From Tardiphaga sp. P9-11 (lineage in GTDB: Bacteria; Pseudomonadota; Alphaproteobacteria; Rhizobiales; Xanthobacteraceae): DNA of 64,000 nucleotides. Made by a program: the position numbers and the translations under genes. How positions within the stretch are numbered: the stretch's first letter is position 1; the number at the start of each line of letters is the position of its first letter. The notes beneath the pieces were generated by a model. That model was not told the DNA's origin. It was given only the letters and a program-made list of their open reading frames with translations, and did not search any database. Below, one piece after another: positions 1 through 64,000 of this stretch. The stretch is from positions 124,001-188,000 of the forward strand of contig NZ_NPKQ01000008.1 in assembly GCF_008329525.1 (NCBI RefSeq), given 5' to 3'.

Positions 1-81
1 ACCGTCTGGCCCTCAAGAGCATGTGATCCTCCTAAGCGATCGTTCGCTCTAGAAAATTCAGCAGTTTTTCTCGCGATGTTA

Positions 82-1821
82 CTACCGTGGGGATGCTGCA
101 AGCACGTCGCACAAGGCGTTCGTCAGTCGCGCGCGCGCATCTGCATGCGTGAAATCGTGGTCAGCATTGGGGATGATCGAAATCGACGCGTTCGGATAGC
201 GGCGTAGCCGCGCGCCCTTTCGTCCCATATAGGTCTGGAATTCACCGAGCGCGTGATCTCCTTCCGAAACCAGCATCGCCAGGCGAACGTCACGATCTGC
301 GAGAGTTTGGAAACGGCGATGGCCTTCGCCATAGAGCTTCCGGCGTGCAAGGATTTGGCTCGGTCTCAACGAGAAGATTTGAAGCAGACGTTTGGAAACG
401 AAGGCGATCGGAGCCTTGAGACGCAAGTTGCCTGACAGCAGTCGTCTCAGGCTTCGCTTACTGAACAACAGCGATACGGAACCACCGATGGTTCGATGGG
501 CTGATTGGAGCGCCTCTGCAACAGTTTCCCGGGGATCCCAGACAAAACGCATATTGTTGATGACGACGACTGTGCGAACGCGCTCATCCTGCACAGCCGC
601 CTGGAATGAGGCGTAAGCACCGCTGCAGCGTCCGACGAGCGCGATCGGGCCGGCATCGAGCTTCGCAACATAATCGATCGCGTGACGCATGTCGGCAAGT
701 TGCTCGTCCGAGTAAAGTACTTCGGCTGGCGCGCCTGCCGAGGCCGGACTGTCGCCGATGCCGCCGGCGTCGAATCGGAACGAGGCGACCCCGCGCTCCG
801 CCAGGGCACGAGCCTGTTCGACGGCCGCGCGACCCCAGCCGATGTGATAGTCCCGCCCCGAATTAGCCAGAACCGCAATAGCTGCAGGCCTTCGACCGAG
901 CGGATGACACAGGATGCCGAACAACCGGTCGTCCGGCCCGAACCGAACCGGTAATTCTTCATAGTGAGGGCCGGCGATCGGCCGTGCAGGCGTGAGCTCC
1001 TTGGCAGACAATTTGACGCCTGTCATTGGAGCGGTCACGAGATCGTCGATCCATGACACGATGCGTGCCAGCGTGCCGAGCTGTGGTCCGGCCACAGTTG
1101 GGTTTTGCATGATCACTTCATAGCCCGCGTAGTCGATCGACGACACATCGGCTCCGAGCGTCTTCAGATGGTTGCCGAGCGAGCTGTCGCGAGACATCTG
1201 CGTGCGCTCAACCAGCAGGACTTGTGCGGCAGGACGCTGAGTGGCCTTGGTGAGATCGATCGCCTTGATGGCCGCGGCGCGGCTGCTTGCGAGTGAAAGA
1301 CCGGCGACGGTGTAGCCGCTGTGGTCCAAGGGATCGGGTCCGATCCCCATCCTCTCGGTCACCATACGTGACCAGGCTTGCGATTCACGAAGATAGGAAC
1401 GGCCCTTTACGGCCGGCGCCATCAGTACCGTCGCTGCGATGCCGGGACATTCCGGTCCGAGTTGAGCGGCCAGACTCGCGCCAACGCCTTGCCCGACCAG
1501 GACGAGTTCGGCGCCGGGATGGAGGTCTCGCAAAAACGCCATGCACTGACGCGCAGCAACGAGCCAGTCGGAGATGCCTTCAGGCTCGCCGGCGATATCT
1601 ATCGCATCTGCAGTGCCGGGATAATCGAACCTGAGGCAGGCATGGCCCGCCTGAGCAATCTTCTCGGCCAAAGCGCACCATGTGGCGCGGGTACACAACT
1701 CCTCGTATCCGATAGGCGATAGCAACAGCACGGCCTTGCGGGGGGGCCGGTCAATGCTGCCTGCGTGATAGAAGCCCCCGAACGTATCAAACGTGACCGG
1801 GACGCCATATCGAAAATTCAT
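82..1821 (-). CDS. Tandem alpha/beta hydrolase (two-domain)
   Basis: This 579-residue protein contains two alpha/beta-hydrolase folds in a row, about residues 5-260 and 290-575. In the second domain the nucleophile elbow reads GRCSG (397-401), which puts Cys399 where serine hydrolases have Ser, as in dienelactone hydrolases and exosortase-associated hydrolases; a late Asp (in SEGDH) and His (in NADHDF) could complete the triad. In the first domain the elbow reads GQGVG (110-114), so the nucleophile is missing and the domain is probably structural or substrate-binding. No signal peptide is visible. The gene is divergent from the carrier-protein operon 351 bp away. A thioesterase, transferase or hydrolase role on the carrier-protein product is inference; the exact substrate cannot be read from the sequence. 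Confidence 0.8.
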   Translation of the reverse strand: MNFRYGVPVTFDTFGGFYHAGSIDRPPRKAVLLLSPIGYEELCTRATWCALAEKIAQAGHACLRFDYPGTADAIDIAGEPEGISDWLVAARQCMAFLRDLHPGAELVLVGQGVGASLAAQLGPECPGIAATVLMAPAVKGRSYLRESQAWSRMVTERMGIGPDPLDHSGYTVAGLSLASSRAAAIKAIDLTKATQRPAAQVLLVERTQMSRDSSLGNHLKTLGADVSSIDYAGYEVIMQNPTVAGPQLGTLARIVSWIDDLVTAPMTGVKLSAKELTPARPIAGPHYEELPVRFGPDDRLFGILCHPLGRRPAAIAVLANSGRDYHIGWGRAAVEQARALAERGVASFRFDAGGIGDSPASAGAPAEVLYSDEQLADMRHAIDYVAKLDAGPIALVGRCSGAYASFQAAVQDERVRTVVVINNMRFVWDPRETVAEALQSAHRTIGGSVSLLFSKRSLRRLLSGNLRLKAPIAFVSKRLLQIFSLRPSQILARRKLYGEGHRRFQTLADRDVRLAMLVSEGDHALGEFQTYMGRKGARLRRYPNASISIIPNADHDFTHADARARLTNALCDVLAASPR

Positions 1822-2115
1822 GATCTGGAAACCATCATCGTTGAACCGGTTCGTTATATCCAGAAAAGCGGGCAGTTATCTGCCAAGTCATGGCCCCGTT
1901 GGAGTTTGATTTCGTAGCTGACGGTCGAGGAATGTGTCATGCGATATCGCGTTCCATCATTAATTACGTGTTCGGCTCGAATCGTATCCGGGTATTTAAC
2001 CGCTCGCTAACATCAATTTTGCAACCCATTGGGCTCTACACCGGAACGACCCATTGCATTCGATGCTGTTTACGACTCACGCGTCATTTATCTGATATCA
2101 CCCGACCAACTCTGA

Positions 2116-2145
2116 CGACGGCCGGTCGCTTTAAGGCGGCCGTCG
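2116..2145 (+). promoter_or_regulatory. Perfect 9-bp stem-loop in the leader of the carrier-protein operon
   Basis: CGACGGCCG at 2116-2124 is the exact reverse complement of CGGCCGTCG at 2137-2145, with a 12-base loop. The hairpin lies 16 bases before the Shine-Dalgarno GGAGG (2162-2166) of the carrier-protein gene at 2173. No T-run follows, so it is unlikely to be a simple intrinsic terminator. It could be an operator dyad or an RNA element. The rest of the 1822-2172 divergent region is AT-richer than its surroundings and should hold both promoters, but I could not assign -35/-10 boxes. Confidence 0.4.
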
Positions 2146-2172
2146 ATAATTCAACAGCTCTGGAGGAAATGA

Positions 2173-2418
2173 ATGCGTGATCGTGTGCGCGCCATTGTCG
2201 GATCGATGAACCTTCTTCCCGTTCCGGTCGATAGCTTGTCCGACCAGGACAGTCTGTTCGACGCCGGCATGACGTCGTTCGGTTCGGTCCAGCTGATGAT
2301 GGCGATTGAGGAAGAATTCGACATCGAATTCCCCAACAGCCTGCTGACGCGCAAGACATTCGCGACCCTTGACGGGTTGAATTCCGCGGTCGAGCAACTC
2401 GTCTCCCAGAAAGCCTGA
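2173..2418 (+). CDS. Acyl/aminoacyl carrier protein (partner of amino acid:CP ligase)
   Basis: An 81-residue carrier protein with four-helix-type spacing. The phosphopantetheine site is Ser35 in DAGMTSFGSVQLM (30-42); the usual Asp-Ser-Leu is changed to Thr-Ser-Phe, as in stand-alone carrier proteins rather than fatty-acid AcpP. Acidic helix II/III residues (EEEFDIEFP) are typical. The start is fixed by GGAGG six bases upstream of ATG 2173; an earlier ATG at 2169 reads into a stop after three codons. It is the first gene of an operon with only four bases to the next gene. Context says it is loaded by the ligase at 3628-4566. The presence of a phosphopantetheinyl transferase elsewhere in the genome is assumed. 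Confidence 0.9.
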   Translation: MRDRVRAIVGSMNLLPVPVDSLSDQDSLFDAGMTSFGSVQLMMAIEEEFDIEFPNSLLTRKTFATLDGLNSAVEQLVSQKA

Positions 2419-2422
2419 TGCG

Positions 2423-3631
2423 ATGGCCCCGACCGCGGTGAAGTCCGACGTCGACGTGCCCGAAGCTACGCCCTGGCGTGACGTGATGCGGCGGGTCGCC
2501 ACCGATATCGCTGCGCCGAACGCGGCTGTCGCAGACCAGACCGCGTCATTTCCGACGCGGACATTCGACGCCCTTCGCCACGACGGCATGCTGGGCCTGA
2601 TGGTGCCCAAAAGTCTTGGTGGTCAGGAGCTGGGATTGCGGAGCATCGCCGATCTCTGCGCGATTCTCGCCGGCGCCTGCGGTGCCAGCGGCATGATCTA
2701 CGCCATGCATCAGATCAAGCTGTCGAGCCTTGTCGCCCACGGCATGGACACCGACTATCATCGCGCCCTGATGCGCGATGTGGCGACGAAGCAGCTGCTG
2801 ATCGCGTCATCAACCACCGAAGCCGGCATCGGCGGCGACATGCGCGTCTCGAATTGCGCGATCGAAACTGCCGGCGACCGGGTGTCGCTGACCAAGCAGG
2901 CGACGGTGCTGTCCTACGCCACCGAAGCCGACATCATCATGGCGACGGCGCGCCGCAATCCGGCATCCGCCGGGTCCGACCAGGTGTTGATCGCGCTGCG
3001 GCGTGACGATTATCAACTCGAACGCATTGCCGAGTGGAACACGCTGGGCATGCGCGGCACCTGCTCCGAGGGCTTCGTGTTGACGGTAACGGCCGGCGCC
3101 GATCAGATCTTTCCGAAGCCGTTCCACGAGATCGCCGTGCAATCCATGCTGGCCACGGCGCATGTGCTGTGGGCCAGCGTCTGGTTTGGAATCGCGGCGG
3201 ATGCGCTGTCGCGCGCACATGCCTCGGTCCGGGCAACGGCGCGGCGCATGCCGTCCGATTTCGCCGGTCCGCTGCCGGGCGCGACGCGACTGGCCGAGGC
3301 CACGGCGAAACTGCAGACCTTTAAATCCACGCTCATCGCCCATATCGAGCGGTTCGAGGCGGCGAAGCGGGACGAAGACGATCTCAGTTCGAACAGCTTC
3401 ACGGTCGAAATGAACAATCTCAAGATCATGGCCTCGACCATGGCCGTCGACGTCGTGCGTGAAGCGCTGATGGTGACCGGCATCGCCGGCTATCGCAACG
3501 ACGGCGCGTTCTCGGTCGGCCGCCATCTCAGGGACGTGCTGTCCGCCCCGCTGATGGTGGCGAATGACCGTATTCTCGCCAACACCGCCGGTCTGGTGGT
3601 CGCGAGCCGATTTGATCCAGGTCTGGAGTGA
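2423..3631 (+). CDS. Acyl-CoA dehydrogenase-like flavoprotein
   Basis: 402 residues with the acyl-CoA dehydrogenase layout: N-terminal helical domain ([20 protein letters not shown] near residues 48-67), middle beta-domain ([13 protein letters not shown] around 130-143) and C-terminal helical bundle. The canonical C-terminal Tyr-Glu-Gly-Thr motif that supplies the catalytic base in medium-chain enzymes is absent; the region reads [11 protein letters not shown] instead, as in monooxygenase-like or non-canonical members. It follows the carrier protein by four bases and overlaps the ligase gene by four (GTGA), indicating translational coupling. The inferred role is oxidation of the amino- or acyl-thioester on the carrier protein rather than fatty-acid beta-oxidation. 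An FMN-dependent monooxygenase of the DszC type is an alternative. Confidence 0.8.
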
Positions 3632-4566
3632 GAGTGATGAACGTGCCCGCCAAAGCCGTGCAAAGCCCCGAAGCATTTCTGAACGCCCTGTTTGACGAGT
3701 CGATCCTGATCAAGACCGGCGTCGATGGTCTCTATGGCCGCGCCGGCGTGTTCGAGGAGGTCATCGACCGGTTCGAGAACGCGGTGACGAAAATTGCCGT
3801 CGGCGATCAGGCCACGCGCATTCATTTTCCGCCGGGCATGCCGCGCAAGAATCTCGAAAAGGCCGGTTACCTGAAGAGCTTTCCGCAGCTGGCCGGCTGC
3901 GTCCACTCCTTCATGGGCGACAATGCCGACCATATGAAGCTCGTCGGCATGATCGAGCGCGGCGAAGACTGGACCGAGATGCAGGATGCGACGGAAGTCG
4001 CGCTGACGCCGGCGGCCTGTTACCCGCTCTATCCCACCGTGGCCGCAGCGGGCCCGGTGCCGGACGACGGCCGGCTTTTCGATCTCAAGTCATACTGCTT
4101 CCGCCATGAGCCTTCGCAGGATCCCGGCCGCATGCAGCTATTTCGCATGCGCGAATTCGTCCGCATCGGCACCGCCGACGATGTGACCTCGTTCCGTGCC
4201 ACATGGCTGGAGCGTGGCGAACAGCTGATCAAGTCGCTGGGTCTGCCCTGCGTCATCGATTTGGCCAATGATCCGTTCTTCGGGCGCCCCGGCCGCATGC
4301 TGGCGTCGAACCAGCGCGAGCAAGGCCTGAAATTTGAATTGCTGATCCCCGTCGCAAGCGATGAAAATCCGACAGCGTGCCTGTCGTTCAACTATCACCA
4401 GAACCACTTCGGCAGCCTCTGGGGCATGAATTTCGCAAACGGCGAAGCCGCACATTCGGCCTGCGTCGGCTTCGGCCTGGAGCGGACGGCGCTCGCGCTA
4501 TTTCGTCACCACGGCACCAAGGTCGATGCCTGGCCCGACGATGTCCGCCGCGTGTTGTGGGGCTAG
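3628..4566 (+). CDS. Amino acid:[carrier protein] ligase (seryl-tRNA synthetase-like)
   Basis: 312 residues resembling the catalytic core of atypical class II seryl-tRNA synthetase without a tRNA-binding domain. Class II motif 2 is visible as [16 protein letters not shown] (155-170) and motif 3 as [12 protein letters not shown] (281-292). Cys131, Glu176 and Cys279 occupy the places of the zinc ligands that recognise the amino group in this family. Known B. japonicum homologues adenylate a small amino acid (mainly glycine) and transfer it to the phosphopantetheine of a cognate carrier protein, not to tRNA; here the carrier protein is two genes upstream. The start could be GTG 3628 (overlapping the preceding stop) or ATG 3637. 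Which amino acid is activated cannot be decided from sequence. Confidence 0.9.
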
Positions 4567-4569
4567 GCC

Positions 4570-5562
4570 TTGCCGACCGCTTGCGCCATCGACGGACTGG
4601 ATCCCGTAACCTATGCTCGGCACGGGCTGCATGATCTCGCGCGCAACTGGCCCGAGACCAACTGCTATGTCGATCTGTTGATTGAAGTGCTGGGCCAGCG
4701 AGGGCACGATCCCCGCGCCGCCCTGGCTTTCACGGTGGCGCAGGATTACGAGGGCGATCAGTTCACGTTCTTCAAGTTTCCGCCCGTCGATCTCGCGCTG
4801 CTCTACGGTGTCGAGATTCTGGAGCTCGCGATCTTCGATAGGCTGGAAGATCATGTTCGCGTGCAGTTGGCGCGTGGCCGCCTGCCGCTGATCGAGGTCG
4901 ATTCCCATTACCTGCCGGATACGCGCGGCATCACCTATCGCCAAAACCACTCCAAGACGACGATCGGCGTCAACGTGCTGGATTCGATTAATCGCCGGCT
5001 CGATTACTTTCACAATGCCGGCTACTTCCGTCTCGAAGGCGACGATTTCGACGCCCTGTTGCGGCCCCCGGGTGACGGCGGCTTGCCGCTGTTCCCCTAT
5101 GTCGAGTTCATCAAGTTCGGTCCCGCGCCGTCTGCGCACACGCAGTTGGAGACATCACGCACGCTGCTCGCGCAACATCTGCGCCGTCGTCCGCAGCAAA
5201 ATCCATTCACGGCATGGGGCGAGGTGATCGGCGCCGACATCGCACGGCTGATCGAACGGCCTCCCGAGTGGTTTCACACCTATGCTTTCAGCACATTGCG
5301 TCAGGCCGGCGCGAATTTTGAACTGCTTGCGAGCTATCTGGCCTGGCTGCAGGAGCAAGGCGAGCCGCAGCTGGAGCGCGCCCGGCTGGCCGCGGAGGCG
5401 ATTGCCGGCGGCGCCAAGGTGATGCAGTTTCAGTTCGCGCGCGCCTCGGCGCGCCGCAAGGTTCCTGACGTCGCCGATGCCATCCGCCAGCTCGCGACTG
5501 ACTACGACATCGTCCTCGATAGTCTCATGGACCGTTTCGCTTCATGCGGCGCTGCGGCATGA
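4570..5562 (+). CDS. DUF1839 family protein, proposed aminoacyl transferase
   Basis: 330 residues matching the DUF1839 family, which is usually found next to amino acid:CP ligases. Conserved-looking polar residues are Cys32 in ETNCYVDLL, Asp111-His113 in VDSHYLP and His127 in YRQNHSKTTIGV. This Cys ... Asp-x-(Tyr/His)-x-Leu-Pro ... His pattern resembles the papain-like fold of BtrH, the enzyme that transfers an aminoacyl group from a carrier protein to an aminoglycoside. That similarity is my inference from motif order, not a search result. The only plausible start is TTG 4570, three bases after the previous stop, so translation is probably coupled. Predicted cytoplasmic: no signal peptide or membrane segment. 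Confidence 0.75.
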   Translation: MPTACAIDGLDPVTYARHGLHDLARNWPETNCYVDLLIEVLGQRGHDPRAALAFTVAQDYEGDQFTFFKFPPVDLALLYGVEILELAIFDRLEDHVRVQLARGRLPLIEVDSHYLPDTRGITYRQNHSKTTIGVNVLDSINRRLDYFHNAGYFRLEGDDFDALLRPPGDGGLPLFPYVEFIKFGPAPSAHTQLETSRTLLAQHLRRRPQQNPFTAWGEVIGADIARLIERPPEWFHTYAFSTLRQAGANFELLASYLAWLQEQGEPQLERARLAAEAIAGGAKVMQFQFARASARRKVPDVADAIRQLATDYDIVLDSLMDRFASCGAAA

Positions 5563-5595
5563 TCGCCAGATGATATCATCGGCCTGTTCATCACC

Positions 5596-8055
5596 ATGAC
5601 CGACATCCGCGCCATGACGGGACGAAATGTTCAGCCGCTCGACTGCGGCTGGGAACTGGCACTGTCACTCCCTCAGGCGTGGCAAGAGCCTGGCGCGTTG
5701 AGCGAGGCCGTCTGGTTGCCCGCCATCGTCCCTGGAACGGCGGCAGGCGCGCTGCGCGCCCTGGGTCAGTGGAGTTTCGACGAGCCTCAGCCGCTGCACG
5801 ACAAAGACGTCTGGTACCGGGTCCGCATCCGAGGACAGGGCAAGCGCAAGCTGCGGTTTGAGGGGCTCGCGACGTCAGCTGAGGTTTTCCTCGACGACAC
5901 CCTCATCCTGACCAGCAGCTCGATGTTCGAGCCGTATGAGGCCGATATCGTTCTCGGCGGTGAGCATTGGGTCCATATCGCCTTCAGGAGCCTCCGCAGA
6001 GTGCTGGCGGAAACCAAAGGCCCACGGGCGCGCTGGAAGACCATGATGATCGAGGAGCCGCGCCTGCGGTTCCTGCGCACCACGCTGATCGGGCACATGC
6101 CGGGATGGTGTCCGCCAGTTGATGTGGTCGGGCCGTATCGTGCCGTGACGCTGATCGAGGAGGGCGCGGTCCACGCGTTCGACGTCGATCTGCGCACCCG
6201 GCTCGAAGGGACCGAAGGGGTGCTTACGGTCTCACTGGATCTGGTGGGCATTCCGGAGGGCGTGCGCCCGATTCTGCAATGCGCCGGCGCCGACGTGCCG
6301 TTGGTGCACGCCGGCGGCATGACGTGGCGCGGCGCGCTGCACGTCCCTGCGATGACGCCGTGGTGGCCGCACAGCCATGGCGCCCCGACGCTGCACGGCG
6401 TCGAAATTGTCATCGGCGACGTCCATATCGATCTCGGCGAGGTCGGTTTCCGCCGAATCGAGATCGATCGCGGCGCGGACGAGGGCGGCTTCACGCTGTA
6501 CGTCAACGGCGTCAGAATCTTCTGCCGCGGCGCCTGCTGGACTCCGATCGACGTCGTCAATCTGCAAGCGACAGATGCCGATTACGCCCGAAACCTCGGG
6601 CTGATGAAAAGCGCCGGCCTCAATATGGTTCGCCTCAGCGGCACCATGCTCTACGAAGCTCCCGAATTCCATCGCGCCTGCGACAGGCTCGGCATCATGG
6701 TCTGGCAGGACGTCATGATGGCCAATTTCGATTATCCGTCAGATCCGGCCTTCGCCGACGTCATCCGCGGCGAAGTCACGACGCTCATTCGCCGCTTGAG
6801 CGCATCGCCGTCACTGGTGGTCGTCTGCGGAGGCAGCGAAGTCGGCCAGCAGGCAGCGATGATGGGCCTGCCGCGCGAGATGCGCGACACACCGCTCGCA
6901 GATGTCGTTGTGCCAGAAATTGTTGCGCAATGGTCGGACGCCGCCTACGTGACCGGTTCGCCGTTGGGAGGAGCACTTCCGTTCGTGTCCGAAGCGGGGC
7001 CGTCGCACTACTACGGTGTCGGCGCCTACATGCGGCCACTCGCCGACGCACGCCGAGCCAATGTCCGCTTTGCGTCCGAATGCCTGGCTTTTGCCAACTT
7101 ACCGGACGATCGCCAATTTGCATCCTACCAACTTGATCCGAGCGCTGATCCGGTCCGTTGGCTGAGGCGTGTGCCCCGCGATGGCGGCGCATCCTGGGAT
7201 TTCGAGGACATCCGCGAGTATTATCTAACTTCGCTTTGGAATAGCGACGGCCGCAGCCTGCGCCACAGCGATCCCATGCGCTGGCGCCGATTGTCCCGAG
7301 CGGCCGTCGCCGAGGTGATCGAACGCACCATCGATGAATGGCGACGCCCCGCGTCCGCAACAGCGGGCGCACTGCTATGGCTGTGGCGCGACCTGTGGCC
7401 TGGTGCAGGCTGGGGTCTGGTGGATTCGGACGGGCGCCCCAAGTCTGCATTCTACGCCCTTCGGCGGGCTTCCTTGCCGTTGCGACTGTCCATCACCGAC
7501 GAGGGCACCAATGGGCTTTACCTACATCTCGTCAACGACACGCCGCACGCCGTCACCGGCAGGCTCACTTTGCGCTGCCTGAAAGACGGTGCGATATCGG
7601 TGATCGAAGCGGCACGTGACCTGACGGTCGCGGCCCATGCAGGGCTCTCCATCGGGGCGTTCGATCTGTTTGATCGCTTCTTCGACGCAGGCCACTGTTA
7701 TCGGTTTGGACCGGCCGCGCATGATGTGGTTCATGCGACGTTCGAGATGCCGACCGCGGGCCAGCCTGTCGAGGCTTTCCATTTTATTGGGATGCCCACG
7801 GTCGAAGCCAACAATGCGATCAACGCGGTGCTAGGCGAAGATCGCGGCGGCTTCTTCCTGGAACTGCAGACGGACACAACAGCGCGATTCGTCGAGATCG
7901 TGGACGACAACTTCGTGCCCGACGATAATTACTTCCATCTCGCGCCCGGACGCAAAAAAGTCGTTTGCTTCACACCGTCGCACCGAGCGGGACAGCACGT
8001 GCGCCCTGCAGGGCGGGTCGCGGTGCTTGGCGGAAACAGCGAAGCCAACTACTGA
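5596..8055 (+). CDS. Glycoside hydrolase family 2 (beta-mannosidase-like)
   Basis: 819 residues with GH2 organisation: N-terminal sugar-binding jelly roll (about 40-190, including VWYRVRI and LATSAEVFLDD), an immunoglobulin-like domain (about 195-290), a TIM barrel (about 300-620) and a C-terminal beta domain. The acid/base position reads CGGSEVGQQ with Glu415 kept, although the usual Asn-Glu pair is Ser-Glu; the nucleophile position is RFASEC with Glu495. Both catalytic Glu are therefore present. No signal peptide is seen, so it should act in the cytoplasm, which is unusual for a polysaccharide-degrading enzyme and suggests an intracellular glycoside or glycosyl transfer. It is the last gene of the operon, 33 bases after DUF1839. 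An alternative ATG lies at 5614. Confidence 0.75.
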   Translation: MTDIRAMTGRNVQPLDCGWELALSLPQAWQEPGALSEAVWLPAIVPGTAAGALRALGQWSFDEPQPLHDKDVWYRVRIRGQGKRKLRFEGLATSAEVFLDDTLILTSSSMFEPYEADIVLGGEHWVHIAFRSLRRVLAETKGPRARWKTMMIEEPRLRFLRTTLIGHMPGWCPPVDVVGPYRAVTLIEEGAVHAFDVDLRTRLEGTEGVLTVSLDLVGIPEGVRPILQCAGADVPLVHAGGMTWRGALHVPAMTPWWPHSHGAPTLHGVEIVIGDVHIDLGEVGFRRIEIDRGADEGGFTLYVNGVRIFCRGACWTPIDVVNLQATDADYARNLGLMKSAGLNMVRLSGTMLYEAPEFHRACDRLGIMVWQDVMMANFDYPSDPAFADVIRGEVTTLIRRLSASPSLVVVCGGSEVGQQAAMMGLPREMRDTPLADVVVPEIVAQWSDAAYVTGSPLGGALPFVSEAGPSHYYGVGAYMRPLADARRANVRFASECLAFANLPDDRQFASYQLDPSADPVRWLRRVPRDGGASWDFEDIREYYLTSLWNSDGRSLRHSDPMRWRRLSRAAVAEVIERTIDEWRRPASATAGALLWLWRDLWPGAGWGLVDSDGRPKSAFYALRRASLPLRLSITDEGTNGLYLHLVNDTPHAVTGRLTLRCLKDGAISVIEAARDLTVAAHAGLSIGAFDLFDRFFDAGHCYRFGPAAHDVVHATFEMPTAGQPVEAFHFIGMPTVEANNAINAVLGEDRGGFFLELQTDTTARFVEIVDDNFVPDDNYFHLAPGRKKVVCFTPSHRAGQHVRPAGRVAVLGGNSEANY

Positions 8056-8221
8056 ATAGATGATTGAGGGTGGGGGCGACACACCGCGCCACACCACCTT
8101 GGTTTGCTTTAGAGAGGCGATCATCACACGCGGATAATCTCGCTGATGCTTTGGCCAGTGATCAATCGAGTCCTTACGATCATTGCACGCATCTGGCGTC
8201 CGACGCCGGTGACGACATAAG

Positions 8222-8659
8222 TCGTGCTCGGCGTAGTGCGAGCCGCAGCGCACGAACGCTCAGTTCGGTCTCGATCTCGAAACCACCGGACAGCACCGGG
8301 AAGGATTTGACAAAGTATCTCGAGAATACGCGGTAGCCTGACAGCACATCTTTGAAGTTCTGACCGAACGTCATTGACAGAAAGCCGGTGAGCGGTGAGT
8401 TGCCGGTGCGGTAGCCAAGGCGATAGGCGGCAACCGTCTGCTCGATACGGCGGCCCGCGACCATGTCGAGGCGATCATTTAACAGCTGCGAATAATCGCA
8501 CACGCCTGCGAGGCTACTTCACCCGTGCGATCTGTCGAGTTGTTGTCGTAGACATAAATCGTGGCGGCGGGCAGCGCCCTGCGGAAATCGCTCACGACAG
8601 TTGTGACTGCGATCTCTTCATTGAAGCAGGGGATCAGGATAGAGACGCGGCGCGGTCAT
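8222..8659 (-). pseudogene. Family 2 glycosyltransferase, internally deleted
   Basis: On the minus strand, translation gives the GT2 start (VSILIPCFNEE, then YVYDNNSTDRTGEVA), then a stop near 8485, and then in another frame the distal part of the same family (LNDRLDMVAGRRIEQTVAAY, FKDVLSGYRVFSR, GFEIETELSVRAL). The middle of the enzyme, which should hold the nucleotide-sugar aspartates (VDGDATYD-type motif), is gone, and the C-terminus loses similarity before 8222. The intact relatives are dolichyl-phosphate-mannose-synthase-like enzymes of about 300-400 residues. This is a decayed copy with a deletion of roughly 80-100 codons plus frameshifts. Confidence 0.75.
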
Positions 8660-8779
8660 GGACTTTCCGGCGGGTTCGAGGCGCAGCACGATCTCCGATC
8701 GACTGCACCCGGACGTAGATGTGCTCCCGACCAATGCGGCATCTGGCACTGATTTCACAGTCCTTGACAGCGCGGCGCC

Positions 8780-9973
8780 TCAGACAACCTTGCCCCGTCG
8801 TAATTCGGCGATCTCTTCGGCACCGAAGCCGAACTCGGCGAGGAGCTCCTCGGTCTGTTCGCCGACTTCCGGCGGCCGAGCGGCCATGTGGCTCGGCGTG
8901 CGCGACAGCGTGAAGGGCTGACCGACCAGCGTGATCTTGCGGTTCTGGTCGTTGGGTACGTCCTGAGCGAGGCCCAGATGCTTGACCTGCGCGTCCGCGA
9001 ACATCTGGTCGACGGAGTAGATCGGACCACAGGGCACGCCGGCGGCATTGAGGTCGTTGACCCATTCCTCGGTCGACCGCTTTTCGGTGCAGGCGCTGAT
9101 CGCGGCATTGAGCGCGTCGCGGTTCTTCGAGCGCGCGGGGCCGGTGGCGTAATCGGGATGGGTGATCAGTTCGGGGGCGCCGATGGCCTGAGCGCAGCGT
9201 TCCCAGATCTTGCCGCCGGTGGTGGCGATGTTGATGTAGCCGTCGGAGGTCTTGAACACGCCGGTGGGAATGCTGGTCGGGTGGTTGTTGCCGGCCTGTT
9301 TCGGCACGTCCTGTTCCATCAGCCAACGCGCGGCCTGGAAATCCAGCATGAAGATCTGCGCCTGCAGCAGCGAGGTCTGGACCCACTGGCCCTGACCGGA
9401 GACGTCGCGCTCCAGCAGGGCTGTGAGCACGCCCAGCGCGCAAAACAGCCCGGCGGTGAGATCAGCCACGGGAATACCGACCCGCATCGGGCCTTCGCCG
9501 GGGGCTCCTGTGATCGACATCAACCCGCCCATGCCCTGGGCGATCTGATCGAAACCCGGCCGCTTGTGATAGGGGCCATCCTGGCCGAAGCCGGAAATGC
9601 TGCCGTAGACGATGCCGGGATTGATCGCCTTCAGGCTCTCGTAATCGATGCCGAGCCGGGCTTTTACATCCGGGCGAAAATTCTCAACCACAACATCGGC
9701 CTTCTCGACCAGCCGTTTGAACACCGCGAGGCCGCGGGGGTCCTTCAGGTTCAGGGTCATGGCCCGCTTGTTGCGGTGCAAATTCTGGAAGTCCGAGCCC
9801 TGCCGGGGGCCGCCGGGCTGTTCGGAACCGGCGTCATCGCTCAGCGCATCGATCTTGATGACATTGGCCCCCCAGTCCGCGAACTGCCGCACCGCTGTCG
9901 GGCCGGAGCGGATCCGGGTGAGGTCGAGCACGGTAAAACGGGAGAGGGCCTGCGAGGCGCGCGGGAAGGGCAT
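8780..9973 (-). CDS. Family III CoA transferase (CaiB/BaiF)
   Basis: 397 residues of the CaiB/BaiF class. The N-terminal Rossmann part has VLDLTRIRSGPTAVRQFADW, followed by NKRAMTLNLKDPRG and VENFRPDVKARLG. Asp171 in IPVADLTAG corresponds to the Asp that forms the acyl-anhydride in formyl-CoA transferase. Length is normal for the family. Enzymes of this class move CoA between organic acids; the acceptor acid is not predictable here. The gene is isolated: 565 bp without a clear gene lie upstream and a glycosyltransferase remnant lies downstream. It may belong functionally with the carrier-protein cluster or be general carboxylic-acid metabolism. Confidence 0.88.
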   Translation of the reverse strand: MPFPRASQALSRFTVLDLTRIRSGPTAVRQFADWGANVIKIDALSDDAGSEQPGGPRQGSDFQNLHRNKRAMTLNLKDPRGLAVFKRLVEKADVVVENFRPDVKARLGIDYESLKAINPGIVYGSISGFGQDGPYHKRPGFDQIAQGMGGLMSITGAPGEGPMRVGIPVADLTAGLFCALGVLTALLERDVSGQGQWVQTSLLQAQIFMLDFQAARWLMEQDVPKQAGNNHPTSIPTGVFKTSDGYINIATTGGKIWERCAQAIGAPELITHPDYATGPARSKNRDALNAAISACTEKRSTEEWVNDLNAAGVPCGPIYSVDQMFADAQVKHLGLAQDVPNDQNRKITLVGQPFTLSRTPSHMAARPPEVGEQTEELLAEFGFGAEEIAELRRGKVV

Positions 9974-10538
9974 TCAGAGGGCTCCGGGGGAGGCGGGAGG
10001 GACAAAGGGCGCGGCCCACTTTTCGCGCAAACCGGACGTCTTGTCATGTCCTGCGGCCACTGCCCGGCCGTTTCGGAAATAATGATGGCTGACTACATGA
10101 ACCTATTCAGCGACCGAATGTCACACGGCGATCTAAACGCATGGCGAATTCCATCCGTTTGGCGAATTTGTTGTGTTCGCGTTCGGTTATGCACTGCCAA
10201 TGCGGACAATGGCCGGCGTGCCGACGTGCTGCATGGAGAATTCAGCCGGCCGAACTGAGACCGTGCCGGTTCGCATGTGCACCGTCTTGGTTCGCCACCA
10301 TCCGGCGCTATCTGCGGGGCGTTCGGCTGCCTCCCGCCGGTACAGGTGATATCAAGCCGCCGGGAGCCGACTTGCCATAGCTCGCCGCAAGCTGCGCCGA
10401 GGCCGGCATGATCATCGTATATTCTGCATCCGCATGATGACCCAGCGCGCCTCCTCCGATCGTGCAAGCGGTCGCAAAGGCCGCGATCGTGAGTGGCGGG
10501 CCGCTGACGCAGGAGCGTGCCGACGCGATTTTCGCGCC
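9974..10538. other. Intergenic region with a coding-like stub
   Basis: No complete gene is supported here. On the minus strand, directly after the stop of the membrane-protein gene (10539) and in the same frame, an open stretch runs from about 10538 to 10324. It reads like a small exported protein (PLTIAAFATACTIGGGALGH, then an alanine-rich cleavage-like stretch), but it has no start codon. It may be a remnant. The rest shows no family similarity that I recognise. Confidence 0.35.
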
Positions 10539-12341
10539 TTAGCGGTCGCCCGCCGAGCGGCAAGCTCTGAATGCAAAAAGGGCCCGAAATTGGTCTTCGT
10601 AGACCTTGCAAGCATTGGCACCGAGATTTTCAGAAAGACTCCGCCATTCAGCTTCTTCGAAAGGCCGCTTCTCCAGCAAGGCGCCATCAAACCCGATCGT
10701 ACTCGCAGCAGCTACGAGTCCATGGTTTCTATTTTCCTCGATTGCTTTGGCGACGAGAAGGTAACTCCCTTGCTGGGATGTGCCGCCATAACTCCACCTA
10801 GTGGGGGAATGTTTCCTGTCAATAAGATAATAGTCCTGAAGTGAATAGATGTCGAATCCTCGCATCGGCGCAGATTCTGGCCACGGGACGTGCGGAAGTT
10901 GTAGGATGGTAGTAATCCCAGCCCGATCCTTCGCCGCTATGACCGCGCGGACACTCGGCAGATTTTCCGCCTGCATCGACATTATCACTTTCTGTCGCCA
11001 CGCCAGCGATCCAATGCTGGGCAACATAGATAGGAATAAAAGCGAAAATGTCGCACCGCAGAGCAGCGCGTTACGGCGGCCCCCCCGTTGCACGAGCATT
11101 TCTATGCCAGCAAGCACGACAACGAGGGCAAAAAAGCTAAGGAAGGGAATGATCCTTCCAGTTGCGCGGATCGACGGATTAACAAAGAGGTTAAAGTAGT
11201 AAGCCAAACCTCCGTTCATAGAATAGAAGACGCCAAATATGATGCAGGCTGAAGACATAAAAACCAGAGCAGTCCATTTAGATCGGCCGCAACGTGAAGC
11301 ACCGACCGAAGCGATGATAAGCGGCGAAGCAAAGATAATCATCGTTAGAAAGATGCCTGGCCAATCTTCCAGGGCTAGGATCGTGGAGACGTATGGCGCA
11401 AAACCTGTATATTCTTGGTGCGCCCATTGAAGCGACGGGATACTTTTGAAGAGGTGGGTCGCTTCCGCGAAGCTCAAACCGAACACTAGCTGCGAACCAG
11501 CAGCCCGTTTCACCGTAGGTGTAGAGCCTGAGAGCACATCAAGCAGCCCAGTGCCGAAGCCGGTAATTATGAGCACAGGCACAACTATTGCTGAGACTAT
11601 GACAGCGATCAGCAACGGCCTGTATGTGAAATTAGACAACGAAGCGGTCGCCGCGGCAAAGGCCACAAAGAGTAATGAAAAGAAAGCGTAGTACAGGCCG
11701 GAAGTTGCGATCACGGCGAGCGACACGAGACCCCCCACGCTCTGGATGATGAGAAGAGGCTGGTGTGTGTATCGAACTCCGATGCGGAGAGCCAATGCCG
11801 CTCCCAACGGCACAGCGTAGTAGAGCGCCAAAAAATCATGAACGAGTGAGCGAAAGGCAAAATATGGAGAAACGACATAGACAACAGCCCCTATTGCGCT
11901 GAGCCAGGGCCGGAAACCGAGAGAACTCAGCGCGTAGGCGGATGATGCAAACATCGCGGAGGTGCCAATCAGATACATCAGGTAGTATGAGGTTGCGGCC
12001 TGATTGACGAAGAGTCCGAGTATGCGCAGAAAAGCGCGATAGCTGAAGTCAAACGAAGGGAAGAACGAGTTGTCTTGAACTCCAGGAAACCCGAGGTTCG
12101 GATTGATCCTGAAGCCAAAGCCATCAATATAGCTCTTTGCGTAATTCCACGTGAACAGACTATCGCCGCCGAACGAAAGCATTGAGAGCGGCCTTATTGA
12201 GCCGAACCCCAAAAGCAGAAGACAGACGAATAAGCCTGCAAGATAGATCCCGGGTTCAACGCAAGCCAAACGCAGATGGCCAGCTTTTTCGATAGTCGTG
12301 GAAGGGGAGGTTGAGTATGAAATATTGTGATCCAGCTGCAT
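10539..12341 (-). CDS. Large polytopic membrane protein, probable GT-C-type or YfhO-like
   Basis: 600 residues with a hydrophilic N-terminus of about 30 residues, then some 11-13 hydrophobic segments and a soluble C-terminal domain of roughly 130 residues. After the first membrane segment comes SFGGDSLFTWNYAKSY followed by an NPNLGFPG loop, the layout of large envelope membrane proteins related to YfhO and GT-C glycosyltransferases, in which an acidic residue in the first periplasmic loop is catalytic. It is probably a lipid-linked-sugar-dependent glycosyltransferase or a modifier of the surface polysaccharide. I do not recognise a specific family with certainty. It follows a 76-residue membrane protein by seven bases, and codon use is AT-richer than in the flanking metabolic genes. 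Confidence 0.7.
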   Translation of the reverse strand: MQLDHNISYSTSPSTTIEKAGHLRLACVEPGIYLAGLFVCLLLLGFGSIRPLSMLSFGGDSLFTWNYAKSYIDGFGFRINPNLGFPGVQDNSFFPSFDFSYRAFLRILGLFVNQAATSYYLMYLIGTSAMFASSAYALSSLGFRPWLSAIGAVVYVVSPYFAFRSLVHDFLALYYAVPLGAALALRIGVRYTHQPLLIIQSVGGLVSLAVIATSGLYYAFFSLLFVAFAAATASLSNFTYRPLLIAVIVSAIVVPVLIITGFGTGLLDVLSGSTPTVKRAAGSQLVFGLSFAEATHLFKSIPSLQWAHQEYTGFAPYVSTILALEDWPGIFLTMIIFASPLIIASVGASRCGRSKWTALVFMSSACIIFGVFYSMNGGLAYYFNLFVNPSIRATGRIIPFLSFFALVVVLAGIEMLVQRGGRRNALLCGATFSLLFLSMLPSIGSLAWRQKVIMSMQAENLPSVRAVIAAKDRAGITTILQLPHVPWPESAPMRGFDIYSLQDYYLIDRKHSPTRWSYGGTSQQGSYLLVAKAIEENRNHGLVAAASTIGFDGALLEKRPFEEAEWRSLSENLGANACKVYEDQFRALFAFRACRSAGDR

Positions 12342-12348
12342 GATCGCA

Positions 12349-12579
12349 TTATGAAGTTTGCGCGATGGCCACAGGGGGCCGGCGAGGAGCGCTCCAAAGA
12401 TTCCTCATTGCGGTTGTAGGCTTGTAGAAATAGCGATAGATCGCTGCGAAAATAACAATCGCGGCGCCAAAATAGAAGGCAGAATACACTCGCAGCAAGA
12501 GGGGGCCCGTCGTCGACCGGATTGCATCAAGGATCGGGTCATGCCGGGAGAGGCCTACAAAATAGCTGTTCTGTTCCAT
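12349..12579 (-). CDS. Small membrane protein of unknown function
   Basis: 76 residues with one or two hydrophobic segments (LLLRVYSAFYFGAAIVIFAA), a basic C-terminus and no recognised domain. An AGG about 13 bases before ATG 12579 is a weak ribosome-binding site. It ends seven bases before the large membrane protein, so the pair is probably co-transcribed. It could instead be the truncated end of a longer gene broken by the adjacent IS3 remnant. A real small gene is plausible but not certain. Confidence 0.45.
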   Translation of the reverse strand: MEQNSYFVGLSRHDPILDAIRSTTGPLLLRVYSAFYFGAAIVIFAAIYRYFYKPTTAMRNLWSAPRRPPVAIAQTS

Positions 12580-12718
12580 ATTGGCTTTTACCTCGCATGA
12601 GCGATCACCGTAAAGGTGTCTTGCTCCAAGCTTAACTTGCCAAACGCAGAGCTTCTATCTGTCCGGCTTCACTTGACTGTTGCTGTGCAGACGCAGTTAT
12701 GGGGTGCGATGGAGATCT

Positions 12719-12936
12719 GACGTGCCCCTGCCGATTTCCTCCAGTTGAAGTTAGAGTCCGGCCTTCTGAAGGACGGACAGATGAAGCGGGCCAGATTTAC
12801 GGAAGAGCAGATTATCGGCGTTTTGCGCGAGCATGAGGCGCGAGCGAAGGCCGCCGATCTGGCGCGCAAACACGGCGTCTCGGAAGCAACGTTGTATAAT
12901 TGGAAGGCCAAATTCGGCGGCATAAGCCGCCCTTGA
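12719..12936 (+). mobile_element. IS3-family remnant: left end and truncated orfA
   Basis: From ATG 12781 the reading frame MKRARFTEEQIIGVLREHEA...HGVSEATLYNWKAKFGG is the helix-turn-helix start of IS3-family OrfA (IS407-type). It stops after about 52 codons at 12936, where the intact protein would continue with a leucine zipper. The sequence from 12719 (TGACGTGCCCCTGCCGATTT) has the TGAC start and CCCC run of a left inverted repeat. OrfB and the right end are missing. An ATG at 12745 in the same frame reads through IS end sequence and is unlikely to be the start. Confidence 0.8.
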
Positions 12937-12958
12937 GACGAGCCGTTGGGAAGCCCTG

Positions 12959-13213
12959 ATGAAGTCGGTGGAGGGGCCATACGCCTTAGCCGTGTTCGAC
13001 GAGAAAAACCGCTACATCGCCGAATCCTCAGCCATCCAGTGCTTCCAGCGAACGTCACCGGTGCCAATCGAGGTTGAGGATGTGATGTGGGTGCCCGACT
13101 TCCGGATCGCGACCACGATTGCTCAGGCGGTGCTAGCGACGATCGCTCGGCATAGGGCTACAGGCGGGTGGCATGACGTGCCGGCGGCGTCGGTTGCCGG
13201 CAGCTCGGACTGA
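12959..13213 (+). CDS. Hypothetical 84-residue ORF, possibly a fragment
   Basis: It starts 22 bases after the broken IS3 orfA. The translation (84 residues, acidic N-terminal half with VEVEDVMWVPDF-like composition, no membrane segment) has protein-like composition but no motif I recognise. No clear ribosome-binding site is seen. It may be the tail of a gene interrupted by the IS. The surrounding 12937-13415 contains nothing else that I can support. Confidence 0.25.
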   Translation: MKSVEGPYALAVFDEKNRYIAESSAIQCFQRTSPVPIEVEDVMWVPDFRIATTIAQAVLATIARHRATGGWHDVPAASVAGSSD

Positions 13214-13415
13214 CAACAGTGCGGCTGTATCTGGAAGCGGTGACGGTGCCACACGATCAGCTTGTGAAACGGTGGAGCGGGGGCACGTGATGCTGGCAGC
13301 GAATGTTTAAGCGGGCTTTCCTAGGCAGGGAGACCAGGCGGAAATGGCATTGGATGACGAGCAGCCATCTCACATCCACAACGGTCGCTGGCTGGGCGGA
13401 ACCGGGCTAAGATAT

Positions 13416-14480
13416 TCAGGCACCATTTGGAACTCTTCTGGAGGTAAAGCCAGGCCAACTTGTCAAAAGACGGCCGAGCCTGATCGCGGGCAATTCGACC
13501 CATCGCATCGAAGCGTAGGCGGCTGGCACCGTCAGTGACACAGTGAACACTGAAGCGAGAAGGCCTGCTTCTATGGGGCGCAACTTAAACCAAGTATCGT
13601 TTTGGAGGATCTGCCCGAGATAGACCAACGCAATATAATTATAGAGATAAAAGCTGTAACTAATGCGCCCGAGAAATTGAGAAATGGGAAGCATTAAAAA
13701 CTCCCCGATAGCTCCTGAGCGGCCGTAGTAGATCGAAGTGACCAATAGCGCTATTGCTATGGTCTGAATGGTGCCCTTGAAGGCGATAGCAACCACCAGG
13801 GACGCAAGACAGCTCCATATGGGCAAACGACTACCAACCCAGTTCCCGGCGGGGGTCGGGATCAGCATACCAAAAACAAAATACCCCCAGAAGTCCTTGA
13901 ACAGTACGGCTATTGGAAGCTCGGGGATTCTAAAAAATATCCAAATGGCAATTGCAGCTCCTAACAATCCGGCAACACCTGCACTTCGCCACCCAAAAAA
14001 CGCGAGCAGTATAAACACGACCGCCACCATTTCGACATTCAACGTCCAGGTCACGCTGTTGATCGGAAATGCATACAGCACCGCATTGGTCGCAAGATCT
14101 GTTAGGTTTACTGCCTTTCCTGTAACCGCTGCTAGGACAGCTATGAAAAGCAGACAAACGATAAGCGCGGGGTAAATGCGAAATATCCGACGAATTGTGA
14201 ACCGCGTAACTGTTTCGATGAAAGGAGCGGTTTTGCTAGCCATCAGGCTCTGAAAGAGCACTGCGCCGCTTATTACGAAGAACACGAAAACGGCTGTTTC
14301 ACCGCTGAATATCTTCAGGATGATCTTTGTGGCCCAACTGTAGGCATCAGAAAGGTCGGAGTACTTCCCGTAGACAATTCTAGGGACTAGACTTTCGTCG
14401 ATGCTCAGGATCGTGTGGAAGATCGCAACATTGAGCGCCGCGAAACCTCGGAGGCCGTCCAGAGCTTCGTTGCGTTGCAT
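13416..14480 (-). CDS. Membrane acyltransferase, acyltransferase-3 (OafA/YrhL) family
   Basis: About 354 residues with some ten membrane segments. The start MQRNEALDGLRGFAALNVAIFH carries the family signature: an Arg-Gly after the first Leu and a His at the end of the first membrane segment, the residue linked to acyl transfer. RRIFRIYPAL is the conserved Arg-rich cytoplasmic loop, and SYSFYLYNY lies near the C-terminus. These proteins move acetyl or other acyl groups onto extracytoplasmic sugars; in this locus O-acetylation of the surface polysaccharide is likely. I chose ATG 14480, after GGAAAA, because upstream in-frame codons do not resemble the family. Confidence 0.85.
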   Translation of the reverse strand: MQRNEALDGLRGFAALNVAIFHTILSIDESLVPRIVYGKYSDLSDAYSWATKIILKIFSGETAVFVFFVISGAVLFQSLMASKTAPFIETVTRFTIRRIFRIYPALIVCLLFIAVLAAVTGKAVNLTDLATNAVLYAFPINSVTWTLNVEMVAVVFILLAFFGWRSAGVAGLLGAAIAIWIFFRIPELPIAVLFKDFWGYFVFGMLIPTPAGNWVGSRLPIWSCLASLVVAIAFKGTIQTIAIALLVTSIYYGRSGAIGEFLMLPISQFLGRISYSFYLYNYIALVYLGQILQNDTWFKLRPIEAGLLASVFTVSLTVPAAYASMRWVELPAIRLGRLLTSWPGFTSRRVPNGA

Positions 14481-14713
14481 AAGGTTTTCCAAACTAGGCG
14501 TTATCCTGGCCTCATGTGCCGATGATCCTCGCTTTGAAGCGCTGACGAACTTCCTGTCGCACGCCAAGCCCGAAACATTGACCTTCCTGACCTACGCGCG
14601 GCCGAAGCCCGAGAGGGCGACCGATAGGGCTTGCCGAGGCGGCAACAATCCCGGTGTCATGCCATCCGGCAGGTCGTTAGAGAAAGAGAGGCCGCCTCAG
14701 TGGGTGGCCGCTT

Positions 14714-15358
14714 TTATTTTACACCTAGCTTACGCGACGTAAGATGGATCGCGTCAAATCCAATCCTTGGTTCGTTCAGGATAGCTATTGCCACTGGCTC
14801 GACGGTCACTTCCGGTGATCGGTTGGGTATTCCCGTCGTAGATCCGACCGCCTTGTCGCCGCGCATTGACGAGACGGAAGCCAGAATTAAAGAGGAGCTT
14901 TCGGCGAGTTCTCGCATCTCAGACTTCAGCTCGTCGACATGAAAATTGAGATAGCCGTCGAGGCGGTCGATCTCCTTGCTGATGAGGAGGTTGGTCTTTT
15001 CCAGCGACTTACGTTCATGCAGCAGTATGTCGAGCTTTTCCGAACAGATGTCGACTTTGTGCGCCAGACCATGCACGTCGGCGTGTAGCGCGTCCAATTT
15101 AGCTCCCACTAGGTAGCTATTGTGGACGCTTTGCGCCGCACTTTCCAATAAAGCCTTATTGGGGACATCCGGTAGCGCCGTCACTGCGCGGTTGAGACGT
15201 AGTTCGTAAATCAAGGCCCCGATCTGACTTTCAAGACGCGTGGCTCCAGAAAAACGCCGATATACGTGCATCGACGAGCCGAAGATATAACGCAAAAGCC
15301 GTACAGCAATTGCGCGAAATTTTCGCCGGTGACCCGCGAGAAGTCCCATCAGTTCCAA
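14714..15358 (-). CDS. Coiled-coil protein, paralogue of 18502-18990
   Basis: 214 residues with a basic N-terminus, no clear membrane segment and a central helical region rich in heptads. The block SEKLDILLHERKS...TNLLISKEIDRLDGYL..HV recurs almost unchanged in the protein at 18502-18990, which also has a similar LLR...YRRFSG-type N-terminus. I know of no functional assignment. Being inside a polysaccharide locus, both may be cytoplasmic scaffolds or adaptors for glycosyltransferases or the export complex. The last 60 residues are unlike the paralogue and hydrophilic. Confidence 0.7.
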   Translation of the reverse strand: MELMGLLAGHRRKFRAIAVRLLRYIFGSSMHVYRRFSGATRLESQIGALIYELRLNRAVTALPDVPNKALLESAAQSVHNSYLVGAKLDALHADVHGLAHKVDICSEKLDILLHERKSLEKTNLLISKEIDRLDGYLNFHVDELKSEMRELAESSSLILASVSSMRGDKAVGSTTGIPNRSPEVTVEPVAIAILNEPRIGFDAIHLTSRKLGVK

Positions 15359-15459
15359 ACTTCAACAGACTCAGATTGTGTCTCAAATCTGACAAAGTAG
15401 TGACTTTTTTTTATGCACGCTCGTCAATGTTGTCAATAGCACAAGGGGCTGCGGATCCG

Positions 15460-15861
15460 TCAATGAACTTTCAAATCCAGCCGTTCGTATTTCTCATGGT
15501 GACACCAGTGCGATGCGCTTACGTTCTCCTGCCGGACAGGCTTGCTGTTTTCGATGCTGATGAGAAAGGTCTGCTCTCCTATCGAGCCGCCTGCCATTCC
15601 GTTCACTGTTGCTCTGACGCAAGCTGTCCATCCCATTGAGGCCTGACGCGGTGTTGAAAAGCTGACGTTCGATGCGCTGGCTGAAGGCAAGAAGAATTCC
15701 CCCATCCTAGTTTGAAGCATGACTCGGAGGTCGGGTGGCTGTTCAGGGACCGGGGCAACTCGAGCTCGGGCTTTTAAGGCGTCTGGCGCCCATGTTGCTC
15801 CGGGATCGATGGAGCATCCAGCTAGCGAGAGTGACACCAATATCAAAGTCAGTTTACGCAT
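15460..15861 (-). CDS. Small predicted lipoprotein
   Basis: 133 residues beginning MRKLTLILVSLSLAGCSID: a short basic n-region, hydrophobic core and lipobox LAGC with Cys16 as the lipidation site. Asp at position +3 rather than +2 argues against strict inner-membrane retention. The mature part contains FTP-like beta-rich sequence and several Cys residues but no domain I recognise. Small lipoproteins of this kind are common in Bradyrhizobium relatives. It is 101 bases upstream of the coiled-coil gene in the same direction. A role in envelope assembly is only suggested by context. Confidence 0.7.
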   Translation of the reverse strand: MRKLTLILVSLSLAGCSIDPGATWAPDALKARARVAPVPEQPPDLRVMLQTRMGEFFLPSASASNVSFSTPRQASMGWTACVRATVNGMAGGSIGEQTFLISIENSKPVRQENVSASHWCHHEKYERLDLKVH

Positions 15862-16806
15862 CGTCGGTGGCTAACGGGAACCGATGGAGTCAGCAACCCT
15901 TTTCATCCTTCACCATCACCCGTGGACAGGCGCCAGCGTGCATGGCTCATGATCGCCTATAGTGCGCGCAGTCGCTTCGACCATGCATCCTGGGCAAATG
16001 CCGCATTGCTTTAAACGCCGTCATGGCGCTTTCGCGATCTGGCGCCTGTCCATCGGTTGGAAAACCCTGGGGCGGCAAGACGGTATCCAGCCCTCAAGCC
16101 CAGGATAGTCGCTGGCTAACCAGCTTTAGCAGCTTGTGGTCGGGAAGGTACTCGTCGGGGCTTGGGGTAGCTCGACATAGGGCGGCGGATGCGACCAACG
16201 TAAAAACCATGATCGTCGTGAAGGGCGCCCTACTTCACGTCCCTTTGCTTTCTGAGCGTGGCAGAGACACCCAGCCGCAGCTTTTCCCACTGGTTGCTTG
16301 AGAGAATGTGTGTCCGTCCGTCGCTGCGATAGATCGTGCAGTAGAACATTTTTGAGCCCCCCGAATCCGGCAAGGTGAGTCACGCGAATCCGGGGCACAA
16401 CGAATCTGCGGTTGTCCCCCGACTCGCATAGCGTGTGGCCGCTAACGTGGACCTGAGGGAGCCGCAGCCGGGTTTATCGTTTCGGGAGCTTTCCGGACTT
16501 TTGCATCTGCAGCGCCTCAGCTTTCATGGCGTCAAAGCACCGCGTGGCTTCTCTCTCGACGGCGGCGTCGAGTGCGGCAGATTTCTCTTTCCGTATCTCG
16601 GTGATCGGAAGCGTTTGCGCGATGCCTTCGGGATAACACTCGCAATAATGTAGGACGATATCCGGCGGCGAACATTGGCGAACTGGTCGTGGACAAAATC
16701 TAGCAGCAAGCGGAAGTTCTGAATGACCCGGAGGCTATCGAGCTGATTCGATTATGGGGCATCCAAACCGGCGGTCGCGGCCAGATCAACCGGGTCATGG
16801 TCAAAT
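15862..16806. other. Gene-poor region with decayed coding fragments
   Basis: No intact gene is supported over 945 bases. On the minus strand an open frame without a start codon runs from about 16730 to a stop at 16474 and ends TRCFDAMKAEALQMQKSGKL plus PKR, a helical, protein-like tail. In a second minus frame, LDFVHDQFAN (about 16670-16700) resembles the DDE-domain entry of IS3 OrfB. On the plus strand, 16715-16800 reads DPEAIELIRLWGIQTGG, also coding-like but truncated. These look like remnants of at least two broken genes. Confidence 0.5.
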
Positions 16807-18273
16807 TCACCGGCCTTTCGAGGCGCACTCAGACAAGATAATCGCTAATCTATCGGAATTCTGGATCAGGCACCGGCTGGCATAAGTTTTACCATCGATC
16901 TCACTGCCGAGAACAAACTTGGCGCTGCCCAGATTAGGCTGTGCTGAAAGAAACAATCCATGCTGAGCCGCCAAAGCTGAGGACGTAGGCCGAAGTAGAG
17001 CGTACCCAATGAGGTAGTTCGCGTGAGGGCTAATAGTCGAGTTCATCGAAACGGTAATGCCATCGAATGTCCTAGACACCTCTTGAGACAACAATTGTCT
17101 GACATCTCGATCATAGGAAGCCAAGCTACTGACTGCTTCACTGGGCCTTCCAGCAAAGACGAAAGCGATCGCCGCGGCCAAGAAAAGGGACGAACTCGCT
17201 GCCGTCGCGGCTGGTGAGAAACTGCGAGTGCGTCCCTTGGCGGGAAACTTAGTAAAAATCCATTGCACAACGAGGGTCGATAAAAGTAGGCATTCTAGCG
17301 TACCTAGGAGAAATCCGGACTTTTTGACTGCGTAAAGTGAGCCGAAACCGCCAACGTAGAATAGCGCGCATAGCAACAGACATGGCATCGATACCCCTAT
17401 GCCGAGAGAGAGAATTGCATTCGCGCGTAACGAGGTTGGCTCTCTCATCTTGAGATAAAACGTCGGAAGCAGAACGATGGCGCCGATTACTATATAAAGC
17501 ATGACGCCGTCGGATATAGTAATTCCGCCATCGTTGCTGGAAATCGCGGCCATATCAATCATGGCCGGATGAACTACTGCAACTGCACCGGCAAGTCCTG
17601 CTGTAACTAATGTCTCGAAAATACGCCGTTTTGTGTTTTCGCGTGGATCCACGAGAGGAGCACCGCGTAAGACAGACGCGGCCAACGCAAATTGGACTGC
17701 ATTAAGGGGAAAGAACCAACTGATCAAATGCGAAATAATGGCGCACAGTACAAGCCACCAACCAAACGATAAACTGGACAGTTGATATGCAGCGTAGAAG
17801 CCGGCCATTAAGGCCGCTGTTCCAGCCAATTGCGCATAGAAAAAATTAGCTACAACTTCATTCCCGACGATAAATCGATACTTGCGGAATATGACCGCAA
17901 GAACGGTGAAGACAAGGAGTGTAGCGATTGTTTCTACAGGCGAGTCTCGCTTCATTAGATCGGCAGCGACCAGATAAATAAGCAAGAACGCGCCCGCTGC
18001 GACAAAAAACAAGCCCTTCAGTGTTGAGCCAACAAGGGCACCTGCCACGATCCCCAAAATATGTGCCGCTGGGGGGTAATGGGCAATCGCGCCGAGGAAT
18101 GAAGATTTTGGCAGGGGCCAAGCACCGTATTGATTGATCTGCTCCGCAATCGCGTAGTGGATGCCTGCGTCCACGCCACCACTAAAATCGCGCGAGCCCA
18201 AGAATAGAATTCCAGCCCCAAATAACGCCAAAACAGCCAAGATGCTGAGCGTTCTAGGTTGAACTCGCGACAT
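16807..18273 (-). CDS. Polytopic membrane protein, probable GT-C-type
   Basis: About 488 residues with some 11-13 membrane segments. After the first segment, the periplasmic loop contains SRDFSGGVDAGIHYAIAEQI and WPLPKSS..HYPPAAH. The Asp and the His-Tyr-Pro-Pro stretch recall GT-C membrane glycosyltransferases, but I cannot name the family. The C-terminal 110 residues are soluble. The start ATG 18273 is chosen because GAGGAG lies nine bases upstream; in-frame ATGs at 18360 and 18444 lack such a site. The gene is AT-rich compared with the flanking metabolic regions. It lies 228 bases downstream of the coiled-coil gene on the same strand. Confidence 0.65.
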   Translation of the reverse strand: MSRVQPRTLSILAVLALFGAGILFLGSRDFSGGVDAGIHYAIAEQINQYGAWPLPKSSFLGAIAHYPPAAHILGIVAGALVGSTLKGLFFVAAGAFLLIYLVAADLMKRDSPVETIATLLVFTVLAVIFRKYRFIVGNEVVANFFYAQLAGTAALMAGFYAAYQLSSLSFGWWLVLCAIISHLISWFFPLNAVQFALAASVLRGAPLVDPRENTKRRIFETLVTAGLAGAVAVVHPAMIDMAAISSNDGGITISDGVMLYIVIGAIVLLPTFYLKMREPTSLRANAILSLGIGVSMPCLLLCALFYVGGFGSLYAVKKSGFLLGTLECLLLSTLVVQWIFTKFPAKGRTRSFSPAATAASSSLFLAAAIAFVFAGRPSEAVSSLASYDRDVRQLLSQEVSRTFDGITVSMNSTISPHANYLIGYALLRPTSSALAAQHGLFLSAQPNLGSAKFVLGSEIDGKTYASRCLIQNSDRLAIILSECASKGR

Positions 18274-18501
18274 GAAAATACTCCTCAGTGCCCAGGGGAG
18301 CCTGCCTGGTCCTGCTTGTTGCACACTATAAGTCGATTGCCAGCGGAAGAACTTTGGCATGATCAGCCTGCGTTGGTGAATGAGGCTTGTGCCAAATGCG
18401 GTCCTATCGAATGCGGCCTCGGGGGCCAGTGAAGTGTGATGCAATTAAGGTCGCGCGGTGCGAGCCCTGCTGGCAAGCAGGCTGATGCAAGGCGTCCTCC
18501 T

Positions 18502-18990
18502 TCACTTTGCGTCGTCCGGTTTTTGCTTCTCCATCAGACGGCGCAGATCTTCTCGGATCACTTCGACATGATATTGCAGATATCCGTCGAGACGATCGGT
18601 TTCGCGGGAGATCAGCAGATCTGTCCGGTCGGTCGAATGGCGATGATGCAGAAGCACATCGAGCTTCTCGGAGATGGCGTACAGGACGTCCCAAGGGACT
18701 TGCTGAGCAGCGTCATAGGTCCGGGTCCGTGCTGCCAGTAGAACGCTCCCGCTTTTCGCCGGAAGTTCGGCCGGCCGGCCGAGTTGATCGGCGATATGTG
18801 AGGATTCGTGATCCAGAATGTTTGAAGAGTTTAAACTCATCTTCTCGTTCAGGAGATGGAAGTGAACGCCAATGACCTCGTTGTGACGCCGGATATTGTC
18901 GAGCCGGGCCTCGATCATGCTGATGCCCGTGAAGTCGCGATATGCCCGCCGCAGAGGCCGAAGAATATTCTTGATTAGGGCGGTTAACAT
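18502..18990 (-). CDS. Coiled-coil protein, paralogue of 14714-15358
   Basis: 162 residues from ATG 18990, which overlaps the preceding glycosyltransferase stop by seven bases, indicating translational coupling. The protein is predicted helical, with the block SEKLDVLLHHRHS...TDLLISRETDRLDGYL..HV shared with the protein at 14714-15358. No membrane segment or enzyme motif is seen. The tight coupling to a glycosyltransferase supports a role as its partner or as a scaffold of the polysaccharide complex; that is inference. An in-frame ATG at 19056 lies well inside the upstream gene and is less likely. Confidence 0.7.
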   Translation of the reverse strand: MLTALIKNILRPLRRAYRDFTGISMIEARLDNIRRHNEVIGVHFHLLNEKMSLNSSNILDHESSHIADQLGRPAELPAKSGSVLLAARTRTYDAAQQVPWDVLYAISEKLDVLLHHRHSTDRTDLLISRETDRLDGYLQYHVEVIREDLRRLMEKQKPDDAK

Positions 18991-20111
18991 GCCGAAGTCC
19001 TGCGTGCAGATGATCGCCTGGGTGGAAGATTCTCGGGTAGTAGAATATCTGCCCATTGCCGATGCGCGAGCTCCATCCGGAAAGCATCGATGATCCGTGT
19101 TTGCTCGGCTCTGATGCGGTTCGACAGAGCCCTATCCCCTGCCAGCAAGCGATTAGCCTTCGCCCGCATTTCAGTGATGTCGTCGCAGGCGCCTGCCAGC
19201 TTCTCTTCAGCCAGCACGTCACTCAGCGAACCGCGTAGGTAGAGCACCGGTGCTCCGACGATCATGGCTTCGATCGGCGAATAGTGAATGTGTCGGGCCT
19301 CGGTGGAGGGATAAACGAAAGCTGGCGCGTTTACGTAAAGGTTGACCAAGTCGTCATCGTTCAGGAATGGCAAGATCGCCGGATCATCAATCGGTGCGAT
19401 CTGGCGGCCGAAGATTCGATGAGGAAGATCGCCGAAATTGCGTTTGATGCCTTCATAGACGGTTCGATAATATCCCTTCGCCTCAATGCCGGGACAAACG
19501 AACACCAAGTCTTTCCCGCCGCCTTGCCATGAAGCTTGGTGGAGAAAAAAGCTTGCCGGTAGCGGAACCGTCACTGTGTGGGGATTTGCAGCCAAGGTCG
19601 GCGGCTCGATGCTGGCGAGATTGGCGTATCCCTGAACGAACGTATAATTCGAGCCTCGTTTAGCCATCTCATCCGGCAGATCACCCAATCGGAGCCATTC
19701 CAGCAGCTCGATATAACGATCGGGGGAGGTTAAACCGAACGCGCGGGCGCAGACCAGTCCGTCGAAATGTCGAATCGCTTCTCGCAACGGCGATATGAAC
19801 GCCGATATCGACGACACGATTACATCAAATTCCCGGTTGATGACTCCTCTGAGGGTGGGGCTCCACGCCCGATAATGCCGCAGCTCACCGTAAAAATCGT
19901 GAGCGTTCAAGACGTCGAGCGCCGCCGCAGATATTGTAAGACTTTGATCGTATTCATAGGTCACCACACCGCTACGGTAGCCCGGGTCGTTGGGAATGCT
20001 CTTTGGAATGAATACTTCATAGCCGAGGTCCCGGAAAATCGGCACCTCTGCCGGCAGCAGTGTCTTGTGATTTACAATCCACATCAGTCGCTTCGGCCGT
20101 TGAACTCGCAT
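18984..20111 (-). CDS. Glycosyltransferase, GT4-like GT-B fold
   Basis: 375 residues. The C-terminal half has the GT-B nucleotide-sugar region: DLVFVCPGIEAKGYYR, FGRQIAPIDDPAILPFL and YPSTEARHIHYSPIEAMIVG, where the usual Glu-x7-Glu pair of GT4 enzymes is modified but the final Glu of IEAM is kept. The N-terminal half begins RPKRLMWIVNHKTLLPAEVP, not the common glycine-rich loop. It is probably a cytoplasmic glycosyltransferase of the surface polysaccharide; donor and linkage are unknown. It is followed directly by the overlapping coiled-coil gene. The 166 bases upstream separate it from the perosamine-synthase-like gene. Confidence 0.75.
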   Translation of the reverse strand: MRVQRPKRLMWIVNHKTLLPAEVPIFRDLGYEVFIPKSIPNDPGYRSGVVTYEYDQSLTISAAALDVLNAHDFYGELRHYRAWSPTLRGVINREFDVIVSSISAFISPLREAIRHFDGLVCARAFGLTSPDRYIELLEWLRLGDLPDEMAKRGSNYTFVQGYANLASIEPPTLAANPHTVTVPLPASFFLHQASWQGGGKDLVFVCPGIEAKGYYRTVYEGIKRNFGDLPHRIFGRQIAPIDDPAILPFLNDDDLVNLYVNAPAFVYPSTEARHIHYSPIEAMIVGAPVLYLRGSLSDVLAEEKLAGACDDITEMRAKANRLLAGDRALSNRIRAEQTRIIDAFRMELAHRQWADILLPENLPPRRSSARRTSAC

Positions 20112-20277
20112 GATACATCCGGTGGAAGAAGGTCGTGGGCGTCTCGCCCGGTAGTGAAACGAATATCTGTTTCGTGACCTTACGTTGCCGTAGCGGTCGC
20201 ACGGTTGCGGCAGAATGTCCTGGTGTTAGAGACCGAGCTTCTGCAATGCGGACACGCAAACCGGTCGGACCGTCCGG

Positions 20278-21432
20278 CTATGCAGCCCCGAATTTTTTGA
20301 TGCCCCTGTGCAGCGTATCAACCACTCGCTCCACATCCTGGTCCGACAGGCCAGGATAACTTGGCAGGCTGATTCCGCGCGCGGCAACATCTTCCGCGAT
20401 CGCGAAGGTTTCGCCAGTCAGAAACATCGGCATCTGATGAGCGCAGTAAAAGACGGGGCGGGTTTCGATACTATTGTCCTTCAGGAAGCTCATCACGCCG
20501 TCCCGGTCGGTGCCCCGCGGCAGCAGCAGGCTGACCAGCCAGTCAGAGCTCGCGGCGCCTTCACGGAGCTGCTGATACTCGGCGGCCATTCCAGCAGTCA
20601 GGCGGCGGTACAATGCTGCGATCTCGCGCTTGCGCGTCAGGATTGCATCCAGCCGCTCCATCTGTGCCAGCCCGATAGCCGCGCAGATATTGGTCATGCG
20701 GTAGTTGAAGCCGAGCTCCACGTGCCAGTAGCGGCGAGTGGGGGATTGCCCCTGACCTTTCACGAGCTTAAGGCGCGCAGCGAGTTCGTCATCGGCCGCG
20801 ATGACCATGCCGCCCTCGCCAGTCGTGACGGTCTTGTTGCCGAAAAAGCTGAAGGTGCCGACATCGCCGAACCTGCCGACGTGCTGACCGTTGATCGACG
20901 ATCCTAGCGCTTCGGCGCAGTCCTCGATCAGCTTCAGCTTGTGGCTAGAAGCCAGCGCCCCGAGCGCAGACATGTCGCACACAGCCCCGTAAAGATGTAC
21001 TGGCATAATCGCCTTGGTCCGCGGTGTGATCTTGCGCGCGACGTCCTCGACATCGATCAGCCAGTCTTCCGGACGACAATCCACGAAAACTGGCTTTGCG
21101 CCGGTCTGCGCGATCGTGTTGACCGAAGCGATATAGGTGAATGCCGGAACGATGACCTCGTCGCCGGGGCCAATATCGAGACAGTGCAGGGCCAGATGCA
21201 GGGCGACGGTGCCATTTGATACTGTATGCGCGTGGGCCGCGCCGGTCGCCTGCCTGAATGAAGCTTCAAACCGATCGACGAATGATCCGATCGAAGAGAT
21301 CCAGGTCGTGTCCAGGCATTCGTTGACGTATTTTTTCTCATTGCCGGACAGGTCTGGCCGATAGATCGGCAAAGCTGGCAGGGCCCGCAGGATGGACTGC
21401 TGCGGCACAATTTCAGAACTTGTTTTGATCAT
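20278..21432 (-). CDS. DegT/DnrJ aminotransferase, GDP-perosamine synthase-like
   Basis: 384 residues of the DegT/DnrJ/EryC1/StrS PLP family. Lys200 in SFFGNKTVTTGEGGM is the Schiff-base lysine; SNGTVALHLAL (72-82) and EDCAEALGS (170-178) bind the cofactor. ETRPVFYCAHQMPMF near the C-terminus is typical of perosamine synthases, which aminate GDP-4-keto-6-deoxy-D-mannose at C4 using glutamate. The required GDP-mannose 4,6-dehydratase is at 42974-44071, and a PglD-type N-acetyltransferase lies at 24807-25442, so GDP-N-acetylperosamine is the expected product. A 4-amino-4,6-dideoxy sugar on another nucleotide is possible. It overlaps the upstream glycosyltransferase gene by four bases. Confidence 0.85.
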   Translation of the reverse strand: MIKTSSEIVPQQSILRALPALPIYRPDLSGNEKKYVNECLDTTWISSIGSFVDRFEASFRQATGAAHAHTVSNGTVALHLALHCLDIGPGDEVIVPAFTYIASVNTIAQTGAKPVFVDCRPEDWLIDVEDVARKITPRTKAIMPVHLYGAVCDMSALGALASSHKLKLIEDCAEALGSSINGQHVGRFGDVGTFSFFGNKTVTTGEGGMVIAADDELAARLKLVKGQGQSPTRRYWHVELGFNYRMTNICAAIGLAQMERLDAILTRKREIAALYRRLTAGMAAEYQQLREGAASSDWLVSLLLPRGTDRDGVMSFLKDNSIETRPVFYCAHQMPMFLTGETFAIAEDVAARGISLPSYPGLSDQDVERVVDTLHRGIKKFGAA

Positions 21433-22691
21433 TGAAAGTTCTCTGCTTGGTCGAATAAATTTTTGATGTGAGTTTCGAGTCGTTCCACGACCGGATCGTC
21501 TGGTGCGACATCCAGCGCGGTTAGCGAGCGGCCGATCGTGCGCCCGGCTTCGATTCTCGGTGTGGCCTTGATCGCTGAGCCGATCAGCGGCAGGAGCTTC
21601 TCGACGTAGGTCTGCGCAGAGTAGGTGGTCTGCGCCCAGGTCTTCATTTTGTGGCCGCGCTGCTCGGCGGCGGCACGATTGCTCTCGATCGCCGATAAAA
21701 CTGCGGCTAGGTCATCCAAGTCCTCGCCATAACTAACCTTCCAGACCAGATCGTCCGGCAGGTCGGCGTACGAACCGAAATTTGGGACGATGATCGGTCG
21801 GGCGCTAAACAGCGCGGTGATGAGGCTGGCAGATCCACCTTCGCTGACCGGATAGCGCAAACAGCAGACTACATTTGATGTAGACAGAAGTTCGAAAAGC
21901 TTTTCGTCGTTGACCCTGCCGTAAATCTGCGGCGTTCCTATGCCGAGTTCTTTTGCGAGCTCCTCATAATAGCTTCGCTGGACATCTTCGATAGGACCGA
22001 CTAGGCGATAGATCGCGTTGGCTTTCCAACCCTCCGAAGATGCGATCGCTCTCATAACCCGTTCCGGTTGTTTGTTCGAATTGATCAGGCCAAACGTAGT
22101 AATCACGAAAGCACTGTCCTTACCTGGCTTTGGCACAGTCGCTCCAAGGTCAGGATAGCAAAGGGGCAGAACCGCGACTGGACCCGGGCAAGCCATCTGA
22201 AGCAGATCGACGTAGTGAGAACCGTGAGCAATACAGGCGCACGACAGCGTGGCAAAGAGCGCTAACTCCGAGGCGCGCAGATCGGTTTCCATTCCATCGC
22301 GCCCCTTCATGGGCAAACAGGACGCAAGGTCGTCAAGGTACAAGCCGCGCTGGACGGCTCCATGAACGAAGTTCCGCAGGTCTGAGTCGTGAATCACGCT
22401 AACTACCGGCGCTACGGCCATCAGCCGAAGCGCGCCAAGATGGAATTGCGTATAATCTCCAATATTCACGATGATTGCGTCATAGTCTTGAAGAAATTCA
22501 GCGGTGAACAGCACCGAGGCGGAATGCACCACAAGTGAGCTTTCCAACGCTTCGACAGCCCCGGACTCAGCGTCCTCGATCCGCAAAATCTCGACGCTGA
22601 CGCCTTGCCGGACCAACTCGTTGCAGACCTCGCGGCTGTAGATCGCGATCGCGGAATGGATGTTGAAAGGTGTTGCCCACGCTAGTCGCAT
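21429..22691 (-). CDS. Glycosyltransferase family 4-like
   Basis: 420 residues with a GT-B layout: N-terminal MRLAWATPFNIHSAIAIYSREV acceptor-side loop and a C-terminal Rossmann domain with ITTFGLINSNKQPERVMRAI, a typical GT4 Gly/Lys phosphate-binding stretch, then IYGRVNDEKLFELLSTSNVV. In the place of the Glu-x7-Glu motif it reads SEGGSASLITALFSARPIIV, so only the first Glu is present. The last 60 residues are an extra tail. It overlaps the aminotransferase gene by four bases and follows another glycosyltransferase by four, so it belongs to the operon running from 26611 down to 20278. Donor sugar unknown. Confidence 0.82.
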   Translation of the reverse strand: MRLAWATPFNIHSAIAIYSREVCNELVRQGVSVEILRIEDAESGAVEALESSLVVHSASVLFTAEFLQDYDAIIVNIGDYTQFHLGALRLMAVAPVVSVIHDSDLRNFVHGAVQRGLYLDDLASCLPMKGRDGMETDLRASELALFATLSCACIAHGSHYVDLLQMACPGPVAVLPLCYPDLGATVPKPGKDSAFVITTFGLINSNKQPERVMRAIASSEGWKANAIYRLVGPIEDVQRSYYEELAKELGIGTPQIYGRVNDEKLFELLSTSNVVCCLRYPVSEGGSASLITALFSARPIIVPNFGSYADLPDDLVWKVSYGEDLDDLAAVLSAIESNRAAAEQRGHKMKTWAQTTYSAQTYVEKLLPLIGSAIKATPRIEAGRTIGRSLTALDVAPDDPVVERLETHIKNLFDQAENFQ

Positions 22692-22695
22692 CGGT

Positions 22696-23733
22696 TCACG
22701 CCAGCAGTTTGGTAAGGGTCGATGACCAATCTATGCCGAGCGACAGCCACAGTCGGTGCCCGGCCTGTCCGAGGGCCGCCGCCTGGTTTGAACTGGAGAG
22801 GAATCGAGTCATCCCTTCGGCCAATGCCTCTGAATTCGGCGCCACCACGGCGCCGGTCTCGCGATCGCGGACGATCTGAAGCAATCCGCCGGAGTCAGTC
22901 GTTGTTAGGACCGGCTTCCCGGCTTGAAAGGCCTCCATTGTCACGTAGCCAACCGAATCTTCGTCGAACGGAAGATAGGCAATTGCGCGGGCCTTGTTAA
23001 CATAATCCGCGAGTTCCTCCCTCGAGAGGAAACGAAGGTCGAGCGTCACGCGATCCTCCAGCCCCGCCTCTTCAACGCGACGGCGCAGATCTTCCGCGTC
23101 ACTGGGGCCATCTGGAGGTCCCGCGATAACCAACCGGGCCGATAACGGCAAATGCTGCATCGCGTCAATCAGCATGAACTGGCGCTTGGTCGCGTTGATC
23201 CGGCCAGGCGCCAGTAAATAGCCATCGTCCGTCCCGCCGGTGAAGATTTCGGGATCGTTGAGCGGCGGCATAAGAACGTCGGAGTTGAACCCATTATAAC
23301 GTTTGAGTCGCTCTGCGGTAGTCATCGAATTAGTGTAAATGTGCTTGGCCGTCCTAAACACTTGATTGTCTGCCTCGTGGATCAAGCGGCGGATCTCCTC
23401 TCCGCGAGGTGTGTTCGGGATATTGGCCTGGCCGGCGTCCCATAGGTCATAGGCCTGCCGGTACTGATGCAGCAGCCAGAAAACCTTGTTGTCATGCTGC
23501 GCGTAGTAGGCCGGAAATTTCAGAGAAATGACCCGGTCAGTATCGGCGATTCTGAACGACTGGCACATCAGGATCTGCTCGATCAGCAATTCCGCGGGGT
23601 CCCAGGAGAAGGGAATTCTCAAATTTTCAGCGTCGACGCCGATCGCTCGAAGTTTCTTCACGAGGTGATGCGCCAGCTCTTCCGCGCCGCCCCAAGTGAA
23701 GGGTGCCATATTATTGAGAACGATGACTTTCAT
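22696..23733 (-). CDS. Glycosyltransferase family 4, paralogue of the next gene
   Basis: 345 residues. It starts MKVIVLNNMAPFTWGGAEEL, the GT4 glycine loop, and has YLLAPGRINATKRQFMLIDAM with the Arg/Lys pair that binds the donor phosphates. The acidic pair reads DEDSVGYVTMEAFQAGKPV, so Asp takes the place of the first Glu. It closely resembles the product of 23735-24790 over the whole length (same DRVI..RFPAH/KFPAYY, FWLLHQYR/VWFIHHLR and LPFDEDS/LPIDEDS elements), so the two arose by duplication. Both may add successive sugars of the same type. They are separated by one base. Confidence 0.85.
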   Translation of the reverse strand: MKVIVLNNMAPFTWGGAEELAHHLVKKLRAIGVDAENLRIPFSWDPAELLIEQILMCQSFRIADTDRVISLKFPAYYAQHDNKVFWLLHQYRQAYDLWDAGQANIPNTPRGEEIRRLIHEADNQVFRTAKHIYTNSMTTAERLKRYNGFNSDVLMPPLNDPEIFTGGTDDGYLLAPGRINATKRQFMLIDAMQHLPLSARLVIAGPPDGPSDAEDLRRRVEEAGLEDRVTLDLRFLSREELADYVNKARAIAYLPFDEDSVGYVTMEAFQAGKPVLTTTDSGGLLQIVRDRETGAVVAPNSEALAEGMTRFLSSSNQAAALGQAGHRLWLSLGIDWSSTLTKLLA

Positions 23734-23734
23734 G

Positions 23735-24790
23735 TCAGGTCGTCGAAGCCGGGGAGGCGGTCAACGCCCTCACAACCCGGTCCCAGTTAATGTCCAATTC
23801 ATTCACGCGGACGTGGGCGCCGGCGCCGGTGCTGCGTGCAAAATTGCGATCTGTCCAGTACCGGTCGAACGTCTCTCCGAGTGCCCGTGGGTCGCACGGA
23901 ACGATGGAGCCGGAATAGCCATCGACGACGAACTCACCGACGCCTCCCGCGTCCTGAACCGTGATCGTTGCCTTGTCGGAATGCGCGGCTTCTAGCGTCG
24001 GGTAGCCATAGCTGTCCTCGTCTATCGGCAGATAGATGTTGGCGAGGGTCCGCGCCAGCAACTGAACCTTCTCATCTTCGCTGATCCACCGGTTGTCCAG
24101 CGTGACGCGGTCCTGCAGGCTCGCGTCGCGAATGGTCTGCTTCAGTGATGTGATATAATGAGGATCGCTGGCTGTGCCGCAAATTCTCAGTCGCACCGGA
24201 GTCCTGGTATGTTTCATTGCTTCGAGAGCGAGGTGCTGTCGCTTGTGGTGTTCTATGCGGCAGATAAACAGCAACTCGTCACCGTAGCCCTCGTTATGAA
24301 AGCGCTCCGGTGAAGCAATTGGGGGATACAGGACCTCGCTGCTGATGCCGTTGAACTCCTGAAGCCGGTTGTTCACGATTTTGGAATTGCTGAACACGGC
24401 GCGGGCTTCCTGGAGCCCGCGCGTGTCCGCTTCGCGAATACTGTCGCGCAAGCTTCTCCAGCGCAGGGTGTCTGGATATGGTGAGTAGGCTGTTCCCCAC
24501 AAATCGAAGAACACACGCAGGTGGTGAATGAACCAGACCACTTTGTTAGGATGCAAGACGAGATGCGCTGGAGGGCGAAAGGTAATCACGCGGTCGCAAC
24601 TATCTTCGAGCCGGAGAAGGCGATAGTTGATCATTTGCGGTAGAATCTGGTCCGGCGTCTCGTCGAACGGCAGCCAGATAGTTTCTACCTGATGTCCGGC
24701 TTTTTTCAATTCCGGAGCCAGCCAATCGACGATGTTTCGGTAACCCCCGTTGGTGAACGGAACAACCGAAGAGACGAGAGCAATTTTCAT
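23735..24790 (-). CDS. Glycosyltransferase family 4, paralogue of the previous gene
   Basis: 351 residues with the N-terminal loop MKIALVSSVVPFTNGGYRNI, the donor-binding stretch LLFICRIEHHKRQHLALEAM and the acidic region DEDSYGYPTLEAAHSDKATI, again with Asp instead of the first Glu of the Glu-x7-Glu motif. Same architecture as its neighbour at 22696-23733. It sits directly after the PglD-like N-acetyltransferase (16 bases), within the perosamine-type operon, so GDP-N-acetylperosamine is a possible donor. The acceptor cannot be predicted. Confidence 0.85.
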   Translation of the reverse strand: MKIALVSSVVPFTNGGYRNIVDWLAPELKKAGHQVETIWLPFDETPDQILPQMINYRLLRLEDSCDRVITFRPPAHLVLHPNKVVWFIHHLRVFFDLWGTAYSPYPDTLRWRSLRDSIREADTRGLQEARAVFSNSKIVNNRLQEFNGISSEVLYPPIASPERFHNEGYGDELLFICRIEHHKRQHLALEAMKHTRTPVRLRICGTASDPHYITSLKQTIRDASLQDRVTLDNRWISEDEKVQLLARTLANIYLPIDEDSYGYPTLEAAHSDKATITVQDAGGVGEFVVDGYSGSIVPCDPRALGETFDRYWTDRNFARSTGAGAHVRVNELDINWDRVVRALTASPASTT

Positions 24791-24806
24791 TTTGTATTTT
24801 CGCTTC

Positions 24807-25442
24807 TTAAGGGCTGCCAGGGCGCGCCGGAACTCCCGTAGCCACCAAATCCGGTTCTATGGTTCCAATCACGACGGCTCCGGCCCCGATGGTTGCACGA
24901 GCCCCGATGCGTGACAGCGGGCGTGCCACGGCGCCGATGCCAAATAGAACTTCGTCTTCGATGACGACGTTTCCCCCCATTACCGAACGCGGTGCGACGT
25001 GGGTAGCTACACCGATGAAGCAATCATGTTCGATGATCGCCCCCGTATTCACGATAGCTAGCGCCGACACTCGGGCTTTGGTATGGATAACTGCGTTTGG
25101 CATGACGGAAATGCCTTCGCCCAATTCTGCGCTCGGTGAAATGACCGCGCTTGGATGAATTGCGTTAACGAGTTCAAAACCTAAATTCTTCAGTTGCGTA
25201 CCCAAGCGCCGACGAAGCGAATTCTGTCCGATCGCCACATGGGCGCGGCGATAGCCCATTTCAAAAAGTCTTTCCATCAAGTCGTCGCCGCCAAACACGG
25301 CGACGCCCAGAATATCTCGATCGCTGGTGTGCGGGTCCAGTATGCCCGCAGGCTCGCAACCCATAGCGCGAAAAACTTCGATGATCACCTTGGAATGGCC
25401 GCCCCCACCCACGATCAAGACTCGATTGGCAAAGGTATTCAC
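24807..25442 (-). CDS. Sugar O/N-acyltransferase, PglD/PerB/NeuD type
   Basis: 211 residues: an N-terminal Rossmann-like domain (VLIVGGGGHSKVIIEVFRAM) followed by a left-handed beta-helix of hexapeptide repeats. The His in NTGAIIEHDCFIG is the catalytic base known from PglD, which acetylates the 4-amino group of a UDP-sugar with acetyl-CoA; PerB does the same on GDP-perosamine. With a perosamine-synthase-like enzyme three genes downstream, N-acetylation of GDP-perosamine is the best prediction. It overlaps the methyltransferase gene by four bases. Start ATG 25442 is supported by this coupling. Confidence 0.85.
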   Translation of the reverse strand: MNTFANRVLIVGGGGHSKVIIEVFRAMGCEPAGILDPHTSDRDILGVAVFGGDDLMERLFEMGYRRAHVAIGQNSLRRRLGTQLKNLGFELVNAIHPSAVISPSAELGEGISVMPNAVIHTKARVSALAIVNTGAIIEHDCFIGVATHVAPRSVMGGNVVIEDEVLFGIGAVARPLSRIGARATIGAGAVVIGTIEPDLVATGVPARPGSP

Positions 25443-26611
25443 GGTTGACCAGCGTCGGGCAGCAGCCGCGTCAGAAATTGCGAAGATTTTTGGGCGAGAA
25501 AAATATTCATGGGGCGCTCATGATCGAAATCAGAACTATGAATTCGGCGGGCGATAAAATTCACATCATCGATCTTGCAGGCAATAAATCCAAATTCCCG
25601 AACGGTTTGAAGCCAAGTCTCAGCGGTGGCTCTCGATCGATCGATTATGCCCGAGGGAAGTTTGACGATGACCGCCATTTGCGGATTGTCGTATTGAACG
25701 GGACGTAGCGCGCGCAACACCTCAAGTTCGCCGCCATCCATCTCAATCTTGACCAGAGCGATCCTGTCTCCCGTCGAGAAGATTGAATCGAGCATCCGTC
25801 CCGCATTACCGTGCTTGTCGTCACTGGCGCCCGCACGGCCCGCTATACTGCCGCTGGCTAGGTCGCGAATATCGACGATATGGCCGACTCGGTTGATCGA
25901 TGCCGCGACACGTATTGCTTTTGCCGAGTCAGAATTTGATTCGCAAATGATGACCGAACCGGAATCTCCCAATCGCCTTGCCGCAGCCATTTCCAATACT
26001 CCGGCGCCCGCGCCGATGCTCACAAAGCGGTCGCCGGGCTCAAGGAATTCCTGGATGACAGAGATAGTTCCTCGGTCGGGCGAGACCCCATCCACCAAAA
26101 AATCCTGCAGCGCGGGATTTGACCGATTGATAACGAGATAGCCGAATGGTGTCTGAACGCCAACGAGCCCGTCGCCAAGCGGCGTGATATTCGCGAAATA
26201 AGAGGCCTTGCCGACTGCGCCAGCAACCCTTGGCGGTTCCGCCGTGAGGCGGTGAAGAATTTGATCGCAGGTCTCCTGCAGGCTTTCGATTTCCCGCTGC
26301 ATCGCTGCGACGTTGGTTTTAACGTCGAAAATGTTGGCTGCCAGGCCGGTTTTTTCGATTGCGCTACGAACGCGCAATTCGATGCGATGCATGATGGGAG
26401 TCAAAATGACGCGAAGGCGGCGGACGACGTACGATTTTATCCCGCCCGAGCCTGCTGATAGCAGCGACGCGCGCCGATCCTCACTTCGTCCCCGCCCGCC
26501 ACTACCGTTGCGCTCGAGCAACGCAACCATCATCCCGCTCAAAATCGAGCTTCTGACAAACTTCGGCTTAGTCGGGGGAGATTTCTTTGACAAATCAAAA
26601 TCCTGGATCAT
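25439..26611 (-). CDS. FkbM-like methyltransferase with N-terminal helical region
   Basis: 390 residues. The first 130 are basic and then helical (MQREIESLQETCDQILHRLT), probably a coiled coil. The rest is an FkbM-type SAM-dependent methyltransferase: DRFVSIGAGAGVLEMAAARR is motif I, SVIICESNSDSAKAIRVAAS motif II, and IALVKIEMDGGELEVLRAL is the family's conserved Lys-Ile-Glu/Asp-x-x-Gly-x-Glu segment. FkbM enzymes O-methylate sugar or polyketide hydroxyls. It is the first gene of the perosamine-type operon. A helical arm plus methyltransferase recalls WbdD-like chain terminators of ABC-exported O-antigens, though the kinase domain is missing here; that parallel is speculative. Confidence 0.78.
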   Translation of the reverse strand: MIQDFDLSKKSPPTKPKFVRSSILSGMMVALLERNGSGGRGRSEDRRASLLSAGSGGIKSYVVRRLRVILTPIMHRIELRVRSAIEKTGLAANIFDVKTNVAAMQREIESLQETCDQILHRLTAEPPRVAGAVGKASYFANITPLGDGLVGVQTPFGYLVINRSNPALQDFLVDGVSPDRGTISVIQEFLEPGDRFVSIGAGAGVLEMAAARRLGDSGSVIICESNSDSAKAIRVAASINRVGHIVDIRDLASGSIAGRAGASDDKHGNAGRMLDSIFSTGDRIALVKIEMDGGELEVLRALRPVQYDNPQMAVIVKLPSGIIDRSRATAETWLQTVREFGFIACKIDDVNFIARRIHSSDFDHERPMNIFLAQKSSQFLTRLLPDAGQP

Positions 26612-27199
26612 TTGTTATAAAATTTCGCATGATACTCAATCACCACCTGTGTTTTCGACTCGGATCGAGAGTTCAACCTCGGATTGTTGGAAGTCTAGCC
26701 AATATCCTCTCCTTCTAAAGCATCCTTCGCGGTCTCTTGTTACCATTTTTAATGTGGTACGATTTCGATGAAATTTTGCTCTAAGGTGATCGAATGGCTT
26801 TTGACCGCGGCGCGCTTTAATTCGCGTTCGAGAGGGCTTTGTATGATCAAAGCTGTCCGTTTGATACCCTCATTTCACAGAGATGCTGGTCGGCAAAATC
26901 GTGATTAGTGATCATTCATCACAGCGCTCATCGCAGGACATCGGCATGCGTAGTGGCCGTTATTCACTCGTGACGTTCCGCACAAGACTCCGATGGTACA
27001 GATGGGGGGACGTAAGCTGACACCGTCCAAACCAAACGGTAGCTTTCACATAACTGCGCCCCGAACCGCCTTCAAAGTTACAAATTGGGCGATTGAGCTA
27101 TGAACATCGCCTTTTGTTGCCGTCAATGATGCTTGTGGTGCTCATATTGTTGCCCGCCTGACCGATCTTGTTACTTCTTCGTATTTTGGACCGCGGTTC
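26612..27199. other. Non-coding AT-rich region upstream of the minus-strand operon
   Basis: No gene is recognised in these 588 bases. The part next to 26611 should hold the promoter of the methyltransferase/perosamine operon. Composition is AT-rich compared with the flanks and no repeat or RNA was identified. Confidence 0.5.
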
Positions 27200-27430
27200 C
27201 CTCCTGCTTCAAGTTCCATTCTTGCAGAATCATAGCGACGTCCGATCTGCGCCGATCACCGCACACGCCGCCGCAGGCTGGCTAACCTAGAAACCTGAAG
27301 AAGGTGAGCCATTGCTTGTCGCTTCGCGCCGGGCGTCATCGTTTTTTTTATTGAGATACTTCAACATAGCGTTGTCGAGCATCGCCTCGGCCGGCTGTTC
27401 TCGCCTCTCGGTTATTTTCTGATCGCGGCT
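27200..27430 (-). mobile_element. IS3-family fragment (orfA end / orfB start), degenerate
   Basis: On the minus strand, EAMLDNAMLKYLNKKN is the end of OrfA, and in a neighbouring frame GAKRQAMAHLL then CAVIGADRTSL is the start of IS3-family OrfB, followed by a stop. Several frameshifts separate these pieces and neither inverted repeat is obvious. It lies back-to-back with an IS5-family remnant on the other strand, indicating nested insertions that have decayed. Confidence 0.7.
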
Positions 27431-27479
27431 GCGATCGCGGGAGCCGTGCGGAAGTACCATAGACGTCCGCTGGGCGCCG

Positions 27480-28190
27480 GTGTGGTGGTGCTGGCCTGCG
27501 CAAAAGCCTCCGGGACCTATGCTTTGTGCAGTCAAGAATCTCGACTGTCCCACAGGTTTCGCGAATTATGCGGGTGGATTCGATCTTTCGTCGCTTAGAG
27601 TGGTTGCCAGTGACGGTTGTTACCGAAAGAGTTTCCGCCTTCTACGACGGTGGAGCGGTATTCTGCCGGTGGCGCGACGGAGGCACCTGGTGGAAGATTA
27701 ACCATCATCGTATCATGCTTGCGCGTGAAGCCGATTGCCGGGACGCAAGTCCTACCGCAGAAGTGATCGACAGCCAGTCGATTAAGAACACCGAGGCTGA
27801 TGGTCCGCAGGTTCGATGCCAGCGTAGAAGATCGCGAGAACACACCCGCGAATCTCCAGTTGATCAGAAGTGCTTTCCCCTGGTTACGTCATGTGTTCGC
27901 CGATGGTGGCGATGCCGGTCCGAAACTTAAAAAGCCGCTTGCCTCAATCGGCGGCTGGACCATCGAGATCGTCAAACGATCCGATGCCGCCGAAGGCTTC
28001 AAATTGTTCCCACGTCGCTGGGTTCGTCGAGCGAACCATCGTTTGGCTCAACCGCAACCGTCGTCTTGCAAAAGGACTTCGAGGCAACGATCGCGAGCGC
28101 CGAAGCGTGACTTATGATCATCAGCGTCAAGTTGCTCGCGCGCAGCCTCGCCAGAGCATGATCAGCATTCTAAACATCAGAGGGCTCCTA
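27480..28190 (+). mobile_element. IS5-family transposase remnant, frameshifted
   Basis: Three reading-frame pieces on the plus strand together give an IS5-type DDE transposase: WRDGGTWWKINHHRIMLARE and EVIDSQSIKNTEADGPQ (first catalytic Asp in VIDSQ), then LRHVFADGGDAGPKLKK (second Asp), then FVERTIVWLNRNRRLAKGL (region of the catalytic Glu). At least two frameshifts and a deletion between the first two pieces make it inactive. Intact ends were not identified. It separates the minus-strand operon from the plus-strand CDP-sugar operon. Confidence 0.82.
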
Positions 28191-28324
28191 TAAAGAGCAG
28201 TACGTCTTATTTTGACACTTCAGCCCGTATGTGGAATGGCTAACCGATATGGAATCTGCAATGGGTTGCAAAAGAAACCAATAGCAGGAGCGCTGTGCCG
28301 CTACCTAAAATAAGCGAGCTTAAG

Positions 28325-29095
28325 ATGAAGGCTGTGATTCTTGCTGGCGGACTTGGTACGCGGATTTCCGAAGAAACCACGCTGAGGCCAAAGCCGATGA
28401 TCGAGATCGGTGGCAGACCGGTTCTTTGGCATATCATGAAAATGTACTCCGCCCATGGCATCAATGATTTCATCGTCTGCCTCGGATACAAGGGCTACGT
28501 GATCAAGGAGTATTTCGCCAATTACGGGCTCCACATGTCGGATGTGACTTTCGATATGCGACAGGGCAGCGTAAAGATTCACCGCAACGACGCCGACGAC
28601 TGGCGGGTGTCGCTGATCGATACCGGCGAATCTACCATGACCGGCGGAAGGCTCAAGCGGGTCATGGATCACGTTCAGGGCGAACAGTTTTGCATGACTT
28701 ATGGGGACGGCGTTTCGGATGTCGATATCGGCGCCACGCTGAAATTCCATCGCGATCACGGCGGGCTCGCGACTGTAACGGCCGTGTATCCTCCGAAGCG
28801 CTTCGGTCAGCTAGAAATCGTCGATACCCTTGTGAAGGATTTCAAGGAGAAGCCGGACGGGGAGGGCGGATATATCAACGGCGGGTTCTTTGTCCTGTCT
28901 CCAGAAGTTGGACGTTATATCGCCGACGACCGAACCATCTGGGAACGCGAGCCGCTCGAACGGCTTTCTCACGAGGGGCAGCTGCACGCTTTCCGCCACG
29001 ATGGATTCTGGCAGCCTATGGATACCCTGCGCGACAAGACCTATCTTGAGGAGCTCTGGACTGCCGGCAACGCGCCCTGGAAGGTGTGGTCGTGA
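28325..29095 (+). CDS. rfbF: Glucose-1-phosphate cytidylyltransferase
   Basis: 256 residues. The N-terminus MKAVILAGGLGTRISEETTL is the nucleotidyltransferase loop with Gly-Gly-Leu-Gly-Thr-Arg; RPKPMIEIGGRPVLWHIM binds the sugar phosphate and TYGDGVSDVDI carries the metal-binding Asp. The enzyme makes CDP-glucose from CTP and glucose-1-phosphate, the entry step to CDP-3,6-dideoxyhexoses. ATG 28325 is used because the family begins at MKAVILAGG; an in-frame GTG 30 bases earlier adds unrelated residues. Its stop overlaps the start of the next gene (GTGA). It is the first gene of a seven-gene operon. Confidence 0.95.
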   Translation: MKAVILAGGLGTRISEETTLRPKPMIEIGGRPVLWHIMKMYSAHGINDFIVCLGYKGYVIKEYFANYGLHMSDVTFDMRQGSVKIHRNDADDWRVSLIDTGESTMTGGRLKRVMDHVQGEQFCMTYGDGVSDVDIGATLKFHRDHGGLATVTAVYPPKRFGQLEIVDTLVKDFKEKPDGEGGYINGGFFVLSPEVGRYIADDRTIWEREPLERLSHEGQLHAFRHDGFWQPMDTLRDKTYLEELWTAGNAPWKVWS

Positions 29096-30186
29096 GTTCT
29101 GAGTTCTGGCGCGGCAAGCGGGTTTTCGTCACTGGACACACTGGCTTCAAGGGAGCGTGGCTATCGCTCTGGCTGGCCGAAATGGGCGCCGTCGTCACCG
29201 GGTATGCTCTAGCACCCAGGAGCCATCCGAATCTGTTCGAACTGGCCAAGGTTGCCGACCTGGTTTCATCGGAGATTGCGGATATCAACGACCAAGCCAC
29301 GCTTGACCAGGCGCTGCGCGCGAGCGAGCCAGAGATCGTCTTTCACCTGGCCGCGCAGGCGCTGGTGCGCGAATCCTACCAGGATCCTGTCCAGACATTT
29401 GCGGCCAACGTCGGCGGCGTCGTGACGCTGCTCGACTCTGTTCGGCGCATTCCTTCGGTCCGGGCCGTCCTCGTTATCACCAGCGACAAGTGCTACGACA
29501 ATCGGGAATGGGTCTGGGGATATCGCGAGAACGATCGGCTTGGCGGGCGTGACCCCTATAGTGCAAGCAAGGGGTGCGCGGAGATCGCCGCTCGGTCCAT
29601 GCAGATGAGCTTCTTCGCGCCTTTCGTGCTGGGCGGCCACCCGGCGCGGATTGCCACGGCGCGGGCTGGCAATGTCATCGGCGGCGGCGACTGGTCCGAC
29701 GACCGCCTTATTCCCGATATCGTGCGGGGGTGTCTTGGCGCGAGGGGAGAGGTGCGGTTGCGCAGCCCGAACGCCGTTCGGCCGTGGCAGCACGTGCTGG
29801 ACCCCTTGGGTGTCTACATGACCATTGCGGAACGGCTGGCCACGGCGCCCGACGGCATCGACGAGGCTTGGAACATCGGTCCGGAACATGGCGACGACCG
29901 CCCTGTGGTCAAAGTGGCCGAAGCCATGGTGGCAGCCCTTGGCACCGGCAAGGTGGTGTGCGAGGAAGTCGCCAACGGGCCGCATGAAGCCAATTTGCTG
30001 CAGCTCGACTGCGAAAAGGCCAGATCGAAACTTGGCTGGCGGCCGCGGTTGAATTTCGATAAATCAATCCAATTCACCGCGGAATGGTATGCGGCCTGGC
30101 ATCAGGGGCGCGATATGGTGGATTTCACGCGCGCCCAGATCGCGGCCTTCGAGGCCGTGAATCATGACACGACGGCTGTCACCTGA
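29092..30186 (+). CDS. rfbG: CDP-glucose 4,6-dehydratase
   Basis: 364 residues, extended short-chain dehydrogenase fold. GHTGFKGAWLSLWL is the NAD-binding glycine motif; the catalytic Tyr-x3-Lys is in DPYSASKGCAE, with Ser/Thr-Asp-Lys (VITSDKCYDN) forming the dehydratase site. The enzyme converts CDP-glucose to CDP-4-keto-6-deoxy-glucose. The GTG start at 29092 overlaps the rfbF stop by four bases; another GTG at 29086 is possible. The next gene follows after 19 bases with a good GGAG site. Confidence 0.95.
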   Translation: MSSEFWRGKRVFVTGHTGFKGAWLSLWLAEMGAVVTGYALAPRSHPNLFELAKVADLVSSEIADINDQATLDQALRASEPEIVFHLAAQALVRESYQDPVQTFAANVGGVVTLLDSVRRIPSVRAVLVITSDKCYDNREWVWGYRENDRLGGRDPYSASKGCAEIAARSMQMSFFAPFVLGGHPARIATARAGNVIGGGDWSDDRLIPDIVRGCLGARGEVRLRSPNAVRPWQHVLDPLGVYMTIAERLATAPDGIDEAWNIGPEHGDDRPVVKVAEAMVAALGTGKVVCEEVANGPHEANLLQLDCEKARSKLGWRPRLNFDKSIQFTAEWYAAWHQGRDMVDFTRAQIAAFEAVNHDTTAVT

Positions 30187-30205
30187 TGAATGAGCGGAGA
30201 CTAGG

Positions 30206-31564
30206 ATGACGGACGCTTCCGAACTCGCGGCATTGCGCGAGCAGATACTCACGCTCTCCGGCCGTTACGCCGAGCTTGCGCATGGCGCAAAGCCGTTCGT
30301 CGCGGGAACCAGTGTCGTGCCGCCGAGCGGCAAGGTGCTGGGAAGCCAGGAGATGAAGTTCCTGGTCGATTCCTGCCTCGATTTCTGGCTGACGACCGGC
30401 CGCTTCAATTCCAAGTTCGAAACCGTGCTGGCAAAGGCGACCGGCGCCCGTCGCACGTTGACGACGAATTCCGGGTCGTCCGCCAACCTGCTGGCCGCGA
30501 CGGCGCTGACCTCCCATGTGCTGGGCGACAAGGCGTTGAAGCCCGGCGACGAGGTGATTACCTGCGCTACCGGATTCCCGACCACGGTCAATCCGTTGAT
30601 CCAGAACGGCCTGATCCCAGTGTTCCTGGATGTGGAGATGGGCACGTACAACATCGACGTGACGCATCTCGAGGCTGCGCTGTCGCCGCGCACACGCGCG
30701 ATCATGATCGCGCACGCGCTCGGCAATCCGTTCAACCTCGACGTGATCACGGCGTTCGCCCGCAAGCACGACCTGTTCCTGATCGAGGATTGCTGTGACG
30801 CGCTCGGCGCCACCTATCGCGACAAGAAGGTAGGCACCTTCGGCGAACTGGGCACGCTGTCATTCTATCCTGCGCATCACATCACGATGGGCGAGGGCGG
30901 CGCCGTGCTGTGCAACTCCACCACGTTCAAACGCATCGTGGAATCGATCCGCGATTGGGGACGCGACTGCTATTGCGAGCCCGGCAAGGACAACACCTGC
31001 AACAAGCGGTTCGGCTGGAAGCTCGGCGAATTGCCGTTCGGCTACGATCACAAGTACACCTATTCGCATCTCGGCTATAACCTGAAGATCACCGACATGC
31101 AGGCCGCCATCGGCCTCGCCCAGATGGAGCGGCTCGACGACTTCGTCGCGGCACGCCGGAAAAACTGGCAGTACCTGCGGGACGGCCTCAAGCATCTCGA
31201 GGACATCCTGCTGTTGCCGGTGCCCACCGAGCACAGCGAACCGTCCTGGTTCGGCTTCTGCCTGACCCTGCGTCGGGAAGCGCCGTTCGACCGCGAACAC
31301 ATGCTGCAGTATCTGAACGACCAGAAGAAGGTCGGGACGCGACTGCTGTTCGGCGGCAATCTGCTGCGTCAGCCTTATATGAAGGGCCGCAACTACCGGG
31401 TGGTCGGATCGCTCGACAACAGCGATCTGGTGATGAACCGCACGTTTTGGCTCGGCGTCTATCCTGGCCTGACCGAAGACCATCTCGATTATGTCATCGA
31501 GAGCCTTACCGATTATTTCAAGAACCATCGTCTGGCGCCTTCTGCAGCACTGACTCTGACCTAA
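30206..31564 (+). CDS. rfbH: CDP-4-keto-6-deoxyglucose 3-dehydratase (E1)
   Basis: 452 residues of the DegT fold, but the usual Schiff-base Lys is replaced by His224 in [14 protein letters not shown], as in the PMP-dependent E1 enzyme. Cys197, Cys255, Cys257 and Cys265 match exactly the C-X57-C-X1-C-X7-C pattern that binds the [2Fe-2S] cluster. With an NADH reductase (E3) it removes the C3 hydroxyl to give CDP-3,6-dideoxy-4-keto-hexose. No E3-type ferredoxin reductase is seen in the window, so it must be supplied from elsewhere. GGAG lies a few bases before ATG 30206, and the next gene starts 11 bases after its stop. Confidence 0.95.
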
Positions 31565-31575
31565 GGATCGTGGCG

Positions 31576-33354
31576 ATGACGGGTGCGGAGTATATCGCGG
31601 AGTTTCTGGCACGGGTCGGCAGCAAGCACGTGTTCACGCTGACCGGCGGTGCCTGTGCGTTCATGATCGACGCGGTGGGACGGCATCCCGACCTCGACGT
31701 CATCTGCGTGCAGAACGAACAGGCGGCCGCGATGGCCGCCGACGCGGTGTGGCGGGTGGACCGCCGGATCGGTGTCAGCATGGCGACGTCCGGTCCCGGC
31801 GCGACTAACCTGATCACGGGCATTGCCTGCTCGTTCTTCGATTCGATTCCGTCGCTGCACATCACCGGTCAGGTCAACCAGCGCGAAAGCCGCGCCATTC
31901 ATGGCGCGAAGGTGCGGCAGGCCGGTTTCCAAGAAACCAAGATCGTCGAGATGGTGCGTCCGATCACCAAATATGCGGTGCTCGTCACGACTGTCGACGA
32001 ACTGCGCGACGAACTCGCAAAGGCCTACGTGATCGCCATTTCCGGCCGCATGGGCCCGGTGCTGATCGACGTGCCGATGGACATCCAGCAGGCCGAGATG
32101 GCGCCGGTGTTTCCGGCGCTGACGGTGGCCGCCGATGCGGCCGATGGGCAACTGGTCGGCGATGCCGTGACCGCGATTTCCGCTCTGCTGCGCGACGCCG
32201 AGCGCCCGGTGGTGGTGTGGGGCGGCGGCGTGGCGATGGCCGGCGTGGAGGCCGAACTGGCGCAATGGCTGGCCCGCAACGAGGTGCCTTTTGTCGCGAG
32301 CTGGGCCGGTCTCTCGGCGTTCCCGCACGATCATCCCGGATTTGTCGGCCAGATCGGCGTCTACGGCAATCGCGGCGCCAACTTCGTGCTGCAGAACGCG
32401 GATGCCGTGCTCGTTCTCGGCAGCCGTCTCGACAACCGCCAGCGCTCCGGCAATGCCGACAACTTTGCTGTCGGGGCCAAGGTTCATGTGCTGGATGTCG
32501 ATGCGGAGGAGATCAGGAAATACGGCGACGGCCGCTATTCCGGCACGTCCGTCGACCTCAAGGCGCTGCCGTCGATCCTGCGGGCGCTGCCGGAGACCAC
32601 GGTCGGCGCCGTGTGGCGCGAATACGTTGCCGACATGCGCGGCCGTTATCGCGGGCGCGAGACTAGTTCGACGGCCAAGCGGCTGAACTCGCTATCGCCC
32701 TACGACGTGGTTCGCCGCCTTAGCGAGATCGTCGCCGAGGACGCCATCGTTGCGGCGGATACCGGCGCCGCCGTGTGCTGGCTGCACCAGAGTTTCAGTA
32801 TCAAAAAGCAGAACCTGTTCACCGCCGGCGGCAACTCGCCGATGGGTTACGCGCTGTGCGCCGCCATCGGCGCCAAACTGGCCAGGCCCGAGCGCCAGGT
32901 GATCAGCTACAATGGCGACGGCGGCCTGCAGGTGAATATCCAGGAATTGCAGACCATCAAGCACCTCGGGCTGGATATCGCCATTGTCGTGATGAACAAC
33001 AGCTCCTATGGCATCATCAAGCAGTTCCAAGACAGCTACATGGAGAGCCGCTATACCGCGTCCCAGGACGGCTATTCGACGCCGGACTTCGGCGCGGTGG
33101 CGCGGGCCTACGGCCTCGACTTCCAGCGCGTGGAGCAGATGTCGGACCTGACGCCGGAGCTGTTCGGCCGCGGTCCGATCCTGATCGAGGTGGTGCTGTC
33201 GGACCAGACCCTGATCGAGCCCAAATTGGAGATGGGCCGGCCGATCAACGACCAGTACCCGTATCTGCCGCAGGACGAATATGAGAGCGGCAATCGTTTT
33301 GTTGCCTATCCGCGGCCTGCCCATTTGCAAGCGCTTGTCGGTATCGATGGATAG
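31576..33354 (+). CDS. ThDP-dependent enzyme, acetolactate-synthase-like (YerE-type)
   Basis: 592 residues with the three-domain acetolactate synthase fold. The N-terminal domain has the cofactor-activating Glu in CVQNEQAAAMAADAVWR; the middle domain starts about residue 190; the C-terminal domain has the ThDP/Mg motif from NGDGGLQ to VVMNNSSYG. In Yersinia the homologous position in the CDP-sugar cluster is held by YerE, which decarboxylates pyruvate and adds the acetyl unit to C4 of the 3,6-dideoxy-4-keto sugar. Directly after rfbFGH, that reaction is the best prediction; ordinary acetolactate synthase is unlikely because no small subunit or ilv gene is near. ATG 31576 fits the family start; an upstream in-frame start lies inside rfbH. 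Confidence 0.82.
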   Translation: MTGAEYIAEFLARVGSKHVFTLTGGACAFMIDAVGRHPDLDVICVQNEQAAAMAADAVWRVDRRIGVSMATSGPGATNLITGIACSFFDSIPSLHITGQVNQRESRAIHGAKVRQAGFQETKIVEMVRPITKYAVLVTTVDELRDELAKAYVIAISGRMGPVLIDVPMDIQQAEMAPVFPALTVAADAADGQLVGDAVTAISALLRDAERPVVVWGGGVAMAGVEAELAQWLARNEVPFVASWAGLSAFPHDHPGFVGQIGVYGNRGANFVLQNADAVLVLGSRLDNRQRSGNADNFAVGAKVHVLDVDAEEIRKYGDGRYSGTSVDLKALPSILRALPETTVGAVWREYVADMRGRYRGRETSSTAKRLNSLSPYDVVRRLSEIVAEDAIVAADTGAAVCWLHQSFSIKKQNLFTAGGNSPMGYALCAAIGAKLARPERQVISYNGDGGLQVNIQELQTIKHLGLDIAIVVMNNSSYGIIKQFQDSYMESRYTASQDGYSTPDFGAVARAYGLDFQRVEQMSDLTPELFGRGPILIEVVLSDQTLIEPKLEMGRPINDQYPYLPQDEYESGNRFVAYPRPAHLQALVGIDG

Positions 33355-33363
33355 GCCGGCACG

Positions 33364-34320
33364 ATGAAGATTCTGGTCACCGGGGCGGGCGGATTTGTCG
33401 GCGCCGCCGTGGCGGGTGAGGCATTGCGTGCCGGGCATGATGTCGTCGGCACGGTCCGGCCGGGCAGCAGCAGCAGCCGTCTGGCGACTCGCGGGTCGCG
33501 GCTGAACGTTGTAGGACTCGACCTGCGGGATGCCGGCGAGGTCAGGGCGATGATGCGCACCCACCGCCCGGACGTGATTATTCACGTCGCTTGGAGCGGC
33601 GTCAGCAACAAGGCGCGGTCGGACCGGCTGCAGATCACCGACAATATCGAAACCGCCTGCCAGTTGCTCGAGGCCGGGGCGGAGTGCGGCGTCTCGAAAT
33701 TCATCGGTATGGGCTCGCAGGGCGAGTACGGTCCGCTCGACCGGAAGATTGCCGAGACCGACCTGCCGCATCCGACCACGCTGTACGGGGCCTCCAAGCT
33801 GGCGGTGCACTACCTGACCCGGCAACTCGCGGCGCAGTCCGGCATGTCCTATGCGTGGCTGCGGATTTTCTCGACCTATGGGCCCGGCGACAATCCGCAC
33901 TGGCTGATCCCGTCGCTGATCGACCAGATGCTGGATGGCCGGCGGCCGCAGACCACGCTCGGCGAACAGCTCTGGGACTGTCTGTTCATCGACGACATCG
34001 CAACGGCCACCGTGGCGGTGGCGATGATGCCGACGGCCGAAGGCATCTTCAATCTCGGCTCCGGCCAGCCGCTGCCGGTGCGCGCCATTGTGGAGAAGAT
34101 CCGCGACCTCGCCAGCCCCGGCATGGAGCTGGTGTTCGGCGAGATTCCGTACCGCTCGGATCAGGTCTGGCACATGGAGGCGGATGTCGCGCGCCTCAAG
34201 GCGCTTACCAGATGGGCCCCGCGCGTCGACATCGATGCGGGCCTCGCCGCCACCGTCGGCTGGCACCGCGCGCAGCGCCTCGCAGCCACGAATACGCAAG
34301 GGAGCGACCATGCTGGATAG
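33364..34320 (+). CDS. NAD-dependent sugar epimerase/reductase (SDR), YerF/RfbJ-like role
   Basis: 318 residues, extended SDR fold: GAGGFVGAAVAGEAL at the N-terminus, Asp in LDLRDAGEV, and the catalytic Ser-Gln (MGSQGEYG) and Tyr-x3-Lys (TLYGASKLAV). It begins nine bases after the ThDP gene and overlaps gtrA by 11 bases. By position it should reduce the side-chain ketone of the branched CDP-sugar (YerF role) or the 4-keto group (as abequose and paratose synthases do). Sequence alone does not separate these. Length is normal for the family. Confidence 0.82.
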   Translation: MKILVTGAGGFVGAAVAGEALRAGHDVVGTVRPGSSSSRLATRGSRLNVVGLDLRDAGEVRAMMRTHRPDVIIHVAWSGVSNKARSDRLQITDNIETACQLLEAGAECGVSKFIGMGSQGEYGPLDRKIAETDLPHPTTLYGASKLAVHYLTRQLAAQSGMSYAWLRIFSTYGPGDNPHWLIPSLIDQMLDGRRPQTTLGEQLWDCLFIDDIATATVAVAMMPTAEGIFNLGSGQPLPVRAIVEKIRDLASPGMELVFGEIPYRSDQVWHMEADVARLKALTRWAPRVDIDAGLAATVGWHRAQRLAATNTQGSDHAG

Positions 34321-34714
34321 CGCGCTGGCCCACATCGGGAGCCCGGCGTCGCGGCGGTTCGGTCGCTTCCTGCTGGTGGGCGCCCTGAACAGCGCCGTGG
34401 GATACGGACTGTTTGCGGGGCTTGTCGTGCTGGGGCTGCCGCCGGAAGCGGCGCTGCTGGTCGCCACCGTGCTCGGCGTGATCTTCAACTTCGCCACCAC
34501 CGGTCGCTTCGTGTTCGGCAATCGCGACCGCAATCGCATTCTACGCTTCATCGCCGTCTATGGTGTCGTCTATCTGCTCAACGCCGCCGCCCTGCGCGGC
34601 CTGTCCTTGCTGATGGTGCCGCCGCTGCTCGGCCAGCTCTTGCTGCTGCCTGTCGCCGCGGTCATGACTTTCGTCGCTTTGCGGAGCTTCGTTTTCAAGG
34701 AAAAGAGCCTGTGA
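34310..34714 (+). CDS. GtrA family flippase-like membrane protein
   Basis: 134 residues with four membrane segments and the GtrA signature: FGRFLLVGALNSAVGYGLF at the start, a polar NF in GVIFNFATTGRFVF and FVALRSFVFK at the end. GtrA proteins are thought to flip undecaprenyl-phosphate-linked sugars to the periplasm. ATG 34310 has GGGAG five bases upstream and lies within the end of the SDR gene; the gtrB start overlaps the gtrA stop by four bases. Its place at the end of a CDP-sugar operon suggests the flipped sugar is the one made by the preceding enzymes. Confidence 0.9.
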   Translation: MLDSALAHIGSPASRRFGRFLLVGALNSAVGYGLFAGLVVLGLPPEAALLVATVLGVIFNFATTGRFVFGNRDRNRILRFIAVYGVVYLLNAAALRGLSLLMVPPLLGQLLLLPVAAVMTFVALRSFVFKEKSL

Positions 34715-35649
34715 AAAAGATCACGATCGTCTCGCCGTGCTACAACGAAGAGGAAAATGTTCGCGCCTGCTACGAGGCGATCAAGCGCCTGTTCGACACC
34801 GAACTGGCCGGCTATCAGCGCGAGCACATTTTCTCCGACAATTGCTCGGAGGACAAAACCCAGGACATCCTGCGCGAGATCGCCGCGGAGGATACCGACG
34901 TCAAGGTGATCCTGAATGCGCGTAATTTCGGGCCGTTCAGGTCGCTGTTCAACGGCCTGCGTTACGCTACCGGCGACGCCATCGTCGTCTTCATGCCGGT
35001 GGATTTGCAGGATCCGCCGGAACTGATCCCCGAATTCGTTAAGCACTGGGAAAATGGTATCGAGGTCGTTGCGGGCGCGCGGGTGAATCGGGACGAGACG
35101 CGCCTGTTGCGGGCTTGTCGCTGGATGTTCTACCGCATCGTCAACGGGCTTTCCGACTTTGAAATCCCACCAGATGTTGGTGAATTTCAGCTGATCGATC
35201 GCAAGGTCTGGGAGGCTGTGATGTCTCACCAAGACCACTATCCCTACATTCGGGGTATCATCGCGTCCTGCGGGTTCAAGCGCCTGATCGTTCCATACAC
35301 CTGGCGGACGCGGCAGCGGGGCCTATCTAAGAATAATATTCCAAGGCTTGTCGATCAGGCGCTGAACGGCATATTCTCATTTACCAATGCGCCGATGCGT
35401 TTCTGCACTTTCGCTGGATTTGCGCTGGCGGCGATTTGCCTGCTTTTTGCGGCTTATTCGCTGGTTAGCTATTTAATATTACCGCACACGGCGCCACGCG
35501 GTACCACGACGATCATCTTCTCAATTTTCTTTCTCTCGGGAATACAGCTCATCTTCATCGGGATGCTGGGCGAATACGTGACATCGACGCACTCCCAGGT
35601 TAGACGAGGACCGTTGGTGATCGAGCGGGAGCGATTAAATATCTCGTAG
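34711..35649 (+). CDS. GtrB-like polyprenyl-phosphate glycosyltransferase (GT2)
   Basis: 312 residues: an N-terminal GT2 domain (ITIVSPCYNEEENVRACYEA, then SDNCSEDKTQDIL, then PVDLQDPPELIPEF with the metal-binding Asp pair) and two C-terminal membrane segments (about 230-290). It resembles GtrB/DPM-type enzymes that transfer a sugar from a nucleotide to undecaprenyl phosphate. RTRQRGLSKNN is the conserved basic loop before the membrane segments. The GTG start overlaps gtrA. The classic donor is UDP-glucose; a CDP-linked branched sugar is proposed here only from the operon context. Confidence 0.88.
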   Translation: MKKITIVSPCYNEEENVRACYEAIKRLFDTELAGYQREHIFSDNCSEDKTQDILREIAAEDTDVKVILNARNFGPFRSLFNGLRYATGDAIVVFMPVDLQDPPELIPEFVKHWENGIEVVAGARVNRDETRLLRACRWMFYRIVNGLSDFEIPPDVGEFQLIDRKVWEAVMSHQDHYPYIRGIIASCGFKRLIVPYTWRTRQRGLSKNNIPRLVDQALNGIFSFTNAPMRFCTFAGFALAAICLLFAAYSLVSYLILPHTAPRGTTTIIFSIFFLSGIQLIFIGMLGEYVTSTHSQVRRGPLVIERERLNIS

Positions 35650-35898
35650 TGATCGTAGCTGAGTGCCCGCGTGGGTCTTGCGGATGGCCGCATGCTTGAC
35701 GTTCGGTGCCCCCGTCAGCACGCCAGAGACATCTGTGGACCCCCCCCGTTGAATGCAAGAAGAATATTTCGAGTAGGCATCACGCAATTGATCTGCCTGC
35801 TGACGGTGATTGTGCTGACCCATTTCGTCAACGTCCGCCTAGTGTTCAGGAACGTGCCGACGCGGGCCATTGCAACAAACTAGCGTGGCGGAGCACCT

Positions 35899-37692
35899 TC
35901 ATCGCCTGCGGTATAGCGACAGCACGCCAAGCGACGTTTTGAAATCAGTATCCGAAGTGTACCACGACTCGAAGTTCGGCTGCATCGGGTTGATTGGTTC
36001 AATGCCTCCCTCGCGGAAAATCAGCACGAACTGCGGTCGGTTCGCGAGGTCGGTATAATAGGCGTGAGTGTAGGCTAGGCCTTCGCTAGATATGCTGACC
36101 GGGAGCGGAAATGTCATGAGCATCTTGAGTCGCGCGGAGAGTTCGAGCGCGATGCCGGGATGCGATTCCGAAAAGATCGCCAGCGTAGCATGGCCGATTC
36201 TCGGACTGACGTCGCGCCGGATGACTTGCAGCAGCTCGGTCAGGGTTGTAGGCGCGTAAATGCCCTTGAATATGCCGGTGCGGACGAGCTCTCTTGGCGC
36301 GGCGGCATCGAGACTAGTCTGACCGTAGCGAAACAGCAGCGACGTCGATAGCACGATCAGCACCAGGACCGACATGGCGAACTGGCGTGGCCACCTGCGG
36401 TCTGGCCGGGCGTACGGCGCGCTGAGGGCGATGGCGGCTGCGGGCAGGCCGCCAATGCAGAAATTGTAGAAGGTATGCAGCGCGCTGGCCGTGGTGGTAG
36501 CGGCAACCAGCAGCGCCAGGAGATAGCATAGGGCCATTATCCGCTGTTGGCGAGGCGCCGTCAGCCGGAGATCCATCAGAATTCCAAACCCGGCCAGTCC
36601 TGCGATGGTGATGGCGTCATGCGACCGGATATAGAGCGCAGGCTGAACCATGAAAAGTGCCAGCAGGAGCGCAATAACTATGAGCGGGTGATACAGCGAG
36701 CCAAGCGAATTGCGGAACACGCCGGCGCAGACGGCGGAGAGCGCCAGGCAGCAGAATCCTGGATAGGGGCGGAGCAGGGTTGCCGTGCTTTCGATCTTCA
36801 ATCCGATGCCGTTGACCCTGTTAATCAGATTTAGATAGTGAATGCTCTCCAGCGTTGACGCTGGGGACAGGGTTACGATGATGGCACCGAGGCCGATGCA
36901 CCCGGCTAGGATCACCAGGACGGCATATCGTCGGCCGATCGCGCAGATGCGCTCGCCGCCAGCCAGCACGCCGAACACCAGCGCCGCAGCGACAACGCCC
37001 AGAGGCGGATAGGCGACCGCGGCAACACCCCAGGCCGCGGCAGATCCGATCTCGCCCAGCAACCGTCTAGCAGAGTTGGCACGGGATCTCATCGCAGTAC
37101 CGAGGCAGGCAATGGCTGCCACCGCAGCCTGCATCCCAGTGGTGTTGTAGGATGGTGCAGGAAGCCCGAACGGAATGAAGGCCAGAATGAGGATAGATCC
37201 CGACCATGCTAGCGCACGGTACCCGAGCGTGCGCATGAAGCCGTACCAAAGCAGCGCGGCGATCAACGACCCCGCAAAAAACAGAAACCTGAGGAACAGG
37301 AAAAGCCCATCGGTGGAGTCCCGAAGTGCGGCAAATGCCCAGCTCGCGGGAAAAACGATTAGGGCCGATGTCTGATGCAGAGTCCGGAAGGGCGATTGAG
37401 CGACACCGCTCCTCAGCCATTCCACTACAAATTCGGCGTAGTAGGACTCATCGCCCAGGTCGAGGCCTTGAGTTAGGCGTACCATCAAAGCGACTGCGAC
37501 TGCAGCAAATGCTAGAATTCCGATGGTGGTTGGTCGGCGACAAGGGGACACCAAAAATTCCGAGCAAGGCCGAAGCCAAGCCCGGCGGACCCGTTTTAAT
37601 TGAGGCAAAGGGAGTTTTGTTGCAATTCCGTTCAATATAATGCGTCTTGAGGGTATCAGTTGCGGTGGGCTGGTTAAGGGAGTTCGCGGCAA
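35899..37692 (-). CDS. Polytopic membrane glycosyltransferase candidate (GT-C)
   Basis: 597 residues with a basic N-terminus of about 55 residues, then some 12 membrane segments and a soluble C-terminal domain of roughly 130 residues. After the first segment comes TQGLDLGDESYYAEFVVEWLR; an Asp-Glu pair in the first periplasmic loop is the hallmark of GT-C enzymes that use lipid-phosphate sugars. It is convergent with gtrAB, whose end is 249 bases away, and ten bases upstream of wzt in the same direction. It could be the GtrC-like periplasmic transferase for the GtrAB-flipped sugar. The family name is not certain. The 35650-35898 gap has a GtrA-tail-like plus-strand stub (LICLLTVIVLTHFVNVRLVF) but no gene. 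Confidence 0.72.
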   Translation of the reverse strand: MPRTPLTSPPQLIPSRRIILNGIATKLPLPQLKRVRRAWLRPCSEFLVSPCRRPTTIGILAFAAVAVALMVRLTQGLDLGDESYYAEFVVEWLRSGVAQSPFRTLHQTSALIVFPASWAFAALRDSTDGLFLFLRFLFFAGSLIAALLWYGFMRTLGYRALAWSGSILILAFIPFGLPAPSYNTTGMQAAVAAIACLGTAMRSRANSARRLLGEIGSAAAWGVAAVAYPPLGVVAAALVFGVLAGGERICAIGRRYAVLVILAGCIGLGAIIVTLSPASTLESIHYLNLINRVNGIGLKIESTATLLRPYPGFCCLALSAVCAGVFRNSLGSLYHPLIVIALLLALFMVQPALYIRSHDAITIAGLAGFGILMDLRLTAPRQQRIMALCYLLALLVAATTTASALHTFYNFCIGGLPAAAIALSAPYARPDRRWPRQFAMSVLVLIVLSTSLLFRYGQTSLDAAAPRELVRTGIFKGIYAPTTLTELLQVIRRDVSPRIGHATLAIFSESHPGIALELSARLKMLMTFPLPVSISSEGLAYTHAYYTDLANRPQFVLIFREGGIEPINPMQPNFESWYTSDTDFKTSLGVLSLYRRR

Positions 37693-37702
37693 TATCTGGA
37701 CA

Positions 37703-38497
37703 TCATACGGCTTCGATCGAGCGCCGATATTGCTCGATCACGTCTCCGATATCGCCATATGCCTTGATCCGACCCTGGTCCATCCACAGCCCTTTGTTGC
37801 ACCAGCGCTGACAGATCTCAATATTATGCGAAGCTAGCACCAGAACGCTGGCGCGATCGACGAACGATGTCAGTCGCTTTTCGGCTTTTGCCATAAATGA
37901 CTCGTCACCGGCCACGATCCATTCATCCATTAATAGGATTTCTGGCTCGAAGCACGTTGCGACAGCGAAAGTCAACCTGAGGATCATGCCGGACGAATAG
38001 GTCCGCACCGGCATTTCGAGGTACTCGCCGAGTTCTGTGAAATGCGCAATGTCAGCCATGCGCTTGTCGATTTCCGAGTTTGAAAGACCTAGTATCATTG
38101 CACGAATGCGAATGTTGTCGTAGCCGCTAAGATCGGTGTCGATTCCAAGCCCGATATCGAACATCGGCGAGATGCGTCCCCGGATGATGGCATCGCCGGT
38201 CGTGGGTTCATAGATTCCAGCCATGACGCGAAGAAGCGTTGTCTTGCCGGCGCCGTTCGCCCCGATCAGGGCTACGCGATCACCGGTGGCAAGTGACAGC
38301 GAAATATCTCGCAGAGCTTGAACGGTGATGCGGTGGTTGCCGTCATGTGCCAACCGGCCGGCGGATCCTTTAAACAGAAGGCTCTTCTTCAGCGAGCGCG
38401 AACCGCCATGGTAGATCGGAAACGACACGTTGACGTGCCGAACTTCGAGCACGGTTTCACGAGTAGAAAATGCTTGTGCGACCGACATGCCGTTCAT
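37703..38497 (-). CDS. wzt: Polysaccharide/O-antigen ABC exporter, ATPase
   Basis: 264 residues. Walker A is GANGAGKTT, the signature is RTYSSGMILRL and Walker B is EILLMDEWI, followed by the switch His in LASHN. FDIGLGIDTDLSGYDNI is a stretch typical of polysaccharide exporters. The protein stops soon after the nucleotide-binding domain, so it lacks the C-terminal carbohydrate-binding domain found in E. coli O9a Wzt and resembles KpsT-like exporters instead. It overlaps the permease gene by four bases. It should energise export of a lipid-linked glycan across the inner membrane. Confidence 0.92.
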   Translation of the reverse strand: MNGMSVAQAFSTRETVLEVRHVNVSFPIYHGGSRSLKKSLLFKGSAGRLAHDGNHRITVQALRDISLSLATGDRVALIGANGAGKTTLLRVMAGIYEPTTGDAIIRGRISPMFDIGLGIDTDLSGYDNIRIRAMILGLSNSEIDKRMADIAHFTELGEYLEMPVRTYSSGMILRLTFAVATCFEPEILLMDEWIVAGDESFMAKAEKRLTSFVDRASVLVLASHNIEICQRWCNKGLWMDQGRIKAYGDIGDVIEQYRRSIEAV

Positions 38498-39336
38498 ATC
38501 CAGTACGATATCCGAGAGCGGAACCTTGTAAAGAATGCTGCGGCAATCGCTGAGTTGAAAATCGTTAGGATTAGGACCGCGATATAGCTTTCTGCGGGAA
38601 ATGATTGCCCGAGCAAAGGCGCACGTACAATCTCAAGCAGATGAAAGAACGGATTGAGAAGGACGATCGTTGAATCGACACCAAGCAGCTCGGGTTTCCA
38701 CATCACGGGTGTGATGAAAAACGCGATTTGTACCACACTGCCGACGATTTGCGGGATATCTCGAAATCGTGCTGACACCATTCCGAGATACAGGCTGGTC
38801 AATGTCAAGTTGAAGGTAAGCAGGACCAGCGCTGGAATAGCCATTAACACGCCGAGACCTGGCGAAAACTGGAAGTAGATCAATACACCGAAATAGATGA
38901 TGAAGTTGTGGGCTAGAATGATAATTCGGCTCCAGATAAAACGAAACGCGTAAATCGAATAGGGCAGCCTGATCTGCTTGATGTAGGATTCCGAACCTGT
39001 GAACAGCGTGCCTGCTTCCGAAATCGTGGCGCTCACATAACCCCACAGCAACAGGCCGACACATAAAAAGGGTAGGAAGTCGTGGAGTTCGGTCTTGAAC
39101 AGCCGAGAGTAAACAATCCCCAGCGCAAGTACCATGATCGCCATGCTTGCGGTTAGCCAGAACGGGCCCAGCATCGATCGGCGGTAGCGCTGCACGATGT
39201 CATTCCAACCAAGTGTCGACCAGAGCCGCCATGCGCGCAGGCCATCTATCATATCCTTGGCAGCCAGCCGCCCCTGGGAGGGCTTTTCGTATTGAAAGTC
39301 CGGAAGCTCTATCTCGATGGTGACAGGTCGGCTCAT
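38494..39336 (-). CDS. wzm: Polysaccharide/O-antigen ABC exporter, permease
   Basis: 280 residues with six membrane segments and the ABC-2 permease pattern: an N-terminal amphipathic region (LGWNDIVQRYRRSMLGPFW), the coupling-helix-like QRYRRS, and conserved FITPVMWKPE before segment five. It pairs with the overlapping wzt. The start is ATG 39336; the 172 bases between it and the upstream glycosyltransferase may contain a separate promoter but I see no clear boxes. The presence of this pair means the main glycan is completed in the cytoplasm and exported whole, rather than by Wzx/Wzy. Confidence 0.93.
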   Translation of the reverse strand: MSRPVTIEIELPDFQYEKPSQGRLAAKDMIDGLRAWRLWSTLGWNDIVQRYRRSMLGPFWLTASMAIMVLALGIVYSRLFKTELHDFLPFLCVGLLLWGYVSATISEAGTLFTGSESYIKQIRLPYSIYAFRFIWSRIIILAHNFIIYFGVLIYFQFSPGLGVLMAIPALVLLTFNLTLTSLYLGMVSARFRDIPQIVGSVVQIAFFITPVMWKPELLGVDSTIVLLNPFFHLLEIVRAPLLGQSFPAESYIAVLILTIFNSAIAAAFFTRFRSRISYWI

Positions 39337-39508
39337 GATTTTGTGTTTGCCAGTGAGGAGTTACGCGACGCCTTTTAGGGCAAATATGCCAGCAAACAAA
39401 ACGTTTTCTGCCGCAAAACTGACATGTGTGGTCCGTGCAAAACGCCCCAAATGAGTGATGTAGCGAATTACCGCGCCGCAGAATCTCTCCTTTCGGAGGC
39501 GTCAAGAA

Positions 39509-40717
39509 TCAAGCGAATTTACGGTATGCGGCGTTCACGGCCCCGGCGCTCCGGTGCCACCCGAACAGCGCAGCGCGGCTGATCAGCTTCTCTCTTGCCG
39601 TGTCGTTCACCACGGCGTCGGTGGCGATCGCAGCGTTGATTGCCTCGGTCCAAGCATCGACATCCAGCATAGCGACGCGGGTCGCGAGGTCGCCAGAGAT
39701 TTCATCCATTGCGGTGTCCGCGCTATGGGCGACCGGCGTACCGCAGGCCATGGCTTCCACGACGGGCATACCGAAGCCTTCGTAGAGCGACGGCAATAGC
39801 ATCAGCCGCGCGCCTTCGTAGAGGCTGCGCAATTCGGCATCGCTCACGCCCTTGAGGAACCGCAGTTGCCCACTACTGACGAGTTGCTCGGTTGCCTTCG
39901 GTAGCGCGAGGTCGCCCCATCCCGCTCCACCGACAATCACCAACGGCATGCGAGCGCGGTCCGCAGTGGCAACACGGCTATAGGCGGCGATCAAGGTCTT
40001 CAGATTCTTACGTGGTTCCAGCGTTCCGACCGCTAGCAGGTAGTTGCCTCGCTTCAGCTCGAAACCGGTGATGCCAGTGGTCGTGATGTCTGCCCCGAGC
40101 GGACGGAATATCTCGCTCGCCGCCGGCGGAGCGACGAAAATCTGTTCGATCGGATAGTTGTAGACGCTTGCGATTTCTCGCCGGGTGAATTCCGAGATCG
40201 TCTGGATCTGCGACGCGCGCGCAACAGTTTTTGCCAGCGGGCGCATTTGCCGCAGCCGATCGTCGGGATGGGCTTCTGGAAACCGCACAAAGGACAGATC
40301 GTAGATCACTGGCAATACCGGCACGCCCGGGTCGGCCGGCGGCAGGTAGTTGAAAGCGTGAAACAGATCTAGCGATTGTCGCCTGGCGGACATGGTGAAC
40401 TGGAACGGACGAATGCTGCGATAGATGTGCCGAAAGACATCGACATTGATGGCGCTCTGATGCGCGAATCGTCGCACACGTTTCAGCGCGCTCAGCTGCA
40501 GCTCGCCATCGCTGGTCGTCTTGGCCGCGTCTTTTTTTTGCGCTTGGGCAATCTCGCCGAAAAATTGCCGGTCGAGCTTGCGCCAGGTCACATAGTCGAG
40601 ACCGCGGAACTCGATGTTCGTCTCACTTTCGACCAGCGCCTTCAATAAATTGTAGAGGTAGTTGCCGACCCCTGTCATTGATCGGTGCAGGATGAGTGTT
40701 TCGACGCCAATAATCAT
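39509..40717 (-). CDS. Glycosyltransferase family 4 (WbpY/WbdB-like)
   Basis: 402 residues. The N-terminus MIIGVETLILHRSMTGVGNYL has the glycine loop and the donor site has LLAVGTLEPRKNLKTLIAAY. The acidic pair is intact in SLYEGFGMPVVEAMACGTPV (Glu-x7-Glu). The closest recognisable relatives are mannosyl- and D-rhamnosyltransferases of ABC-exported A-band/O9-type antigens. It overlaps the upstream glycosyltransferase by four bases. Located between the exporter and gmd, it likely uses a GDP-linked 6-deoxyhexose or mannose. Confidence 0.87.
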   Translation of the reverse strand: MIIGVETLILHRSMTGVGNYLYNLLKALVESETNIEFRGLDYVTWRKLDRQFFGEIAQAQKKDAAKTTSDGELQLSALKRVRRFAHQSAINVDVFRHIYRSIRPFQFTMSARRQSLDLFHAFNYLPPADPGVPVLPVIYDLSFVRFPEAHPDDRLRQMRPLAKTVARASQIQTISEFTRREIASVYNYPIEQIFVAPPAASEIFRPLGADITTTGITGFELKRGNYLLAVGTLEPRKNLKTLIAAYSRVATADRARMPLVIVGGAGWGDLALPKATEQLVSSGQLRFLKGVSDAELRSLYEGARLMLLPSLYEGFGMPVVEAMACGTPVAHSADTAMDEISGDLATRVAMLDVDAWTEAINAAIATDAVVNDTAREKLISRAALFGWHRSAGAVNAAYRKFA

Positions 40718-41862
40718 AGCGGCTGTCCCGACAAGGCTCGGCGATGCGCAAGTGCCTGATCCAAAACCTGCGCGATCCTGGCGCTATAGGCTTCACGACT
40801 GAACTCCGATCGCGCGCGGCCGTGCCCCGCGTATCCCAGTCTTTGGGCCAGTGCGGAATCCTCCAGCAAGAGGTTCATGGCCTGTGCTAGCGCCGAGGCG
40901 TCTCCTACGGCAACGGTGAGGCCTTCCCGGTCGTGACGGGCGACGTTGGGAACGGTGGTCGGCAGACTGGTGTTGATCACTGGTAAACCCGCGGCCATGG
41001 CCTCGACTTGGACCAGTCCAAACGCTTCGGCATCCGTGACCGACGGCAGGACCAGCATCTTGGCGGCGTGGAGATGATGCTTGATATCATCGGCCGTCAC
41101 GCGTCCCTTGAAAAAGACGCGATCGGCGATTCCGTTGCGCTTCGCCTGCTGTTTCAGGTCCTCCAGCAGCGGACCGTCGCCGATGATCACTAGTTGTGCC
41201 TCTGCGGAGGGCAGGGCATTCAGCAGGACGTCAAGCCCTTTGTAGCCGACTAGGCGGCCGACCGCGACGATTAACCGTGGATACTGCTGGCGAAGTTTGG
41301 CGACGGTTGTCTGGCCGGCTTCGCCGACGTTGCTCCAGTAGTCGATGTCGAGCCCGTAGCGGACGATGCTACACTTGTCCCTGTGAGGCTTCAGGAAGTC
41401 CGAATTGTCGATCATGGCCCCGTCGGACACCACAATCCGGTCGGCGCGGCACAACGCAGACTTGATTGCCGGCGTCAGCAGCTTGCGTAGCAAGGCCCGC
41501 CCGAGAATCTCGGCATGCCAATACACTACCAGCGCGGTGCGCTCGCCCAATCCGGCCGCGATGCCGATATCCGTCAGCGGAAATGGCGCGTGATGCACTA
41601 GCACATCGGCCTCGCGCGCAAAGCGTCGCAGGACGAATGGATAGGTCGGCGCTAGCGGCGTGGAAAATAGCGTACCCAGCGACGCTAGCGCAGTGACGGG
41701 CGTTCCATCCATGACAAAGTGGCGGGACCATCCCCGAAAGCGTGCAACCAGAATCCGGCTTGTCATCGTTTCTGCGCGGGAGCCGGTCAGCATGGCGATA
41801 ACCTGCGGAATGCCGCCTTCGACATCAGGCCGATAAATCTTGTAGGCGTGAACGACTTTCAC
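40714..41862 (-). CDS. Glycosyltransferase family 4 (WbpZ-like)
   Basis: 382 residues. MKVVHAYKIYRPDVEGGIPQ is the N-terminal loop, LIVAVGRLVGYKGLDVLLNAL the donor-phosphate site, and EAFGLVQVEAMAAGLPV holds the Glu-x7-Glu pair. It resembles WbpZ/WbdC-type enzymes that add the first mannose or rhamnose residue to the lipid-linked primer in ABC-exported O-antigens. It is 55 bases downstream of the GMD-like gene. The specific donor cannot be read from sequence. Confidence 0.87.
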   Translation of the reverse strand: MKVVHAYKIYRPDVEGGIPQVIAMLTGSRAETMTSRILVARFRGWSRHFVMDGTPVTALASLGTLFSTPLAPTYPFVLRRFAREADVLVHHAPFPLTDIGIAAGLGERTALVVYWHAEILGRALLRKLLTPAIKSALCRADRIVVSDGAMIDNSDFLKPHRDKCSIVRYGLDIDYWSNVGEAGQTTVAKLRQQYPRLIVAVGRLVGYKGLDVLLNALPSAEAQLVIIGDGPLLEDLKQQAKRNGIADRVFFKGRVTADDIKHHLHAAKMLVLPSVTDAEAFGLVQVEAMAAGLPVINTSLPTTVPNVARHDREGLTVAVGDASALAQAMNLLLEDSALAQRLGYAGHGRARSEFSREAYSARIAQVLDQALAHRRALSGQPL

Positions 41863-41917
41863 GAGAATACCGACAATCTGTTCAGTTAACGTTCAGTTGG
41901 GTCGATCGAGCCGCGGT

Positions 41918-42922
41918 CTAGTCCGCCGTGGCCAAGGTGATCGCTTCAATCCGCGACCGTACCATCATCCCAACAAGATCTTCGAACGAGGTCGTTGCGC
42001 GCCATCCCAATTGCGTGTGAATCTTGCTAGGATCTGCGCGAGTGTAGCGGTTGTCGGTCTTGCGGATGAGGCCGGGATCGCTGATGACGTGGTTCTGCCA
42101 GTCGCGGCCGACAACGCGGAACGCCGTTTCGCAAAATTCCGCGATTGAATGCTGTTCGCCGCTGCCGATGACATAGTCGTCGGGCCGATCACTCCTTACT
42201 ATCAGCAGCATGGCTTCGATATAATCGCCGGCATAACCGAAATCGCGGCGCACGCTGAGATCACCGAGCATGACCTTTCCGTCCTGCAGGATCGGACGCC
42301 CGCGTTCGTCGAGATCGGTGGTTTGCGACAGCCCCAAAGATACGGCCGCAGCGGCATGGGCGATTTTCTGTGACACGAAGCTCAGCGGACGTTTGGGACT
42401 CTCATGATTGAATAGGATGCCCGCCGACAAATGAAGATCGTACTGCGACCGATAGGCACCAATAATCCGATGCGCGTATGCTTTCGCGATCGCATAGGGC
42501 GACATCGGTTTGAACGGCGTTTCCTCATTTTGCGACGAGTCCTGCGACATCTCACCAAAAATTTCGGATGAGGACGCTTGGAACAGCCGACTGTTGGGAC
42601 ACAACTTGCGCATTAGATCGCATAGCTGTTGAGGCATCACCGCATTGAGCATAGCCGTTTCAAGAGGCTCGTTCCATGAAGCTGCCGGCCGCGAGATCGC
42701 CGCGAGGTTAAAAATCTCGTCGGGCCGGACCGACGAGACCAGCCGTTCCATGAAATGATAGTCGGTAGGGTCGCCGATATGCCAATGCACACCTTCTCGT
42801 GTCGGCTTGGCCCCGGCGTGGCGGCTCTGCACATGCACGGAATAGTCGTCAGCGAGAAGTTTGTCTACCAGATAGCAGCCGTCCTGGCCCGCGCCTCCAG
42901 TCACTAGAGCGCTTTTTTTCAT
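41918..42922 (-). CDS. GDP-mannose 4,6-dehydratase-family protein (Gmd paralogue or Rmd-like)
   Basis: 334 residues, extended SDR. The nucleotide loop is GGAGQDGCYLVDKLL, close to that of Gmd; the active site has ASSSEIFGEM with the dehydratase Glu and SPYAIAKAYAH with Tyr-x3-Lys; [11 protein letters not shown] is the sugar-nucleotide stretch typical of Gmd. It is nonetheless clearly divergent from the Gmd encoded 51 bases upstream. It may be a 4-reductase giving GDP-D-rhamnose, as gmd-rmd pairs do, or a second dehydratase acting on another GDP-hexose. The retained Glu favours dehydratase chemistry. Confidence 0.78.
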   Translation of the reverse strand: MKKSALVTGGAGQDGCYLVDKLLADDYSVHVQSRHAGAKPTREGVHWHIGDPTDYHFMERLVSSVRPDEIFNLAAISRPAASWNEPLETAMLNAVMPQQLCDLMRKLCPNSRLFQASSSEIFGEMSQDSSQNEETPFKPMSPYAIAKAYAHRIIGAYRSQYDLHLSAGILFNHESPKRPLSFVSQKIAHAAAAVSLGLSQTTDLDERGRPILQDGKVMLGDLSVRRDFGYAGDYIEAMLLIVRSDRPDDYVIGSGEQHSIAEFCETAFRVVGRDWQNHVISDPGLIRKTDNRYTRADPSKIHTQLGWRATTSFEDLVGMMVRSRIEAITLATAD

Positions 42923-42973
42923 GGGTGATCGGCTCGCAAGACCTGCTTTAAAGTTCGCACGCTTTGACGATCT

Positions 42974-44071
42974 CTATTCGTTGTAGTTAAAATATTTGAA
43001 GCCGTGCTGTTTCACAAGGCTGTCCCGCTTTGCAGTCTTAAGATCCTCGCGCATCATTTCGGAAACGAGATCGGCGAACGGCGTCTTCGGGGTCCAGCCC
43101 AGTTTAATGCGCGCCTTGCTTGCATCGCCTAGCAAGGTTTCGACTTCGGCTGGACGGAAATAACGTGGATCGACCTCGACGATGCATTTGCCGCTGGCGG
43201 CATCATAGCCCTTCTCGTTCGCCTCGGTTCCTTCCCAACGCACCGCGATGCCGGCTTCCTTTGCGGCCAGCGTGATGAAATCGCGAACCGAATGCTGCAC
43301 GCCAGTGGCGATGACAAAATCCTCGGGCGTGTCTTGCTGCAGCATCATCCACTGCATCTCGACATAGTCGCGGGCATGGCCCCAGTCGCGGAGGGCGTTG
43401 AGATTTCCGAGATAAAGCCGGTCCTGCATACCGAGCTTGATGCGCGCTAACGCGCGGGTGATCTTCCGCGTCACGAAAGTCTCGCCGCGGATCGGGGACT
43501 CGTGATTAAAAAGGATTCCATTACAGGCATACAAACCATAGGCTTCGCGGTAGTTGACCGTGATCCAGTACGCATAGAGCTTTGCGACCGCATAGGGCGA
43601 GCGCGGATAGAACGGCGTCTTTTCTGTCTGGGGGACCTGCTGCACCAGCCCGTACAACTCGGACGTCGAAGCCTGATAAAAGCGCGATTTCTTTTCCAAT
43701 CTTAGCGTCCGGATGGCTTCGAGCATGCGCAGCGTGCCGAGCCCGTCAGAGTTTGCGGTATACTCCGGCTCTTCGAACGATACGCCGACATGGCTTTGTG
43801 CCGCCAGGTTATAAATCTCGTCCGGTTGCACTTCTTGGACGATTCGGATCAGGCTGGAGGAGTCGGTGAGATCGCCGTAGTGGAGTTTGAAATTGAAGCC
43901 CTGGTCATGCGGATCATGATAGAGGTGATCGATACGGTCGGTATTGAATAGAGAGGTCCGGCGCCTGACGCCATGCACCTCATATCCCTTGGCGAGCAAT
44001 AGCTCAGCCAGATAAGCGCCGTCCTGACCGGTGATGCCGGTAATGAGCGCAACTTTAGCGGTGTTTGTCAT
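42974..44071 (-). CDS. gmd: GDP-mannose 4,6-dehydratase
   Basis: 365 residues, typical length. [15 protein letters not shown] binds [20 protein letters not shown] and [11 protein letters not shown] are hallmark segments, the catalytic triad is in ASTSELYG and [11 protein letters not shown], and [15 protein letters not shown] binds the sugar nucleotide. It converts GDP-mannose to GDP-4-keto-6-deoxymannose, the precursor of GDP-perosamine, GDP-D-rhamnose and others. It is the first gene of the minus-strand run that ends with wzt. The 289 bases upstream, up to the IS701 remnant, should contain its promoter. Confidence 0.96.
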
Positions 44072-44360
44072 GGAGGCGGCTGCTTCAAAATTAGAGACGT
44101 CGGATTGCTTTTAAATGTCCCCGTTCGGTAGAGGCATTTGCGAATAATTTCAACTGCCTCTTGTGTCCCAGGCGGTAACGGATGTGCCGGATCAGCTTGT
44201 CATTGCAATAGTGGCGATCGTTCGACGGGCTCTTTTGGTGAGGGGCCGCTTCAAGGCCTGATATTTGAGCACTTTGGCAGATTTTAGAGTTGATCGGGGG
44301 CAGGATTGCCGAACCAGGTTTTCAATGATCATGGGTGGCCGGCTTCTTGGAGGGCTGACC

Positions 44361-45560
44361 ATGGTGGACACGACGCTGAGGTGGGAAGATGAACTTGGAC
44401 GCTGGCTCGAGCCGTTCCGGGATCGTTTAGGTCACAAGGCCGGCGGTGGATGTGTCCACTATATATTTCGGGACGGATTGGACCGGGTCATCGCAGGAGC
44501 GTCCAGCTAATGGCGGCGCGGTTGACGCCGAACGACTATGACCGATTGCACCATTTCATCGCTGATGGCGTCTGGCACGCGGCGCCGTTGGAAGCAGAAA
44601 TGCTCGTCCAGGCCGACTGGCTTGTCGGCGGCAAATCGACGATACATCGATGCCGAAGAAGGGCGATCGCTCGGTTGCCGTAGCTCCTCAATATGTATCA
44701 ACTCTCGGTAAGACGGCGAATTGCCAGACGTTGGTGTCGCTGACGCTTGCGCGCGGTGAGGTGCCGCTAGGTCTCCTTATTCCGGAGAGTTGGACGAGCG
44801 ATCCGGTATGTCTGAAGCGTGCCGGCGTTCCAATCGAGCATCGCACGGTGCGGTCCAAGCCAGGGATCGCACTGGCTGAGGTCGATCGCGCGATCGCGCC
44901 GTTGTTCGCCTCGGCTGTGTGCTGGCGGATGCGGGATACGGATCGAGCGCGCCGTTCCGTCATGCTCTGAGCGAACGTGGCCTCTTGTGGGCAGTCGGCA
45001 CGTCGCGACTCCAGAAAGTCTTCCGAGCGATGTCATCACGATCTTTCCGACGGAGAAAGCCCGTTAGCTGCGCAAACACCATATCCCGGATATGTCACCA
45101 GTTTCAGCCGAGACAATGCTGGTCGGCGTAAAGTGGCGGAGATCAACTGGCGCTGGGGCACGAAAGGCCCGCTGTCATGCCTTTTTGCTGCACGGTGCGT
45201 CCGCATCGCGGGCGCCCCAAGCACCGTGTTCGATAACGGTGTCGAGCGTGTGCCTGGCGATTAAGTTTGGATCCTAGGCGAACGACGATCGAGCTCTGAG
45301 CAGAAGTACTTCATCTCGAATTTGTCCGCTGACGCTTCGCTTAAGACGCTGGCAGCTGCCGTCAAGGCGCGGTGGATCTGTGAATAAGCGCGTCAGCAAT
45401 TGAATGAAAAGCTCAGGCTCGACCATTTTGAAGGCAGGTCGTGGGCCGGGTTACACCGACATGCCTTAATGACAATGAGCGCCTGGGTCTTCCTTCAACC
45501 CCTCCGCCTTACGGCAGCGGCGGTCCCACCGCCACAACCCAACATAAGGTCATCAGAGAA
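44361..45560 (+). mobile_element. IS701-family transposase remnant with many frameshifts
   Basis: Starting at ATG 44361 (TTLRWEDELGRWLEPFRDRL), successive pieces in different frames rebuild an IS701-type DDE transposase: [75 protein letters not shown], and finally LDHFEGRSWAGLHRHALMT. At least five frameshifts or small deletions inactivate it. The full-length protein would be around 400-430 residues. Terminal repeats were not identified. The 45561-45852 stretch that follows has no gene. Confidence 0.85.
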
Positions 45561-45852
45561 GCCATCCTCGACCTTTTCATGCGGCCTCCATCCCTACGAT
45601 GTACGCACTGTAAGAGGCTGCTCGCAGATCGCCTTCAGTAAAATCTGCCAAAGTAGTGCTAGTTCTCAGAAGCGAGGTTTTTCCACTATTCTGAAACGGT
45701 CTCAGCCCTATTGCTGCAAGTTGGATGAAATGGTACTTATCGTGACGCTCGGGAACAGCTCCGACGTTGGCCCGCATTTAAACGATTCATCGACCTTAAT
45801 CGGTCCGGTTCAACCGCAATCGTGAATCGCGACCCGTATTCATTCGGATGAC

Positions 45853-46707
45853 ATGAGACAGAGCCTCGTTGTTGGAGCCACGGGGATTGTTGGCGGGTAT
45901 ATTCTGCAACATCTCGTCCGCATGGGCGAATGCCCGTTTGCGCTGTCCCGATCACCGCGTGAGTGCACGGCGAAACAGGTCTGGTTCCAGGGAGAGATGT
46001 CCTCGCTCCACAGCCTTAAACTGCCACCTTTCGAAACACTCTATTGCACGGCAAATATTGGCCCACTCCCTAAGGCCTTGCGTGCGCTCCATGATACGTC
46101 GCTGAAAAGGGTTGTTGTTTTTACCTCCACTAGCATCCTCACTAAGATCGACTCGGAAATCGAAACGGAGCGAACGATGCTTCGGCAGCTCGCGACGGCC
46201 GAACAGGAATTGATCGCGACCTGCCGAGAGCTTGGGATCGGCTGGACCATCCTTCGCCCCACGTTGATCTACGCCGAAGGCCGCGATGCCAACATCACGC
46301 GCTTGGCACGCTTCATTAGCCGTTACGGCTTCGTTCCATTGGCCGGAAGCGGAATAGGATTGCGGCAGCCGGTGCATGCAGAAGATCTAGCGATTGGCGC
46401 TCTGGCTGCCGCGGGGAGTGCCAACGCGATCGACAAGATCTACTCGCTACCCGGAACCGAGGTGTTGCCCTATCGCGAAATGGTCGGCCGGATTTTCGAT
46501 GGTATGAAACGGCCGCGCCGCGTTTTCGCCGTGTCGCCCTTCCTCTGGCGAGCGGCTTTTGCGATTGCCCATCCGCTGCTGCCTAATGCGAATGCGGCGA
46601 TGGGAATGCGCATGAACAAGGATATGGTTTTCGACGCCGGGCCCGCGGTGCAAGACTTCGGCTGGAACCCGAGGGCGTTTTATCCGCGGTTCGACTTGCC
46701 GCTTTAG
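45853..46707 (+). CDS. Atypical SDR / NAD(P)-binding sugar epimerase-like protein
   Basis: 284 residues with an N-terminal Rossmann loop LVVGATGIVGGYILQHL. The catalytic Tyr-x3-Lys of extended SDRs is absent; the region reads TAEQELIATCRELGIGWTIL, as in atypical SDRs. LRPTLIYAEGRD and QPVHAEDLAIGAL are the usual downstream family elements. Function is unknown: it may be a sugar-nucleotide-modifying or regulatory NAD(P)-binding protein. It stands alone between a dead transposon and a 635-base gap; no good ribosome-binding site is seen before ATG 45853. Confidence 0.75.
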   Translation: MRQSLVVGATGIVGGYILQHLVRMGECPFALSRSPRECTAKQVWFQGEMSSLHSLKLPPFETLYCTANIGPLPKALRALHDTSLKRVVVFTSTSILTKIDSEIETERTMLRQLATAEQELIATCRELGIGWTILRPTLIYAEGRDANITRLARFISRYGFVPLAGSGIGLRQPVHAEDLAIGALAAAGSANAIDKIYSLPGTEVLPYREMVGRIFDGMKRPRRVFAVSPFLWRAAFAIAHPLLPNANAAMGMRMNKDMVFDAGPAVQDFGWNPRAFYPRFDLPL

Positions 46708-47342
46708 CGGTCTACCATTCGTCGCCGATGTAAACCGGAGCGGCACGTACCATCGATTTGTATCGTATCGGGGTCGTGAAACATTCGGTATGGATCATCA
46801 GAGCGAACGAGGCTAAAAATACCTTCGAATTTGAAACGGTTGCGGTGGAATTTGTAGAATAAACCGGTACGCGCGACGGGCGTTATCTAATCACAAGCGC
46901 GCGTGAAAAAAATACTCACCGTTCGCTGAGCGTTAGTGGGCTTTCGCTGAACGAAAGCGAAACGTCGGATAAGCATTTTGTGAAATCGGGATCGACAGCA
47001 CAAACATTTACTCGGTTCGAAAATTGGAATCTCGCTGGATGGGCGTGACCGTGCCGTCGCGCTTATGCACGCAGGTGATGTGGCGCCGAAATCGGCAAAA
47101 CAGGTGCCGCACACGATGCTGACATAGCTGGTGCCGACATGGGTCGGCGCCGATCATCGCGATACGCGATTAAGAACCTCTGGGGAAGCTCGGATAAGCG
47201 AAGTTAGAGAAGAGGATAATACTTGTCTTCTCAAAAAAAACGCGTTGAAATTGTCGGTAACGAATGATTTCAACCCGACTGACAGGCGATACCGCCAGAT
47301 TCTATGAAGTGGACGGTTGCACGTGGTATGAGGTGAGGTCAA
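46708..47342. other. Gene-free region with a 7-bp stem-loop
   Basis: I find no supported gene in these 635 bases. GCTTTCG at 46940-46946 pairs perfectly with CGAAAGC at 46952-46958 across a five-base loop; there is no T-run, so it is not an obvious terminator. The end nearest 47343 should hold the promoter of the AGE-family gene and contains its ribosome-binding sequence GAGGTGAGG. Confidence 0.45.
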
Positions 47343-48536
47343 ATGTACCCAGCAACAAATATCCCGGGTGACCCGATGACCAAAGAAGGCTGCGCCGTGC
47401 GAAGGGACAGGGAGGACTCTCACGACATCGTCGGGACGCTGAAGGTCCTGATGGTGGATCATGCGCTGCCACTATGGGCGGAACGCGGCTGGGACCGGTC
47501 GAACGGCGGGTTCGTCGAACGGCTAGATCGCGACGGTCATGCCGATCTGGCCACGCCGCGCCGGGTCCGTGTCCAAGCCCGCCAGATCTACTGTTTCGCC
47601 AAGGCTGCGCAGCTCGGCTGGTACCCGCAGGGCGCCGACATTGCCCGCAAGGGTCTCAACTACATGCTGGCCAAGGCGAAGGTGCCGGATGGCAAGCCGG
47701 GCTTCGTGCATATTCTCGCGCCCGATGGTTCGGTGCTGAACCCGCTGCGTGACACCTATGACCATGCTTTCGTCCTACTGGCACTGGCGACGGTCTATCA
47801 GCTGGATCGCGATGCAAAGGTGCGCGCCGAGATCGGCGAATTGATGCAGTTCATCGATACGCAACTGCGCTCACCAGACGGCGGTTATCTCGAGGGCGTG
47901 CCGGCTTCGATGCCGCGGCGGCAGAATCCGCAGATGCATCTGCTGGAGGCCTTCATCGCGGGTTTTGACGCGACCCATGATCAGGCGTTTCAGGCGCGGG
48001 CCGGCGATCTGTTCGGTCTGTTCTCGTCGAATCTGTTCGATGCAAAGAAGGGCGTGCTCGGCGAATATTTCGAACAGGACTGGTCGCGGATCGAGCCGGT
48101 CAGCGTCGAGCCCGGCCATCAGGCCGAATGGGTGTGGCTGCTCAAGGGCTTCGAACGCATCACCGGCTGCCCGACCGGCAAGCAGCGCGCAACGTTGCTC
48201 GAATCCGCGCTGCGCTATCGCGACGCCACCGGCTGTCTGGTCGACGAAGGCGACGCTCAGGGCAATATCGTCAAGGCAACACGGCGCTGCTGGCCGCAGA
48301 CCGAGATCATCAAGGCCTTTGTCGCGCAGGCGGAGTCAGGCGTCGACGGCGCGGCCGACGAGGCACGCGCGGCGCTGATGCGGCTGGACAGATATTATTT
48401 GCAGCATCCCGTCAAAGGCAGCTGGTACGATCAGTTCGACGGTGAGGGACGCTCGCTAGTCGATACGATCCCGGCGTCGTCCTTCTATCACATTCTATGC
48501 GCGGTCGCCGAAGCCGAACGGGTGCTCGGCGCCTGA
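47343..48536 (+). CDS. AGE-family sugar epimerase/isomerase
   Basis: 397 residues, an (alpha/alpha)6-barrel of the N-acylglucosamine 2-epimerase family. Family landmarks are WDRSNGGFVERLDRDG, RVRVQARQIYCFAKA, DTYDHAFVLLALA, EPGHQAEWVWLL and SSFYHI, the last two carrying the catalytic His residues. Members interconvert GlcNAc/ManNAc, mannose/fructose or the 6-phosphates. In this locus mannose(-6-phosphate) isomerase activity feeding GDP-mannose is a reasonable guess. GAGG before ATG 47343 supports the start; ATG 47376 is an alternative. Confidence 0.88.
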   Translation: MYPATNIPGDPMTKEGCAVRRDREDSHDIVGTLKVLMVDHALPLWAERGWDRSNGGFVERLDRDGHADLATPRRVRVQARQIYCFAKAAQLGWYPQGADIARKGLNYMLAKAKVPDGKPGFVHILAPDGSVLNPLRDTYDHAFVLLALATVYQLDRDAKVRAEIGELMQFIDTQLRSPDGGYLEGVPASMPRRQNPQMHLLEAFIAGFDATHDQAFQARAGDLFGLFSSNLFDAKKGVLGEYFEQDWSRIEPVSVEPGHQAEWVWLLKGFERITGCPTGKQRATLLESALRYRDATGCLVDEGDAQGNIVKATRRCWPQTEIIKAFVAQAESGVDGAADEARAALMRLDRYYLQHPVKGSWYDQFDGEGRSLVDTIPASSFYHILCAVAEAERVLGA

Positions 48537-48549
48537 CTGCGTGTGCGAT

Positions 48550-49035
48550 CTAGCGGATGGCTTCGTTCGGATCGGCCGGCTTGGTCCGAAACACCACAAA
48601 ATGCGACATCGTGAAATTTACGATGAAGCTGACCAAAATGGCCAGAAGCTTGGCGGCATAGACCGGCATGAAATGCGACAACACCACGAGCGTGGTGGTG
48701 GTCGCGATCACGCCTAATACACCGGAGGCGACGAAGCTGAGATAATCCTTCCATCGCAGTACGCGGCCGGATTCGGCGCGGAACGTGATCATGGTGTTCA
48801 TCACGTAGGAACACGATACGGCCACCAGCCACGCCATGACATTGGCGGGCACCAGCGGCAGCTTCAGCACCTGATAGGCGAGGGTGAAGACGGCGAGATC
48901 GATGAGGGTGTTGCCGAGGCCGATCACGCCGAAGCTGATCATCTTCGACACGGTGGGGCGCGACAGCCAAGTCTCGACAATTTGTGGTAAAATCAATCTC
49001 ACGGCAGCAGACGTCCTCGATCTGGCCGGCTGCAT
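48550..49035 (-). CDS. GtrA family membrane protein
   Basis: 161 residues with four membrane segments and the GtrA pattern (ISFGVIGLGNTLIDLAVF, SYVMNTMITF, FIVNFTMSHFVVFR). It is probably a flippase for a polyprenyl-linked sugar. No gtrB-type partner is adjacent. It is convergent with the AGE gene (13 bases apart) and 58 bases downstream of the PaaK-like ligase. ATG 49035 is the first start clear of the upstream gene; ATG 48942, right at the first membrane segment, is also possible. Confidence 0.85.
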   Translation of the reverse strand: MQPARSRTSAAVRLILPQIVETWLSRPTVSKMISFGVIGLGNTLIDLAVFTLAYQVLKLPLVPANVMAWLVAVSCSYVMNTMITFRAESGRVLRWKDYLSFVASGVLGVIATTTTLVVLSHFMPVYAAKLLAILVSFIVNFTMSHFVVFRTKPADPNEAIR

Positions 49036-49093
49036 AGCAGGATCGTCCGGGGAAGTCCGGCTTTTTATGATGCGCCGCGGGAGTCCTGCGCGG

Positions 49094-50323
49094 TCAGTTC
49101 CCGCGCTCGTCCGCGATGATCTTGCCGTCATTGGGCAGGGAGGCCGGCGCCACCAGCTCTACGGTCCCACCGAGCTTGCTGACGGCCCTGAGCGTGGCCG
49201 TGACGGCCTCCTGCAGCCCGGGGCTGTCCGGCGCTGCCGCTTCTGCTTTCAGCACCATGGCGTCATTTTCACCGTCCCTGGACACCACCAGCCGTAGCCG
49301 GCCGAGTTCCGGGTGCCGCTTGCCGATTTCGGCAACCTGTTCGGGCCGCACGAACATGCCCTTGACCTTGGTGGCCTGGTCGGCGCGGCCCATCCAGCCC
49401 CGGATGCGCATATTGCTCCGGCCGCAGGTGCTGTGGCCGGGCAGGGCGGCAGTCAGGTCGCCCAGAGCCAGCCGGATCCACGGGTGGTGCGGATCCAGCG
49501 ACGTCACCACGATCTCGCCGACATCGCCCTCAGCCACGGGCTCGCCGGTGCCGGGGGTCACTATTTCCAGGATCAGGTCCTCATTGACGATCAGGCCATC
49601 GCGGGCGGTGCTCTCATAGGCGATGAAACCAAGATCTGCTGTGGCGAAGGCCTGATAGGCCTCGACACCGCGCGAGGCGATCTCGACCTGCAGCGATGGC
49701 GGGAAGGCAGCGCCGGATACCATGGCGCGCTTGATAGACGAGACGTCGCGATTGGCGGCCTTGCCGGCATCGAGCAGAATCTTCAGGAAATCCGACGTGC
49801 CACTATAGGCTGATGGACGATAGGCCTCGATCAATTCGAGTTGTTGTTCGGTATTGCCGGGACCCGCAGGGATCACGGCGCAGCCGAGCGCCCGCGCAGC
49901 GCCGTCGAAGATGAAGCCGCCGGGGGTCAGGTGATAGCTGAAAGTATTCAGCACCACGTCGCCCGCGCGGAAACCTGCGGCATAGAGCGCCCGCGCGCCG
50001 CGCCAGGGATCGGCCTGTTTCGACTCCGGCTCGAAGATGGGCCCCGGCGAGGTGAACAACCGGCCGAACGAGCCGGTCGCACCTGATACGAAACCGCCGA
50101 ACGGTGGGCTGGCCTTGTGCAGGACCGGCAGGTCGGATTTGCGTAGCACCGGCAGTTGCGCCAGCGCCGCGCGGCTGACGATCGCAGCGGGATCGATGCC
50201 CTTGAGATGCTCCGCATAGGCGGGCGCCTGCATCGCGTGGCGCAGCACATCCGGCAGGCGCGAGAACAGATTGGCCTGGCGCTGCGACGGATCGCAATTT
50301 TCGAGTGTGTCGAAGTGGCGCAT
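49094..50323 (-). CDS. Phenylacetate-CoA ligase-like adenylate-forming enzyme
   Basis: 409 residues of the PaaK-like branch. Visible elements are TSPGPIFEPE (the position of the phosphate loop, although it lacks the usual Ser/Thr/Gly-rich sequence), YSGTSDFLKILLDAG, EIVVTSLDPHHPWIRLALGD and GRADQATKVKGMFVRPEQV with the hinge and adenylate-binding Asp. It should activate an aromatic or short carboxylic acid to its CoA thioester. No other paa genes are nearby. It may work with the Liv-type transporter downstream, which also carries an acyl-CoA synthetase. Confidence 0.85.
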   Translation of the reverse strand: MRHFDTLENCDPSQRQANLFSRLPDVLRHAMQAPAYAEHLKGIDPAAIVSRAALAQLPVLRKSDLPVLHKASPPFGGFVSGATGSFGRLFTSPGPIFEPESKQADPWRGARALYAAGFRAGDVVLNTFSYHLTPGGFIFDGAARALGCAVIPAGPGNTEQQLELIEAYRPSAYSGTSDFLKILLDAGKAANRDVSSIKRAMVSGAAFPPSLQVEIASRGVEAYQAFATADLGFIAYESTARDGLIVNEDLILEIVTPGTGEPVAEGDVGEIVVTSLDPHHPWIRLALGDLTAALPGHSTCGRSNMRIRGWMGRADQATKVKGMFVRPEQVAEIGKRHPELGRLRLVVSRDGENDAMVLKAEAAAPDSPGLQEAVTATLRAVSKLGGTVELVAPASLPNDGKIIADERGN

Positions 50324-50396
50324 CTGGGTGTGTCCTGGTCGTTTGGCGTCGTCGCGGTTGTTCCGCTAGGCTGTGGCATCGTGCCAGTGGGAAATC

Positions 50397-51023
50397 ATGT
50401 CGTCAGAACGTATCGTCCAGTGGCTCGAAAGCTGCGGCCAGCTTGATTTGCCCGCTGCAGGGATGCTCGCCGCGCTGATCGTCATGGCGTCCTTCGTGCC
50501 GGTGCCGCGAACCTTCATCGTGCTCGGTGCCGGCGCTGCATTCGGCTTGCGCTCTCTGGTCATCATCGTGCCTGTCGCCACGGCGGCCTCCGTTCTGGCC
50601 TTCATGCTGTCGCGCTCGGTTTTGCGCGGTTGGGTGGAGCGGCAGACCGCCAAACGCGCAGCCTGGCGATTGATTGCCCAGGCGGTCGATGACGAGGGCT
50701 GGCGCATCGTCGCGCTGATGCGGTTCGGTGGACCATTGCCCAATTCGGCGCAGAGCTATCTGTTCGGTTTGACAAATATCGGATTGCTCCCGTTCGCCCT
50801 GATCACCTTCGTGTTCACGCTGCCGCAGATCGTGCTCTACGCTTATCTCGGTGCGTCCGGGCGCGCGCTGCTGCTGGACGACGGACCGATGCCGCTCAAT
50901 CGCATGCTGATCGCGATGGCGCTGGTCACCGCACTGGTTATCCTCCTGCTCGTGTCGCGCCGCATTCGCATGATCCTGGCCCGGAAAACGGGCATCGCCG
51001 CGTGCGGGGCTGTCAGCGGCTAG
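50397..51023 (+). CDS. VTT-domain (TVP38/DedA-like) membrane protein
   Basis: 208 residues with about five membrane segments. The VTT pattern is seen in FVPVPRTFIVLGAGAAFG, RFGGPLPNSAQSYLFGLTNI and FTLPQIVLYAYLG. The Arg-Phe...Pro...Asn and FG elements are typical of the TVP38/TMEM64 group, thought to move or scramble lipids or support membrane homeostasis. ATG 50397 is preferred to the upstream in-frame GTG 50373. Its end overlaps the convergent livF by four bases. Confidence 0.85.
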   Translation: MSSERIVQWLESCGQLDLPAAGMLAALIVMASFVPVPRTFIVLGAGAAFGLRSLVIIVPVATAASVLAFMLSRSVLRGWVERQTAKRAAWRLIAQAVDDEGWRIVALMRFGGPLPNSAQSYLFGLTNIGLLPFALITFVFTLPQIVLYAYLGASGRALLLDDGPMPLNRMLIAMALVTALVILLLVSRRIRMILARKTGIAACGAVSG

Positions 51024-51862
51024 AGCCATCGCTTGCGCCGCTTGAAGCTTTTCAGGTTCTTGAAGCTCTTGCGCTGGTCGCCGGCGCCGCCGAGATAGAA
51101 CTCCTTCACGTCCTCGTTGTCGCGCAGCTCGTCGGCGGTGCCGTCGAGCACCACCTTGCCCTGTTCCATGATATAGCCGTGGCTCGCGACGGAGAGAGCG
51201 GCACGTGCGTTCTGCTCCACCAGCAGAATGGTGACGCCGAGATCGCGGTTGATTTTCTTGATGATGGCGAAGACCTCCTTCACCAGCAGCGGCGACAGGC
51301 CCATGGACGGTTCGTCCATCAGGATCATCTTCGGCCGCGCCATCAGCGCGCGCCCGATCGCCAGCATCTGTTGCTCACCGCCCGAGAGATAGCCGGCCAA
51401 GCCTGTTCTTTCCTTCAGCCGCGGAAAGTAATCGTAGACCATGTCGATATCGGTGGAGACCTCGTTGTCCCTGCGCGTGAAGGCGCCGAGCCGCAGGTTC
51501 TCCAGTGACGTCATGTCGGACACGATCCGACGGCCTTCCATTACCTGGAAGATGCCGCGGCGAACGATCTTGTCGGGATCAATACCGTCGATTCGTTCAC
51601 TGTCGAACAGGATCTCGCCGCGCGTAACTTCGCCGTCTTCTGTTTTTAACAGACCGGAGATCGCTTTCAGCGTCGTCGATTTGCCTGCGCCATTGGCGCC
51701 GAGCAACGCGACGATGGCACCCTTCGGCACCTCCATGCTCAGGCCGCGCAGCACGAGGATCACGTCGTCATAGACGACCTCGATGTTGCGGATGTCGAGC
51801 AGCGGGGCGGTGGCTGGCGCTGTTGAAACTTGTGCGCTGGTGTCGATAGCTGTCTGCATCAA
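51020..51862 (-). CDS. livF: Liv-type ABC transporter ATPase (operon 1)
   Basis: 280 residues. Walker A GANGAGKST, signature YLSGGEQQMLAIGRAL, Walker B KMILMDEPSMGL, and EQNARAALSVASHGYIMEQG typical of LivF. The N-terminal 20 residues and a basic C-terminal tail (KSFKNLKSFKRRKRW) are extensions. It is last in operon 1, separated from the binding-protein gene by a palindromic repeat, so expression may partly be uncoupled. It should energise uptake of an amino acid or carboxylic acid. Confidence 0.92.
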   Translation of the reverse strand: MMQTAIDTSAQVSTAPATAPLLDIRNIEVVYDDVILVLRGLSMEVPKGAIVALLGANGAGKSTTLKAISGLLKTEDGEVTRGEILFDSERIDGIDPDKIVRRGIFQVMEGRRIVSDMTSLENLRLGAFTRRDNEVSTDIDMVYDYFPRLKERTGLAGYLSGGEQQMLAIGRALMARPKMILMDEPSMGLSPLLVKEVFAIIKKINRDLGVTILLVEQNARAALSVASHGYIMEQGKVVLDGTADELRDNEDVKEFYLGGAGDQRKSFKNLKSFKRRKRWL

Positions 51863-51891
51863 TGACGCTCCTGAGATCGGCTGGTGCTAAC

Positions 51892-52044
51892 CTCCCCGCT
51901 TGCGGGGAGAGGTCGACCCGGCGTAGCGCAGCGAAGCCGGGCGGGTGAGGGGGACTCTCTACGTGCTCCAAGCCTGCGGAGGTTCACCCCTGATCCGTCG
52001 CGGACCGCGTCCGCGCCACCTTCTCCCCGCAGGCAGGGAGAAGG
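51892..52044. repeat. Palindromic intergenic repeat (three nested hairpins)
   Basis: Three perfect stems lie in the gap between livF and the binding-protein gene: CTCCCCGC/GCGGGGAG at 51892-51899/51902-51909, CCCGGC/GCCGGG at 51917-51922/51936-51941, and CCTTCTCCC/GGGAGAAGG at 52019-52027/52036-52044. This is the form of a repetitive intergenic element common in Bradyrhizobium-type genomes. It could stabilise or attenuate the operon mRNA. Confidence 0.8.
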
Positions 52045-52050
52045 TAAGGA

Positions 52051-53331
52051 CTACCACCCATGCCATTCCGGCTTGCGCGGCAGCTCCACCGTCTTGACCT
52101 TCTCGAGCTTGATCGTGCCCTTGGCCATCAGGTCATTGAGATCGCCATCGGTCGCGCCTGAGACCTTCGAGCGATACAGATCGACTTTCGTAGTCGGGCG
52201 GTGATCCTTGTCGGTCCAGGTCGAGGGATTGCAGACGCCTTCCATGCCGGCCGGTACCCAATCTTTCTTCTGGTAGAAGCCCTTGGCGACGTTCTCGCCG
52301 GTAGCGCCGCCGTTCTTCGCGGCCCAGTCGAGCGCTTCCTTCATGTAGAGCGAGGTGCAGACCGCCGCGATGTAGTGCACCGGGCGATAGATCTTGCCCG
52401 ACGGGTCGGAGATCTTGGAAATCTCCATGATCGTCTTCATGCCGGGCGCGTTGCCGCCCCAGCTCACCGCCGTGCGCAGCGGGAAGATCACGCCGTCGGC
52501 AGCATCGCCGGCGGCCTTTGCGGCATTCTCGTCCATGCCCCATACATTGCTCATGAACTGCACGTCGACGCCGGCGGCCTTGCAGGCCTTCATCACCGAG
52601 ATGTTCGAGGCTGCGGTGTTGCCCAAGTAAGCGTAATTAGCACCGGCGCTCTTCAGGCTGAGGCACTGTGCGGAGTAATCGCCGGGCGCGAGTGCGAAGA
52701 CCAATGGCGGCAGCACTTCAAAGCCGAGTTCGGCAGCGAGCGCTTCACCTGCGGCCTTGGGCGCGTTGGGGTAGGGATGGTTGGCGCCCATATGGACATA
52801 TTTCGGCTTGCCCGACTTGCCCTTAGACTTCCAGTCTTCTGCTGCCCAAGTCAGCTCTGCGCGCAGCGCGTCTGAATAGGACGGGCCATAGAAGAAGTTA
52901 TACGGCGCAGGCTTCGCCTTGCCGCCGGCACCGGTGGGATCGGTCAGCGCCGCCGAGTACGAGCCCGAGATATCCGGGATCTTGTCCTGTGCGAGGAAGC
53001 CGGTGAGCGCTTCGGTATCAGCCGTGCCCCAGCCCATGATCGCCGCGACCTTGTCGGAACCCGACCACTTCTTGTACAGCGCGATCGCGCGCGGCACCTG
53101 ATAGCCATAGTCGTTGCTGTCGAGATTGACCTGCTTGCCGCCGACGCCGCCGTTCTTGTTGATCCAGGCATAGGTGTCGACCACGCCCTGGCCATAGGGT
53201 GTGCCGACGTCGGACGTGCCGCCGGAATAATCGGCGAGATGGCCGACGGCGATCTGCGCCTGCGCACTGGCGGACGCGCCCGCGATAAGAAGGGCAATGG
53301 ACGCGGACGCAAGATATGATTTCATCGTCAT
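52051..53331 (-). CDS. Periplasmic binding protein of Liv-type transporter (operon 1)
   Basis: 426 residues with a cleavable signal peptide (MKSYLASASIALLIAGASAS, then AQA). The mature protein has the type I periplasmic binding fold: IAVGHLADYSGGTSDVG at the start, NLDSNDYGYQVPRAIALYKKW and VAAIMGWGTADTEALTGFLA. It is longer than typical LivK and belongs to the Leu/Ile/Val-like group often used for aromatic or other organic acids. ATG 53331 is favoured: GGGAG lies seven bases upstream, while ATG 53337 almost overlaps that site. Substrate unknown; the operon's acyl-CoA synthetase hints at a carboxylic acid. Confidence 0.9.
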   Translation of the reverse strand: MTMKSYLASASIALLIAGASASAQAQIAVGHLADYSGGTSDVGTPYGQGVVDTYAWINKNGGVGGKQVNLDSNDYGYQVPRAIALYKKWSGSDKVAAIMGWGTADTEALTGFLAQDKIPDISGSYSAALTDPTGAGGKAKPAPYNFFYGPSYSDALRAELTWAAEDWKSKGKSGKPKYVHMGANHPYPNAPKAAGEALAAELGFEVLPPLVFALAPGDYSAQCLSLKSAGANYAYLGNTAASNISVMKACKAAGVDVQFMSNVWGMDENAAKAAGDAADGVIFPLRTAVSWGGNAPGMKTIMEISKISDPSGKIYRPVHYIAAVCTSLYMKEALDWAAKNGGATGENVAKGFYQKKDWVPAGMEGVCNPSTWTDKDHRPTTKVDLYRSKVSGATDGDLNDLMAKGTIKLEKVKTVELPRKPEWHGW

Positions 53332-53386
53332 GAGCATTCTCCCGTTGGATTTTATATTTTATCGTTTCGTCTAGTCCGTCCCGTTC

Positions 53387-54460
53387 TCAATGTGAGAACG
53401 GGTAGAGTTTCCAGTAGGTCTTGATCTGCCGCCAGCGATGAGCGAGCCCGTCAGGCTCGAACACCAGAAACGCGATAATGATGAGGCCGATGGCAATCTC
53501 GCGCAGGAAGGTGAGATTGTTGTTGAGCTGCAGCGCACGGTCGATGGCGCTGCCTTTCAACTCCGCTGAGATCCACTCCATGCTCTCCGGCAGCAGCACC
53601 ACGAAGGCGGTGCCCATCAGCGTGCCCATGATGGAACCGGTGCCGCCGATGATGACCATCGCCAGAAAGAGAATCGAGCGCTCGATGCCGAAGCCTTCAT
53701 TGGAAACCACAAGCTGGTAATGCGCGTAAAGTGCGCCGGCGATGCCTGCGAAGAATGCCGCGAGGCCAAATGACAGCGTCCGATATTTCGTGAGGTTGAT
53801 GCCCATGATCTCGGCGGAGAGATAATGGTCGCGCACCGCCACCAGCGCGCGGCCGTCGCGCGAGCGCATCAGATTGGTGACCAGCAGATAGCTCACGACG
53901 ACATAGGCCAGCACCACGTAGAAATAATGCCGGTCGCCGCGCAACTCATAGCCGAAGATCGAGAACGGTTTGGCCATCGCCGGCACCGAGCCGCCGGAGA
54001 ACCATTCGGCGCGCGAGAAGAAGTCGAGCAGGATGTATTGCGCGGCTAGCGTCGCGATGACGAGGTAAAGGCCCTTCAGCCGCGCCGCCGGCAGGCCGAA
54101 GATGAGACCGACCATGGCGGTTACGAGCCCCGCCAGTGGGATGGCGAAAAACACCGGGATTGCTGTCTTGTTGGAAATATAGGCCGATGTGAAAGCGCCG
54201 AACAGGAAGAACGCGGCATGGCCGATGGAGATCTGGCCGGTAAAGCCGACCAGGATGTTGAGCCCCAACGCCGCGATGCCGTAGATGCCGATCACGATCA
54301 GCTGGCTGAGCCAGTATTCGCTGAGCAGTTGCGGCGCGAAGCAGATCAGCACCACGCCGAGGATCGCGGCGTTGCGGCTGGTCTTGGTCGGAAAAATGGT
54401 GGTGTCGACCGCATAAGAACTGCGGAAGTCGCCGGCAGGAATGAGGGAGGGGCTGGCCAT
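53387..54460 (-). CDS. livM: Liv-type ABC permease (operon 1)
   Basis: 357 residues with 9-10 membrane segments. ALGLNILVGFTGQISIGHAA is the LivM hallmark, followed by AIRDH-like ALVAVRDHYLSAEIMGIN and GGTGSIMGTLMGTAFV near the C-terminus. It forms the translocation pore with the LivH subunit encoded five bases upstream. An in-frame start at 54460 gives a hydrophilic 30-residue N-terminus, which is normal. Confidence 0.93.
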   Translation of the reverse strand: MASPSLIPAGDFRSSYAVDTTIFPTKTSRNAAILGVVLICFAPQLLSEYWLSQLIVIGIYGIAALGLNILVGFTGQISIGHAAFFLFGAFTSAYISNKTAIPVFFAIPLAGLVTAMVGLIFGLPAARLKGLYLVIATLAAQYILLDFFSRAEWFSGGSVPAMAKPFSIFGYELRGDRHYFYVVLAYVVVSYLLVTNLMRSRDGRALVAVRDHYLSAEIMGINLTKYRTLSFGLAAFFAGIAGALYAHYQLVVSNEGFGIERSILFLAMVIIGGTGSIMGTLMGTAFVVLLPESMEWISAELKGSAIDRALQLNNNLTFLREIAIGLIIIAFLVFEPDGLAHRWRQIKTYWKLYPFSH

Positions 54461-54465
54461 GATGC

Positions 54466-55359
54466 TTATACCCGCTCGATGTCTTTGGTGCCGAACAGGC
54501 CGTAAGGCTTGATCATGAGGATGATGATGAGCACGTAAAACGGGGCGACTTCATAGAGATTGCCCCAGTGCAGATATTCGCTGTCGATGAACTGCGCGAA
54601 GTTTTCCAGCAATCCAATGATGATGCCGCCGACCACGGCGCCGCCGATGGAGTCGAGGCCGCCGAGGATCACGGCGGGGAACACCTTGATGCCGTAGATC
54701 GACAGGCCGGATGAGACGCCGTTGACCACAGCAACCACCACGCCGGCGACAGCGGACACCATCGCCGAGATCGCCCAGGCCATGGCGAACACGGTTTTCA
54801 CGGAGATGCCGAGTGACTGCGCCACCTGCTGGTTGAAGGCGGTGGCGCGCATCGCCAGACCCCATTTCGAGACCTTGAAGAACCACGCCATGCCGATCAT
54901 CATCGCGACCGACACGACGAGGCTCATCACATAGACGGTCTGGATCTGCAGGCCGGCAAAGTTGACCGACTGGCTGGTGAAGACGCGAGGGAACGGCTGC
55001 GGGCTGACGCCATAGATCCACTTCAGCGCTGCCTGGAATACGGTGGACAGTGCGATGGTCACCATGATCACCGAGATGACCGGCTCGCCGACCATCGGTC
55101 GCAGGATCACCACTTGGATGAGGATGCCGAAGGCGAACATGAACACCAGCGTCATCGGCATGCCGAGCCAAAACGGGACCTGATATTTGGTCAGCAGCGT
55201 CCAGCACACCCAGGCGCCGATCAGCAGCAATTCGCCTTGGGCGAAATTCACGACCTGCGTCGCCTTGTAGATCAGCACGAATGACATCGCGACAACGCCA
55301 TACAACGTGCCGACCACGAGGCCATTGACGAGAAGCTGGAGGAGGAACTGCGTGTTCAT
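54466..55359 (-). CDS. livH: Liv-type ABC permease (operon 1)
   Basis: 297 residues with about eight membrane segments. The start MNTQFLLQLLVNGLVVGTLY matches LivH; FVLIYKATQVVNFAQGELLL is the family signature, and VILGGLDSIGGAVVGGIIIG lies near the end. ATG 55359 is chosen because GGAGGA precedes it and it lies just clear of the upstream synthetase stop at 55370. It pairs with LivM. Confidence 0.94.
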   Translation of the reverse strand: MNTQFLLQLLVNGLVVGTLYGVVAMSFVLIYKATQVVNFAQGELLLIGAWVCWTLLTKYQVPFWLGMPMTLVFMFAFGILIQVVILRPMVGEPVISVIMVTIALSTVFQAALKWIYGVSPQPFPRVFTSQSVNFAGLQIQTVYVMSLVVSVAMMIGMAWFFKVSKWGLAMRATAFNQQVAQSLGISVKTVFAMAWAISAMVSAVAGVVVAVVNGVSSGLSIYGIKVFPAVILGGLDSIGGAVVGGIIIGLLENFAQFIDSEYLHWGNLYEVAPFYVLIIILMIKPYGLFGTKDIERV

Positions 55360-55369
55360 GCTTGCGGTC

Positions 55370-57301
55370 TCATTCGGCAGCCTGCATGCGCGCGCCATCT
55401 CGCGCCATGTCCACCACAACCAATCTCGTTCGGATCCGCTGGGAGCTGCCGTCCTGGAAGCGGATGGTCGTGTCGACCGGGATATCCCGTGCCCCGCCAT
55501 AGATGCCGTCGATGATATCGGCGTATTTCTCGTTGATGACGCTGCGGCGGACCTTTCGCGTCCGGGTCAGCTCGCCGTCATCGGCGTCGAGCTCCTTGTA
55601 GAGCAGCAGGAACTTGGCGATCCGCTGGGCCGGCGGCAGTGTGGCATTCACCGTCTCGACTTCCTTCCGGATCATCTCGTAAACCTCCGGCCGTGAGGAG
55701 AGGTCGGTATAGGTCGTGAACGAGATGCGTTTCTTCTCAGCCCATTTCGAGATGATCGAAAAGCGAATGCAGATCATCGCCGCAAGCGCGTCGCGGTTGT
55801 CGCCGAGCACCACGGTCTCGGCGATATAGGGTGAGAACTTCAGCTTGTTCTCGATATATTGCGGGGAGAAGCGCTCGCCGCGCGCGGTCTGCGCCAGATC
55901 CTTGATGCGGTCGATGACGACGAGCTGCTTGTTATCATTGAAATAGCCGGCATCTCCAGAATGCATCCAGCCGTCGCGCAGGTCGGCGGCGGACGCCTCC
56001 GGCGACTTGTAGTAGCCAAGAAACATATTGGGGTGCCTGACCACGATCTCGCCGACGCCCTGCACATCGGGATCGCGGATTTCGATCTTGATGTTGTCGC
56101 CCATCGCGATGCCGGTGGTGTCGGGATCGACGGCGCCGGGCTCGTGCAGCGTGAAAGCGCCGAGCGTTTCGGTCTGGCCATACAGCGTGCGCAGCGGCAC
56201 GCCCATGGCGCGGAAGAACTTGAACGTATCGGGGCCGAGCGCTGCGCCGCCGGTGGCGGCCGAACGCAGTCGCGTGAAGCCGAGGCGATCGCGCAGCGCG
56301 CGGAACAGCAGAGTATCTGCAACGGCAGACCGCTTGCCGTTGGCGAGCGCGGAGAGGCCCGACTTCATGCCGAGCTCATACAGGCTCTGCTTCAGCGGCG
56401 ATGAATCCATTACCCGGGCACGCACATCGGCCGCGATGCCTTCCCAGACGCGCGGCGCGAACAGCACGAAGGTGGGCGCGATCTCGCGAAAATCGTTCAT
56501 CATGGTGTCGGCCTGCTCGACGAAGTTGACCTTCATCCGGCTCAGGAGGCCTTTGCCGAGCGCGTAGACCTGCTCCATGATCCAGGGCAGCGGCAGCACC
56601 GAGACATATTCGTCATCCGGTCCCTTGGGATCGAAGGAGAGATACACGGCGCAGTGGCCGAGCACGCGGCCTGCGGCGAGCATCGCGAGCTTGGGATGTG
56701 ACGTGGTGCCGGAGGTGGTGCAGAGGATAGAGACGTCCTCGCCCTTGGTCGCATCCACCAGTTGATCGTAGAGGCCCGGCTCGCGCGCCGCGCGGTCGCG
56801 GCCCATCTGGGCGAGCCTGTCAGCCTCTAACAGCCGCGGGTCGTCATATTTCCGCATGCCGCGCGGGTCGCTGTAGACGATGTGCTTCAGCGCCGGCACA
56901 CGGTCAGCGAGGGTGAGCAGCTTGTCGACTTGTTCTTCATCCTCGGCGAATACGATCTTCGCTTCGCCGTAGTTCAGCAGATAGGCGGCTTCCTCATCGA
57001 GCATGTCGCGATAGAGACCGAGGCTCATCCCGCCGATGGCATGCGCGGCGATCTCGGCAGCGACCCAGTCGGGCCGATTGTCGCCGATAATGCCGATGAC
57101 GTCGCCGCGGGCGATGCCGAGCTCGACCATGCCGAGCGTGAAATCCTTCACCCGTGCATGGTAATCCTTCCAGGTGAACTCCCGCCACAGGCCGAAATCC
57201 TTCTCGCGCAGCGCGATCTCTTGGCCATGTTCTTTGGCGTTGAGGCGCAACAGCTTCGGATAGGTATCTGCCTGCTTGACGCGGCCGGCATAGTCCATCA
57301 T
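55370..57301 (-). CDS. Long-chain acyl-CoA synthetase-like AMP ligase
   Basis: 643 residues of the adenylate-forming superfamily. The phosphate loop is CTTSGTTSHPKLAML, the adenine motif is YGQTETLGAFTL, and GWMHSGDAGYFNDNKQL plus DRIKDLAQTARGERFSPQ give the ribose-binding Asp and hinge. Length and C-terminal insertion fit the long-chain/FadD15-like group. It is embedded between livG (overlap four bases) and livH, so it is co-expressed with the transporter and probably activates the imported acid to its CoA thioester. Confidence 0.92.
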   Translation of the reverse strand: MMDYAGRVKQADTYPKLLRLNAKEHGQEIALREKDFGLWREFTWKDYHARVKDFTLGMVELGIARGDVIGIIGDNRPDWVAAEIAAHAIGGMSLGLYRDMLDEEAAYLLNYGEAKIVFAEDEEQVDKLLTLADRVPALKHIVYSDPRGMRKYDDPRLLEADRLAQMGRDRAAREPGLYDQLVDATKGEDVSILCTTSGTTSHPKLAMLAAGRVLGHCAVYLSFDPKGPDDEYVSVLPLPWIMEQVYALGKGLLSRMKVNFVEQADTMMNDFREIAPTFVLFAPRVWEGIAADVRARVMDSSPLKQSLYELGMKSGLSALANGKRSAVADTLLFRALRDRLGFTRLRSAATGGAALGPDTFKFFRAMGVPLRTLYGQTETLGAFTLHEPGAVDPDTTGIAMGDNIKIEIRDPDVQGVGEIVVRHPNMFLGYYKSPEASAADLRDGWMHSGDAGYFNDNKQLVVIDRIKDLAQTARGERFSPQYIENKLKFSPYIAETVVLGDNRDALAAMICIRFSIISKWAEKKRISFTTYTDLSSRPEVYEMIRKEVETVNATLPPAQRIAKFLLLYKELDADDGELTRTRKVRRSVINEKYADIIDGIYGGARDIPVDTTIRFQDGSSQRIRTRLVVVDMARDGARMQAAE

Positions 57302-58119
57302 GCGGCACTCTCCGCAGCGATAGGCGCATGGTCGGGATCGACGAGGGCTTCGTCTTCTTCACCAAGATAGGCGCGCTTGACGTGTGGATCGGCCAGCACG
57401 GCAGCGGGATCGCCCTCGGCGATCTTGCGGCCGAAGTCCAGCACCATCACGCGATGGGAGATGTCCATCACGACGCCCATGTCGTGTTCGATCATCATCA
57501 CCGTCATCCCGTATTCTTCGTTGAGATCGACGATATAGCGCGCCATGTCCTCCTTCTCCTCGAAGTTCATGCCGGCCATCGGCTCGTCGAGGAGGATAAG
57601 ATTCGGCTCCAGCGCCATCGCGCGGGCGAGTTCGACGCGTTTGCGGAGACCATAGGGAAGAGTGCCGGCGGTCGCCTTGCGCACGCTCTGCAGATCGAGG
57701 AAGTCGATGATCTCCTCGACCTTGCGGCGATGCTCCAGCTCTTCCTTGCGCGCGCCGGTCAGCCAGTACAGCGAGCCGGTGAGGAAGTTGTTCTTCAAGA
57801 GGTGATGGCGCCCGACCATGATGTTGTCGAGCACGCTCATATGATGAAACAGCGCGAGGTTCTGGAAGGTGCGGCCGATGCCGAGACCGGGGCGGGCGTT
57901 GGGATTGAGCCCGGTGATGTCCGTGCCGTGATAGAACAGCTGGCCTTCGGTTGGGCGGTAGCGACCGGAGATGCAGTTGACGATGGAGGTCTTGCCGGCA
58001 CCGTTCGGCCCGATGATCGAGAACAGCTCGCCGTCATTGACAGCGAAGCTCACATCGGTGAGCGCGCGAACGCCACCAAAGCGCAGTGATACCCCGCGCA
58101 CGTCCAGAGCAACCGCCAC
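57298..58119 (-). CDS. livG: Liv-type ABC transporter ATPase (operon 1)
   Basis: 273 residues. Walker A GPNGAGKTS, signature LPYGLRKRVELARAMALEP, Walker B LILLDEPMAGMN, and the LivG-specific long loop LALFHHMSVLDNIMVGRHHL. It is the first gene of operon 1 (livG, acyl-CoA synthetase, livH, livM, binding protein, livF). The promoter must lie in the 227-bp region shared with the divergent Crp/Fnr gene. Confidence 0.94.
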   Translation of the reverse strand: MAVALDVRGVSLRFGGVRALTDVSFAVNDGELFSIIGPNGAGKTSIVNCISGRYRPTEGQLFYHGTDITGLNPNARPGLGIGRTFQNLALFHHMSVLDNIMVGRHHLLKNNFLTGSLYWLTGARKEELEHRRKVEEIIDFLDLQSVRKATAGTLPYGLRKRVELARAMALEPNLILLDEPMAGMNFEEKEDMARYIVDLNEEYGMTVMMIEHDMGVVMDISHRVMVLDFGRKIAEGDPAAVLADPHVKRAYLGEEDEALVDPDHAPIAAESAA

Positions 58120-58166
58120 TCAAATCCTCCCAGATACGGCGCTTGTCGCGCTCTTTATCCACGTTC

Positions 58167-58182
58167 CTCGGATAGTCCCGAG
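58167..58182. promoter_or_regulatory. Dyad in the livG / crp-fnr divergent region, possible operator
   Basis: CTCGG at 58167-58171 is mirrored by CCGAG at 58178-58182 with a six-base spacer. Spacing matches dimeric regulators of the Crp/Fnr type, whose gene starts 165 bases away. It is short and could occur by chance; it differs from the TTGAT..ATCAA Fnr box. Confidence 0.25.
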
Positions 58183-58346
58183 CCTATATCGCCCGGTCAC
58201 GCTAAGCCATTCTACTAATGACCTTTCGCGGTGGTCTTCCCTACGTCAAATCGGTATCCTGAAATGTCTCGCGGCGGACAATCTGCCTGCCAATTTGTCG
58301 CGCGGGCGTTCTTTTGCGGCGCAACATTCGAAGTGAAGCCGGACCT

Positions 58347-59021
58347 ATGATTGCTGCAGATCATCTCAAGCGCATCGCGGCCTGGGCGCGGGACCTGAAC
58401 GAGAAGGAGATCGAGGTCGCGCGCGCGGGCATCGTCGAGAAGTCGTTCAAGGCGAATGAATTCGTCTGCATGCGCGGTGACCAGTTCGAATACTGGACCG
58501 GCGTGGTCAGTGGTCTGGCGAAGATCGGCACCATTTCGCGCAGTGGCAAGGAGGTCAGCATCACCGGCCTGACGGCGGGCGCGTGGTTCGGCGAGGGCAG
58601 CGTGCTGAAGAACGAACCGCGACGTTACGACATTGTCCCGCTACGCGACTCCAAGCTCGCATTCATGGAGCGCTCAGCATTTATGTGGCTGTTCGAGAAC
58701 AGTGTCGGCTTCAACCGCTTTCTGGTCTCGCTGTTGAACGAACGGCTCGGTCAGTTCATCGCTCTGACTGAATATGGCCGCAGGCTCGATGCCACCGGGC
58801 GTCTCGCGCGCTGCATTGCCTCGCTCTTCAACCCGATCCTCTATCGTGACGCGACCCGCCATCTGGAGATCACCCAGGAAGAGCTCGGTGCCATCACCGG
58901 AATTTCGCGCCAGAAGGCTAACCAATGCCTGCAGACCCTGGAGAAGGAGGGGCTGCTGCGCCTGGAATATGGCGGCGTGACGGTGGTCGATCTTGAAAGG
59001 CTGGGCAGCTACGGCGATTGA
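58347..59021 (+). CDS. Crp/Fnr-family transcriptional regulator
   Basis: 224 residues: N-terminal cyclic-nucleotide-binding-type beta-roll (EFVCMRGDQFEYWTGVVSGL, TGLTAGAWFGEG), a long dimerisation helix and a C-terminal winged helix-turn-helix (ITQEELGAITGISRQKANQC). The cluster of N-terminal Cys that binds Fe-S in Fnr is missing, and the Crp Arg/Ser cAMP contacts are not evident, so the effector is unknown. ATG 58347 fits the family; an in-frame TTG lies 33 bases earlier. It is divergent from Liv operon 1 and ends seven bases from the convergent Liv operon 2, so it may control one or both. Confidence 0.88.
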   Translation: MIAADHLKRIAAWARDLNEKEIEVARAGIVEKSFKANEFVCMRGDQFEYWTGVVSGLAKIGTISRSGKEVSITGLTAGAWFGEGSVLKNEPRRYDIVPLRDSKLAFMERSAFMWLFENSVGFNRFLVSLLNERLGQFIALTEYGRRLDATGRLARCIASLFNPILYRDATRHLEITQEELGAITGISRQKANQCLQTLEKEGLLRLEYGGVTVVDLERLGSYGD

Positions 59022-59028
59022 GCGACGC

Positions 59029-59727
59029 TCAGACTTCCAGCCATTCCCTGCGCACAGCGTCATTGGCCTTGAGTTCGGCGGGCGTGCCTTCGAATACGAT
59101 GCGGCCGTGGCCCATCACGTAGACCCGGTGCGAGATGCGTAGCGCGATCGACAGCTTCTGCTCGACCAGCAGGATTGCGACGCCGCGCCGCGCGATCTCC
59201 GCTATGAGGTCGCCGACCTGCTGGACGATGATCGGCGCGAGGCCTTCGGTGGGCTCGTCGATCATCACCAGTTCGGGATCGCCCATCAGCGTCCGGCAGA
59301 TCGTCAGCATCTGCTTCTCGCCGCCCGACATCACGCCCGCCGCCGTGTCGGCGCGCGCCGCGAGGTTCGGAAACATGTCGAGCATGTCGTCGAGCTTCCA
59401 CTGGCCCGGCTTGCGGGGATCCTTGATGCCCAGCATCAGGTTCTGTCGCACCGTCAGGCCCGGAAAGATATCGCGATGCTCGGGCACATAGCCGAGGCCG
59501 AGATGCGCGATCTTGAAGCTCGGCAGGCCAGCGATGTCCTTGCCCTTGAACTTGATCGAGCCATGCGGAGGCACTTCGCCCATGATCGCCTTGACGGTGG
59601 TCGAGCGGCCGACGCCGTTGCGGCCGAGCAGCGAGACCACTTCGCCGACATCGATATGCAGGTCGACGCCCTGCAGGATGTGGCTCTTGCCGTAATAGGC
59701 GTGCAGGTCCTGAACTTGGAGCATCAC
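59029..59727 (-). CDS. livF: Liv-type ABC ATPase with Arg in Walker A (operon 2)
   Basis: 232 residues, LivF-like: LHAYYGKSHILQGVDLHIDV, signature GVMSGGEKQMLTICRTLM, Walker B ELVMIDEPTEGLAP and LVEQKLSIALRISHRVYVMG. Walker A reads GRNGVGRST, so the invariant Lys is replaced by Arg. Either the subunit has reduced ATPase activity, with LivG carrying the active site, or Arg substitutes. It overlaps livG by four bases and is last in operon 2. Confidence 0.92.
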   Translation of the reverse strand: MMLQVQDLHAYYGKSHILQGVDLHIDVGEVVSLLGRNGVGRSTTVKAIMGEVPPHGSIKFKGKDIAGLPSFKIAHLGLGYVPEHRDIFPGLTVRQNLMLGIKDPRKPGQWKLDDMLDMFPNLAARADTAAGVMSGGEKQMLTICRTLMGDPELVMIDEPTEGLAPIIVQQVGDLIAEIARRGVAILLVEQKLSIALRISHRVYVMGHGRIVFEGTPAELKANDAVRREWLEV

Positions 59728-60473
59728 GCCACTTCCTCGCCGAGATAGGCTTCCTTGACCTTGGGATTGCCGCGGATTTCCTCCGGCGTCCCGGAGGCGA
59801 TGATCTGGCCGTAGACCAGAACTGAGATGCGGTCTGCGAGGCCGAACACCACGCTCATGTCGTGTTCGACGATCAGGAGCGTTCGCCCCTCGGTCAGCCG
59901 CCGGATCAGTGCCACGGCACGCTCGGTCTCGGCGTGACTCATCCCGGCCGTGGGCTCGTCCAGCAGGATAACATCAGCGCCGCCCGCAATGGTGATGCCG
60001 ATTTCGAGCGCGCGTTGTTCGGCATAGGTCAGAAGGCCGGCGGGCACGTCGCGGCGTGAGACGAGGTTGATATCCTGCAGGATCTGCGCGGTGCGGTCGC
60101 GCACCTCGGGCAGGTTGTCGACATTCTTCCAGAACGCATAACGATGGCCGGTGGCCCATAAGACTGCGCAGCGCAGGTTCTCCCACACGGTCATCTTGGC
60201 GAATACATTGGTGACCTGGAACGAGCGCGACAGTCCGCGGCGATTGATCTGGAACGGCGGCAGGCCGGAGATCACCTCATCGCGCAGCAGGATGCTGCCG
60301 ACTGACGGCTTCATGTAGCCGCTGATGAGATTGAACAGCGTCGATTTGCCGGCGCCGTTGGGGCCGATCAGCGCATGGCGTTCGCCTTGAGCCACCGAGA
60401 GATTGACGTTGCGGATCACGGAGGTGATGCCGAAGGTCTTTTCGACGCCGCGCAGTTCGATGGCGGTGCTCAT
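59724..60473 (-). CDS. livG: Liv-type ABC transporter ATPase (operon 2)
   Basis: 249 residues. Walker A GPNGAGKST, signature LTYAEQRALEIGITIAGGAD (a degenerate signature without the usual Ser-Gly-Gly, as in many LivG proteins), Walker B VILLDEPTAGMS and LIVEHDMSVVFGLADRI. ATG 60473 gives the family start MSTAIELRGVEKTFG; an in-frame ATG further upstream lies within livM. It overlaps livM by four bases. Confidence 0.93.
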   Translation of the reverse strand: MSTAIELRGVEKTFGITSVIRNVNLSVAQGERHALIGPNGAGKSTLFNLISGYMKPSVGSILLRDEVISGLPPFQINRRGLSRSFQVTNVFAKMTVWENLRCAVLWATGHRYAFWKNVDNLPEVRDRTAQILQDINLVSRRDVPAGLLTYAEQRALEIGITIAGGADVILLDEPTAGMSHAETERAVALIRRLTEGRTLLIVEHDMSVVFGLADRISVLVYGQIIASGTPEEIRGNPKVKEAYLGEEVA

Positions 60474-61771
60474 GCGGCCACTCCCTTCTCGCGCGCGGCC
60501 GTGAGGGCGTCGTCCCAGCTCGCTGCGACCCGTGCCCATGTCTTGCGCGCGATGATGAAGCCGCCGATCAGAAGCACGCCGGCTACGGCCCAGATCGCAG
60601 GGTTTGCCGCATCGAACGGGACGCCGAAGGCCTTGATGTGGGAATCCTCATTGGGATTGACGGTGTAGTGGACGATGGTTTCGATCGCCAGCATCAGGCC
60701 GGTGACCATGGCCAGCGTCGGTATGAACGCGAGGAGATAGCTCGGCAGCACGCGGCTGAGCGTGCCGCCTTTCAACAGCGGACGATGCATCATCAGCAAG
60801 CCCGTAATACCGCCGGGTGCGAACATCACGACGGCGATGAAGATCAGGCCGAAATAGAGCTGCCAAACCTGGGTGAGATCGGAAAGCCCGAGAGACAGCA
60901 GTGTGACGAAGATGGCGCCGACGATCGGGCCGATGAAAAAGCCGACGCCGCCGATATAGGTGGCGAATAACACGGTGCCGGATTGTACGGCGCCGAGATA
61001 GGCGGAATTGGCGATCTCGAAATTGATCGCGGCCAGCGCGCCGGCAATACCTGCGAACAGACCGGAGAAGCAGAAGGCGATGTAGCGGATGATGTGCGGA
61101 TCGTAGCCGACGAACTGCACGCGTTCCGGATTGTCGCGCACGGCGTTGCACATGCGCCCGAGAGGTGTGCGGGTGAGCGCATACATCGCGATGACGGCGA
61201 TCAGCGTCCAGGCTGCGACCAGATAGTAGATCTGGATCTGCGGACCGAAGCTCCAGTCAAACAGGCGCAATACCTTGGTGCGGTTGGCAGAGACGCCGGC
61301 CTCGCCGCCGAAGAAGGTGCGCAGGATCAGCGCTGACGACGCCACGAGTTCTGCGACACCGAGCGAAATCATCGCAAAGGCCGTTCCGGAACGCCGCGTC
61401 GACACCCAGCCGAGCAGCATGGCGAACAGCAATCCGGCAGCGCCGCCCACCAGCGGCACCAGCGGCAGCGGGATTGCAAACTTGTTCTTGGCGATGATGT
61501 TGATGGCGTGGATCGCGAGGAAGCCGCCGAGGCCGTAATAGACCGCGTGGCCGAAGGACAGCATGCCGGTCTGGCCGAGCAGGATATTGTAGGACAGCGA
61601 GAAGATGATCGAGATGCCGATCAGGCTGAAAGTGGTCAGCGATCCGCCCGACGAGAATAGCTTCGGCAGCACCAGCAGCACCAGGGCCGTGGCGATCCAG
61701 ATGCCGTAGAATTTCAGCCGGTCGGACGCGGCAGGGCGCGGCGGCGCGATGGTTGCGGTTGCGTCGCTCAT
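60470..61771 (-). CDS. livM: Liv-type ABC permease (operon 2)
   Basis: 433 residues, longer than standard LivM because of about 90 extra C-terminal residues with one or two additional membrane segments. LSYNILLGQTGMLSFGHAVY is the family hallmark and VRDNPERVQFVGYDPH the cytoplasmic loop. ATG 61771 overlaps the livH stop by four bases and fits the hydrophilic N-terminus MSDATATIAPPRP. With LivH it forms the channel. Confidence 0.92.
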   Translation of the reverse strand: MSDATATIAPPRPAASDRLKFYGIWIATALVLLVLPKLFSSGGSLTTFSLIGISIIFSLSYNILLGQTGMLSFGHAVYYGLGGFLAIHAINIIAKNKFAIPLPLVPLVGGAAGLLFAMLLGWVSTRRSGTAFAMISLGVAELVASSALILRTFFGGEAGVSANRTKVLRLFDWSFGPQIQIYYLVAAWTLIAVIAMYALTRTPLGRMCNAVRDNPERVQFVGYDPHIIRYIAFCFSGLFAGIAGALAAINFEIANSAYLGAVQSGTVLFATYIGGVGFFIGPIVGAIFVTLLSLGLSDLTQVWQLYFGLIFIAVVMFAPGGITGLLMMHRPLLKGGTLSRVLPSYLLAFIPTLAMVTGLMLAIETIVHYTVNPNEDSHIKAFGVPFDAANPAIWAVAGVLLIGGFIIARKTWARVAASWDDALTAAREKGVAA

Positions 61772-62715
61772 GTGTCGCGTGTTCCCAGAAGGCCCATCGG
61801 GCGGAATATCAGGATCAGCACCAGCAGCAGATAGGGCATGATGGGCGCGATCTGGGCGATGGTGACGTTCCAGATGTCGGACAGCCATGTAGCGGCGTAG
61901 TCAGGGCTCAGCGGGCCGAAAGCGCCGGCCAATGAGCCGTCCATTGAGACCGCGAAAGTCTGGATCAGGCCGATCAGCAACGAGGCGATAAATGCGCCGG
62001 GCAACGAGCCGAGGCCGCCGACCACAACGACCACGAACAGGATCGGCCCCAGTAGACCGGCCATATTGGACTGCGTGACAAGGGCAGGGCCTGCGATCAC
62101 ACCGGCGACGGCGGCGAGTGCGGTGCCGACGCCGAATACCAGCATGAAGATGCGCCCGACATTGTGGCCGAGATGGCCGACCATATGCGGATGGGTCAGC
62201 GCTGCCTGTACGATAAGGCCGATCCGTGTACGCTTCAGCACCAGCAGCAGCCCGATGAAGATGATGACCGACACCAGCAGCATGAACATCTTGAAGGCGG
62301 GGTAGTTGGTGGAGAAGATCGTGAAGGCTGGGAAGTCGAGCAGCGGCGGCACGCGAAAATCCACCGGGCTCTTGCCCCAGATGATCTGCACGATCTCTTC
62401 AATCGCGAAGGCAAGCCCGAAGGTGAACAGCAGTTCGGCAACGTGACCGTTCTTGTGCACCTGGCGCAGGCCGAAGCGCTCGACCAGTGCGCCGAGGCCG
62501 CCGGCCAAGAGCGGTGCGATGATCAGCGCCGGCCAGAAGCCGAACCAGCGCGAGATCTGGAAGCCGAAGAAAGCACCGAGCATGTAGAAGCTGGCATGGG
62601 CGAAATTCAGCACGCCGAGCATGCTGAAGATCACCGTCAGGCCGGAAGCCATCAGGAACAGCAGCATGCCGAACAGGATGCCGTTCAGCGTAGATATGAC
62701 GATGAGTTCGAGCAC
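61768..62715 (-). CDS. livH: Liv-type ABC permease (operon 2)
   Basis: 315 residues with about eight membrane segments: MLELIVISTLNGILFGMLLF, the signature GVLNFAHASFYMLGAFFGF, and VVVVGGLGSLPGAFIASLLI near the end. It is the first permease gene of operon 2, separated by 194 bases with palindromic repeats from the binding-protein gene upstream. Confidence 0.93.
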   Translation of the reverse strand: MLELIVISTLNGILFGMLLFLMASGLTVIFSMLGVLNFAHASFYMLGAFFGFQISRWFGFWPALIIAPLLAGGLGALVERFGLRQVHKNGHVAELLFTFGLAFAIEEIVQIIWGKSPVDFRVPPLLDFPAFTIFSTNYPAFKMFMLLVSVIIFIGLLLVLKRTRIGLIVQAALTHPHMVGHLGHNVGRIFMLVFGVGTALAAVAGVIAGPALVTQSNMAGLLGPILFVVVVVGGLGSLPGAFIASLLIGLIQTFAVSMDGSLAGAFGPLSPDYAATWLSDIWNVTIAQIAPIMPYLLLVLILIFRPMGLLGTRDT

Positions 62716-62762
62716 AAAGGACCTCGGGACGTATTCGATGGGGCGCGTGCAGATCCGCTGTC

Positions 62763-62862
62763 ATGGCCGGGCTGAAGCGCGAAGCGGGACTTCGCTGGAT
62801 GACCCGGCCATCCATCTTTTCGATTGCGCCGCTTTAGATGGATGCCCGGGTCAAGCCCGGGC
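62763..62862. repeat. Palindromic intergenic repeat with three stems
   Basis: Perfect inverted pairs: ATGGCCGGG/CCCGGCCAT at 62763-62771/62803-62811, CATCCAT/ATGGATG at 62809-62815/62838-62844, and GCCCGGG/CCCGGGC at 62844-62850/62856-62862. They form adjoining hairpins between the binding-protein gene and livH. The type is common in this bacterial group and may set the relative amount of binding protein and permease mRNA. Confidence 0.8.
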
Positions 62863-62909
62863 CTGACGGAGTTTCAACAACGCCGTCCCATCTCATCGCA
62901 GCCGGGGCC

Positions 62910-64000
62910 TTACGGCCGTTCCATCTTGCAGGTGGTCGGCAGCATCGTGTCCTTGGTGTCGACCTTCGCGGCGAGCTTCCAGCCCCAGCCGGTGTTTTCC
63001 TCGTCGAACGGCTCCTTTTCGGTGCGTTCGCCGAAGGACGAGATGTAAATGGGCTGGAAGAACTGGTGGTCGTCCTTGCGCATGACGCCATCGCCGCCGT
63101 TGAAGACCTCGAACTTCGCATCTTCCAGCGCCTGCGCGACCTTCACCGGCTCAAGCGATTTCGCCTTCTCGGCAGCGGCTGCGAACATCCGCATTTCGTT
63201 CACTGCGCGCGGATACCACAGGCTAAGATTGACCTTGGCGCGGAAGGTCTTTTCGAAGTCCGCCGACGTCTTGTGGTCGATATTGGCGAAGCCTTCCGTG
63301 ATCTGGAAAACCTGATGGTTGAGACCCGTCTGCTTGATGGCGGTCGGGCCGCCGGCACCGCCGGCATAATAGGTGTACCAGTTGACCTTCAGGCCGGCAT
63401 CAGCCGCAGCCTTCAGCAGCAGCGCGATGTCCTGGCCCCAGTTGCCGGTGACGACGCTGTCGGCGCCCGACGCCTTGATCTTCGCGATATAGGGCGCGAA
63501 GTCGGTGATCTTGAGCAGCGGATGCAGCTCGTCGCCGACGATCTCAACATCAGCGCGTTTGGTTTTGAGCATAGCGCGCGCCTGCGTGCGCACCGACTGA
63601 CCAAAAGAATAGTCCTGATTGATCAAGTACACTTTCTTGATGCTCGGCGTGGTCTTCATGTAGTTGGTCAGCGCCTCCATCTTGATGTCGGAGCTCGCGT
63701 CCCAGCGGAAATGATAGAAGCTGCACTTCTCGTTGGTGAGGACCGGATCGACGGCAGCATAGTTGAAGTACAGGACTTCTTTGCCCGGATTGCGTTCGTT
63801 GTATTTGGTGACGAAGTCGGTCAGCGCGCCGGCGACGGACGAGCCGTTGCCCTGGGTGAGGTAGCGCACGCCACTGTCAATCGCCTTCTGCGCCTGGATC
63901 AGGCTCTCCTGCGGATTGGTCTTGTTGTCGAGCGGGACAATTTCGACCTTCTTGCCGAGGATGCCGCCCTTGGCATTCAATTCTTCGGCCAGGAACTGGA
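62910..64000 (-). CDS. Periplasmic binding protein of Liv-type transporter (operon 2), 5' end outside the window
   Basis: At least 363 codons, open to the right edge, so the signal peptide and true start are missing. The frame continues without a stop upstream of codon 63980 (QFLAEELNAKGGILGKKVEI). It is a type I periplasmic binding fold: DNKTNPQESLIQAQKAID, YLINQDYSFGQSVRTQARAM, SGADSVVTGNWGQDIALLLK and YYAGGAGGPTAIKQTG. It should deliver an amino acid or similar ligand to the operon 2 permease. Confidence 0.92.
   Translation of the reverse strand, partial: QFLAEELNAKGGILGKKVEIVPLDNKTNPQESLIQAQKAIDSGVRYLTQGNGSSVAGALTDFVTKYNERNPGKEVLYFNYAAVDPVLTNEKCSFYHFRWDASSDIKMEALTNYMKTTPSIKKVYLINQDYSFGQSVRTQARAMLKTKRADVEIVGDELHPLLKITDFAPYIAKIKASGADSVVTGNWGQDIALLLKAAADAGLKVNWYTYYAGGAGGPTAIKQTGLNHQVFQITEGFANIDHKTSADFEKTFRAKVNLSLWYPRAVNEMRMFAAAAEKAKSLEPVKVAQALEDAKFEVFNGGDGVMRKDDHQFFQPIYISSFGERTEKEPFDEENTGWGWKLAAKVDTKDTMLPTTCKMERP

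Follow-up and report, generated by a model that had tools for sequence, protein, structure and literature searches.

A conserved six-gene cassette in Tardiphaga sp. P9-11 predicted to join amino acids to sugars by way of a carrier protein

Six closely packed genes occupy positions 82 to 8,055 of the window (the whole stretch of 64,000 nucleotides of Tardiphaga sp. P9-11 DNA that was analysed), and they raise the question of whether they serve a single pathway and what that pathway would make. The tight arrangement described by the first-pass annotation was confirmed, since all six open reading frames (ORFs) were found and their families were corroborated by profile search. Five of them form a plus-strand unit encoding a carrier protein (CP; 2173..2418, 81 aa), an ACAD-fold flavoprotein (2423..3631, 402 aa), an amino acid--[carrier protein] ligase of the Bll0957 kind (3628..4566, 312 aa), a DUF1839 protein predicted to be a CP-dependent papain-like aminoacyltransferase (4570..5562, 330 aa) and a beta-mannosidase-like GH2 enzyme (5596..8055, 819 aa). 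The gaps between them are, in this order, 4, -4, 3 and 33 bases, the ligase ORF sharing 4 bases with the flavoprotein ORF. A tandem alpha/beta hydrolase, HYD2x (82..1821, minus strand, 579 aa), is divergent to the other five genes, across an intergenic region of 351 bases (1822..2172).

The reading favoured here, to which a probability of about 0.58 is assigned, is that the cassette encodes a CP-dependent pathway joining an amino acid to a sugar, with an aminoacylated surface oligosaccharide as the probable product. The locus had been put forward as a candidate for an undescribed system, a view that has to be abandoned because a note in proof of 2010 had already predicted the neighbourhood and its likely chemistry, as far as the available part of that source goes (PMC2922099). 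There, the neighbourhood comprises the ligase, an ACP, a redox enzyme, a glycosidase and Atu2574, a tightly linked ORF of uncharacterised function; the redox enzyme is proposed to act on the aminoacyl group, and Atu2574 to link the amino acid, as an amide, to an amino sugar of the cell surface. From the gene order in Agrobacterium loci we infer that Atu2574 is the DUF1839 protein. The 2010 prediction was drawn from neighbourhoods only, and the available part of the note in proof mentions neither a fold for the ORF nor a tandem Cys hydrolase nor a flippase fusion. No experiment on the six-gene system was found in the literature searched.

The association of the six genes is more than chance, since GH2 accompanies DUF1839 in all 80 named loci (the best 80 among at least 583 relatives, as in all 80-locus counts given below) and since the ligase adjoins DUF1839, with GH2 and HYD2x also present, in all 20 DUF1839-positive genomes sampled, the own genome included. 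GH2, DUF1839 and the hydrolase are thus not rare partners of the ligase. The earlier proposal of a single unit stands for the DUF1839 branch but not beyond it: among five genomes with a ligase over the cut-off and no DUF1839, GH2 appears in none and HYD2x in two. These counts support the six genes as one conserved functional unit in the DUF1839 branch only. In one genome (G186), CP, flavoprotein, ligase and DUF1839 lie on one contig and the GH2-HYD2x pair on another, and Roseibium denhamense carries the cassette with no ligase match in its genome, the completeness of which is unstated. Broken or absent partners of DUF1839 were found in 4 of the 12 Rhizobium plasmid records opened, with DUF1839 alone at L142 and the ligase or GH2 missing or fragmented at L157, L158 and L177. 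In a tree of 51 ligase sequences the cassette ligases form one clade, but its node support is 0.298 and, for this reason, the clade was not used as evidence.

Judged by its sequence, the ligase is an amino acid--[carrier protein] ligase and a relative of class II seryl-tRNA synthetases. It scores 481.2 bits against NF005479 (curated cut-off 357), and its PDB profile matches are confined to Bll0957 and type-2/archaeal SerRS. Residues C131, E176 and C279, which we take to be the Cys-Glu-Cys zinc ligands of the family, occur in 97 of 97 alignment rows. For this and the following conservation counts, rows comprise the window and the ORFs above a length limit from 100 loci, with near-identical relatives counted singly and too-short ORFs excluded (1 HYD2x, 0 CP, 2 flavoprotein, 1 ligase, 0 DUF1839, 5 GH2). 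Bll0957, reportedly identified as an amino acid:CP ligase by Mocibob in 2010, belongs to the same family, for which structures have been solved (3mey and 4h2w-y). The same description of Bll0957 appears in the accessible part of PMC9437257, and an acyl-CoA dehydrogenase gene, bll0958, is listed beside the Bll0957 gene in that of PMC10888616. The cassette differs from the Bll0957-type system at motif 3, where the 97 cassette-set ligases have E285 and both Bll0957 and the ligase of genome G361, taken as being of the Bll0957 type, have D; moreover, the G361 genome is devoid of DUF1839, GH2 and HYD2x. The CP matches PP-binding and NF005480 (93.9 bits, cut-off 72) in the profile search, and its phosphopantetheine serine, S35, is present in 97/97 rows within a TSF motif, placed by eye, that replaces DSL.

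The structural model of the DUF1839 protein (PF08893, 396.7 bits) bears most directly on the chemistry. Modelled by AlphaFold with a pLDDT of 90.0 and a pTM of 0.90, it retrieves in Foldseek at E<=0.001 sixteen matches, all of them CP-dependent papain-like enzymes: AziU2/U3 (3), CtaG (8) and CcbD (5). The alignments span 320-359 columns for the 330 residues, with TM-scores of 0.52-0.64 and an rmsd of 5.1-7.2 Å to these CcbD/CtaG/AziU3-like relatives, and the following match has an E-value of 0.059. Sequence searches of the PDB, at E-value limits of 1 and 10, retrieved no chain of CcbD, CtaG or AziU3. Of 103 rows, 100 have C32 and all have H127 and H148; the three exceptions at C32 are operon copies at loci whose second DUF1839 copy keeps the cysteine, a pattern repeated at a fourth two-copy locus, L175. 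The protein is predicted from its modelled fold to be a CcbD-like, CP-dependent papain-like aminoacyltransferase using C32 and H148. The published DUF1839 triad, C-(T/S)-H (PMC10318531), departs from the Cys-His-Glu triad of CcbD. According to the available part of PMC12945683, CcbD and LmbD condense CP-bound proline with an amino-containing thiooctose to an amide via a Cys thioester, and in that of PMC6772006 CtaG is proposed to be a peptidyl transferase between CPs. The literature searched, which included few subscription papers, yielded no experimental work on DUF1839.

The cassette resembles, as far as the sources available in part describe it, the lincosamide condensation by LmbD, CcbD and their CP domains, in which a CP-bound amino acid is transferred to an amino sugar by a Cys transacylase of Foldseek-similar fold. 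In contrast to the aminoacyl-tRNA synthetase relative of the cassette, the lincosamide activating enzyme is an adenylation domain; the two systems also differ in triad, GH2, hydrolase and taxa, and no sequence similarity between them was found.

The description of the flavoprotein as ACAD-like is right as to its fold, but the catalytic Glu is absent from both sites usual in acyl-CoA dehydrogenases. Sites 379 and 246, placed by eye via the 7p98 alignment and presumably the MCAD and IVD catalytic-Glu positions, are I/V in 96 of 97 rows (with one gap) and S/A/C/T in 97/97, respectively. Loss of the MCAD-type Glu does not exclude a dehydrogenase, since 7p98, a true dehydrogenase, has Thr there in the alignment used; the ACAD fold also fits dehydrogenases, which make up the five best Foldseek matches. 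A W-[DN]-x-[LM]-G-M-R motif is present (W205 in 97/97 rows, residue 206 being D or N), DnmZ and KijD3 carry W-D-G-[LM]-G-M-R in HMMER alignments, and we suggest that the motif may define group D flavin monooxygenases/nitrososynthases. Because the usual dehydrogenase base is missing, features are shared with nitrososynthases and the gene order points the same way, the enzyme probably works on the aminoacyl group, as a monooxygenase or as an oxidase.

With regard to the sugar side, GH2 has mannosidase-like domains (PF22666 and PF17753), and its acid/base and nucleophile sites, E415 and E495, are kept in 95/95 rows and align with the GNNE and SE sites of 2je8; the residue preceding the acid/base Glu is Ser in 94 of the 95 and Asn, as in 2je8, in one. 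HYD2x consists of two alpha/beta-hydrolase stretches, an N-domain without a nucleophile, residue 112 being G or R in 79/79 rows, and a C-domain with a Cys elbow, D522 and H555 (C399 and H555 in 79/79, D522 in 76/79). The N-terminal half resembles exosortase-A-associated hydrolase 2 and the C-terminal half hydrolase 1, and a GxC elbow occurs in 7/7 hydrolase-1 loci. In two exosortase loci, hydrolases 2 and 1 have as neighbours an AMP ligase or PLP decarboxylase and what looks by eye like a small carrier-type ORF. Common to the cassette and the exosortase A-associated genes (TIGR03098-03101) are the hydrolase order, a carrier-like ORF and an enzyme that activates or decarboxylates, but HYD2x scores below both hydrolase cut-offs (91.6 against 168.45 for hydrolase 1, 37.2 against 202.75 for hydrolase 2). 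Membership in the exosortase A system was rejected, the own genome having no exosortase (PF09721) match.

A flippase is fused to HYD2x in 16 of the best 80 loci and adjoins it as a separate gene in 7, which gives 23/80. The flippase family was checked by profile on L078 only (PF13440, 48.2 bits, cut-off 23); the stretches 5' of HYD2x in L102, L108 and L143 match no Pfam family, that of L108 lying outside the flippase frame. Members of four glycosyltransferase families occur in 34 of the best 80 loci and none of the tested flippase or glycosyltransferase families in 46, and no gene for an acceptor sugar was identified that the loci share. The window itself gives weak matches to these cassette-linked families. 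The surface-polysaccharide genes at 18-44 kb were considered as part of the cassette and set aside as incidental, because the glycosyltransferases of the window match the cassette-linked families weakly and the neighbours of the cassette differ in other genomes.

Taken in order, the pathway would start with the ligase, which, as expected from its family, would use ATP to activate a small amino acid, putatively glycine, and load it onto the phosphopantetheine of CP S35. The ACAD-fold flavoprotein would then oxidise or mono-oxygenate the CP-bound aminoacyl group, which could pass to C32 of DUF1839 and from there to an amine, an amino sugar being the likeliest acceptor, to form an amide in a CcbD-like manner; here the fold and the Cys come from computation and the acceptor from inference. 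GH2 may trim, release or rearrange the glycoside, as its context suggests. Since flippase fusions and exosortase-type relatives are seen, Cys-type HYD2x is placed late, as a putative esterase, thioesterase or second transferase that would act on a saccharide linked to a lipid. The identity of the amino acid, the acceptor and the roles of GH2 and HYD2x are the more conjectural elements. The earlier idea of an aminoacylated or N-containing glycoside keeps the aminoacylated sugar as its best reading, with structural support from DUF1839, but the glycoside product is still presumptive. A more elaborate version, speculative, rather doubtful as a whole and made less likely by the missing MCAD-type Glu of the dehydrogenase 7p98, pictures a widespread proteobacterial route in which the amino acid charged on the CP by the synthetase-like ligase is N-oxidised there by the ACAD-fold enzyme, taken as an oxygenase instead of a dehydrogenase, and is linked by CcbD-like DUF1839 to a lipid-carried amino sugar that is then flipped; Cupriavidus-type pairs of a Cys-less and an active DUF1839 would perhaps be AziU2/U3-like, and in some rhizobia the cassette might mark the symbiont surface.

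An unlikely alternative, yet one that deserves some weight, is that the product is a soluble small-molecule glycoside, a lincosamide- or butirosin-like metabolite or signal that GH2 would free of a protecting sugar and HYD2x would release. GH2 is apparently cytosolic, with no signal peptide seen by eye, the fold relatives of DUF1839 belong to antibiotic pathways, and no glycan genes were noticed, by eye or annotation, beside the cassette in Agrobacterium (L092) and Caballeronia (L141). However, the kinship of HYD2x to hydrolases of exosortase polysaccharide systems argues for the surface oligosaccharide, as do the flippases, found in 23 of the best 80 loci when each exporter- or regulator-like family among the recurring neighbours reaches at most 19 (by eye).

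That DUF1839 is instead a thioesterase or an AziU3-like rearranging enzyme, and the product a modified free amino acid, seems improbable. AziU2/U3, which take part in aziridine formation with the amino acid bound to a carrier, are indeed its top structural match, and the published triad is non-standard; CcbD and CtaG, described as transacylases, nevertheless lie at similar TM-scores, and the constant GH2 partner (80/80 of the best loci, 20/20 genomes) means that a sugar is needed in the pathway. Very hard to sustain is the reduction of the flavoprotein to an ordinary dehydrogenase, with ligase, CP and flavoprotein serving amino acid catabolism and the rest being mere neighbours. Its attraction lies in the dehydrogenases among the Foldseek matches, in 7p98, and in loci without DUF1839 where a CP-like gene, flavoprotein and ligase (L030, L034) or the last two (L035) occur; by eye, L034 and L035 look close to sulfur amino acid genes. 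Against it stand the non-acidic residues at both known Glu sites and the company of GH2 and HYD2x that DUF1839 keeps in 20/20 sampled genomes.

For the physiological job of amino acid:CP ligases, distant tRNA synthetase kin with solved structures, no answer was found in the literature searched. Reading DUF1839 as a CcbD-like transacylase supplies a concrete enzyme, an active-site residue and an acceptor class, which makes the system directly testable. If the amino acid-sugar pathway is correct, sugars would be aminoacylated in many rhizobia and Burkholderiales by a shared route that needs no classical peptide synthetase, which may be of use in glycan biology and biocatalysis.

It is also worth mentioning that sigma-54/NifA control of the cassette was considered and rejected. 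The 400 bases upstream of the CP were scanned in 101 sequences, drawn from 96 loci, four plasmid loci and the window, and 4 of them score at least 8 of 10, the shuffle mean being about 6.9. No convincing sigma-54 site was found in the 351-base intergenic region of the window, and the upstream regions of the window, L156 and L157 contain no TGT-N10-ACA site. In some rhizobia, the cassette is located next to nif genes, on plasmids of symbiotic type.

At the level of gene organization, the first-pass annotation had placed six genes at 82-8055, and both their positions and their family names were borne out by ORF calls and family matches. The plus-strand genes, encoding a carrier protein (CP), a flavoprotein, an amino acid:CP ligase, DUF1839 and GH2, lie almost head to tail, with gaps of 4, -4, 3 and 33 bases, and the tandem alpha/beta hydrolase (HYD2x) diverges from them across 351 bases. 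The genome (6.16 Mb, 30 contigs) carries one DUF1839 and one ligase of the cassette type; the closest named relatives among the matches listed are Tardiphaga and Bradyrhizobium loci, with a DUF1839 identity of 85-87%. In the genomes sampled from the class, the phylum and the own family, DUF1839 is present in 5/385, 16/398 and 2/61, respectively, and the union of the three samples gives 20 positive genomes, own genome counted in. The annotation had read the genes as a single pathway and called for their co-occurrence to be scored; ligase, GH2 and HYD2x were each found in all 20, the ligase adjoining DUF1839 in every one and GH2 directly adjoining it in 19. The locus of one sampled genome (G186) consists of CP, flavoprotein, ligase and DUF1839 only, and GH2 and HYD2x lie together on another contig. 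The ligase model has matches in 19/385 class genomes, over its cut-off in 10; in a small control of five class genomes with an over-cut-off ligase and no DUF1839, GH2 was found in none and HYD2x in two (one partial). Two loci without DUF1839 (L034, L035) hold ligase and flavoprotein genes near genes that by eye resemble those of homocysteine/methionine synthesis, and this branch may have a different job.

DUF1839 relatives were found in at least 583 stretches. Among the best 80 of these, a set that leans to close kin and includes two loci cut by contig ends (L062, L070), CP is present in 78, the flavoprotein and the ligase in 79 each, GH2 in all 80 and HYD2x in 66. A ligase match is absent throughout the genome of Roseibium denhamense (L107), whose completeness is unstated; around its ligase-less cassette (4862-20286) lie glycosyltransferases, an ORF resembling a methyltransferase and a flippase. 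Matches were also obtained in 59 plasmid or large-replicon records, of which 12 were opened. The order from CP to GH2 is intact in eight of them, belonging to Azospirillum (L139, L176), Mycetohabitans (L140), Caballeronia (L141), Cupriavidus (L143, L175) and Rhizobium (L155, L156); in L141, HYD2x was not found within 12 kb. The intact set is missing around DUF1839 in the other four, all from Rhizobium: DUF1839 stands alone adjoining transfer genes in L142, ligase and GH2 are fragmented in L157, GH2 is truncated next to a transposase gene in L158, and mere pieces of ligase and GH2 remain in L177. The partnership of DUF1839 with the other cassette genes is therefore not absolute. C32, H127 and H148 of DUF1839 are all retained in these four records. 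It seems that on these plasmids either the set is decaying or DUF1839 is retained for itself.

Regarding the individual proteins, the ligase scores above its curated cut-off, its PDB profile matches are Bll0957 and SerRS only, and a Cys-Glu-Cys set, which we take to be the zinc site, is retained in 97/97 aligned rows. The phosphopantetheine serine of CP (S35) is likewise conserved in 97/97. Amino acid:CP ligases are reported to be dimeric, to depend on zinc and to have no tRNA-binding domain left (PMC9437257).

For DUF1839, a structure model built from 31 sequences reached a pLDDT of 90.0 and a pTM of 0.90. A Foldseek search against the PDB returned 16 matches at E<=0.001, namely AziU2/U3 (3), CtaG (8) and CcbD (5), over 320-359 columns with TM 0.52-0.64 and rmsd 5.1-7.2 Å, and the best match beyond these stood at E 0.059. 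AziU3 acts on a carrier-bound amino acid. CcbD/LmbD are reported to use a Cys thioester route to form an amide from CP-tethered proline and an amino-containing thiooctose (PMC12945683), and CtaG is a proposed CP-to-CP peptidyl transferase (PMC6772006); structures of CcbD together with its CP are available (PDB 7YN3, 9dks). A survey places DUF1839 among papain-like proteins, reports its triad as C-(Thr/Ser)-His and proposes that it processes glycans in an acyl-CoA-dependent way (PMC10318531); a search of its text gave no mention of CcbD, CtaG or AziU3. No experiment on DUF1839 was found in the literature searched. C32 is conserved in 100/103 rows, and H127 and H148 in 103/103 each; the candidate triad partners of C32 are H148 with T130/T131, or H127. 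Two DUF1839 copies occur in L143, L145/L146, L148 and L175. In L143, L145 and L148 the operon copy has R, R and Q, respectively, in place of C32 and the second DUF1839 retains Cys, and the two copies of L175 likewise have R and C; thus, in 4/4 resolved cases, the operon copy lacks C32 and the second copy has it. L176 and L177 also show two DUF1839 places each. The pattern points to a need for the Cys and to the possible rise of a partner without it. To liken such copies to the AziU2/U3 pair is speculation.

The flavoprotein has the ACAD fold. At the positions that we take to be those of the MCAD- and IVD-type catalytic Glu, it has I or V in 96/97 rows with one gap (placed by eye via the 7p98 alignment) and S, A, C or T in 97/97, respectively. 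However, Thr occupies the MCAD-type site in 7p98, although that protein is a cyclohex-1-ene-1-carboxyl-CoA dehydrogenase, which weakens any strong conclusion from the missing Glu. In the PDB profile search, the nitrososynthases DnmZ, KijD3 (3m9v, 4kcf) and 3mxl make up 4/16 rows at E<=1e-15, with dehydrogenases also matched, and the alignments reveal a W-[DN]-x-[LM]-G-M-R motif common to the flavoprotein, DnmZ and KijD3. The top five of the fold search are dehydrogenases; DszC ranks sixth and DnmZ fifteenth, with TM values close to theirs. The favoured reading is thus a putative oxygenase or oxidase.

The closest structures to GH2 are the beta-mannosidases 5n6u and 2je8. Its catalytic Glu pair is conserved in 95/95 rows, and the residue preceding the acid/base Glu is Ser in 94/95, whereas 2je8 has Asn, a substitution that may change how the enzyme recognises its sugar near C2. 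A signal peptide was sought by eye and none was seen. The two halves of HYD2x resemble different exosortase-associated hydrolases, the N half hydrolase 2 and the C half hydrolase 1, each with a score under the cut-off. A Cys elbow is conserved in the C half (79/79 rows), and the elbow of the N half has neither Ser nor Cys. A GxCD elbow is found in 7/7 hydrolase-1 loci checked (six above cut-off, one just below). Two exosortase-type loci have hydrolase 2 followed by hydrolase 1, the order of HYD2x; nearby lie a small ORF that by eye looks like a carrier and a gene for an AMP ligase or PLP decarboxylase. In Rhizobium, HYD2x is moreover fused to a flippase, matched in L078 by PF13440 (48.2 bits against a cut-off of 23); such fusions amount to 17 ORFs, in 16/80 loci plus L154, all except L078 called by similarity to it. 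A separate flippase adjoins HYD2x in another 7/80 loci, and four glycosyltransferase families are present in 34/80. None of the tested flippase or glycosyltransferase families is present in the other 46/80, and the link to glycans thus holds in part of the loci rather than throughout.

The gene set, its linkage, the active-site conservation and the DUF1839 fold are established computationally. In the pathway that we propose, an amino acid would be activated and loaded on CP, as judged by ligase family, the aminoacyl group would be oxidised while on CP and then transferred to an amino sugar, GH2 would trim, and HYD2x may act at a lipid-linked stage. The cluster had been put forward as the best candidate for an undescribed system, a reading that is not supported: a 2010 note in proof already lists the ligase, ACP, a redox enzyme, Atu2574 as an ORF without assigned function, a glycosidase and genes for liposaccharide, and proposes that an amino acid is amide-linked to an amino sugar of the cell surface, its aminoacyl part being monooxygenated (PMC2922099). 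The present results agree with that prediction. They add the evidence on fold, the co-occurrence across genomes (the split locus among them), the analysis of the two HYD2x halves, the fusion with a flippase and the copies that lack the Cys.

Several observations concern the surroundings of the cassette. In L156 (R. gallicum plasmid pRgalR602b) and L157 (Rhizobium sp. C104 plasmid), both plasmids typed as conjugative, it lies between nifE-nifN-nifX and an ACC deaminase gene; a symbiosis role there is possible, and a search of the upstream region revealed neither a sigma-54 nor a NifA site. In L155 (1-3880, where the genes are annotated) and in many Rhizobiaceae loci among L043-L122, efp, epmA and a lysine-2,3-aminomutase-like gene directly precede the cassette; ORF families resembling this set by eye recur in up to 35/80 loci. 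L177, a Rhizobium leguminosarum plasmid, carries a gene annotated as a large non-ribosomal peptide synthetase (19141-28945) downstream of what is left of its DUF1839 cassette. In the window, a short minus-strand ORF at 8180-8503 resembles part of the glycosyltransferase model TIGR04182 (45 bits, below cut-off) and is probably a remnant. Another short ORF, at 12745-12936, a mobile-element remnant, resembles by eye an IS3-type transposase start. A surface-polysaccharide locus at 18984-44071 contains glycosyltransferases, DegT aminotransferases, GDP-mannose dehydratase-like genes and an ABC transporter ATPase (37703-38497). G+C is 0.53-0.55 near 10-20 kb, compared with 0.59-0.64 across the cassette.
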